Assembly: GCA_030650525.1 (NCBI GenBank)
Contig: JAUSDQ010000300.1
Span: 1 to 36,248 of the forward strand
Length of the DNA: 36,248 nucleotides
Source: Sulfuricaulis sp.
GTDB lineage: Bacteria > Pseudomonadota > Gammaproteobacteria > Acidiferrobacterales > Sulfurifustaceae
Direction of reading: 5' to 3'
Part shown: in pieces, positions 1 through 36,248 of the stretch
How positions within the stretch are numbered: the stretch's first letter is position 1
How the letters are laid out: every line of letters begins with the position of its first letter
The notes under the pieces: model-generated
Database searches by the model: none
What the model saw: only the letters and a program-made list of their open reading frames with translations
Told to the model about the DNA's origin: nothing
Translations under genes and position numbers: made by a program

Positions 1-92
1 GTCTTCAAAAACTCATCGCGCCGAGTGGGCTTGCGGTAGTTCTCGAACGTCTGGTCGGCTGCCATGGCAAGGGTTTGTTGTTTCATCGGCAT
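1..92 (-). CDS. IS5-like transposase, N-terminal fragment (cut by window edge)
   Basis: Read on the minus strand from ATG at 92 (or the in-frame ATG at 86), the first 30 or so residues include MKQQTLAMAADQ and then NYRKPTRRDEFL. This resembles the opening of IS5-group DDE transposases, which typically start with MKQ..LA, a short aromatic patch and a K(P/T)TRR..FL motif. Only the N-terminus is inside the window, so the catalytic residues cannot be checked. The element end must lie between 93 and 137, right behind the stop codon of the acyl-CoA dehydrogenase gene. I could not recognise the terminal inverted repeat. The family assignment rests on about 30 residues. Confidence 0.6.
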   Translation of the reverse strand, partial: MPMKQQTLAMAADQTFENYRKPTRRDEFLK

Positions 93-137
93 GTAACGCT
101 TCAATCCTCTTTAGCGTGGACCTTAATCATCAAATCC

Positions 138-1406
138 TTAATGTGACACCGAAGGAGAATCTGTAATCATGTAGTTCATGGACGAAGAACCCATCCGGGT
201 TTTTGCCAGCTTGATCTCGTGACCTGCCACAAGCCTGAGGTGGACCTCGTCCGGACCATCAATAAATCGCAACGCCCGGCCCCAACTCCACAAATCGGCC
301 AAGGGTGTATCGGGTGTCAGGCCCATGGCCCCGAATACCTGCATGGCGCGGTCGAGAACTCGTGTTTGAAGCCTGCCGGCCATAACCTTGATGGCGGAGA
401 CGTCAACTCGCGCGGCAGCATTGCCACCACGGTCAATCCGGTCAGCCGCACGGAGTACCAGCAAACGGGCCTGGTCAATCTCGATGCGAGACTCAGCGAT
501 CCAGTCCTGCACGTTTGCGTATTCATTGAGGTATCGACCGAATGTGCGCCGCTCCAACGACCTCTCGCACATCAACTCCAGCGCAAGTTCGCACTGACCG
601 ATGGTTCGCATGCAATGGTGCACACGGCCTGGGCCCAGTCGTGCCTGAGCCAAGGCAAAACCCTTGCCTTCTTCCCCCAAAAGGTTGGTCACAGGCACTC
701 TGACGCCGCGGAACAGCAGTTCACAATGTCCATCAATGGCCACGTGATTCATGATCGGCATATTTCGGACCACGGTGAGACCAGGTGTTCCCATCGGGAC
801 GAGAACCATGGAATGGCTCTCGTGCTTCGACCTGTTCTCGTCGTCAGCCATCCGCCCCATGACGATCAGGAACTTGCAGTCAGGATGGACAGCCCCAGTA
901 ATGAACCATTTTCGTCCATTGATGACGTAGTCATCACCTTCGCGGCGAATCGTCGTCTGGATATTGGTCGCATCTGAAGACGCGACGTCGGGTTCGGTCA
1001 TTGCAAAAGCCGAGCGGATTTCACCATGCAACAAGGGCTGCAGCCACTGAACATTCTGCTCCGGTGTCGCGAAGAGATGAAGCAACTCCATGTTTCCAGT
1101 GTCAGGTGCGTTGCAGTTAAATACCTCGGATGCCCATGGGATGCGGCCGATAATCTCCGCCAACGGTGCGTACTCAATGTTCTTCAAGCGAGTACCAGGT
1201 TCATCATCACGCAGCGCAGGTAGAAAGATGTTCCACAAGCCCTCATCTTTCGCCAGGGACTTCAAATTGCTCATCAACTCGGACGGGTAGCGCCCGGCGC
1301 CCGCCTCCGTGTGCCATTCCCGGTTATGTGGCACAACATACTTGTCCATGAATGTCTGGACACGTGTGCGCATCAATTCTGTGTGTTCTGAATATTCAAA
1401 GTTCAT
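138..1406 (-). CDS. Acyl-CoA dehydrogenase (ACAD10/11- or CaiA-like)
   Basis: A FAD-dependent acyl-CoA dehydrogenase of 422 residues, expected to introduce a 2,3-double bond into an acyl-CoA and pass electrons to ETF. I chose ATG 1406 (MNFEYSEHTELM) because the family N-terminus begins there; the upstream 57 codons of the open frame have no family character and overlap the crotonase. Visible family marks are FAMTEPDVASSDATN (flavin/substrate loop), NGRKWFITGA, GPGRVHHCMRTIGQ and, near the C-terminus, FIDGPDEVHL. In the last motif an Asp stands where medium-chain enzymes carry the catalytic Glu, which is usual for the ACAD10/11 branch. It is the last gene of a minus-strand operon, 40 nt after the crotonase, and is paralogous to the gene at 27013. 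The substrate is unknown; context suggests an aryl-alkyl or ring-derived acyl-CoA. Confidence 0.9.
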   Translation of the reverse strand: MNFEYSEHTELMRTRVQTFMDKYVVPHNREWHTEAGAGRYPSELMSNLKSLAKDEGLWNIFLPALRDDEPGTRLKNIEYAPLAEIIGRIPWASEVFNCNAPDTGNMELLHLFATPEQNVQWLQPLLHGEIRSAFAMTEPDVASSDATNIQTTIRREGDDYVINGRKWFITGAVHPDCKFLIVMGRMADDENRSKHESHSMVLVPMGTPGLTVVRNMPIMNHVAIDGHCELLFRGVRVPVTNLLGEEGKGFALAQARLGPGRVHHCMRTIGQCELALELMCERSLERRTFGRYLNEYANVQDWIAESRIEIDQARLLVLRAADRIDRGGNAAARVDVSAIKVMAGRLQTRVLDRAMQVFGAMGLTPDTPLADLWSWGRALRFIDGPDEVHLRLVAGHEIKLAKTRMGSSSMNYMITDSPSVSH

Positions 1407-1446
1407 GGTTCGGATCTCAATTGTTCTTGCCTCGGGAGGCTGACCA

Positions 1447-2319
1447 CTACCAAGGGTAGACGGCCGGCATGTCTTTGGAAGGCTTGGCTTTGAAGTCTGG
1501 TTTGCGGCGCGCCAAGAACGCCGCCACGCCCTCCTTGCCGTCTTGCAGACTGGTTTGAAATACGCCAAGGGACTCAACCTTGTGGGCTAGAACTGCTTCG
1601 TCCTGGCCCATGCTCCGGTAGACCATTTGACGAATCATTGCAACCGAAACTGCTGACTTCCCGTCAATGAAGCTTTGGGCCAGGCCAAATGCAGATTCCA
1701 TCAACTTATCGGCCGGAAACACATCTCGAATCAAACCCCCTCGCTTGCCCTCGTCCGCGGTAAATGGGTCCGCACGGTACATCCACTCAAGCGCCTGCGA
1801 AATGCCCACGAGCTTTGGCAGCAACCAGGTAGAGCAAGCCTCCGGCACGATGCCAACCCTGCCAAAAACGAAGCCGATGCGAGCAGCGTCGGACGCCAGT
1901 CTGACATCCATCGCTAAAGTCATGGTTGCGCCAATACCGACCGCGGGACCATTGATGGCTGCGATGACCGGCTTTTTGCACTGGAGGATTGCCAATGCAA
2001 CCCTGCCTCCACTGTCACGCACACCGTCGGCATACTCAGGGGTTCGATAACGGTCATCCATATCGGCCAGCGTAAGATGCTTCGATTCGTCAAGCCCAAA
2101 TACGTTACCGGCCGCTGACAGGTCCATGCCGGCGCAGAATGCCCTGCCTTCACCCGTGACAATGATCACTCGGACGGTATCGTCCTCGCTGCTTTCCGAG
2201 AAGACTCGGATCAACTCTTCAGCCATTACCAGGGTAAAAGCATTGAGCCGGTCAGGGCGACTCAACTTGATGACCCTGACGTTCTCCTTGTCAGCGATGT
2301 CCAATGTCGTGTAAGTCAC
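1447..2319 (-). CDS. Enoyl-CoA hydratase/isomerase (crotonase family)
   Basis: A crotonase-superfamily protein of 290 residues (family usual 255-290). It would hydrate or isomerise an enoyl-CoA, the step after the neighbouring acyl-CoA dehydrogenase. Visible marks are LSRPDRLNAFT near the N-terminus, GRAFCAGMDLS (CoA and first oxyanion-hole segment), AAINGPAVGIGATMTLAMD (second oxyanion-hole segment) and GIVPEACSTWLLPKLVG, where the PE acid is a candidate catalytic residue, followed by the Glu in ALEWMY. An insert of about 25 residues (NVFGLDESKHLTLADMDDRY) follows the CAGMDLS loop and should shape the acyl pocket. It lies 11 nt downstream of the kinase remnant and 40 nt before the dehydrogenase, so the three form one transcription unit. 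Reaction type is confident, substrate is not. Confidence 0.9.
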   Translation of the reverse strand: MTYTTLDIADKENVRVIKLSRPDRLNAFTLVMAEELIRVFSESSEDDTVRVIIVTGEGRAFCAGMDLSAAGNVFGLDESKHLTLADMDDRYRTPEYADGVRDSGGRVALAILQCKKPVIAAINGPAVGIGATMTLAMDVRLASDAARIGFVFGRVGIVPEACSTWLLPKLVGISQALEWMYRADPFTADEGKRGGLIRDVFPADKLMESAFGLAQSFIDGKSAVSVAMIRQMVYRSMGQDEAVLAHKVESLGVFQTSLQDGKEGVAAFLARRKPDFKAKPSKDMPAVYPW

Positions 2320-2330
2320 AGAAGGTCCCT

Positions 2331-2726
2331 TTATTTCCAGCTCTGAGGCGCCTGTGGGTCGTCAATCAATTCAACCGCTCGTTGCGCGAATTTTCCAGCC
2401 AGTGCCCCCATCTCGGCGGCGTTTCCTGCCGCGGCAGTTCCGGCCTTTGCACGAGACTTGATTCCTTCAAAGATCACTGCCATGCGGAACAGCGAAAAAG
2501 CAAGATGGAACGGGGTCAGCTCCTCGTCATGGCCTCCCGCGGCTCGATACCTGACCAGGTATGCGGCTTGACTTGGCAACCCAAGCGCATGATGGTCAAG
2601 TCCAAGAATAGGATTGGACTGGCCACCGCCGATTCGCTCGGCGACTGGGGAGCCATGAATATCTGGCATTGCACTGTGCAGATAGCTGCCCAGCCGCTCT
2701 AAATCCATGCCCAGGTTGGTTGTCAT
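2331..2726 (-). pseudogene. APH-type phosphotransferase with the kinase core deleted
   Basis: A reading frame of 131 residues starting at ATG 2726. Residues 8-40 (LERLGSYLHSAMPDIHGSP...GGGQSNP) match the N-terminus of the aminoglycoside-phosphotransferase-like proteins that accompany ACAD10/11-type dehydrogenases. The next segment (LGLPSQAAYLVRYRAAGG...FHLAFSLFRMAVIFEGI) matches the C-terminal part of the same family. The roughly 200 residues that should lie between, with the ATP lysine, the catalytic HGD loop and the metal-binding DxE/D, are absent. The frame is still open across the join. Full-length relatives are about 340-350 residues. It is probably a non-functional deletion product, although it still heads the operon and follows a copy of the shared promoter motif. 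A small scaffold role cannot be ruled out. Confidence 0.75.
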
Positions 2727-2779
2727 GAAGCCTATTTGTGATTTTGACTTGGGCAACTCTAACGGGCGGGCGCGCACAA

Positions 2780-2798
2780 ATCGTCGTCCAATCCGACA
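2780..2798 (-). promoter_or_regulatory. Shared operator-like motif, site for the 138-2726 operon
   Basis: On the minus strand the bases read TGTCGGATTGGACGACGAT. This fits the pattern TGTC-N6-GAC found upstream of five other units in the window. The site ends 53 nt before ATG 2726 and is preceded by AAC, as at the two binding-protein promoters. It is the most divergent of the six in its central N6. A regulator-binding role is inferred from recurrence and placement only. Confidence 0.5.
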
Positions 2799-3043
2799 GT
2801 TGAAAACTGCGCCGTGAGGCCTGACTGGCAGGCGCCCAAGCGTATGTCACCTGCCGCCTGGCCATGCGACCGGGCAAGCGTCGTTCCTTGAACAGGGAAG
2901 GCGAAGCTGACGCCATGATCGACAAGGCGGCGCCTTATACTTGTGGCCAATATGAACGGATGACCAGTCGATGGCGTTGGCATGTCGGCGAACGGTGTCC
3001 AGTGGAAGATCCGAAAACCGGCCCCTAGGAGGGGAGAAGATTG
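2799..3043. other. Intergenic stretch, no gene recognised
   Basis: No convincing coding sequence on either strand. A strong ribosome-binding-like AGGAGGGGAGAAG at about 3027-3039 sits in front of the acyl-CoA dehydrogenase remnant. TGTCCAGTGGAAGAT at 2996 may be a decayed copy of the shared motif, but it lacks the GAC half and is weak. Confidence 0.4.
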
Positions 3044-3222
3044 ATGCGACGACTAATATTCGAAGCGGAACACGCCACCTTCACGAAAGTGAATGACGGT
3101 TCTTCCGGCGCGAGATCGACCAGAATGCCCACCGCAAGTCGGGTGGTCAGGGCCATCTGCTGATGTGGGCCAACGAGCAGCATGGTGGGGTGGGCGTGTC
3201 AGACTTTGGCCACGAACGGATG
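3044..3222 (+). pseudogene. Acyl-CoA dehydrogenase, 5' remnant with frameshift
   Basis: ATG 3044 follows a strong Shine-Dalgarno and opens with MRRLIFEAEHATFTK, a typical start of long-chain-type acyl-CoA dehydrogenases. The frame hits a stop at about 3164. From about 3093 another frame continues the same family pattern: FFRREIDQNAHR, then HLLMWANEQHGGVGVSDFG, which corresponds to the G-x-L-x-x-x-x-x-E-x-Y/H-G-G-x-G segment of the family N-terminal domain. Homology fades after about 3222. So there is an N-terminal piece of roughly 60 residues broken by at least one frameshift and lacking everything downstream. The kept ribosome-binding site suggests a relatively recent loss. Confidence 0.65.
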
Positions 3223-3326
3223 GTGTGCCAAGGGACCCATCACGTGGGGCGACGCAGTGACCGGCTTCAAGTACCTAACGCATTCGCTGGCCGCGCGCCG
3301 GGCCTGGACGAAAGCAAGATTTCGCG

Positions 3327-4262
3327 GTGAAACGGACCCGATCGGACCTGCTGCCGCTGGCTCGCGCTTTGGAGGTGATTGGCGACCCCTGGAGCTTTTT
3401 AATTGTCCAGGAGGCGTTTTTCGGTGTACGGCGTTTCGAGGCGTTCCAGCGCAATTTGGGCATCTCGCGCAAGACCCTGGCTGATCGCCTGAACCGGCTT
3501 CAGGAACGGGGGCTGCTATCCAAAGTCATCTATGAGGCGCGACCACCTCGCTACGAATATCGCCTGACGCCTTCCAGTCGTGACACCTATGCGTATGCGC
3601 TGTGCCTGATGCGCTGGGGCAATGAGTGGCAGGCCGATGCACAAGGACCTCCGGTGGTCCTGCATCACAAGCCCTGTGGGCACCCCTTGACGCCGCTGGC
3701 CGTTTGCGGCGCCTGCGCCATGGAACTTCGCGCCGCCGACATGGAGATCAGTCCGAGCACCGTCACCGTCCCCCTGGCATCGACGAACACCCCGGTGCGA
3801 TCCTCTTCGCGACCAGAGTTGTACACCGCTGGCCGCCCCTCGTCGATCAGCCGCGCGGTTGCCGTCATCGGTGATCGTTGGGGGTTTTTCGTGCTGTGGT
3901 TGTCATTGGCCGGAATCACGCGGTTCGATCAGTTCCACGAAATCCTTGGCGTTGCCCGTACCGTGCTCGCGGCTCGTCTGGACAGTCTGATTGATCTGGG
4001 TTTGTTTGAGCGGCGCCCGTATCAGGAACGGCCGCCACGATACGATTACTGTCTTACAGAAAAGGGCCGCGCACTTTGCCCTGCACTCCTCGCCATGTTC
4101 GATTGGAGCGTGCGCTGGCATGAACACGGTGCCTTTACCGCTTCCATTCACGTGCTGCACCGTCCCTGCGGCAGCGGCCTGCGGATGAAAGTCGTGTGCG
4201 AGCACTGCCGTGAAGTCGTGCAAGCGCGCGACGTCGAGGTTGGCGCTCAAAGAAGCTGGTAG
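3327..4262 (+). CDS. Transcriptional regulator with two HxlR-type winged-helix domains
   Basis: A protein of 311 residues starting with GTG 3327 (MKRTRSDLLPLARALEVIGDPW). Residues about 9-105 and 172-265 are each an HxlR/MarR-like winged helix. Paired segments are ALEVIGDPWSFLIVQEAFFG / AVAVIGDRWGFFVLWLSLAG, then FEAFQRNLGISRKTLADRL / FDQFHEILGVARTVLAARL, then wing motifs RPPRYEYRLT / RPPRYDYCLT. Each is followed by a Cys-rich ribbon: HKPCGHPLTPLAVCGAC and HRPCGSGLRMKVVCEHC, a CG...C..C pattern that could bind a metal. Single-domain HxlR proteins dimerise; here both halves are in one chain. It lies 262 nt upstream of the reductase operon in the same direction and is the only regulator in the window, so it is the best candidate for controlling the cluster. 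The effector is unknown. Confidence 0.88.
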   Translation: MKRTRSDLLPLARALEVIGDPWSFLIVQEAFFGVRRFEAFQRNLGISRKTLADRLNRLQERGLLSKVIYEARPPRYEYRLTPSSRDTYAYALCLMRWGNEWQADAQGPPVVLHHKPCGHPLTPLAVCGACAMELRAADMEISPSTVTVPLASTNTPVRSSSRPELYTAGRPSSISRAVAVIGDRWGFFVLWLSLAGITRFDQFHEILGVARTVLAARLDSLIDLGLFERRPYQERPPRYDYCLTEKGRALCPALLAMFDWSVRWHEHGAFTASIHVLHRPCGSGLRMKVVCEHCREVVQARDVEVGAQRSW

Positions 4263-4410
4263 ACGGATTTTCACGGTCGTTCGGCGTTCGTCGCTCGTTA
4301 ACGTTTTAAATGACCTGTCGTTGTTTTTCTCGGGTCGATTCCCGGCGCTCCTTTTCCATACAGTGGATTCAGGCCTGAAGTTAAAAAACTGTCGGTCAAA
4401 TCATCAAAAG

Positions 4411-4429
4411 TGTCGCTTTGGACTATAGG
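4411..4429 (+). promoter_or_regulatory. Shared operator-like motif, site for the reductase operon
   Basis: The bases TGTCGCTTTGGACTATAGG fit the pattern TGTC-N6-GAC. The first 13 bases are identical to those at 26931. The site lies 114 nt (first base to ATG) before bzdN. A further half-site AACTGTC lies at about 4387-4393. Binding is inferred. Confidence 0.55.
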
Positions 4430-4438
4430 CAGTCCAAA
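4417..4438. promoter_or_regulatory. Perfect 8-bp inverted repeat in the bzdN promoter region
   Basis: TTTGGACT (4417-4424), spacer ATAGGC, AGTCCAAA (4431-4438). The dyad overlaps the shared TGTC-N6-GAC motif and lies about 90 nt before the bzdN start. It is a plausible operator for a dimeric regulator or for the two-domain HxlR protein. No U-tract follows, so a terminator is less likely. Confidence 0.5.
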
Positions 4439-4524
4439 ATCTAGTTAGTAGCATTAAGAAACTGACTTGGCAGTAGGGTCAGTATTCCGAGCCACACCGG
4501 TGCTCGATTACCAGGAGACAGCAA

Positions 4525-5661
4525 ATGAAGAGCATGTTTGACCAGTTCAAAAACTGGTACGAAAAGCGGCACGACTACGCCCGCGACTGGAAGAAACGCA
4601 CTGGCGGCCAGGTGGTGGCGACGATGTGCACCTACACGCCCGAGGAGGTGCTGATGGCTGCCGGCATGCTGCCAGTGCGTGTGCTCGGCTCCCACGAACC
4701 GCAGAACGTCACCGAGCCGCATATCTTCGCCATGTATTGCCCGTTCAGCCGCGATTCGCTGGCACAGGGTCTGCTGGGTCGCTACGATTACTGCGAGGGC
4801 GTGACCCTGACCGCATCCTGCCTGCACTATCGCAATACCTTCAATTCCTGGCGCATGCATGTGCCGACGGTGAAGTGGGACTACATGATCCCCATGCCCA
4901 ACGAGGTGCAGTCGCCCCACGCCAAGGCCCATCATCGTGCGCTGGTCGCGAAGTTCCGCACCTTCGTCGAAGGTCTGGTCGGCAAGCCGGTCACCGATGC
5001 CGATCTGAACGGCGCCATCGACACCATCAACGAAAACCGCCGCCTGCTGCGCGAGCTGTATGACTACCGCAAGGAAAGCAATCCGCGCGTCAGCGGGACG
5101 GAAGCCCTCTATGCATCGCTGACCGCCCAGTTCGTAGACAAGGCCGAGCACAACAAGGAACTCCGCCGTGTGCTGGCCGAGCTGCCCAATCGTCCGCGCG
5201 ACCGCGAGGAAGGCGTACGCTTCATGACCATTGGATCGGAAAACGACGACGTTTCGTTCATGGCCATGGTCGAGTCGGTCGGCTCCACCATCGTCATTGA
5301 CGACCAATGCTCGGGTAGCCGCTACTTCTGGAACGAGGCACGCCTGCACGACGATCCCATCACCACCATCGCCGACCGTTATTGCGAACGCCCGGCCTGC
5401 CCGACCAAGGACTATCCGGCGCATACGCGCTTCGATCATGTGTTGACGTTGGCCAAGGATTACAACGCGAAGGCCGCGATCTTCTTGCAGCAGAAATTTT
5501 GCGATCCGCACGAGGGCGACTATCCCGATCTCAAGAAGCACCTGGAAAGCAATGGCATTCCGACGCTGTTCCTCGAATTCGACGCCACCAATCCCATCGG
5601 TCCCTTCCGCATTCGGGTCGAGGCCTTCCTCGAAACGCTGCGCGAAGACGAATTGTTCTAA
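4525..5661 (+). CDS. bzdN: Benzoyl-CoA reductase subunit, BcrC/BzdN type
   Basis: A protein of 378 residues of the 2-hydroxyacyl-CoA dehydratase D-component family (HgdB/BcrC). In class I benzoyl-CoA reductase this subunit and the BzdO type form the catalytic half that binds the aryl-CoA and reduces the ring, using electrons driven in by ATP hydrolysis. Cys35 (VATMCTYTPEE), Cys72 (MYCPFSRDS), Cys90 and Cys99 are the N-terminal cysteines likely to ligate the [4Fe-4S] cluster, and further cysteines occur in ERPACPTKDYP and QQKFCDPHEGDYP. Its length fits BzdN/BcrC. The start has a good Shine-Dalgarno (AGGAGA). It is first in an operon with 14 nt to the next gene. The Azoarcus (Bzd) subtype is inferred from the two short ATPases downstream. 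Substituted benzoyl-CoAs, as in 3-methylbenzoyl-CoA reductases of the same subtype, are possible substrates. Confidence 0.92.
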   Translation: MKSMFDQFKNWYEKRHDYARDWKKRTGGQVVATMCTYTPEEVLMAAGMLPVRVLGSHEPQNVTEPHIFAMYCPFSRDSLAQGLLGRYDYCEGVTLTASCLHYRNTFNSWRMHVPTVKWDYMIPMPNEVQSPHAKAHHRALVAKFRTFVEGLVGKPVTDADLNGAIDTINENRRLLRELYDYRKESNPRVSGTEALYASLTAQFVDKAEHNKELRRVLAELPNRPRDREEGVRFMTIGSENDDVSFMAMVESVGSTIVIDDQCSGSRYFWNEARLHDDPITTIADRYCERPACPTKDYPAHTRFDHVLTLAKDYNAKAAIFLQQKFCDPHEGDYPDLKKHLESNGIPTLFLEFDATNPIGPFRIRVEAFLETLREDELF

Positions 5662-5675
5662 AGGAGTAAAGCAAC

Positions 5676-6986
5676 ATGGCAAGATATCCCACCGAGCCGA
5701 TCAAGTGCTGGAAGAAGGTCAAGGAGTTGCGCGACAACTACTACCGCAACTATGCGCAGGCTCATGAAAAGGGCGGCATCCGCTGGTCTGGGTCAGCCTC
5801 GGCCATCGATGCGATTCCGGCCGGCCTGGGCAACGACGTCTATTCACTCACGGGCGAACCCTACGGCGCCTCGGTGTCCACCGATCACAAATTCAACAAG
5901 CAGTGCCAGGACGCCGCCGAGGCCGCGGGCTTCTCGCGCGACCTGTGTGCCTACATGCGAACCTACTGGGGTTCGATGATGCTCGACAAGTACGGCTTTG
6001 GCGGCTCCTTTCCGAAGCCGGATTTCATCTACCAGGCGGTGTCCTGCTGCTCCCACTCCAAGTGGTACCAATTCGTCTCGGACTACGAGAAGGTCCCGGC
6101 GTTCTTCATGGACCTTGCCATTGGCACCTACACCGATGGTATGAAAGACAGTGGCTTTACCTATGTCTACAACCAGTCCATGGAGAGCATCGAGTGGATG
6201 GAGAAAGTGACTGGCCGACGGTTCGACGACGAACTGTTCATCGAGGCGGTGAGGAACACCATGCGAACGACTTCCTTGTGGGCGCAAATCTGCCAGCTCA
6301 ATCAGGCGAAGCCGGCGCCACTCGACGAAAAGTCGATGTATGCCTTTTACGTCCTGGCAACGCTGTCAAAGTCTTCCAAGTGGTGCGCCGATTTCTACGA
6401 GGAACTCCTTGACGAGATGAAGGACCGGGTTGCCCGTGGCATTGCCGCGGTGCCCAATGAACGCTGCCGGATCATGTCGGACTCGCAGCCGCCCTGGGGC
6501 TTTTTGCGCATGTTTCGCTATCTCGAGGAGTATGGCGTCGTGTCAATCGGTTCCTTCTACACCTTTGCCTTGCAGACGCCCTGGACCAAGGACGAGAATG
6601 GTCGTTGGGCTCCGGCGACACCGCCGTGGGAGCGTGGCATTGAGATGAATACCCGAGAACAGGCGATGGAGCAATTGATCCACTGGGATCTGTCCAAACA
6701 AATTTCGCACCAGGCCTTTGATCCGCGCATCAAGTCCGATTTCATGCTGAAGATGGTCAAGGAGTGGGACGTCGACGGGGTCATCATGCATTTGAACCGG
6801 GGCTGCGAGGGCGTGTCGCTGGGCGCGATGGAAAATCGCATCGCCATCGCCGAGGCCGGCGTGCCGATCATGACTTACGAGGGAAACATGGGCGACGACC
6901 GCGAGTTCGACGAGGGGCGCACGCAAAATCGGATCGATTCGTTCATGGAAACCCTTGGCCTGAAACGCGACTTCGCGCACGCTTGA
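5676..6986 (+). CDS. bzdO: Benzoyl-CoA reductase subunit, BcrB/BzdO type
   Basis: A protein of 436 residues of the same dehydratase/reductase superfamily (HgdA/BcrB). It pairs with BzdN to form the substrate-binding, ring-reducing module. Cys91 ([12 protein letters not shown]), the CC pair at 124-125 ([13 protein letters not shown]) and a C-terminal cysteine in [17 protein letters not shown] sit in positions typical of iron-sulfur ligation in this family. The tail [21 protein letters not shown] is characteristic of the large subunit: its D-x-R-x-F-D-E-x-R-x-x-x-R pattern is shared by HgdA/BcrB proteins. A Shine-Dalgarno AAAGGAG precedes ATG 5676. Its TGA overlaps an ATG (TGATG), but the better start of the next gene is 24 nt further on. 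Confidence 0.92.
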
Positions 6987-7009
6987 TGAACAAGGAAGGA
7001 CCGAAGAAA

Positions 7010-7819
7010 ATGATTACCGCTGGAATTGACATGGGGTCGCGCACCGTGAAAGTGGTGTTCCTCGAAGAGCTCTCGGCACCGGACGCACCGCAATTGAAGT
7101 GGGGCGTCAAGGGCAAGCACATCATGTTCCCCGACGAACTCGACATGGACGAGGCGGCGGAGAAGGCGCTGAACGACGGCCTCGCGGCAGCGGGTTTGCA
7201 GCGCGAGCAAATCAACCGCGTGGTCTCGACCGGCGTTGGACGCAAACAGGTGAGGTTCGCCCATGACAACGTCACCGAGGTCGCATCGGGCGCGCGCGGC
7301 GCGGTCTTCATGTGCCCAACCGCCAGAACCGTGATCGACGTGGGGGCCGAGGAGGGGCGCGGCCTCAAGGCCAGCGCGGAAGGCCGCGCGATTGATTTCG
7401 CCGGCAATGAAAAATGCGCCGCCGGCGCTGGCGCCTTCGCCGAATCCATGGCGCGCGCGCTGCAACTCTCGCTGAAGGATTTTGGTGATGCCAGCCTGCG
7501 CTCGGACAAGGTGATTCCCATGAACGCGCAGTGCACGGTTTTCGCTGAATCCGAGGTGGTTTCCCTGATTCACTCCTCAATACCCAAGGAGGACATCGCC
7601 AAGTCGGTGCTCGACGCCGTTGCCAGCCGCGTCTGCGCCATGGTGCGCCGTGTCGGCATTGACGGTGACGTCATCCTAATTGGCGGCATGGTGAATAACG
7701 CTGGCTTCGTGCAGTCGCTGAAGCTGTCGCTGGGCATCGACCAAATCAAACTGCCCGAAATGCCCGAGTACATCAGTGCATTGGGCGCGGCCCTGATCGC
7801 CGCCGAGCACACGGCCTGA
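7010..7819 (+). CDS. bzdP: Benzoyl-CoA reductase ATPase subunit, BcrD/BzdP type
   Basis: An ASKHA-fold activator ATPase of 269 residues (BcrAD/BadFG/HgdC family). It hydrolyses ATP to push electrons through a [4Fe-4S] cluster into the BzdNO module. Phosphate-binding segments are GIDMGSRTVK (5-14) and STGVGR (73-78). Cys136 (NEKCAAGAG) and Cys175 (NAQCTVFAESE) are the cysteines that in HgdC-type dimers bridge one cluster between two subunits. The third nucleotide motif reads DVGAEEG (110-116) instead of D-x-G-G-Q-D, a deviation I associate with the BcrD branch. ATG 7010 is preferred because AAGGAAGGA lies just upstream; ATG 6986 overlaps the bzdO stop and would add eight residues. The short length, without the insert of Thauera BcrA, supports the Azoarcus subtype. 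Confidence 0.88.
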   Translation: MITAGIDMGSRTVKVVFLEELSAPDAPQLKWGVKGKHIMFPDELDMDEAAEKALNDGLAAAGLQREQINRVVSTGVGRKQVRFAHDNVTEVASGARGAVFMCPTARTVIDVGAEEGRGLKASAEGRAIDFAGNEKCAAGAGAFAESMARALQLSLKDFGDASLRSDKVIPMNAQCTVFAESEVVSLIHSSIPKEDIAKSVLDAVASRVCAMVRRVGIDGDVILIGGMVNNAGFVQSLKLSLGIDQIKLPEMPEYISALGAALIAAEHTA

Positions 7820-7851
7820 GCGGCCAGCCACCATACTGAAAGGAAATCGAC

Positions 7852-8745
7852 ATGAGTGCAGGAGATAAAAAGGAATACTGGCGCTGGGAAGAAAGCTGCT
7901 GGGTGGATGAGGGCAAGAACTGGCGCGACGCCAGAATCGTCACCGCCGGCGTTGACGTCGGCTCGGTCAGTTCGCAGGCCGTGGTCTGCGTCGACGGTGA
8001 GCTTTATGGCTACAACAGCATGCGCACCGGCAACAACAGCCCGGACTCGGCGACGAACGCCATTCAGGGCGTGCTCGACAAATCTGGCATGACGCTCAAG
8101 GACATCACCTACGTCATCGGCACCGGCTACGGCCGGGTGAATGTTCCGTTCGCACACAAGGCGATCACGGAAATCGCCTGTCACGCGCGCGGCGCCAACT
8201 ACATGGGCGGCTCGAAAGTGCGCACCATCCTCGACATGGGTGGCCAGGACTGCAAGGCCATCCACTGCGACGAGAAGGGCAAGGTCACCAACTTCCTGAT
8301 GAATGACAAGTGTGCGGCAGGCACCGGGCGCGGCATGGAAGTGATCGCCGACCTGATGCAGATTCCGATCGCCGAACTCGGCGGGCGCTCTTTCGAAATC
8401 GACGAGGAGCCGGCGGCCGTGTCATCGACCTGTGTCGTCTTCGCCAAGTCCGAGGCGCTCGGCCTGCTCAAGTCGGGTTACACCAAGAACAAGGTGATCG
8501 CGGCCTACTGCCAGGCCATGGCCGAGCGGGTGGTGTCGCTGATCGAGCGCATCGGCGTCGAGAACGACTTCTTCATCACCGGCGGCATCGCCAAGAACAG
8601 CGGCGTCGTCAAGCGCATCGAGAAGCTGCTGGGGACCACGGCGGCGGCGACAAAGTACGACAGCCAGATTGCCGGCGCGCTGGGCGCGGCGCTGTTCGGC
8701 CACACCTTGATGATGAAGCAGGGCGCCGCCAAGGCTGTCGCCTGA
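7852..8745 (+). CDS. bzdQ: Benzoyl-CoA reductase ATPase subunit, BcrA/BzdQ type
   Basis: The second ASKHA ATPase of the reductase, 297 residues. It should heterodimerise with BzdP, with one [4Fe-4S] cluster held between the two chains. Motifs are TAGVDVGSVS (31-40), GTGYGR (90-95), the canonical DMGGQD (128-133), Cys154 in NDKCAAGTGR, Cys194 in SSTCVVFAKSE and TGGIAKNSGVV near the C-terminus. The N-terminal 28 residues (YWRWEESCWVDEGKNW) precede the ATPase fold and are rich in Trp. Thauera-type BcrA is much longer (about 440 residues), so the length again argues for the Azoarcus subtype. A Shine-Dalgarno AAAGGAAA precedes ATG 7852. It is separated by 32 nt from bzdP and 19 nt from the ferredoxin gene. 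Confidence 0.9.
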   Translation: MSAGDKKEYWRWEESCWVDEGKNWRDARIVTAGVDVGSVSSQAVVCVDGELYGYNSMRTGNNSPDSATNAIQGVLDKSGMTLKDITYVIGTGYGRVNVPFAHKAITEIACHARGANYMGGSKVRTILDMGGQDCKAIHCDEKGKVTNFLMNDKCAAGTGRGMEVIADLMQIPIAELGGRSFEIDEEPAAVSSTCVVFAKSEALGLLKSGYTKNKVIAAYCQAMAERVVSLIERIGVENDFFITGGIAKNSGVVKRIEKLLGTTAAATKYDSQIAGALGAALFGHTLMMKQGAAKAVA

Positions 8746-8764
8746 TCGCTCGCGAAAGACCACC

Positions 8765-9049
8765 ATGATCGCCAATTACGGTTACAAGGACGGCTCCGGC
8801 GAGTACTTCATCAGCATCGACACCGACAAGTGCATCGCCTGCGCGGCGGACCGGGCCTGCCTCACCGGCTGCCCGCTGGCCATGTTCGAGACCCTGGTCG
8901 ACGACTATGACGACGAAGTGGTGCAGATCAAGGCGCAGTTCCGGCGCAGCCTGCCCTACGACTGCGTCGGCTGCAAACCGGCGGGAGGCTACACGTCTCT
9001 GCCCTGCATGTCCGCCTGCACGCCGGGCGCCATCAAGCATTCCTGGTGA
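8765..9049 (+). CDS. bzdM: Ferredoxin, 2[4Fe-4S] type with long insert (BzdM-like)
   Basis: A protein of 94 residues with two four-cysteine sets: C-x2-C-x5-C-x3-C (CIACAADRACLTGC) and C-x2-C-x10-C-x3-C (from CVGCK to CMSACTPGAI). They are separated by about 37 residues rich in acidic side chains. This is not the compact clostridial pattern; the wide third gaps resemble the Alvin/BzdM-like ferredoxins that feed benzoyl-CoA reductases. The likely role is to carry low-potential electrons from the BzdV-like flavoprotein or another donor to the ATPase module. It lies directly behind bzdQ and its stop overlaps the GTG that opens the next frame, so translation is probably coupled. The identity with BzdM is by position and type, not by detailed comparison. 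Confidence 0.85.
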   Translation: MIANYGYKDGSGEYFISIDTDKCIACAADRACLTGCPLAMFETLVDDYDDEVVQIKAQFRRSLPYDCVGCKPAGGYTSLPCMSACTPGAIKHSW

Positions 9050-9054
9050 ACACC

Positions 9055-9336
9055 ATGCGTATCGTCATTCCGATCAAGCCCGTGAGTGTGCAGAAGTTCG
9101 GTCGCGAAGCGGGCGGCTGGGAGCGGGTTTCGACCCTTTCCGAGCCGCTGCTGACGAAGATGATCGACAACTACAAGGTGCTCGGTTACGAGGTTGACGT
9201 CCGCGATGTGCAGCGCAGCGAAAGCAGCTGCACCAGCTGCTTCGATGCCGGCAGTGCGCTCGGCGAGGTGTTTGGCACCCTGTTCGTCCGCCACGCCGCC
9301 GCCGCGGCACGCGAGGACGACGGGCTGTTCGACTGA
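9055..9336 (+). CDS. Small conserved-context protein with a CxxC pair
   Basis: A protein of 93 residues if started at ATG 9055 (MRIVIPIKPVSVQKF); a GTG at 9046 overlapping the ferredoxin stop would add three. I do not recognise a family. The second half has SSCTSCFDAGSALGEVFG, a single CxxC that might serve in metal or thiol chemistry, and an acidic C-terminus (REDDGLFD). No membrane segment or signal peptide is visible. It is embedded between the ferredoxin and the PHP hydrolase in the reductase operon. In Azoarcus bzd clusters small genes of unknown function (bzdS/T/U) lie in comparable positions, and this may be one of them, but I cannot confirm that. Confidence 0.75.
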   Translation: MRIVIPIKPVSVQKFGREAGGWERVSTLSEPLLTKMIDNYKVLGYEVDVRDVQRSESSCTSCFDAGSALGEVFGTLFVRHAAAAAREDDGLFD

Positions 9337-9362
9337 GGCCGGCTGTTTAGCCGCTGTTGCGC

Positions 9363-9992
9363 ATGTGGATCGACTGCCACTGTCATACGCGCTATTCGTA
9401 TGACAACTATCTCGAACCGCTGACCCTGGTGCGGCGGGCGCGGGAACTCGGGCTGGACGGCGTCGTCGTCACCGAGCACCATTCCTACGAGGCATCGGAA
9501 CCGGTCGAACTCATTGGCCGCGAGGAAGGTCTTTTGGTGTTGCGCGGCGTCGAAATTTCGACCGATGGCGGCCATGTGCTGGCCTACGGCGTCGAGGATG
9601 ACGGCTGGAACATCTGGGGGCGCGACACCTACATCCCGCTGCTCGAGGTGATCGAGCGGATCAATGCCCTCGGTGGCATCTGCGTGCCAGCGCATCCCTT
9701 TCGCGAAATTGGCTCTGCGAGCCGCCTTGAACAGTTGCTTGACCTGGGCGGCGTCGCTGCGGTGGAGACGCATAACGGCGGTAACGTCGCGCGCGACAAC
9801 GATCTGGCGATGCAAGCCGCCGCCACCAAGGGCTTGCCGACGCTGGGCGGCAGCGATTGCCACAAGAAGGAAGCGGTTGGGCGCTGCGCCACCGAGTTCG
9901 CAACGGCGGTGGCCGACATGGCGGGATTCATCGCCGCTGTGCGCCAGGGCGCGTGTCGTGGTGCCTACTATCCGGGCTTTCGCCCGATCTGA
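9363..9992 (+). CDS. PHP-domain metal-dependent hydrolase
   Basis: A protein of 209 residues from ATG 9363 (MWIDCHCHTRYSYD); a TTG six bases upstream is less likely. All motifs of the polymerase-and-histidinol-phosphatase fold are present: DCHCHTRYSYD (metal ligands D4, H6, H8), VVTEHHSYE, RGVEIS, VPAHPFR and GGSDCHK. It should therefore bind two or three divalent metals and hydrolyse a phosphoester. Relatives act on phosphorylated metabolites or on 3',5'-nucleoside bisphosphates such as pAp. Why a phosphoesterase belongs in a benzoyl-CoA reductase operon is unclear. Housekeeping of CoA-derived phosphoadenosine or a signalling nucleotide are two guesses. The gene lies 26 nt after the CxxC protein and 14 nt before the flavoprotein, which argues for co-expression. 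Confidence 0.85.
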   Translation: MWIDCHCHTRYSYDNYLEPLTLVRRARELGLDGVVVTEHHSYEASEPVELIGREEGLLVLRGVEISTDGGHVLAYGVEDDGWNIWGRDTYIPLLEVIERINALGGICVPAHPFREIGSASRLEQLLDLGGVAAVETHNGGNVARDNDLAMQAAATKGLPTLGGSDCHKKEAVGRCATEFATAVADMAGFIAAVRQGACRGAYYPGFRPI

Positions 9993-10006
9993 TTCTGGAG
10001 CAGGAA

Positions 10007-12553
10007 ATGAACGCGGTGCAGGAAGTGAAGTGGTGGGGCGCTAGCCGACCCCGAGGGATGCAGGCCTTCGGCGACACGGTGGCCATTCAGATCGACGGCC
10101 GCAAGGTGGACGTGCCAGCCGGCGCATCGGTGCTGAACGCAGCCGCCCATCTCGGCGTGTATATCCCCGCGCTGTGCGCCCATCCGGACCTGCCGCCCGC
10201 CTTGCAGCGCGGCGCGGGTGATGCCGGCTGCAATCTCTGCCTGATCGAGATCGAGGGCGAGCCCGGACTGCACAAATCCTGTTCCCTGACCGTGAGCCAA
10301 GGCCTGCGTGTCAAGACGCAATCGGCGGAGATCGTGGCGGCCCGCCAGGCGAACCTGGCAACGCTGTTGGCCAGGCATCCGCACGTGTGCCTCACCTGCC
10401 CGCAGCGCGAAGGCTGTTCACGCAGCCAGTGCTCCTACGGCAATCCGCCGGAGACGCGTTGCTGCACTATCTTCTCTAGCTGCGAATTGCGCAAGATTTC
10501 GGACTTCATCGGCATTGCGAACACAACGCCGAACTACAAGCACGATTTTCTGCCCGTGGTCAAGGACGAACCCTTTTTCGACCGTGACTACAACCTGTGC
10601 ATCGACTGCCGGCGCTGCCTCGTCGCCTGCAACGACATCCGAGGCGTCGGTTGTCTCGAAGTGAAGACCGTCGATACGCCGCAGGGCCGGCGCAGCTATG
10701 TCGGCACCATCGCACCGACCCTGATTGAATCGGGCTGCAAGTTTTGCCAGGCCTGCGTCACGGTCTGCCCGACTGGCGCGCTGACCGACCGCACGCTGAA
10801 CCCGGCCCGACGGGAGGAATCCATGGTGCCGTGCCAATCGGCCTGCCCGGCGGGCATCGACGTACCGCGCTACGTCCAATTGGCAGCCGAAGGCAAGTAC
10901 AGCGAAGCCATTGCCGTGGTGCGCGAAAAGCTGCCATTCCCAGGCATCGTCGGCCGCGCCTGCTTCGCCATGTGCGAGTCGGCCTGCCGCCGCGGTCAGC
11001 TCGACGACCCGCTGTCGATCCGCGGTCTCAAGCGCGTCGCCGACGACAACGACACCGGCTTGTGGCGCCAGTACTCGAAGCAACTGTCGCCCAGCGGACG
11101 CAAGGCGGCCGTGATCGGGGCCGGGCCCGCCGGCCTGACCGTCGCCTATTACCTGGCGAAGAAGGGACATGCCGTGACTGTGTTCGATGCCAGTCCGGCG
11201 GCTGGCGGCATGGCGCGTTGGGGCATCCCCTCCTACCGCGTGCCGCTGGCCGTGATCGACCGCGAAGTCGCCGAAGTGGCAAAACTTGGCGTCGAATTTA
11301 TCCACGACAAGCGTGTTGAAGACATCGACGAGCTCTTCGCCAAGGGTTACGACGCGGCTTTCATAGGCATCGGTTGCCAGGGCGGCGACAAGCTGGACAT
11401 CCCCGGCGACGAGCTGCCGGACGTCGTGGACAGTCCGAGCTATTTGCTCGCCGCGACCATGGGGTTGGTCAACCAGCCCGGTTGCGGCATCTGCACTGGC
11501 AAGCGCGTGGCTGTTATTGGCGGTGGCAATGTTGCCACCGACAACGCGCGTTCCTCGCGCCGCTTCGGCGCCGAAGTGGACCTGGTCTATCGCCGCACCC
11601 AGCAAGAAATGCCGGCGCGCGACGAGGAGTTCGAGGGTTGCATCGAGGAAGGTGTGAATGTACGCTACCTGCTGTCGCCGAAGCGGATCGAACGCGCCAG
11701 CGGTGACAGCCGGCTGCAAATCACCTATGCCAGGATGGCGCTCGCCGAGGCCGATGCCTCGGGCCGCCGCCGGCCGGTCGATACCGGCGAGGAAGTGGTC
11801 GAAGGTGTTGACCTGGTGATCGCCGCCGTCGGCCAGCATCCGCAGCAGTTCGCCGGCTTTGGCGTTGCAACCGACCCGAGGGGGCGCGTCGTCGTGCGCG
11901 AGGATTCCATGCTCACCAGTCGGCCCGCCGTCTATGCCGGTGGCGACTGCGTTCTCGGCCCGTCCACGCTGATCGAGTCCATTGCGCAGGGCCGGATCGC
12001 GGCCGCAGCCATGGACAAGCAACTCGGTGGCGACGGGAACATCGAGGAGAAACTGCTGCCCGACGGCTGGGACAGCAATCCCTTCCTGGGCCGCGACCGC
12101 GCCTTCAACAGACAGCGTAAATTCCACCCGATTCGGCTCGAGCCCGCGGAGCGCGCGGGTTGGGGCGAAGTCGAAAAGGGCTTCACCGACGCCACGGCCC
12201 GGGCCGAAGCCGCCCGCTGCTTCAAATGCAATCTGGCGCCAAAAATTGCCGATGCGCTCTTGCCACCCGAGTCCTGGCTGGAATTCACGGCCGAGGTGGT
12301 TTGCGGCATGAGCCCGGCGTCCGGGGTCTTTCAACTGCTGGATGCGGACAAGAACGTGCTCATGATCAAGGGGGTGGAGAACCTCCGCGAGGGCTTGACG
12401 GCGCAGTTGGAGCGCGGCAACGGGGCGGTGGCTTTCACTTTTGAAGAGGCGGCCATGTACACGTCCCGGGAATCCCAAATGATTCAGGCCTACCTGCAAG
12501 CGCATGGGAAGATGCCAGGCGGCGGCTCGGACGAGCTGGACGATCTGTTCTGA
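10007..12553 (+). CDS. bzdV: NAD(P)H-dependent iron-sulfur flavoprotein, candidate ferredoxin reductase (BzdV-like)
   Basis: A modular protein of 848 residues. Residues 1-100 are a NuoG-like [2Fe-2S] domain (C57, C75, C78, C92). Residues 120-140 carry the H124-x3-C-x2-C-x5-C motif of an N3/N5-type cluster. C198/201/204/208 and C244/247/250/254 form two [4Fe-4S] sites. From 276 on it is a GltD/NfnB-like half: CQSACPAG, FAD motif VIGAGPAG (369-376), NAD(P) motif VIGGGNVA (503-510) with VYRR suggesting NADPH, and AGGDCVLGPSTLIESIAQGR for the second FAD segment. The last 110 or so residues, after RCFKCN, form an extra domain I do not recognise. The likely role is to move electrons from NAD(P)H to ferredoxin BzdM for the reductase. 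The start is ATG 10007 behind GGAG; the longer upstream frame overlaps the PHP gene. The bzdV symbol is by position and type. Confidence 0.85.
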   Translation: MNAVQEVKWWGASRPRGMQAFGDTVAIQIDGRKVDVPAGASVLNAAAHLGVYIPALCAHPDLPPALQRGAGDAGCNLCLIEIEGEPGLHKSCSLTVSQGLRVKTQSAEIVAARQANLATLLARHPHVCLTCPQREGCSRSQCSYGNPPETRCCTIFSSCELRKISDFIGIANTTPNYKHDFLPVVKDEPFFDRDYNLCIDCRRCLVACNDIRGVGCLEVKTVDTPQGRRSYVGTIAPTLIESGCKFCQACVTVCPTGALTDRTLNPARREESMVPCQSACPAGIDVPRYVQLAAEGKYSEAIAVVREKLPFPGIVGRACFAMCESACRRGQLDDPLSIRGLKRVADDNDTGLWRQYSKQLSPSGRKAAVIGAGPAGLTVAYYLAKKGHAVTVFDASPAAGGMARWGIPSYRVPLAVIDREVAEVAKLGVEFIHDKRVEDIDELFAKGYDAAFIGIGCQGGDKLDIPGDELPDVVDSPSYLLAATMGLVNQPGCGICTGKRVAVIGGGNVATDNARSSRRFGAEVDLVYRRTQQEMPARDEEFEGCIEEGVNVRYLLSPKRIERASGDSRLQITYARMALAEADASGRRRPVDTGEEVVEGVDLVIAAVGQHPQQFAGFGVATDPRGRVVVREDSMLTSRPAVYAGGDCVLGPSTLIESIAQGRIAAAAMDKQLGGDGNIEEKLLPDGWDSNPFLGRDRAFNRQRKFHPIRLEPAERAGWGEVEKGFTDATARAEAARCFKCNLAPKIADALLPPESWLEFTAEVVCGMSPASGVFQLLDADKNVLMIKGVENLREGLTAQLERGNGAVAFTFEEAAMYTSRESQMIQAYLQAHGKMPGGGSDELDDLF

Positions 12554-12578
12554 GCGAAGGACAAGAATCCAGGCTCCC

Positions 12579-13118
12579 ATGGCAACCATTCCAGTTTATT
12601 CAGTACCATCGGTCACCGCCGGATTGCCGACGCCAGCCGTCAAGCATCGGCCGTTCAAGGCCCTCAACCCAGTCTTCATCATGACTAGCATCAAAGATTT
12701 TATGACGGTTGATCATCGCCATTGCGACGATTTTTTTGCCGAATCCGAACAGGCCGTGGCGGCGCAGGCGTGGGATCGCGCCGGCGCCGCCTTCGGAAGT
12801 TTCCAGGCCGCGATGCAGCACCATTTTGCGGCCGAGGAAGAGCTTCTTTTCCCGGCCTTCGAATTGAAGAGCGGCATGACCATGGGCCCTACGCAGGTGA
12901 TGCGGGTCGAGCACGCCCAGATGCGTGAGCTCATGGCCGCCGCGCAGGCGTCGCTGTTGGCCAAGGATGCCGATGACTACGCCGGCAATGCCGAAACCTT
13001 GCTGATCATGATGCAACAGCACAACATGAAGGAAGAGCAGGTACTCTACCCCATGTGCGACGAGCAACTGAAGGATCAGATGGCTACCTTGCTGCTGCAG
13101 TTGCAACAAGCGCTTTGA
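12579..13118 (+). CDS. Hemerythrin-like HHE domain protein
   Basis: A protein of 179 residues from ATG 12579 (AGG 5 nt upstream); ATG 12681, where the conserved domain opens with SIKDFMTVDH, would give 145 residues and is an alternative. The di-iron ligands of the family are visible in order: FMTVDHRHCDDFF, QHHFAAEEELLFP, RVEHAQM and QQHNMKEEQVLYP. Such four-helix bundles bind O2 or NO at a non-haem di-iron site. The gene follows bzdV by 25 nt in the same direction and is followed by a DUF2249 protein. In denitrifiers these two families often sit with NO-response genes, so a sensing, scavenging or buffering role near the oxygen-sensitive reductase is plausible but inferred. Confidence 0.88.
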   Translation: MATIPVYSVPSVTAGLPTPAVKHRPFKALNPVFIMTSIKDFMTVDHRHCDDFFAESEQAVAAQAWDRAGAAFGSFQAAMQHHFAAEEELLFPAFELKSGMTMGPTQVMRVEHAQMRELMAAAQASLLAKDADDYAGNAETLLIMMQQHNMKEEQVLYPMCDEQLKDQMATLLLQLQQAL

Positions 13119-13138
13119 CCCACCGAGGTATCTGTCAG

Positions 13139-13375
13139 ATGAACCAACCCAAGGTGATCAAGGTGATCGACGCGCGCGGGCTTGAGCCCCCCGAGCCTTT
13201 CGTGCTGACGATGGATGCGCTGAACGCGAGCGGCCCGGGTGAGGCGGTGCTGCTTCTCTTGTCGCGTGAGCCGTACCCGCTCTATCAGGCGCTGGACAGG
13301 AATGGGTTTTCACATCAGACCCGGCGTACGCCTGACGGCACCGTCGAAATTCTGAGTTGGCGAAATCCCGACTAA
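13139..13375 (+). CDS. DUF2249 domain protein
   Basis: A protein of 78 residues from ATG 13139, with GAGG 10 nt upstream. VIDARGLEPPEPFVLTMDAL, GEAVLLLLSREPYPLYQAL and the C-terminal VEILSWRNPD are the marks of DUF2249, a TusA-like alpha/beta fold of unknown activity. The TusA-type active cysteine is not present. It is frequently found with hemerythrin domains, as here. Its TAA shares one base with the ATG of the following membrane protein (TAATG), so the two are translationally coupled. Confidence 0.85.
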   Translation: MNQPKVIKVIDARGLEPPEPFVLTMDALNASGPGEAVLLLLSREPYPLYQALDRNGFSHQTRRTPDGTVEILSWRNPD

Positions 13376-14682
13376 TGCAGGCGCTGTTGTCATTTGAGCA
13401 GGCGCCGCCGATCAGCGCGCCCTTGCGGTTCTTCCTCACGGCGCCGCTGTTCGCGATGCTTGCCGGCGCGTTGCTCTTGTACAGCGGCCCCGAAATATTT
13501 GCCTCGCGGTGGACGCCCGCGGCACTGGCACTGACCCATCTGATCACGGTGGGTTTCATGCTGCAAGTGATGCTTGGTGCGATGCAGCAATTGCTGCCCG
13601 TTGTGGTTGGCGCCAATCTCGCGCGGCCGCTGCAAGTCGCTACCATGGTGCACGCCGCGATCACGCCGGGGGCACTTTTCCTGGCTGCCGCCTTTTTGAC
13701 ATATGAACCTCTGCTATTTTGGTGTGCCGTCGCCTTTCTTGCGACTGGCGTGACGATTTTCGTTGTCGCGGCGGCGCGTGCCCTGTATGGCCTTCCATCG
13801 ACGAATCCGACGACTCGCGGCCTGAAATTGTCCCTCTTGGGCCTGAGCGTGACCGTGTTTTTCGGCATTCTGTTGGCAGTCTCGCTGGGCCTGTCCCTTG
13901 ATTTCCCGCTGGTTCAAATGGCTGATCTCCATTTGGGCTGGGGCTTCATGGCATGGGGCTGCACCCTGCTTGCCGCCGCGGGCTTCGTGGTCGTTCCCAT
14001 GTTCCAGTTGACACCTGACTACCCTGCCTGGTGTGGGCGAAACTTCCTGATCGCTGCGTTTGGCGCAGTCTCGCTGTGGACGATGGCCGATCTGGCCGGG
14101 TGGGCAGCGCCAGCGGCGCTGCTTGCGGCGGTGGTGGTGGCCTCAGGCGCCGTGTTTTCCATGGTGACCCTGCATATTCTTCGCCTCAGCAAGCGCGCGA
14201 AACGCGATGCATCGCACCATTTTTGGACGGTTGCGATGTCGTCCGCGTTGGCCGCCTGTGCTTTGTGGCTGGCCGCTCGGCTTATCGTTTCAGTTGGCGA
14301 ATGGCAGGTCTGGCCTCTGCTGTTTGGTGCACTCCTGCTGTTCGGCTGTTTCATGTCGGTCATGATGGGCATGCTCTACAAGATCGTTCCTTTTCTCGTC
14401 TGGCTGCATCTGCAGAATCGTGGTCGCGGCCGAGTACTGGCGCCGAACATGAAGAAGGTTTTGTCGCAGACGCGGATAGACCGGCAGATGTGGGCGCACT
14501 TCCTGGCCTGCGCACTGTTGCTGCTCTCGGTCGTCTGGCCCGCGTGGTTTGTCTTTCCAGCAGGTCTGGTGTTGATCATCGCGAACGGGTGGTTGCTGCG
14601 CAATCTGCTTTCCGCGACCGCAGTCTATCGCAACCACCTTGTCGCAATCGAGGCCGCCATCGTGAGACCCGTTGAAGAATAG
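13375..14682 (+). CDS. Polytopic membrane protein, NnrS/CcoN-like, linked to hemerythrin and DUF2249
   Basis: A protein of 435 residues from ATG 13375, which overlaps the previous stop. It has about 11-12 hydrophobic segments from residue 16 to the end. Conserved-looking histidines sit at or in helices: ALTHLITVGFMLQVMLGAMQ, TMVHAAITPGA and MADLHLGWGF. The LTH-L-x-T-x-G-F-x-x-x-V-M-L-G-A-x-x-Q-L-L-P motif recalls haem-ligating helices of cbb3-type oxidase subunit I and of NnrS-like proteins. I would place it as a haem-related, NO- or O2-linked membrane protein of unproven function. No terminator with a U-tract is visible after it; a small GC stem (GGCCGA..TCGGC) lies at about 14707-14720. Confidence 0.8.
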   Translation: MQALLSFEQAPPISAPLRFFLTAPLFAMLAGALLLYSGPEIFASRWTPAALALTHLITVGFMLQVMLGAMQQLLPVVVGANLARPLQVATMVHAAITPGALFLAAAFLTYEPLLFWCAVAFLATGVTIFVVAAARALYGLPSTNPTTRGLKLSLLGLSVTVFFGILLAVSLGLSLDFPLVQMADLHLGWGFMAWGCTLLAAAGFVVVPMFQLTPDYPAWCGRNFLIAAFGAVSLWTMADLAGWAAPAALLAAVVVASGAVFSMVTLHILRLSKRAKRDASHHFWTVAMSSALAACALWLAARLIVSVGEWQVWPLLFGALLLFGCFMSVMMGMLYKIVPFLVWLHLQNRGRGRVLAPNMKKVLSQTRIDRQMWAHFLACALLLLSVVWPAWFVFPAGLVLIIANGWLLRNLLSATAVYRNHLVAIEAAIVRPVEE

Positions 14683-14812
14683 GTTGTGTCGATGTGCCTG
14701 GGATAAGGCCGAACTCGGCTTCAACGATGTCATGGTACACGCCGCCATCGCCCGGACTGGCAGTTGAGTCAGAAGCATCGCTGGCCAGAAAATGCGGGCC
14801 AGATTAATAAAC

Positions 14813-14831
14813 TGTCTTTTCGGACGATACC
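14813..14831 (+). promoter_or_regulatory. Shared operator-like motif, site for the ABC importer
   Basis: TGTCTTTTCGGACGATACC, preceded by AAC. It starts 85 nt before ATG 14898. The site before the second binding-protein gene has the same core and exactly the same 85-nt spacing. A CATACT element about 30 nt downstream could be a -10 region, which would place the motif at an activator position. This is inferred from sequence only. Confidence 0.6.
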
Positions 14832-14897
14832 CGGCAGACGGCCTCACTCCATACTCACGCTGCAAAAATGACTACCCATTTATGAGGAGACAAGGCC

Positions 14898-16079
14898 ATG
14901 TATGTTCATTCACTGTTTAAAAATATTTCCACAAAGTTGCGTTGGTTTTTAGCGGCGGGGGCCGTGGCATTGACCGCTGGCTCGGCGCTGGCGCAAACGG
15001 TTCAGGGCGTCAGCGACACCGAGATTCTGATTGGCTCGCACCAGGATTTGAGCGGCCCGATCGCCTCGACCGGCGCGCCGATTCGCGAGCTCATGCAGTT
15101 CGCGGTTGACGATGTCAACGCTGCCGGTGGCATCCACGGGCGCAAGCTGCGCCTGATTGTTGAAGACAGCAGCTATGACACGAAGAAGGCGGTGCTGGCC
15201 ACGCAAAAGCTGCTGACCCAGGATAAAGTGTTCGCCTTGGTCGCCACCTTGGGTTCGCCGACCTCACTGGCGTCGATGCCGCTGGCCATAGACCGCGGCA
15301 TCCCCTTCTTGTTTCCGGCAGCCGCTTCCGATTCCGGCTATTTGCCATTTCACCCGCTCAAGTTCGGCCTGATGACGCCTTATTCCGACCAGACGCGGGC
15401 CGCCGTGAAATTTGCATACGACAAGCTGGGCAAGCGGCGCTTTGGGGTGTTGTATCAGGATGACGACAACGGCCAGAACCTGCTGCAAGCCCTGGTGTCT
15501 GAACTCAAGACGCTTGGCATGGCGCCGATTGAAGCCACCAACTTCAAGCGCGGAGAGTTCGAGTTTTCGGCGCAGATTGCGCGCCTCAAGGCGGCGGATG
15601 TGGATGTGATCATCCTAGGCACTTCCGGCGCGCGCGATACCGCTGGCGCAGCCATTGAGACGAAAAAGCTGGGCTGGAACGTGGACATGATCGCCGGAGT
15701 GGGTGCATCCAACGAAACCGTCATCAGACTGGGTGGAAAAGCCGTGGAGGGCCTGTACGCCACCTTCCAATTCCTGAATTCGACCCAACCGATGACGCCA
15801 GCCTTGCGCACTGCGCTTGATCGATTCAAGACGCGTTATGGGCACGACGCGGGGGATGGCATGCTGGGCTACAACGCGGTCATGCTGTTCGCCGAAGGCG
15901 CAAAGAACGCCGGCCGCAATCTGACGCCGCAAACGCTGACGCAAGGGCTGGAGAAGATCAAGAATTTCACGACGGTGTTTGCAGGACCGGCGTTCACCTA
16001 TGGCCCTGGCAATCACAATCCGCCGAATACCCCCATCATGATGAAGGTGAAGGACGGCAAGTACGTGCCTGTTCTGTAG
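14898..16079 (+). CDS. ABC transporter substrate-binding protein (LivK/HAAT family)
   Basis: A periplasmic binding protein of 393 residues. A signal peptide with hydrophobic core (LRWFLAAGAVALTAGSALA) is followed by cleavage at ALA-QT. The mature start GVSDTEILIGSHQDLSGPIA, NAAGGIHGRKLRLIVEDS and RFGVLYQDDDNGQNLL are typical of the leucine/amide-binding Peripla_BP_6 group, members of which also bind aromatic acids. A strong Shine-Dalgarno (GAGGAGA) is present. The gene begins the importer operon, although a 335-nt gap separates it from the permeases. A close paralogue at 30840-32039 shares an almost identical signal-peptide region. Context suggests an aromatic or alicyclic carboxylate ligand. 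Confidence 0.92.
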   Translation: MYVHSLFKNISTKLRWFLAAGAVALTAGSALAQTVQGVSDTEILIGSHQDLSGPIASTGAPIRELMQFAVDDVNAAGGIHGRKLRLIVEDSSYDTKKAVLATQKLLTQDKVFALVATLGSPTSLASMPLAIDRGIPFLFPAAASDSGYLPFHPLKFGLMTPYSDQTRAAVKFAYDKLGKRRFGVLYQDDDNGQNLLQALVSELKTLGMAPIEATNFKRGEFEFSAQIARLKAADVDVIILGTSGARDTAGAAIETKKLGWNVDMIAGVGASNETVIRLGGKAVEGLYATFQFLNSTQPMTPALRTALDRFKTRYGHDAGDGMLGYNAVMLFAEGAKNAGRNLTPQTLTQGLEKIKNFTTVFAGPAFTYGPGNHNPPNTPIMMKVKDGKYVPVL

Positions 16080-16414
16080 GTGGGTGAGCGACCAAGTCGA
16101 CAGTAGTGGGGTCGGGGGCGGGATCTGCCTCGCAAGGCCTTCGTCGGGGTTGCGCAGCTTGCTTTTACCCTCGACACCCGCGTGACTCAGGCCAGAACGG
16201 TCTGTGCGGGCGAGTCCATGCGGGCCAGCCCTGGCATGACAGCTAATAAATGACAGTTAATTGGAGATAACGCGATGCGATCATTTGCTAATCTAAAACC
16301 TTTACGCAGGATGCGACCTGCGGCCTGCCTGGGGTGCAAGCATGGATCGGAGCGCAGCTCCGCAGTGTGCCGATGTCAGATGGCGAATAATGTTGTGAAA
16401 TTGCGGGGGACGCC
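16080..16414. other. Gap between binding-protein and permease genes
   Basis: A 335-nt stretch without an established gene. It holds a short open frame with a good ribosome-binding site (16275-16427, listed separately) and a small perfect inverted repeat CGGAGC-GCA-GCTCCG at 16348-16362. The sequence AATTGGAGATAAC at about 16259 recurs in front of the ligase gene at about 19952. The gap may attenuate or process the long transcript so that the binding protein is made in excess, but this is not shown. Confidence 0.4.
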
Positions 16415-16427
16415 ATGCAGCAGGTAG
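16275..16427 (+). CDS. Possible short ORF upstream of and overlapping livH
   Basis: A 50-codon frame from ATG 16275, preceded by TTGGAGATAACGCG, a spacing suited to translation. The product is basic with five cysteines (including CLGCK and CRC) and overlaps the first 13 bases of livH in another frame. I recognise no family. It might be a leader peptide coupled to livH translation, or chance. Evidence is limited to the ribosome-binding site and the overlap. Confidence 0.25.
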   Translation: MRSFANLKPLRRMRPAACLGCKHGSERSSAVCRCQMANNVVKLRGTPCSR

Positions 16428-17293
16428 CCCAACTCATTCTTGGAGGCATCGCCCAAGGTTGCATCTACGGCTTGGTTGCTCTGGGATTCGTTCTCATCTA
16501 CAAGGCCACGGAGACCGTCAGCTTCGCCCAGGGCGAGTTCATGATGCTGGGGGCCTTCGGCGGCTTGGCCCTCATGGTCGGTCTTGGCTTCCCATTCTGG
16601 CTTGCGATCCTGGTCAGCACGGCGGCCGTGGCGGCTCTGGGCATGCTGCTTGAGCGCATCGTGATCCGGCCAGTTCTGGGCCAGCCGGTGTTTGCCATCT
16701 TCATGCTCACGCTCGGCCTGGGTTATGTCTTGCGCGGGCTGATCACCATGGTGCCGGTTTGGGGAATAGAGACCAACGCCTTGCCCGTGCCGTACAAGGG
16801 CCAGGTCTGGGCACTGGGGGGCCTGCATGTGAGTGCCGAACAGGCCGTGGTGATCATCGCAACGGCGGCTCTGTGCGCCCTGTTGTACGCGATGTTTCGC
16901 TTCAGCCGGATCGGCATCGCCATGCAGGCGGCGTCCCAGAACCAACTGGCGGCGTATTACATGGGAATCCCGGTAAAGCCTCTTAATGGCTTGGTCTGGG
17001 CCCTGTCGGCGGCGGTGGCGGCGATTGCCGGCATGCTGCTGGCGCCCATGACCTTCGTGCATGCCAATATGGGCTACATCGGCCTGAAAGCCTTTCCCGC
17101 CGCCATCGTGGGCGGCTTCACCAGCCTGCCCGGGGCGATTGTCGGGGGGGTGACCATCGGTATCGTTGAATCCTTGGCCGGCTTCTATCTGCCCACGGGC
17201 ATCAAGGACATCGCCGCGTACATCGTGGTGTTGATCATGCTGATGATCAAGCCTAACGGCCTGTTCGGCGAAAAACTCCGCAAAAAGGTCTGA
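16415..17293 (+). CDS. livH: ABC transporter permease, LivH type
   Basis: An inner-membrane permease of 292 residues of the branched-chain amino acid (LivH) family, with about eight hydrophobic segments. GLVALGFVLIYKATETVSFAQGEFMMLGA is the hallmark first third; the phrase F-A-Q-G-E is conserved in LivH. The GIPVKPLNGLVWALSAAVAAIAG segment is the cytoplasmic coupling region, and ends GLFGEKLRKKV. GGGGGA precedes ATG 16415. livM begins 2 nt after its stop. Together with LivM it forms the channel for the substrate delivered by the binding protein at 14898. Confidence 0.93.
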   Translation: MQQVAQLILGGIAQGCIYGLVALGFVLIYKATETVSFAQGEFMMLGAFGGLALMVGLGFPFWLAILVSTAAVAALGMLLERIVIRPVLGQPVFAIFMLTLGLGYVLRGLITMVPVWGIETNALPVPYKGQVWALGGLHVSAEQAVVIIATAALCALLYAMFRFSRIGIAMQAASQNQLAAYYMGIPVKPLNGLVWALSAAVAAIAGMLLAPMTFVHANMGYIGLKAFPAAIVGGFTSLPGAIVGGVTIGIVESLAGFYLPTGIKDIAAYIVVLIMLMIKPNGLFGEKLRKKV

Positions 17294-17295
17294 CC

Positions 17296-18372
17296 ATGCG
17301 TTTCATATTCAAAACCTCTTACGATCAAGACATTGTCTTGGCCAAGCACCCGGGTCATGTATTCTGGTACTCGGCCCTGGTCCTGTTCCTGCTGGCCGCT
17401 CCCTGGATTTTCGGCGAGTACTGGCTCTCGCAGCTCACCTTCATCCTGATTTATTCCGTCGTCGGCCTGGCCCTGATGTTGCTGGCCGGGTATACGGGGC
17501 TGCCCTCCATCGGCCATGGCGCGTTTATCGGCGTGGGTGCTTATACCCAGGCAGTGCTCAGCGCCGCAGGTTGGCCGTTCCCGCTGTCGATGATGGCAGC
17601 GGCCGTGACCTCCGCAGCGGTCGGCGTCATCGTCGGGCTGCCAGCACTGCGGGTCAAGGGCATGTATCTCGCGGTGGCAACACTGGCCTTCGGCTTCATC
17701 GTCCAGGAAGCGTTCTCGCGCTGGGAATCGGTGACCGGAGGCAACGCCGGCATGAGCGTGATGGCGCCCCACTTCATGCAGTGGAAGCTGGACTCTCCCC
17801 TGGCCTTTTACTTCCTATGCCTGGCCACGGTGGTCATTTCGACCCTGTTCATTCTGAACTTGCTGCGTTCGCCCATCGGGCGGGCTTTCGTGGCGATCCG
17901 GGATTCGGAAATATCGGCACAAAGCATGGGCATCCACCTGGCGCGCTACAAGACGCTGGCGTTTTCAATCTCCGCGGGCATGACCGGCCTGGCCGGTGCC
18001 TTGTACGCCCACAAGCTCCAGTTCATCTCCCCCGACCAGTTCGACATCGTGATGTCGATGGACCTCTTGCTCATGGTCATCATCGGTGGCTTGGGATCGG
18101 TGCATGGCGCGTTCCTGGGCGCGATCTTTCTGATCTCCATGCCCCAGATGATCGCCTTGGCCAAGGATTACCTGCCCCAGGCCGTCGCCCAGGCCAATGG
18201 CTTGCAGGGGGTGATCTTCGGCCTGGTGGTGATCGCCTTTGTCATGTTCGAGCCTCTCGGCATCTACGGTCGCTGGGTGAAGGTCCGCACTTACCTGCAG
18301 ACGGTACCCTTGTACCGCAAGGGGACATTTACCCGCCAGAAAACATTCCAGAAATCGGACCGACTGAAATGA
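17296..18372 (+). CDS. livM: ABC transporter permease, LivM type
   Basis: A permease of 358 residues, LivM family. Visible marks are GLALMLLAGYTGLPSIGHGAFIGVGAY near the N-terminus, GLPALRVKGMYLAVATLAFG, RDSEISAQSMGIHLARYKTLAF (coupling loop) and a long C-terminal tail that is basic (YRKGTFTRQKTFQKSDRLK). It partners LivH in the membrane. The start lies 2 nt after the livH stop and its own TGA overlaps the ATG of livG (ATGA), so the four transport genes are tightly coupled. Confidence 0.93.
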   Translation: MRFIFKTSYDQDIVLAKHPGHVFWYSALVLFLLAAPWIFGEYWLSQLTFILIYSVVGLALMLLAGYTGLPSIGHGAFIGVGAYTQAVLSAAGWPFPLSMMAAAVTSAAVGVIVGLPALRVKGMYLAVATLAFGFIVQEAFSRWESVTGGNAGMSVMAPHFMQWKLDSPLAFYFLCLATVVISTLFILNLLRSPIGRAFVAIRDSEISAQSMGIHLARYKTLAFSISAGMTGLAGALYAHKLQFISPDQFDIVMSMDLLLMVIIGGLGSVHGAFLGAIFLISMPQMIALAKDYLPQAVAQANGLQGVIFGLVVIAFVMFEPLGIYGRWVKVRTYLQTVPLYRKGTFTRQKTFQKSDRLK

Positions 18373-19169
18373 ACGATATCCTTCTATCTGCGAAAGACCT
18401 GAGCGTGCGCTTCGGCGGCCTGCTGGCGGTCAACAAGGTAAGTTTCGACGTCAAGCGGGGCGAGGTCTTCACCCTGATTGGTCCCAATGGGGCTGGCAAA
18501 ACGACGGTCTTTAATTTGATCAGCCGCTTCTACCAGCCCACCTCCGGCCAGATCGATTTTGAAGGCCAGAACCTCATCCATCTGGCGACGCACGAGATCG
18601 CCGCGCTGGGCATCGCCCGCACTTTTCAGAACATTGAACTGTTTGAGAATGCCACGGTGCTGCAGAACCTGCTGGTCGGGCGCCATGTGCGCCGCGGCAT
18701 CGGGTTTTGGCAATCCGCCTTCTTCACGCCCAAGGCGCGCACGAATGAAATTGAAGCCCGTAAGAAGGTCGAGGATGTGATTGACCTGCTCGATTTGCAG
18801 CATCACCGAGACTCACTGGTGGCGGGCTTGCCCTATGGCGTGCGCAAGGTGGTGGAGTTGGCGCGGGCCTTGTGCATGGAACCCAAGCTGCTGCTGCTGG
18901 ACGAGCCGTCGTCCGGACTCAACGTCGAGGAAACCGATGACATGGCGTTCTGGATTCAGGACATCAAAGAAGAACTCGGCATCACGGTCCTGATGGTCGA
19001 GCATGACATGTCGCTGGTCTCAAGAGTATCCGACCGGGTGCTGGCCATGAACCAGGGCGAGGTGCTCGCCATGGGCACGCCCAAGGAGGTGCAGGCGCAT
19101 CCCGCGGTGATCGAGGCCTATCTGGGCGCGGCCGGAGATGAAGCTTTGTTGCGAAGGAGTGTGGCATGA
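18369..19169 (+). CDS. livG: ABC transporter ATP-binding protein, LivG type
   Basis: An ATPase of 266 residues from ATG 18369, overlapping the livM stop. Walker A is GPNGAGKTT, the Q-loop lies at FQNIELFENATV, the signature reads LPYGVRKVVELARAL (the LivG variant of LSGGQ), Walker B is LLLLDEPSSGLN and the switch His is in VEHDMSLV. The insert between Q-loop and signature (HVRRGIGFWQSAFF) is typical for LivG. The open frame extends far upstream inside livM, but that part has no family similarity. It should form a heterodimer with LivF. Confidence 0.93.
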   Translation: MNDILLSAKDLSVRFGGLLAVNKVSFDVKRGEVFTLIGPNGAGKTTVFNLISRFYQPTSGQIDFEGQNLIHLATHEIAALGIARTFQNIELFENATVLQNLLVGRHVRRGIGFWQSAFFTPKARTNEIEARKKVEDVIDLLDLQHHRDSLVAGLPYGVRKVVELARALCMEPKLLLLDEPSSGLNVEETDDMAFWIQDIKEELGITVLMVEHDMSLVSRVSDRVLAMNQGEVLAMGTPKEVQAHPAVIEAYLGAAGDEALLRRSVA

Positions 19170-19963
19170 ATGTCAAAGTTGCAGCGGCCGAACCGCAGAC
19201 GCTGCTTGAATTGCTGAACGTCGAAAGTACCTACGGGCCCATCAAGGCCATCCGAGGCGTCAGTCTGAAGGTGCGCCGGGGCGAGATTGCCACCGTGCTC
19301 GGCTCCAACGGCGCCGGCAAGTCCACCATTTTGAAGACCGTGTCAGGCATTCTTGACCCGCGCAAGGGCACGGTGCAGTTCAACAAGGAAGACATCACCG
19401 GCTGGGACCCGGCCGACATCGTGCGCCGGGGCCTGGTTCATGTGCCCGAGGGGCGCGAGGTGTTCCCCTTGCTGTCGGTGCGCGACAACCTGCTCATGGG
19501 TGCCTACACCCGGAGCGACCGGGATGCGGTCGCCAAGGACATCGAGGCCGCCTACCGTGACTTTCCGATCCTGAAGGAGCGCTCCGAGCAGAACGCCGGC
19601 TTGCTCTCGGGCGGGCAGCAGCAGATGTTGGCCATCTCGCGGGCCTTGATGGCCAGTCCTGATCTGATCCTGCTCGACGAGCCCAGTCTGGGTTTGTCGC
19701 CGAAGTTGACGCGCGAGATCTTCGAGATCGTGATTCGCATCAATCGGGAGCGGGGTACCACCATACTGGTGGTCGAGCAGAACGCCAACATGGCGCTCAA
19801 CGTTGCTGATTTCGGTTATGTGCTTGAGAATGGCCGCATCGTGATGGAAGATACCTGCGCGCGCCTTCGCGAGAAGGACGACATCAAGGAGTTTTACCTG
19901 GGCATGAAGGAATCCGGCGCACGCGGTGAGCGGCGCTGGAAGAAGAAAAAAAATTGGAGATAA
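19166..19963 (+). CDS. livF: ABC transporter ATP-binding protein, LivF type
   Basis: An ATPase of 265 residues from ATG 19166, overlapping the livG stop by four bases. Walker A is GSNGAGKST, the signature LSGGQQQMLAISRAL, Walker B LILLDEPSLGLSP, and the switch region VVEQNANMAL, with Gln-Asn in place of His as usual in LivF. The C-terminus (GARGERRWKKKKNWR) is unusually basic; its codons contain the purine-rich run that also serves as leader for the next gene. Four bases separate it from the ligase start. Confidence 0.93.
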   Translation: MNVKVAAAEPQTLLELLNVESTYGPIKAIRGVSLKVRRGEIATVLGSNGAGKSTILKTVSGILDPRKGTVQFNKEDITGWDPADIVRRGLVHVPEGREVFPLLSVRDNLLMGAYTRSDRDAVAKDIEAAYRDFPILKERSEQNAGLLSGGQQQMLAISRALMASPDLILLDEPSLGLSPKLTREIFEIVIRINRERGTTILVVEQNANMALNVADFGYVLENGRIVMEDTCARLREKDDIKEFYLGMKESGARGERRWKKKKNWR

Positions 19964-19967
19964 CAGC

Positions 19968-21833
19968 GTGAGCAACCTCTGGAACATCAAGGAATATCCA
20001 ACTGATCCTCCGATCAAGACTCCGGGCGAGACCGTCACGGCGCTCTTCTGGAACGCCGTCAAGCAGCGCGGTTCCCGGGTCTGGTTGCGGGAAAAGAAAC
20101 TCGGCATCTGGGACACCTGGAGCCTTGATCGCGTGGCCGAGGCGGTGCGGGAAATCGGCAACGGTCTGCTGAGCCTCAACCTGGCGCCCCAGGAATTCGT
20201 TTCCATCCATTCCACCACCGTGGTCGAATGGGTGCTGGCGGATTTCGCGGTGCTCAGTTGCGGCGGGGTGGTGAGCGGCATCTACCCGACCGATGCGGCC
20301 AGCCAGGTGCATTACTTGTGCGAGGATTCGCGTACAACCCTGCTCTTCGTCGAGGACGATGAGCAATTGGACAAGGCCCTGGAAGTGCGCGCGCGCCTGC
20401 CATTGCTGCGCAAGATCATCGTTTTCGACATGAAGGGTCTGCGTGAACTCAATGATCCCATGGTGATCAGCCTCGCGGCCCTGCGCGAGCTCGGTCGCCA
20501 GTACGCGGCGGCTCATCCGGGCGCGCTGGATCAGCGCATCGCCGCGGCAAAGCCCGAGGACATGGCCTTGCTGGTCTATACCTCGGGCACCACGGGCCGG
20601 CCCAAGGGGGCGATGAGCAACCACGCCGGCCTGCTCGCCGGCATCCGCACCATGGACAAGGTGGCGCCCCAGGGCGAGGACGACGACCGCATGTGTTTTC
20701 TACCCCTGTGTCACATCGCGGAGAAAATAAACGGCCTGTACTTCGCTCTGTACACCGGCACCCGGCTCAACTTCGTCGAGCATCCGGAGACGGTGCCAGA
20801 GAACGTGCGGGAAATCTCGCCCAGCGCCATGTTCGCCGTGCCCCGCGTGTGGGAGAAGTTCTACTCTGGCATCATCATGTCCATCAAGGAAAGTACGCTG
20901 CTGCAGCAGAAGCTCTATGAGTGGGGGATAGGGGTGGGCCACGATGTCGCTGATCGCTTCCTCGACCATCGGCCGATCAGCAGCCTGCTCAAGTTCAAGT
21001 TCATGCTCGCGCGCTGGCTGGCTCTGAACAATGTGCGCAAGATGATCGGCATTCACAAGGCGCGCTGTCTGTACAGCTCGGCCGCGCCCATCTCCCCCTC
21101 GCTCATTCGCTGGTATTTCGCCCTGGGCATTCCCATGTTCGAAGGGTGGGGGCAGACCGAGTCCGGCGGGGTGGCGACACAGACCCGTCCTGGTCACGTC
21201 AAGCTCGGGACCATTGGCAAGGTCGTGCCTGGTATGGAGGTCAAGCTTGATCCGACCACCGGCGAGCTGTTGATTCGCGGCAAGTCCTTGTTCATGGGCT
21301 ACCTGAACATGCCGGAGAAGACCGCCGAGACCGTCGATAAGGATGGCTGGTTGCACACGGGTGACGTGGGTGTGATGGACGAGGAAGGCTATTTCAAGAT
21401 CACGGACCGGATGAAGGACATCATCATCACGGCCGGCGGCAAGAACATCACCCCCAGCGAGATCGAGAACGAGCTCAAGTTCTCGCCCTACATCACCGAT
21501 GCTGTGGTAATCGGCGACAAGCGCCGCTTCCTCTCCGCCATCATCATGATCGAGCAGGAGAACGTGGAGAAGTTTGCCCAGGACAACGATATTCCGTTCT
21601 CCAACTACGCCAGCCTGACCCACGCGCCGCAGGTGCAACAGCTCATCCAAGGCGAAATCGATTTGGTGAACAAGAAGTTTGCCCAGGTCGAGCAAATTAG
21701 AAAATTCTTCCTGCTTGAGACTCAGCTCACGGCCGAGGACGAAGAGCTGACACCGACCATGAAGCTTAAGCGCAAGCTCGTGAATGAGAAGTACGCCAGG
21801 CAGATTGACGCCATGTACGTTGAACAGGCTTAG
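19968..21833 (+). CDS. AMP-forming acyl/aryl-CoA synthetase (long-chain FAA1 type)
   Basis: An adenylate-forming ligase of 621 residues from GTG 19968 (SNLWNIKEYPTDPP), with GGAGA upstream. It activates a carboxylate to its CoA thioester via an acyl-adenylate. The P-loop is YTSGTTGRPKGAMSNH; the core GWGQTESGG, hinge TGDVGVMDEEGYFKITDRMKD and AGGKNITPSEIENE follow; the C-terminal Lys is in TPTMKLKRKLV. The long-chain class has the extra region seen here around DRFLDHRPISSLLKFKFM. Being the last gene of the importer operon, it probably activates the imported substrate. Substrate chain or ring type cannot be read from the sequence. After its TAG stop the same frame continues into an acyl-CoA dehydrogenase tail remnant. 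Confidence 0.9.
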   Translation: MSNLWNIKEYPTDPPIKTPGETVTALFWNAVKQRGSRVWLREKKLGIWDTWSLDRVAEAVREIGNGLLSLNLAPQEFVSIHSTTVVEWVLADFAVLSCGGVVSGIYPTDAASQVHYLCEDSRTTLLFVEDDEQLDKALEVRARLPLLRKIIVFDMKGLRELNDPMVISLAALRELGRQYAAAHPGALDQRIAAAKPEDMALLVYTSGTTGRPKGAMSNHAGLLAGIRTMDKVAPQGEDDDRMCFLPLCHIAEKINGLYFALYTGTRLNFVEHPETVPENVREISPSAMFAVPRVWEKFYSGIIMSIKESTLLQQKLYEWGIGVGHDVADRFLDHRPISSLLKFKFMLARWLALNNVRKMIGIHKARCLYSSAAPISPSLIRWYFALGIPMFEGWGQTESGGVATQTRPGHVKLGTIGKVVPGMEVKLDPTTGELLIRGKSLFMGYLNMPEKTAETVDKDGWLHTGDVGVMDEEGYFKITDRMKDIIITAGGKNITPSEIENELKFSPYITDAVVIGDKRRFLSAIIMIEQENVEKFAQDNDIPFSNYASLTHAPQVQQLIQGEIDLVNKKFAQVEQIRKFFLLETQLTAEDEELTPTMKLKRKLVNEKYARQIDAMYVEQA

Positions 21834-21840
21834 AGCCGGT

Positions 21841-22175
21841 TTGCGATCAAGTACCAGGGCATTCAGCATCCGCTCGCGGACTGCTGGATGCGCCCGCTGG
21901 CAGCGGAGACCATGATGTTCAAGGCCGCGGTGCTTCATGACGTCGGCAAGCCCTGTGGCCTGGAAGCGAACAGTACCAAGTATCTCGCGGGGGATGCCTT
22001 TTTCGAATCGGCGACGCGCGCGGTGCGCACGCACGGCGGTTTTGGTTGCGCCAAGGCGTTCCACGTCGAGCGCTATTTCCGCGAAGCCATCATCGGTCTG
22101 ATTGCGCCGGTGAGCCAACAACTCATGCTGTGCCACATTGCCGAGAAGGCATTGGGCTTGCCAAAATCGTATTGA
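21841..22175 (+). pseudogene. Acyl-CoA dehydrogenase, 3' tail remnant
   Basis: From about 21841 the sequence encodes YQGIQHPLADCWMRP, then a long match ending HIAEKALGLPKSY. It corresponds almost base for base to the last third of the intact gene at 23246-24406 (compare 24084-24406). Nothing of the N-terminal and middle domains precedes it; the ligase stop is 8 nt upstream. The frame is open and, after that single TAG, continuous with the ligase frame. The substitutions (for example Y to C, E to A and H to Q in the last third) suggest drift after duplication. It is probably a non-functional leftover of a second [dehydrogenase-SDR] module. Confidence 0.85.
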
Positions 22176-22243
22176 TTCAACCTGATCATGCAGGTCAGGG
22201 GCGCCAAGTTGCCCCGGGACGCATAAGGCAACAAGGAGAAGAC

Positions 22244-23032
22244 ATGCAGCGATTGACGGGCCGAAGGGCAATCATCACCGGTGGCGGAAGCGGCATCGGA
22301 CGGGCCAGCGCGCTGCGCTTGGCCAGCGAAGGAGCGCAGGTCCTGGTGGTCGGGCGCACCGTATCCAAGCTCGACGAAACCGTGGACCTGGTGCGCGCCG
22401 CAGGCGGCAGCGCCATTGCCATGGCAGCGGATGCCGGGGTCGAAGCCAACGTCGAGGCGATGATCGCCCGCTGCGTTTCGGAGCTTGGCGGCATGGAGAT
22501 TTTTTTTGCCAATGCCATGTCGGGGATCGGTAACGTATCGGTGTTCGAGCAAACGGTCGAGCAGTGGCAGGAAGTAGCGCGAGTCAATCTGATCGGCACC
22601 TTCCTCGTTGGCAAGCACGCGGGGCGCTACATGCGCGACCAAGGCGCCGGTTCGATCATCTTCACTTCCACCGTCGCGGCCTTGCGCGCCAACGCGGGCG
22701 GCGACGCGGCCTACAGCGCCACCAAGGCCGGCATCAACAACTTCGTTTGTACGCTTGCCAACGAGCTTGCCGGCAGCGGTGTGCGAGTCAATGCCGTCAT
22801 GCCCGGCATCACCGAGACGGACGCGATGAAGCCGCTCTTCGATGCCATGCGCCGGCGCGGCACCGAGCACCTGCTTGGTCAGTTCGCGCCGATGCGCCGC
22901 GCCGCGCAGCCAGAGGAGATCGCCGCAGTCGTGGCCTTCCTCGCCAGCGACGACGCCTCCTATGTGGACGGCCAGTCCATCGCCGTTGATGGCGGCTATT
23001 CGAGCACCCACGCCTTCGCTCGACGTGGGTGA
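22244..23032 (+). CDS. Short-chain dehydrogenase/reductase (SDR)
   Basis: A classical SDR of 262 residues from ATG 22244, with AAGGAGA upstream. The cofactor motif is TGGGSGIG, the catalytic segment has the Ser in IFTSTVAA and Y-S-A-T-K, and the C-terminal YVDGQSIAVDGGYSS is typical of FabG-like enzymes. FANAMSG replaces the usual NNAG. The likely reaction is oxidation of a 3-hydroxyacyl-CoA or ring alcohol with NAD(P). It directly follows the acyl-CoA dehydrogenase tail remnant, mirroring the intact dehydrogenase-SDR pair at 23246-25308. Confidence 0.9.
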   Translation: MQRLTGRRAIITGGGSGIGRASALRLASEGAQVLVVGRTVSKLDETVDLVRAAGGSAIAMAADAGVEANVEAMIARCVSELGGMEIFFANAMSGIGNVSVFEQTVEQWQEVARVNLIGTFLVGKHAGRYMRDQGAGSIIFTSTVAALRANAGGDAAYSATKAGINNFVCTLANELAGSGVRVNAVMPGITETDAMKPLFDAMRRRGTEHLLGQFAPMRRAAQPEEIAAVVAFLASDDASYVDGQSIAVDGGYSSTHAFARRG

Positions 23033-23068
23033 TAGCGACCGATTCGGCCACGATCCCGCGTCCGTGAT

Positions 23069-23087
23069 TGTCCTTTCGGACGATGAC
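23069..23087 (+). promoter_or_regulatory. Shared operator-like motif, site for the 23246 gene
   Basis: TGTCCTTTCGGACGATGAC. Here the core is a perfect short dyad, GTCC-TTTC-GGAC. It lies about 160 nt before ATG 23246, further away than the other sites. Role inferred from recurrence. Confidence 0.5.
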
Positions 23088-23245
23088 GTTCGGCAACTAA
23101 CATGAAAAGATTCACGACGACCGGGCGGGGTCGCCGGCATGGCCGGGGTTTCACCCTGCAACGCGTCATCGGCTTGGCCGATCCACTGCCATGAAGACAA
23201 GAGCGTGACCTAATCCGTCCGCGCTCAAACTGGAGAACCCGGAAA

Positions 23246-24406
23246 ATGAATTTTTCACTCAGTGACGAGCAGCAAGCGATCGAGGACGCGATCGGCGCCA
23301 TTTGCGACAAGTTCGACGACAACTTCTGGTTGAAGGCAGACAACGAGAAGAAATTTCCCTACGAATTTTCCGATGCACTGGTTCAATCCGGCTGGATGGG
23401 CGTGACCATTCCGGAGGAATATGGGGGGGCCGGCCTGGGCATCACCGAGGCGTCCATCATTCTCAAGCGCATCGGGCGCCTGGGGCTCGCCGCCGTGTCA
23501 TCGGTGCATATCAACCTGTTCGGCCCCCACCCGGTGGTGGTTTTCGGCACGCCGGAACAGAAGGCGCGCATGCTGCCGCCGCTGATCGCGGGCAAGGATC
23601 GCACCTCCTTTGGCGTGACAGAACCGAACGTGGGGCTCGACACCCTGCGCATCAAGACCTTCGCCGTTCGAAAAGGCGACCGCTATATTGTCAATGGTCA
23701 GAAGGTGTGGAACTCGACGGCGCAAATCGCCAACAAGATCCTGCTCATCACCCGCACCACCAAGTACGAGGACGCGGCGAGACCGACCGACGGGCTGACC
23801 TTGTTCTACACCGACTTCGATCGCAGCAAGATTGCGGTGCGTGAAATCGCAAAGATGGGGCGCCATGCGGTTGACTCGAATGAAATTTTCATTGACAACC
23901 TAGAGATCCCGGTCGAGGACCGGATCGGCGAGGAAGGGCAGGGCTTCAAGTATTTGCTGCATGGCCTGAACCCCGAACGCATCGTCAGCGCCGCCAGCCT
24001 AGTCGGCGGTGGCCAGGCGGTCATCGACAAGGCTGCCAAATACGCTTGCGAGCGCATCGTTTTCGACCGTCCCATCGGCAAGAACCAGGGCATTCAGCAT
24101 CCGTTGGCGGACTGCTGGATGCGCCTGCAGGCGGCCGAGACCATGATGTTCAAGGCTGCAGCGCTCTACGATGCCGGCAAACCCTGCGGGCTGGAAGCCA
24201 ACACCGCCAAGTATCTCGCGGGGGACGCTTTTTTCGAATCGGCGACGCGCGCGGTGCGCACACACGGCGGTTTTGGTTACGCCAAGGAGTTCCACGTCGA
24301 GCGCTATTACCGCGAAGCCATCCTGGGTCTGATTGCGCCGGTGAGCCACGAACTCATACTGTGCCACATCGCCGAGAAGGCACTGGGCTTGCCCAAGTCG
24401 TATTGA
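23246..24406 (+). CDS. Acyl-CoA dehydrogenase
   Basis: An acyl-CoA dehydrogenase of 386 residues, normal family length, with GGAGAACCCGGAAA before ATG 23246. It has EEYGGAGLGITE, TSFGVTEPNVGLDTL, NGQKVWNSTA, and THGGFGYAKEFHVERYYRE. Glu244 in GLNPERIVSA sits on helix G, where isovaleryl- and long-chain-type enzymes keep their catalytic base; the C-terminal E-G position of medium-chain enzymes is not Glu here. Electrons would go to ETF. It is followed at 98 nt by an SDR. Two degraded copies of its 3' end occur at 21841 and 26851. The substrate is unknown. Confidence 0.92.
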   Translation: MNFSLSDEQQAIEDAIGAICDKFDDNFWLKADNEKKFPYEFSDALVQSGWMGVTIPEEYGGAGLGITEASIILKRIGRLGLAAVSSVHINLFGPHPVVVFGTPEQKARMLPPLIAGKDRTSFGVTEPNVGLDTLRIKTFAVRKGDRYIVNGQKVWNSTAQIANKILLITRTTKYEDAARPTDGLTLFYTDFDRSKIAVREIAKMGRHAVDSNEIFIDNLEIPVEDRIGEEGQGFKYLLHGLNPERIVSAASLVGGGQAVIDKAAKYACERIVFDRPIGKNQGIQHPLADCWMRLQAAETMMFKAAALYDAGKPCGLEANTAKYLAGDAFFESATRAVRTHGGFGYAKEFHVERYYREAILGLIAPVSHELILCHIAEKALGLPKSY

Positions 24407-24504
24407 ATTGGCCTTTGTCATGAAGGTCAGGCCGGCGAGGTCAAATCGACGGTAGCGCTGAAATTCGTCGAACCAATATCCGGCGCGGCTTCGACTAATA
24501 AGGA

Positions 24505-25308
24505 ATGCAGAATGCGACTACCATGACCCATCAAACCGTATCTTCACTACCGGTGGATATGACCGGAGTGCGCGTGATCATCAGTGCCGGCGCGGCCGGT
24601 ATCGGTCGCGCGATGGCGGACGCTTTCGCGGCACGGGGCGGGAAGGTCTATGTATGCGACATTGACCCGAAGGCCATCGCCGAGTGTGGTCATGCAGGAA
24701 TTGTGGCCGACATGGGCCGTGTCGAGGATGTCGACAGATTCATGGACGCAGCGCTGACTGCGCTCGGTGGTGTCGATGTCCTTATCAACAACGCCGGCAT
24801 CGCCGGCCCGGTTGCCCCCATCGAGCGCATTCAACCGGCGGAACTTGACGCGGTCCTGAACGTCAATCTGGCCAGCCAATTCCATTGTGCCCGGAGCGCG
24901 GTTCCCGCGCTTCGCCAATCGGGGCGCGGCTGCGTCATCAACATCAGCTCTGCAGCCGGCAAGTTCGGCTTCAGTCAGCGCACCTCCTATTCGGCAACAA
25001 AATGGGGCGTTATCGGTCTAACGAGGTCGCTCGCGATCGAGCTGGGCCCAGACAAGGTCCGCGTCAATGCGATTCTCCCCGGCTTCGTGGAAGGACCGCG
25101 CGCGCGCGCCGTGATGGAAGCCAAGGCCCAGGAGGCAGGCGTCAGCGCGGAGACCTTTATGGCGCAGGCGCTGTCGAGGTTCAGCCTGCGCTGCACCGTG
25201 TCCGCGCAAGACATCTCGAACATGGCGCTGTATCTGGCGAGTCCGTTTGGCGCAACGATTACCGGGCAGGCGATCAGCGTCGATGCCGGAATGGAAAGCA
25301 TGACTTAG
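24505..25308 (+). CDS. Short-chain dehydrogenase/reductase (SDR)
   Basis: An SDR of 267 residues. ATG 24505 abuts the AAGGA sequence, so the in-frame ATG 24523 (MTHQTVSS) may be the true start. The cofactor motif reads SAGAAGIG, with Ser for the usual Thr. NNAGIAGPVAPIE, INISSAAGKFGFS and Y-S-A-T-K-W supply the structural and catalytic Asn/Ser/Tyr/Lys. The end ITGQAISVDAGMESMT is typical. Asp in YVCDIDPKAIAE after the second strand favours NAD over NADP. The likely role is oxidation of a hydroxyacyl-CoA or alcohol intermediate following the dehydrogenase upstream. Confidence 0.9.
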   Translation: MQNATTMTHQTVSSLPVDMTGVRVIISAGAAGIGRAMADAFAARGGKVYVCDIDPKAIAECGHAGIVADMGRVEDVDRFMDAALTALGGVDVLINNAGIAGPVAPIERIQPAELDAVLNVNLASQFHCARSAVPALRQSGRGCVINISSAAGKFGFSQRTSYSATKWGVIGLTRSLAIELGPDKVRVNAILPGFVEGPRARAVMEAKAQEAGVSAETFMAQALSRFSLRCTVSAQDISNMALYLASPFGATITGQAISVDAGMESMT

Positions 25309-25368
25309 GCTCGACGCGAGCTTTCATCAAGGCGCAAAGTCATATTCCATCAGCAGAAAGGAACTGAA

Positions 25369-26283
25369 ATGAAACTCGCTATCGGCTTTATTGGACTGGG
25401 GGACATAGGAGCTCCCATGGCCACCCGCATCCTGATGGGGGGATTCGACCTTGTGGTTTGGAACCGGACGGCCTCGAAGATGGATCCCCTGGTTGCGGCG
25501 GGCGCAACCGTGGCGCGGTCGGCCGCTGATCTGGCCCGCCGCTGTGACATCGTTTGCCTTTGTGTCGACAGTCCGCAGGCGATTGAGGAGATCGTTTTCG
25601 GGCTCGACGGGGTGGTTGCAGGCGCCGGCCGGGCCAGGCTTCTGCTCGATAATTCCACGACACATCCGCAGCGTACGCGGGAAATGGCGCAACGACTGAA
25701 AGAGATGACAAGCATGGCTTGGCTTGATGTACCCGTGTCCGGAGGGCCGGTCGGCGCAAGAGCGGGTACCTTGGCGGCGATGGCGGGGGGCGATGCCGCC
25801 GACCTCGATTTTGCACGCCCGATCATCATGTCCTATGCCAACCGCGTCACCCTGATGGGTTCAGTTGGATGTGGTCAGGCGACCAAGGCGTGCAACCAGG
25901 TGATCAACTTTGGCACCATCGCGGCCCTCGCCGAGGCACTGACGCTCGGCGAGCGATATGGGCTGGATGTCAGCAGACTTCCAGAAGCGCTTTCTGGGGG
26001 CTTTGCCGACTCCAACATCATGAAAGAATATGACAGATGTGTCACGAATAACGACTTCACTGGCATTGGGCTGCTGGTGCGAGCCCTGGGAATGTTGTAC
26101 CAAGGTGATATTCACCCCGCGCTGGGCGGGAAGCTTGGCTTGCTCATGAAAGATATTGGGATTGCACTTGAACTCGGGCACCACACCAGCAGTGCGATGC
26201 CGTTGATGGGGCTGCTCGACGCCCAGTTCCGAGTGATCCACAACCACAAACCCGTTCGCACCGAGCCTGATTCCCGGCCTTAG
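25369..26283 (+). CDS. 3-hydroxyisobutyrate dehydrogenase-like (beta-hydroxyacid dehydrogenase)
   Basis: A protein of 304 residues, normal for the family. The N-terminal Rossmann motif is GFIGLGDIGAPMA, the substrate loop DVPVSGGPVGARAGTL, and the catalytic Lys lies in GCGQATKACNQ (G-x-x-x-K-x-x-x-N). AAGGAACTGAA precedes ATG 25369. Enzymes of this family oxidise 3-hydroxyacids or reduce semialdehydes with NAD(P). In this setting it may handle a free hydroxy acid or semialdehyde from ring-derived chains; no stronger assignment is possible. It is 60 nt after the SDR, in the same direction. Confidence 0.9.
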   Translation: MKLAIGFIGLGDIGAPMATRILMGGFDLVVWNRTASKMDPLVAAGATVARSAADLARRCDIVCLCVDSPQAIEEIVFGLDGVVAGAGRARLLLDNSTTHPQRTREMAQRLKEMTSMAWLDVPVSGGPVGARAGTLAAMAGGDAADLDFARPIIMSYANRVTLMGSVGCGQATKACNQVINFGTIAALAEALTLGERYGLDVSRLPEALSGGFADSNIMKEYDRCVTNNDFTGIGLLVRALGMLYQGDIHPALGGKLGLLMKDIGIALELGHHTSSAMPLMGLLDAQFRVIHNHKPVRTEPDSRP

Positions 26284-26454
26284 AAGAGAGCCCAAATGGT
26301 TAGACCGCGTCAGCAGCTTCTTGTCGTGAACAGTTTGCCGGGCAATTGCGCTACCGGATTCCATGCAGTCGATCCGGAAGCAGTTATGAACGGATGGCGC
26401 TGGCCATCGTAGGCTTACTGCGTTCATGAAAAAAATCATGTCGGAAGGGGCAAA

Positions 26455-26826
26455 GTGAATATCAGGAATGAGAACAAAATTGTCGCGGCCATCCAGAGCG
26501 AGTGGGCATCGGCGTTCAGACGCGGGGATTTTCAGGCTTTATGCCTTCTCTATGCGCCCGAGGCGCAGTTGTTCGGTGGCAAGCCAGATTTGTACGCCGG
26601 TGCCAACCGAGTGCGTGACTATTTTGCGGCCGTACCGGCAGGGGTTAAAGTTGTCTTTGACGACACCAATGTTGTACTCGCGTCGCCCACCACGATCCTC
26701 GCGGCAGGGTTTGCTACCTTTAGCCTTGGTGACCAGCAAGGCGTCCACCGGTTGAGTTGGACGCTGCTCGACAACGGTGCGCGCTGGGTGATTGCGAGCC
26801 ATCATGCGTCTGAGACTCCAGCGTGA
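26455..26826 (+). CDS. NTF2-like/SnoaL-like protein
   Basis: A protein of 123 residues starting with GTG 26455, 5 nt after GGAAGGGG. AAIQSEWASAFRRGDFQALCLLYAPEAQLFGG and the later WTLLDNGARWVIASHHAS are the pattern of cone-shaped NTF2 folds (SnoaL/DUF4440 type). Family members include ketosteroid isomerases, dehydratases and ligand-binding proteins; catalytic residues are not conserved enough to choose. It stands 171 nt behind the hydroxyacid dehydrogenase; that gap shows nothing else. Confidence 0.8.
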   Translation: MNIRNENKIVAAIQSEWASAFRRGDFQALCLLYAPEAQLFGGKPDLYAGANRVRDYFAAVPAGVKVVFDDTNVVLASPTTILAAGFATFSLGDQQGVHRLSWTLLDNGARWVIASHHASETPA

Positions 26827-26850
26827 GCGCCGAACATCGTATGGGTGGCA

Positions 26851-26925
26851 GGTCTGATTGGGGCGGTGAACCAAAAACTCATCCTGTGCCACCTCGCCGG
26901 GAAATGCCTCGGCCTTCCAAAATGG
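26851..26925 (+). pseudogene. Second acyl-CoA dehydrogenase 3' tail remnant, short
   Basis: GGTCTGATTGGGGCGGTGAA onward reads GLIGAVNQKLILCHLAGKC and ends LGLPKW. It corresponds to the last 25 residues of the dehydrogenase at 23246 (GLIAPVSHELILCHIAEK..LGLPKSY). The stop codon is lost and nothing upstream is homologous. It is more diverged than the remnant at 21841, so it marks an older duplication or rearrangement. Confidence 0.7.
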
Positions 26926-26930
26926 AAACA

Positions 26931-26949
26931 TGTCGCTTTGGACGCTGAC
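26931..26949 (+). promoter_or_regulatory. Shared operator-like motif, site for the 27013 operon
   Basis: TGTCGCTTTGGACGCTGAC; the first 13 bases are identical to the site before bzdN. It begins 82 nt before ATG 27013, close to the 85-nt spacing at both binding-protein genes. ATCCAAAAT at 26965 may be an opposing half-site. Role inferred. Confidence 0.55.
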
Positions 26950-27012
26950 GGGCGGTCGCGGGTGATCCAAAATAATTTTTGAACTGCAATTTTTCAACGT
27001 ATAGGAGTCAGT

Positions 27013-28284
27013 ATGGCTTGGGATTTTGAAACGGACCCGGAATTTCAAAAACAGTTGGATTGGGTCGAGCAATTTGTCAAGCTCGAAGTCGAGCCGCTGG
27101 AACATGTGCTGGGCAGCCCTTGGGACATCCACGATCCGCGCTTCGAAAAGCTGGTGCGGCCGTTGCAACGCGAAGTCAAGGCGCGCAAGCTGTGGGCCTG
27201 CCACCTGGGGCCGCATCTGGGGGGGCAGGGATATGGACAGAGCAAGCTGGCCTTGCTCAATGAAATCCTGGGCGGCGCGCATTTCGCGCCCATCGTATTC
27301 GGTTGCCAGGCGCCCGATACCGGCAATGCGGAGATCCTGGCTCATTACGGCACGCCCGAGCAGAAAAAGCGTTATCTCGAACCACTGCTCAATAATGAGA
27401 TTGTGTCGTGCTTTGCGATGACGGAGCCGCAAGGCGGAGCGGACCCCAAGGTGTTTACCACCCGGGCCGTGCAAGACGGCAAGGACTGGGTGATCAGCGG
27501 CGAGAAGTGGTTTGCATCCAATGCGCGCTATGCCGAGTTCTACATCGTCATGGCGGTGACCGACCCCGAGGCCAAGCCCTACCATCGCATGTCGATGTTT
27601 GTTGTTCCGGCCCAGACCAAGGGCATCAAGATCATCCGCAACGTGGGTCTGGCCGACGAGCCGGTTCCCGTGCATGGCTACCTTGAGTTCGATCAGGTGC
27701 GTGTTCCCGCCGAAAACATGCTTGGCAAGCAGGGCGAGGCATTTGCGGTGGCGCAGACCCGTCTGGGCGGGGGGCGGGTGCATCACGCGATGCGCACCAT
27801 AGGACAGGCGCGCAAGGCGTTTGACATGTTGTGCCAACGCGCCCTGTCTCGCACCACTCAGGGCGAACTGCTGTCGGCCAAGCAAATGGTCCAGGAAAAG
27901 ATCACGGATTCTTGGCTCCAGCTGGAACAGTTCAGGCTGATCGTGCTGCGCACGGCGTGGCGCATTGATAAATACAACGACTACATGAAAGTTCGCAAGG
28001 ATATTTCCGCCGTCAAGGTGCTGATGCCGAAGGTGCTTCATGATATCGCCACGCGGGCACTGGAAGTGCATGGCTCCCTGGGTGTCTCGATGGAGATGCC
28101 GTTCATGGACCAGATCGTCCTGTCGCACCACATGGGGCTCGCCGATGGGCCAACCGAGGTTCACAAGGTGACGGTTGCCAAGCAAATTTTGCGTGACTAC
28201 CAGCCCGCCAAGGGCATGTTCCCCGACTACCATCGGCCGGCCCTGGTCGAGGCTGCGCGCAAAAAGTATGAAGGTTTGATTTGA
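27013..28284 (+). CDS. Acyl-CoA dehydrogenase (ACAD10/11- or CaiA-like)
   Basis: A protein of 423 residues with AGGAG before ATG 27013. It is a paralogue of the dehydrogenase at 138-1406. It has GCQAPDTGNAEIL, CFAMTEPQGGADPKVFTT, SGEKWFASNA, GGGRVHHAMRTIGQARKAFD and the C-terminal ADGPTEVHKVTVAK. Asp stands in the D-G-P motif where medium-chain enzymes have the catalytic Glu. The two long paralogues differ enough that they should act on different acyl-CoAs. It forms an operon with the oxidoreductase that starts one base after its stop. Confidence 0.9.
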   Translation: MAWDFETDPEFQKQLDWVEQFVKLEVEPLEHVLGSPWDIHDPRFEKLVRPLQREVKARKLWACHLGPHLGGQGYGQSKLALLNEILGGAHFAPIVFGCQAPDTGNAEILAHYGTPEQKKRYLEPLLNNEIVSCFAMTEPQGGADPKVFTTRAVQDGKDWVISGEKWFASNARYAEFYIVMAVTDPEAKPYHRMSMFVVPAQTKGIKIIRNVGLADEPVPVHGYLEFDQVRVPAENMLGKQGEAFAVAQTRLGGGRVHHAMRTIGQARKAFDMLCQRALSRTTQGELLSAKQMVQEKITDSWLQLEQFRLIVLRTAWRIDKYNDYMKVRKDISAVKVLMPKVLHDIATRALEVHGSLGVSMEMPFMDQIVLSHHMGLADGPTEVHKVTVAKQILRDYQPAKGMFPDYHRPALVEAARKKYEGLI

Positions 28285-28285
28285 C

Positions 28286-29308
28286 ATGAAAGCCGCGGTA
28301 CTTGAAAAGCGCGGGGCCGAGGGCCTGCGCGTCCGTGATTTTCCCAAGCCACAACGCCAGCCCGGTGAGGCCCTGATGCGAATCCGGGCAGCGGGTGTCA
28401 ATCGGGTTGACTTGTATATGCGCGACAACGGCGTCGGCATTACCCATCAACTGCCCTTGATTCTGGGCGTGGAAGGCGCGGGAGAGATCGTCGAGGCCGA
28501 TCCCGACAGTGGCTTGAAGCCAGGCATGAAAGCGGTGACGTACACGCAGTTCTGCGGCCGTTGCCGTTACTGCCTGGCCGGCGAGCAGCCCCTGTGTGAG
28601 AGCCTGCGCATCGCGGGCGAGCACCGGCACGGCTTTTTCGCTGAATACATTTCGCTGCCAACGCGGTGCTTCATCCCCTTGCCCGACACAACCGACCTGG
28701 TCGAAGTCGCCGCACTGCCGAGCGCCTATCTGACGGCGTGGCGCATGCTGTTTGGCAAGCGCCAGCTGCGTCCTGACGAAACGGTTCTGATCGTGGGCAT
28801 TGGCAGCGGTGTGGCGGTGGCCTGCCTGCAGCTCGCGCGCATTGCCGGTGCCCGCGCCATCGTGACGTCCTCGAGTGACGAAAAGATCCGGCGCGCGCTG
28901 GAACTGGGGGCAAGCCATGGCATCAACTACCGAACCGAACCGGTGTCCAAGTCCGTTCTGGCGCTCACCGACGGCAAGGGCGTTGACATGGTCATCGACA
29001 GCGTGGGCGAGGCGAGTTGGGGTGAATCCCTGCGTTCCCTGCGGCGTGGCGGGCGCCTCGTGACCTGCGGCGCGACCACCGGCTCCAATCCGCCCGCCGA
29101 CCTGCAGCGCGTGTTTATCCGCCAGCTTGAAATCTACGGCTCCACCGGGGGCAATCTTGCTGAATTCAGGGAACTCATCGGCCTGTACAGCAGCGGCAAA
29201 CTGCGCCCGGTCATCGACCGGCGTTATGCGCTCGATGACATTGATTCGGCCTTCGGCCGCCTGCAACGGGGCGAGCAGTTTGGCAAGCTGCTCATCACTA
29301 TCGAGTAG
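28286..29308 (+). CDS. Zinc-type MDR alcohol dehydrogenase/quinone reductase-like
   Basis: A medium-chain dehydrogenase/reductase of 340 residues. The structural zinc lobe CGRCRYCLAGEQPLC is complete. The catalytic-zinc site is altered: VNRVDLYMRDNG lacks the first-ligand Cys of alcohol dehydrogenases, so it may be an enoyl- or quinone-type reductase without catalytic zinc. The nucleotide motif is VGIGSGVAVACLQLA. The start lies one base after the acyl-CoA dehydrogenase stop. The gene ends the plus-strand run and converges on the minus-strand alcohol dehydrogenase. Substrate unknown. Confidence 0.88.
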   Translation: MKAAVLEKRGAEGLRVRDFPKPQRQPGEALMRIRAAGVNRVDLYMRDNGVGITHQLPLILGVEGAGEIVEADPDSGLKPGMKAVTYTQFCGRCRYCLAGEQPLCESLRIAGEHRHGFFAEYISLPTRCFIPLPDTTDLVEVAALPSAYLTAWRMLFGKRQLRPDETVLIVGIGSGVAVACLQLARIAGARAIVTSSSDEKIRRALELGASHGINYRTEPVSKSVLALTDGKGVDMVIDSVGEASWGESLRSLRRGGRLVTCGATTGSNPPADLQRVFIRQLEIYGSTGGNLAEFRELIGLYSSGKLRPVIDRRYALDDIDSAFGRLQRGEQFGKLLITIE

Positions 29309-29516
29309 GAAATCGGTGTCACTCCGTCCTCGCACGAAGCAAATTCAGTGAATCTGGGGTGAATGCTTTGGACACTGTCGCACTGATCTCGAATCCGAGG
29401 GCGGCGGAGCGCCTGGTTGGTCTCAATGGCATGGCCTGAGTCGATGCGCAGCGTTTCCTCGATTCCACCGGCACACGCGCGGGCATCTTGAAAGCCGAAT
29501 TCTCCATGCATATGGG

Positions 29517-29538
29517 CCACGGGCTTCACTGCCCGTGG
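29517..29538. terminator. Hairpin between convergent genes
   Basis: CCACGGGC, loop TTCACT, GCCCGTGG: a perfect 8-bp GC-rich stem. It lies 209 nt after the plus-strand stop at 29308 and 60 nt after the minus-strand stop at 29598. It has no clear U-tract on either side, so a bidirectional terminator is plausible but not certain. The remaining sequence 29309-29516 shows no gene. Confidence 0.45.
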
Positions 29539-29597
29539 ATCAGATCATGACAATGTTTGTAACCTGATGGTCCTGAGTCTCGTGCACTGATTCCGTT

Positions 29598-30650
29598 TCA
29601 GCGCGTGGGGTCGAGCACGACCTTCACCATGCCATCCTTGCGTGCGTTGAACATGGCGTAGGCTTCGCTCCCCTCGGACAGCCCCATGCGATGCGTGATG
29701 ATCTCCGACAGCGCGCGCGAATTCAGCCGTCCGCTTTCGATCTCTCGCATCAGGACCGGCAGCTCCGCCTGCACCGAACAAACGCCAGTGTGAAACTCCA
29801 GGTTTTTCCTGAGTGCGGTCAGGATGGGAAACGCAATGCTCACTTTTTCGCTGACGCCGAGGACTGAAACCCGTCCGCCGCGGCCGACCAATTCGATGGC
29901 CAGCGCCGTCGTCACGGGTCCGCCATTGGCGTCCAGCACGACGTCCACACCAGCGCCCTTTGTTGCTTCCAGCACGGCGGCGGCCACATCGGGCGCGTCG
30001 ATGGACTCGGCGCCGAGTTTCACCGCGAGTGCGCGGCGATCGGCGAGCAGGTCAATGGCCAGCACGCGCGCGGCGCCCATCGCCAGCGCGGAGGCGACGC
30101 ACTGCAGGCCGACCGCCCCCAGCCCGATCACCGCCACGACGTCGCCGGGGCCTACCCTGGCGCGCCGTGCGCCATACCAAGCGGTTGCCAGGTTGTCGGT
30201 CAGCATGATGCCGACCTCGTCCGACACGCCGTCCGCAAGACGATAGAGATTGCTGTCGGCCACCGGAACCGCAATTGCCTCAGCCTGGCAGCCGCCAATA
30301 CCGGGTACGCCCTGACCAAACACCCGGTGGCTCCCGTGGGTCTGGCACAGCACGACATTGCCCTGTCGGCAGGGCAGGCAAAGGCCACAGCCCAATGAAG
30401 CGGGCACCAATACGCGGTCGCCCACGGCGAAGGTCTTCACATTGCGACCCACCTCGATCACCTCGCCGACCGCCTCATGACCGATGCAGTAGCCGGAATG
30501 CCCCAGGTCCAGGTGATAGGGGTGCAAATCGCTGCCGCAGATTGAACACAAGGTGGTCTTGACGATCGCCCCGTCCTGATCAGAAAGGATTGGATCCTGC
30601 ACACTTTCGCATTGAATATTTCCCGGGCCACCATAGATCAAAGCTCGCAT
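29598..30650 (-). CDS. Zinc-dependent alcohol dehydrogenase (MDR family)
   Basis: A protein of 350 residues from ATG 30650. Catalytic zinc ligands are visible in CSICGSDLHPYH and IGHEAVGEV, the structural zinc lobe in CGLCLPCRQGNVVLC, and the NAD motif in VIGLGAVGLQCVAS, with Asp in LAIDLLADRR favouring NAD. It resembles threonine/sorbitol-type or glutathione-independent dehydrogenases. An oxidation of a hydroxylated ring or chain intermediate fits the setting; 6-hydroxycyclohexenoyl-CoA dehydrogenase belongs to the same superfamily, but I see no specific sign of it. It follows the second binding-protein gene on the minus strand with 189 nt between. Confidence 0.9.
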   Translation of the reverse strand: MRALIYGGPGNIQCESVQDPILSDQDGAIVKTTLCSICGSDLHPYHLDLGHSGYCIGHEAVGEVIEVGRNVKTFAVGDRVLVPASLGCGLCLPCRQGNVVLCQTHGSHRVFGQGVPGIGGCQAEAIAVPVADSNLYRLADGVSDEVGIMLTDNLATAWYGARRARVGPGDVVAVIGLGAVGLQCVASALAMGAARVLAIDLLADRRALAVKLGAESIDAPDVAAAVLEATKGAGVDVVLDANGGPVTTALAIELVGRGGRVSVLGVSEKVSIAFPILTALRKNLEFHTGVCSVQAELPVLMREIESGRLNSRALSEIITHRMGLSEGSEAYAMFNARKDGMVKVVLDPTR

Positions 30651-30721
30651 GACAATTTCCTATTCATTATGTTTTCGATGTTCATGAGCCAGCACGCCTA
30701 TCCATGGCATTGGCCGGCTCG

Positions 30722-30753
30722 GATACTTGAACCTCCGCGGCGTTTCAAGTATC
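30722..30753. repeat. Perfect 10-bp inverted repeat between binding-protein and ADH genes
   Basis: GATACTTGAA (30722-30731) and TTCAAGTATC (30744-30753) flank a 12-nt GC-rich loop. It lies in the 189-nt gap, about 72 nt upstream of the alcohol dehydrogenase start. It could be an intercistronic hairpin that protects or terminates the upstream message, or an operator. No U-tract follows. Confidence 0.45.
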
Positions 30754-30839
30754 GACTCAATTCGATGGCGCGAGGACCGATGCTTGCTTGGCAAGCCGAG
30801 ATCAACTGGACAGGCCCTGGTGCGGGCATGGCTTCGGAC

Positions 30840-32039
30840 TTAGTAAGTCACTGGACCGGTCACGGGCACGAACTTGCCACCTTTGACCTGCATGATGATG
30901 GTGCTGCGCGGCGGGGCGTGATTATCGGCTGCATAGGAAATCGGCGGGCCTTCAAACACGGTTTTGAACTCCTTGACCTTCTCCAGCCCCTGGGCCAGGG
31001 TCTGCGGCGTCAGATTGCGACCGGCGTTCTTCGCGCCTTCGGCGAACAGCATGACGTCGGTGTAGCCGAGCGCAACGCCATCCTCGGGGTCGCGGCCGAA
31101 CTGTGCCTTGAAACGGTCGTGCGTGGCACGTAGCGCCGGCGTCATCTCCTGGGCCGAATGAAGGAACTGGAAGGTGATATACAGGCCTTCAACCGACGGC
31201 CCGCCAAGTTTGATCAAGGCGTTGCTCGATGCCCCCTGGCCGGCGAACATGTCCACGTTCAGGCCTTGCTTTCTTGCTTCGGCAATGGGGCCGACCGTGT
31301 CGCGGGGACCGGCGGTTCCCAGCAGCACGGCATCGACATTGGCCGCCTTCAAGCGCGCCATCTGTGACGCGAATTCAGTTTCGCCACGCTTGTACGTGGT
31401 GACTTCCACCGGCGCCAAACCGTGCGTTTTGAGCTGTGCATTGGCCGCCCGCAGAAAGGCCTGGCCGTTTTCATCGTCCTGATACAGCACGCCAAAGCGG
31501 CGCTTGCCGAGCTTTTCATACGCGAATTTCACCTCGGCCCGCGTTTGGTCGCTATACAAGGTGATGATGCCGAACTTGAGCGGGCTCAGCGGCAGGAACA
31601 TGGCCTCCGAAGGACCTGACGCAAAAAGAAACGGTATGCCGCGCTCGATGGCCAGCGGCATGGAGGCCATGGAAGTGGGCGTGCCCAGTGTGCCGACCAT
31701 GGCGAATACCTTGTCCAGGGTCAGCAGCTTTTGCGTCGCCAGCACTGCCTTTTTCGGATCGTATCCGCTGTCCTCGACCAGCATGCGAACCTTGCGGCCG
31801 TGGATGCCGCCCGCGGCATTGATGTCATTGACCGCGAACAACATGCCGTCGCGTATCGGCGCGCCTATCGCGGCAATCGGGCCGCTCAAGTCGACGTGCG
31901 AGCCGATCACGATTTCGGTGTCGGTGATGCCCTGAACCGTTTGTGCCAGCGCCGAGCCAGCGGTCAAGGCCACGGCCCCCGCCGCTAGAAACCAACGCAA
32001 CTTCGTGGAAATGCGCTGGAGCCGTGGATGACAATACAT
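30840..32039 (-). CDS. ABC transporter substrate-binding protein, second copy (LivK/HAAT family)
   Basis: A periplasmic protein of 399 residues, paralogous to the one at 14898. The signal peptide (LRWFLAAGAVALTAGSALA) is identical at the protein level; over 99 bases there (31914-32012 versus 14925-15023) I count seven differences. The mature proteins diverge in the ligand lobes, for example FASGPSEAMFLPLSP against FPAAASDSGYLPFHP, so the ligand may differ. No permease or ATPase genes accompany it, so it probably shares the importer encoded at 16415-19963. Its promoter carries the shared motif at the same 85-nt distance. It is divergent from the ligase gene at 32341. Confidence 0.92.
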   Translation of the reverse strand: MYCHPRLQRISTKLRWFLAAGAVALTAGSALAQTVQGITDTEIVIGSHVDLSGPIAAIGAPIRDGMLFAVNDINAAGGIHGRKVRMLVEDSGYDPKKAVLATQKLLTLDKVFAMVGTLGTPTSMASMPLAIERGIPFLFASGPSEAMFLPLSPLKFGIITLYSDQTRAEVKFAYEKLGKRRFGVLYQDDENGQAFLRAANAQLKTHGLAPVEVTTYKRGETEFASQMARLKAANVDAVLLGTAGPRDTVGPIAEARKQGLNVDMFAGQGASSNALIKLGGPSVEGLYITFQFLHSAQEMTPALRATHDRFKAQFGRDPEDGVALGYTDVMLFAEGAKNAGRNLTPQTLAQGLEKVKEFKTVFEGPPISYAADNHAPPRSTIIMQVKGGKFVPVTGPVTY

Positions 32040-32105
32040 CGTGCTTTTCCCTTATGAGTTTGGATAAACTGTTGCCGTCTCAGTTTGTATGAGGGCCTCG
32101 CGCCG

Positions 32106-32124
32106 CGTATCGTCCGAACTGACA
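32106..32124 (-). promoter_or_regulatory. Shared operator-like motif, site for the second binding protein
   Basis: On the minus strand TGTCAGTTCGGACGATACG, preceded by AAC. It starts 85 nt before ATG 32039, the same distance as at 14813. Downstream bases (CGGC..GAGGCC..CATAC) also resemble the other binding-protein promoter. Role inferred. Confidence 0.6.
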
Positions 32125-32340
32125 GTTGCATCCCTGGTATTTACCCTAGGTTTTCACGCGGTTTGGCAGGCATGGTCGCAGCAAGGCGAAGTTTGATCGC
32201 CCGCTGCTGACCGATGAATTGTCCATTGCGACGACCCCGAGGGTGCATGCTTGCGGCGATACTCGCCACTGCGAGGCCAAGCCGACATGGTTTGATCGAT
32301 TGCCCCGCGCTTCACGACGACTCAAGACAGAGGAGACGAC
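32125..32340. other. Divergent intergenic region, right part
   Basis: Between the shared motif and the ligase start I see no gene and no clear repeat. A good ribosome-binding site GAGGAGA lies at about 32330-32336 for the ligase. A promoter for the ligase should be here, but no convincing -35/-10 pair stands out. Confidence 0.4.
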
Positions 32341-33894
32341 ATGCCCGACCAGATGTTCTGCGGCGTTCCCGACCTGATCCGCGCGCAGGCTGGGCAGAGA
32401 CCCGCGCATCCGGCCTTGGTGCTCGATGAGCGCAGCCTCGACTACGCCTGCCTGGACGCACTGATGGACAGGGTGGCGGCCTCACTGCAACGCGATGGGC
32501 TGGTGCCGGGGGATGTGATCGCCATCAGCGCCGCGACCTCGGTCGAATACGTCCTGGTGTTCCTCGGCAGTGTGCGCGCCGGCGTCGTCGTCGCGCCGCT
32601 GGCGCCTGACTTGTCGGCGCAGGGGCTGGCGGCGCTGCTGGCCAATGCTGGGGCAAAAATGTTCTTTCTCAGCCAAGCCGTGGCCAGGTCCGTCGCTCCG
32701 GTGGCGGAAAAAATCACGGCCCGGCGGATCGCCATCGACGATTCGGACGCCGGGAGCATTTTCTCCGACTGGCTTGCTCCGCCCGGTACCTTGCCGATGG
32801 CAGTGACCGTGCAGCCGGACTGGCCGTTCAACATCATCTATTCCTCCGGCACCACCGGTACGCCCAAAGGTATCCTGCATTCCCATGCGCTGCGCCGTTC
32901 CAATGTCGACTTGTGCACGACGCTCGGCTTCGGCCCGGACACCGTGAGTCTGATCACGATCCCGCTTTACTCCAACACTACCCTGACGAATGTCCTGCCC
33001 ACGCTGGCGCTGGGCGGCACGGTCGTGCTGATGGGCAAGTTCGATGTCGCTGTTTTTCTTGCGCTGTCCGAGAAACATCGCGTCACCCACACCATGCTGG
33101 TGCCGGTCCAGTACCAGAGAATCATGGCGCATCCGGATTTCGAGCGCTTTGACCTTTCGTCCTGTCGCCTGAAATTCAGCGGCGGCGCGCCGTTCTCGGC
33201 GGGGCTCAAGGCCGACGTCCTGAAGCGCTGGCCAGGCGGCTTGGTCGAAGCGTATGGCATGTCCGAGGGCGGCGGCATCTGCCTGCTGGATGCCCGCTTG
33301 TTTGCGGACAAGCTGCACACCGTGGGCCGGCCTGCGCCGGGGCACGACATGCGCTTGATCGACGAAGCGGGCCGTGAACTGGGTCCGTCCGAGACGGGCG
33401 AAGTCGTCGGCCACTCGGCGACGATGATGAGCGGCTACCACAATCTGCCGGCCCAGAGCGCCGAAGCGCAGTGGTTTGACGCGCAGGGCAAGCGCTATAT
33501 CCGCAGTGGCGATATTGGTCGTTTCGACGAGGACGGTTTTTTGATCCTGGTCGACCGAAAGAAGGACATGATCATCTCGGGTGGCTTCAACATCTATCCC
33601 AGCGATCTGGAGGCGGTGCTGCGCGAACATGCCGAGGTTGCCGACGTTGCCGTGGTGGGCATGCCGTCGCAGCGCTGGGGCGAAACGCCGCTGGCCTTTG
33701 TTGTCTTGCGGCCCGGCGCCGCGACGGCGGCCGAGGCCCTGCTCGCCTGGGCCAATGGCCAGCTGGGCAAGGTGCAACGCCTCGCGGCCGTGGAGATTTT
33801 TGACAGTCTGCCGCGCAGCGATGTCGGAAAGGTGTTGAAGCGCGAACTGCGCGAGGCCTATCAGGCGGCAGGCAAGGCCGATGCAGGCTGCTAG
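32341..33894 (+). CDS. AMP-forming acyl/aryl-CoA ligase
   Basis: An adenylate-forming ligase of 517 residues, the length of the 4-coumarate/cyclohexane-carboxylate/short-acyl ligase group and shorter than the FAA1-type enzyme at 19968. The P-loop is YSSGTTGTPKGILHSH, then EAYGMSEGGG, RSGDIGRFDEDGFLILVDRKKD (hinge), SGGFNIYPSDLE and the adenylation Lys in RSDVGKVLKREL. It probably activates a second carboxylate of the pathway, or the same ring acid under other conditions. It is followed by a 63-nt spacer and the MDR-molybdopterin frame. Confidence 0.9.
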   Translation: MPDQMFCGVPDLIRAQAGQRPAHPALVLDERSLDYACLDALMDRVAASLQRDGLVPGDVIAISAATSVEYVLVFLGSVRAGVVVAPLAPDLSAQGLAALLANAGAKMFFLSQAVARSVAPVAEKITARRIAIDDSDAGSIFSDWLAPPGTLPMAVTVQPDWPFNIIYSSGTTGTPKGILHSHALRRSNVDLCTTLGFGPDTVSLITIPLYSNTTLTNVLPTLALGGTVVLMGKFDVAVFLALSEKHRVTHTMLVPVQYQRIMAHPDFERFDLSSCRLKFSGGAPFSAGLKADVLKRWPGGLVEAYGMSEGGGICLLDARLFADKLHTVGRPAPGHDMRLIDEAGRELGPSETGEVVGHSATMMSGYHNLPAQSAEAQWFDAQGKRYIRSGDIGRFDEDGFLILVDRKKDMIISGGFNIYPSDLEAVLREHAEVADVAVVGMPSQRWGETPLAFVVLRPGAATAAEALLAWANGQLGKVQRLAAVEIFDSLPRSDVGKVLKRELREAYQAAGKADAGC

Positions 33895-33957
33895 GCCATG
33901 AGCGCCACGACGCGGGCGACAGGCCGGAATTTCTAGATAACCATGGAGAAGCGAAGC

Positions 33958-36248
33958 ATGAAAGCAGTGGTGTGCAAGGCCTACGGGCCGCCTGAATCTC
34001 TGAGCCACGGGGAGTTTCCGATGCCAGTCGCTGGTGCCGGTCAAGTCCTGATCAAAGTCGCCGCCGCGGGCGTGAATTTTCTCGACACCCTGATCATCGA
34101 GGGCAAATACCAGGACCGGCCAGCCCTGCCTTTTGTGCCGGGCAGCGAAGCCGCCGGCGTGGTTGTCGAAGTGGGCGCCGGCGTGTCCGGTTTTGCCGTG
34201 GGCGATCGCGTGCTGGCGATGCAGGGCTGGAACGCCTACGCCGAATACATGGCGGTCAACGCCACCGGACAGGTGTTTCACCTGCCGGCGAGCATGGACT
34301 TCGTCACCGCCGCCGGCTTCGGCATCGCTTATTCGACCTCCCTCTATGGACTGCGCCAGAAGGCCCACCTCGCCGCCGGCGAGACCTTGCTGGTGCTCGC
34401 CGCGGGCAGCGGCGTCGGACTCACCGCCGTCGAACTCGGTGCCATGATGGGCGCGCGGGTGATCGCCGCCGCCAGCAGTTCCGAGAAATTGGAGCGGGCG
34501 CGACAGGCCGGGGCCAGCGAGACCATCAACTATCGCCAGGAATCGCTCAAGCCGCGCGTCATGGAGATCACCGGTGGCCGCGGGGTGGACGTCGTGTATG
34601 ACCCGGTTGGTGGCGATTTTTTCGACGCCGCCGTGCGCACCCTGGCCTGGAACGGCCGCCTCCTGGTGGTGGGCTTTGCCAGCGGACGCATCCCCGCACT
34701 GCCGGCGAACCTGCTGCTGCTTAAGGGTATTTCCGCCATCGGCGTGCTGGCCGGCGGATTCCAGAAGAACGAGCCCGAGTTGCAGCAGGCCAATCTGGAG
34801 GACCTGCTGCGCTGGTACGCCCAGGGCAAGTTGCATCCGCAGGTGTCGCGCACGGCGCCGCTGGCGCAGGCCGCGCAGATGCTGACGGCGATCGCGCGCG
34901 GCGAGGTCCAGGGCAAAGTGGTATTGACCTGTTCAGAGCCGATCCGGCCTGCTGTCATGGCGCCACTTGAGACGCAAACAATGAGTGACGCGAGCAAGCT
35001 GGCGCCCGGCGAAGACGGCAACCACATCACCCACTGCCGGCTCTGCGACGCCTATTGCGGTCTTGTGGCCACCGTCAAGAAAGGCCGCATCACCAAGGTG
35101 ATGCCCGACAAGGACAACGTCGTGTCCCGGGGATTCCTGTGTCCCAAGGGGCCTGCGATGGCGGCCATCGCGCACGATCCGGATCGGGTGCTTCATCCGC
35201 TCAAGCGCAGCGGCGCAGCGGGGGAATTCACGCGCGTGAGTTGGGACGAGGCCCTTGGCGACATCGCCCAGCGCCTGGGCGCGATTCACCAGGCCCAGGG
35301 TGGCGAGGCCATCGCGATGTACGTGGGCAACCCGGCGGCGGCCGCCACGTTCACCAATCACATCGCGGCGGGGCTGCTCAAGTCCCTGGGGTCGAGCCTG
35401 TATTACACGCCCGCCGCGGCCGATACCACCCAGCGCTGGGTGGCGACCGAAGCGGTCTACGGCCAGCCCGTGCTGCCCATCCCCGATCTGCCAAACTGCG
35501 ATTTTCTCCTGGTCATCGCCGCCAATCCGCTGGAGTCCCATGGCTCCCTGCTGACCTCGCCGCGCATCCGCGATGACATGGATGCGATCGCGGCCCGCGG
35601 CCGGGTGGTGGTGATCGATCCGCGCAAGACCAAGACTGCTGCGCGCTACGAGCATGTGCCCATCCTGCCGAACACCGACGTCTATCTGCTGATTGGCATG
35701 TTGCGCGTGCTGTTTGGCGAACATCTCGCTGACCAGGATTTCTTGCAGAACCATGTCAAGGGTTGGGAAATCCTCAGCGCCGCGTGCACCAGCTTCAGTG
35801 TCGAGCAATGCGCCCGGTTCTGCGGCATCGAGGTGCCGACGATACGGGGGCTGGCCAGGCGCCTGGCCGCGCCGAGAGCCGTCTGTTACAGCCGCATCGG
35901 CATTTGCCGCGCCAGCTTCGGCACGCTCACCAATGTGCTGGTTGAGGCCCTCAACATCGTCGCTGGCCGCTTCGGGCAGCCCGGCGGTTGGGGTTTCGGT
36001 TTCGACCCTTATGTGCCAGCTGGCGCAAGCCCGCGGCGCAGGCGTCCCACCTACGCACGCACGCGCAGCCGCAGCGGCGGCTTTCCCAGCATTGCCGGGA
36101 CGCTGCCCGCCACCGTCCTCGCCGACGACATCAGCCATGCGTCCGAGCACCCGATACGTGCCTTGATTGTTGTCGCGGGCAATCCGGCCCGCAGTTACCC
36201 GGAGGGTGACAAGCTGGAAGCGGCCTTGCAGACCCTGGATCTGCACGT
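33958..36248 (+). CDS. Fused MDR quinone-oxidoreductase and molybdopterin oxidoreductase (runs off window)
   Basis: One open frame from ATG 33958 (GGAGAAG upstream) to the window end, at least 763 codons with no stop. Residues 1-325 are a zinc-free MDR of the zeta-crystallin/quinone-reductase type: NFLDTLIIEGKYQ, VPGSEAAGVVVEVG, LAAGSGVGLTAVELG and a normal family end at VQGKVVLT. A linker of about 16 residues follows. From residue 342 (ATG 34981) begins a DMSO-reductase-family protein: C360-x2-C363-x3-C367-x27-C395 for a [4Fe-4S] cluster, GFLCPKGPA, WDEALGDIAQRLG and VVVIDPRKTKTA. At the usual molybdenum-ligand region (YTPAAADTTQRW) no Cys is present; an Asp is. Either a genuine fusion or two genes whose stop was lost. 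The molybdenum half may be a hydroxylase or dehydrogenase of pathway intermediates. It is incomplete here. Confidence 0.8.
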   Translation, partial: MKAVVCKAYGPPESLSHGEFPMPVAGAGQVLIKVAAAGVNFLDTLIIEGKYQDRPALPFVPGSEAAGVVVEVGAGVSGFAVGDRVLAMQGWNAYAEYMAVNATGQVFHLPASMDFVTAAGFGIAYSTSLYGLRQKAHLAAGETLLVLAAGSGVGLTAVELGAMMGARVIAAASSSEKLERARQAGASETINYRQESLKPRVMEITGGRGVDVVYDPVGGDFFDAAVRTLAWNGRLLVVGFASGRIPALPANLLLLKGISAIGVLAGGFQKNEPELQQANLEDLLRWYAQGKLHPQVSRTAPLAQAAQMLTAIARGEVQGKVVLTCSEPIRPAVMAPLETQTMSDASKLAPGEDGNHITHCRLCDAYCGLVATVKKGRITKVMPDKDNVVSRGFLCPKGPAMAAIAHDPDRVLHPLKRSGAAGEFTRVSWDEALGDIAQRLGAIHQAQGGEAIAMYVGNPAAAATFTNHIAAGLLKSLGSSLYYTPAAADTTQRWVATEAVYGQPVLPIPDLPNCDFLLVIAANPLESHGSLLTSPRIRDDMDAIAARGRVVVIDPRKTKTAARYEHVPILPNTDVYLLIGMLRVLFGEHLADQDFLQNHVKGWEILSAACTSFSVEQCARFCGIEVPTIRGLARRLAAPRAVCYSRIGICRASFGTLTNVLVEALNIVAGRFGQPGGWGFGFDPYVPAGASPRRRRPTYARTRSRSGGFPSIAGTLPATVLADDISHASEHPIRALIVVAGNPARSYPEGDKLEAALQTLDLH

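Follow-up and report, generated by a model that had tools for sequence, protein, structure and literature searches.

The open reading frame that runs off the 3′-end of the stretch of DNA analysed here (the window; 36,248 nucleotides, contig C211 of assembly G000) raises the question of whether a quinone-reductase-type MDR enzyme and a molybdopterin oxidoreductase are truly encoded as one protein and, if so, what the pairing signifies. Coordinates are window positions unless stated otherwise, and the proteins encoded by the window and by a second contig, C128, are referred to as P0001 and P0002, respectively. Frame reading showed that no stop interrupts the frame between 33958 and the end of the window, as the original prediction had claimed, with an alternative ATG at 33943 also in frame. 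ATG 33958 is the likely start codon as a GGAG stands 9 nt upstream of it, with ATG 33943 as the alternative, and the window copy lacks its 3′-end because contig C211 ends there. The locus includes the following features:

32341–33894, forward strand: AMP-forming acyl-CoA ligase gene, upstream of the fusion, 63 nt before ATG 33958
33943–36248, forward strand: fused frame, open from both ATG 33943 and ATG 33958, 3′ part cut by the contig end
33958–34932, forward strand: MDR/quinone-reductase-type domain, residues 1–325 of P0001 (PF08240, PF00107, PF13602; PDB match 4eye)
34933–34980, forward strand: linker, residues 326–341, no domain match, relaxed substitution between the two copies
34981–34983, forward strand: probable ancestral start codon of the Mo enzyme, ATG in the window and ACG in the C128 copy
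35026–36248, forward strand: DMSO-reductase-family catalytic part, Fe4S4 motif followed by the molybdopterin domain (PF04879, PF00384)

When the window protein was searched against Pfam, both domains expected of the quinone-reductase-type MDR superfamily were found above their cut-offs in the first half, the GroES-like ADH_N at residues 26–110 (PF08240; 67.9 bits) and the NAD(P)-binding ADH_zinc_N at residues 152–273 (PF00107; 101.2 bits). The top PDB sequence match was 4eye (E value 5.7e-57), and the best standalone MDR relatives shared up to 57% identity with this half. As most standalone relatives end at the equivalent of residues 325–332, the MDR half is full length, in agreement with the earlier claim of a complete enzyme to about residue 325. 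NADPH:quinone oxidoreductase-type MDR proteins (PIG3/QOR-like; 4eye, 4dup and 1qor) likewise have full-length ADH_N and ADH_zinc_N domains, whereas the MDR half examined here runs on into a second enzyme. With the model for PIG3-type NAD(P)H quinone oxidoreductase (TIGR02824), the MDR half scored below the curated cut-off (235.2 versus 296.8 bits).

The second half carries the features of the DMSO reductase (Mo/W-bis-pterin) family, namely the N-terminal [4Fe-4S] cysteine motif that most members have, PF00384 and PF01568. The Molybdop_Fe4S4 domain was found at residues 358–405 (PF04879; 42.3 bits against a cut-off of 22.7) with Cys360, Cys363, Cys367 and Cys395 of P0001 forming the motif that had been predicted to follow the linker, and the Molybdopterin domain (PF00384) was found in both copies, above its cut-off at residues 410–760 of P0001. 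The dinucleotide-binding domain Molydop_binding (PF01568) scored 54.3 bits in the complete C128 copy, and lies beyond the window end in C211. The formate dehydrogenase alpha model TIGR01591 gave 143.7 bits, scored on the incomplete window protein, against a curated cut-off of 666.25, and the Pfam domain search detected neither a flavin domain nor an extra Fe-S domain in either copy. The Mo half is taken to be cytoplasmic, as it is preceded by an MDR domain without an export signal.

The closest solved relatives of the Mo half are the thiosulfate/polysulfide reductase PsrA (2vpw) and FdhF formate dehydrogenases (7qv7 and 1aa6), which are without an MDR domain. The protein ligand to Mo in the DMSO reductase family can be Cys, Sec, Ser or Asp. 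The Mo ligand in PsrA and the FdhF enzymes is Cys or Sec, whereas the group to which the Mo half belongs has an Asp at or beside the matching ligand place. This residue, Asp489 in P0001 and Asp494 in P0002, is invariant in all 82 aligned proteins of the molybdoenzyme group (L045–L124), among which the Fe4S4 Cys motif is invariant or nearly so. One profile alignment placed it on the Cys of PsrA (2vpw), and another placed it at a distance of one residue from the ligand of FdhF; Asp489 is a candidate Mo ligand.

Assembly G000, which comprises 354 contigs totalling 3.76 Mb and has a completeness of 94.4 and a contamination of 5.8, was found to carry a second fused copy on contig C128 with 93% DNA identity to that in the window. 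This copy is complete, encoding 1074 aa counted from the alternative start, and ends in the dinucleotide-binding domain. The two contigs overlap between window 33552–36248 and C128 48234–50930, with the end of C128 at 50930 corresponding to window 33552 and the end of C211 at 36248 corresponding to C128 48234, and no further pairing at similar identity was found between window 16000–33957 and C128 36000–50399. As C211 and C128 meet only by their ends, the two copies probably represent the same locus in two strains, separated by a strain fork in the assembly.

The original prediction had left room for one lost base to have created the join, and an out-of-frame TGA at the end of the MDR part (34925–34927), present in both copies, would fit a single base having been lost or gained in sequencing or assembly. 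However, the separately assembled copies, which are 7% divergent, have the identical fusion frame and the same linker length, with no indel across the 2697 bases (~2.7 kb) of overlap. No frameshift was seen at the junction, where 22 of the 93 bases encoding residues 326–356 differ between the copies with no stop codon and no change of frame. As a sequencing error shared by two divergent contigs is implausible, an artefact was set aside, its chance being very small. As indels are also missing from the short intergenic interval 5′ of the fusion, their lack in the linker counts for less than the loss of the start codon and the lack of a stop. The dN/dS between the copies was 0.15 for the MDR part, 0.50 for the linker region and 0.13 for the Mo part, indicating purifying selection on both domains and relaxed constraint on the linker. 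The fusion of an MDR with a DMSO-reductase-family enzyme in one frame, as first proposed, is thus borne out by the domains and the 93% identical copy; the gene fusion almost certainly exists, and very likely a single chain is translated from it in the cell.

On C128, two unfused genes were found 3′ of the fusion (L008 7850–11224), first one for an MDR (342 aa) and then one for a molybdopterin oxidoreductase (747 aa), and this pair adjoins the fusion in the same order and on the same strand. If the two contigs represent two strains of one locus, four genes would share one strand, in the order acyl-CoA ligase, fusion, 342-aa MDR and 747-aa molybdopterin oxidoreductase. The tetranucleotide profiles of contigs C211, C128, C95 and C149 were mutually correlated at 0.98–0.99, compared with ~0.9 against the contig carrying rpoB (C332), and a 16S rRNA gene was not found in the bin. 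These four contigs may belong to a large island or to a second organism in a mixed bin, but as the piece carrying rpoB measures only 7.8 kb, the contrast is no more than a hint.

The linker was defined as residues 326–341 because MDR relatives stop before it and Mo relatives begin after it, the standalone Mo relatives starting near the equivalent of residue 342; its length of 16 residues is as originally predicted. It is probably a former intergenic spacer, though its substitution pattern would also fit a spacer free of constraint. The ATG at 34957 in the window copy is a GTG in the C128 copy, and no clear ribosome-binding site was found there or at ATG 34981, for which the same had been noted earlier.

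Other genes combining MDR and Mo parts were sought in 57 genomes of the order, a class sample of 369, a phylum sample of 398 and 390 genomes of the order of G217 (the samples partly overlap), and none was found. The 80 best loci from a species-level contig collection likewise gave none, nor did the plasmids and viral contigs searched, and a further search of a single genome yielded nothing more. As no other fused copy was present in any of these, the fusion appears, on present evidence, to be rare and lineage-specific. Separate genes in close relatives had been named as the observation that would speak against a fusion; all homologues found elsewhere are indeed separate, but none of them is close, and the one copy that is close (93%) is a fusion.

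The best relatives of the Mo half (L158, L045 and L043/L046) share 45–51% identity with it and are all standalone among the matches listed. Standalone, cytoplasmic molybdopterin-dependent oxidoreductases of ~700–750 aa, such as those of Solimonas terrae (L045), Novosphingobium sp. EMRT-2 (WP_168196155) and genome G930 (L158), match the Mo half with 45–51% identity over the whole Mo part, have the Fe4S4 motif and the invariant Asp in common with it, and are similar in N-terminus and length. In these, an MDR is neither fused nor, at the loci examined, adjacent, save for two divergent cases (L077 and L085, 2 of the 80 best loci) in which a divergent MDR gene is a neighbour. No conserved adjacency of MDR and Mo genes was seen around the homologues in Massilia, Novosphingobium, Sphingopyxis and G930. 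Relatives of the Mo half occur in Pseudomonadota, Actinomycetota and Deinococcus, and the searches made did not reveal a substrate for them. Long open frames 5′ of the Mo homologues L082, L122, L102 and L071 were read; they contain no MDR sequence and look spurious. The molybdoenzyme genes at L077, L081 and L085 are in public MAG records titled Bifidobacterium breve or Klebsiella pneumoniae, and these titles look doubtful.

No published report of an MDR-molybdopterin fusion was found in the open-access literature, which is weak evidence. A survey of molybdenum use across about 5900 genomes (PMC6147048) described new fusions in the DMSOR family, including those with GltD/COG0493 and with cbb3 subunit III. 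In these, a molybdoenzyme is likewise joined to another redox domain, but MDR/Qor is absent from Table 4 of that study. As far as could be searched, a single chain that unites these two known families of enzymes has not been reported before.

Besides the fusion, the window carries acyl-CoA ligase and acyl-CoA dehydrogenase genes, and the standalone Mo homologues have acyl-CoA dehydrogenase, thiolase-like and phosphotransferase genes as neighbours, these identities being partly assigned by eye. As bzd, ligase and dehydrogenase genes are present in the window and similar clusters surround standalone relatives, the best guess is that the substrate is an acyl-CoA or aromatic compound.

Genes for a bzd-type benzoyl-CoA reductase are located at window 4525–8745, with scores of 722 bits for bzdN, 707 bits for bzdO and 570 bits for bzdQ; an acyl-CoA dehydratase activase gene is among them, and bzdN was found within the order only in G000 and G019. 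A gene adjoining them (9857–12553) encodes a long Fe-S protein that matches GltD-type glutamate synthase small subunits and has a FeFe-hydrogenase/NuoG-like N-terminal region; this protein could be an electron source for the bzd enzymes.

These comparisons are best read as pointing to a bifunctional enzyme that is rare and lineage-specific and is encoded among genes of acyl-CoA/aromatic catabolism. Its gene would have formed when ~48 nt of spacer, with an MDR gene on the 5′ side and a molybdopterin oxidoreductase gene on the 3′ side, came to be read in frame, giving one cytoplasmic polypeptide of ~1070 residues in two co-assembled strains, with each half most likely keeping its own chemistry. 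The MDR half would use NAD(P)H for hydride transfer with a substrate that is a quinone or has an activated C=C. The Mo half would have a Mo-bis-pterin centre, probably with Asp as ligand, at which the substrate is oxidised, reduced or takes part in hydroxyl transfer, and would swap electrons with a soluble carrier via the one [4Fe-4S] cluster that it has. Two steps of a single acyl-CoA/aromatic catabolic route would thereby be tethered, at a fixed ratio of 1:1. A genuine fusion of probable read-through origin that tethers two steps in this way is moderately probable, and for the functional coupling of the halves as pathway steps the balance is even. Counting against this reading are that a third example of the fusion was not found, that the adjacency of MDR and Mo genes is not conserved in the relatives examined, and that ATG 34957, though it has no recognisable ribosome-binding site, is a possible internal start. 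An AlphaFold model of the window protein was fairly confident for the Mo half and had a pLDDT below 50 over most of the MDR half, probably as only two MDR rows were present in the alignment, and is uninformative on domain contact.

The same join could have arisen neutrally, with unrelated neighbouring enzymes connected by loss of a stop, each working alone and the connection having no functional meaning. The lack of conserved adjacency elsewhere and the short, relaxed linker are in keeping with this, as is an estimated chance of ~1/5 that a spacer of ~48 nt would be open in frame (1/3 for the frame multiplied by the probability that 16 codons are free of stops). However, the fusion has been kept in two strains at a dS of ~0.2 while one lost the internal ATG, and both halves are under purifying selection, which makes a neutral join possible but rather unlikely. 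It is improbable that one message gives two products, with internal initiation at 34957 or 34981 also or mainly making the Mo enzyme, or with the linker being cleaved. Although the window copy has an ATG at both positions and the first is kept as GTG in the C128 copy, the second has become ACG there, neither codon has a clear ribosome-binding site, and any ribosome on the MDR part would continue as no stop lies between the halves.

The direct NAD(P)H-molybdenum pairing suggested by the original prediction, taken here to mean that the MDR would feed NAD(P)H electrons into the [4Fe-4S]/Mo centre of a self-sufficient NAD(P)H-dependent molybdoenzyme, could draw on the physical joining of the two domains and on the fact that no gene for a separate electron-transfer subunit adjoins the fusion on C128. 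MDR reductases hand hydride directly to the bound substrate rather than passing single electrons, and MDR enzymes are not known to have a flavin or a metal relay. As neither a flavin domain nor a further Fe-S domain was found in the protein, internal electron transfer to Mo from NAD(P)H is highly unlikely; no hydride-to-electron converter is visible in the sequence and the pairing was not supported. The wider proposal, that a flavin-free MDR domain supplies the Mo centre of the same chain either directly or via shared substrate or quinone cycling between the sites, is also very doubtful. Two coupled pathway steps are more likely than internal NAD(P)H-to-Mo electron flow.

As fusions often show which enzymes share a step, the one found here would link an MDR with cytoplasmic Mo enzymes of a group that is little understood and in which the likely ligand position is invariantly Asp. 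The MDR half may be the first clue to the chemistry of this group, pointing to an activated double bond or quinone in acyl-CoA/aromatic breakdown, and, if the sites cooperate, the complete C128 copy would provide a single-gene handle on that chemistry.

Elsewhere in the window, two genes for ABC-transporter substrate-binding proteins (14898–16079 and 30840–32039) were found in opposite orientation with 74% DNA identity to one another, and several more distant copies are present on other G000 contigs.
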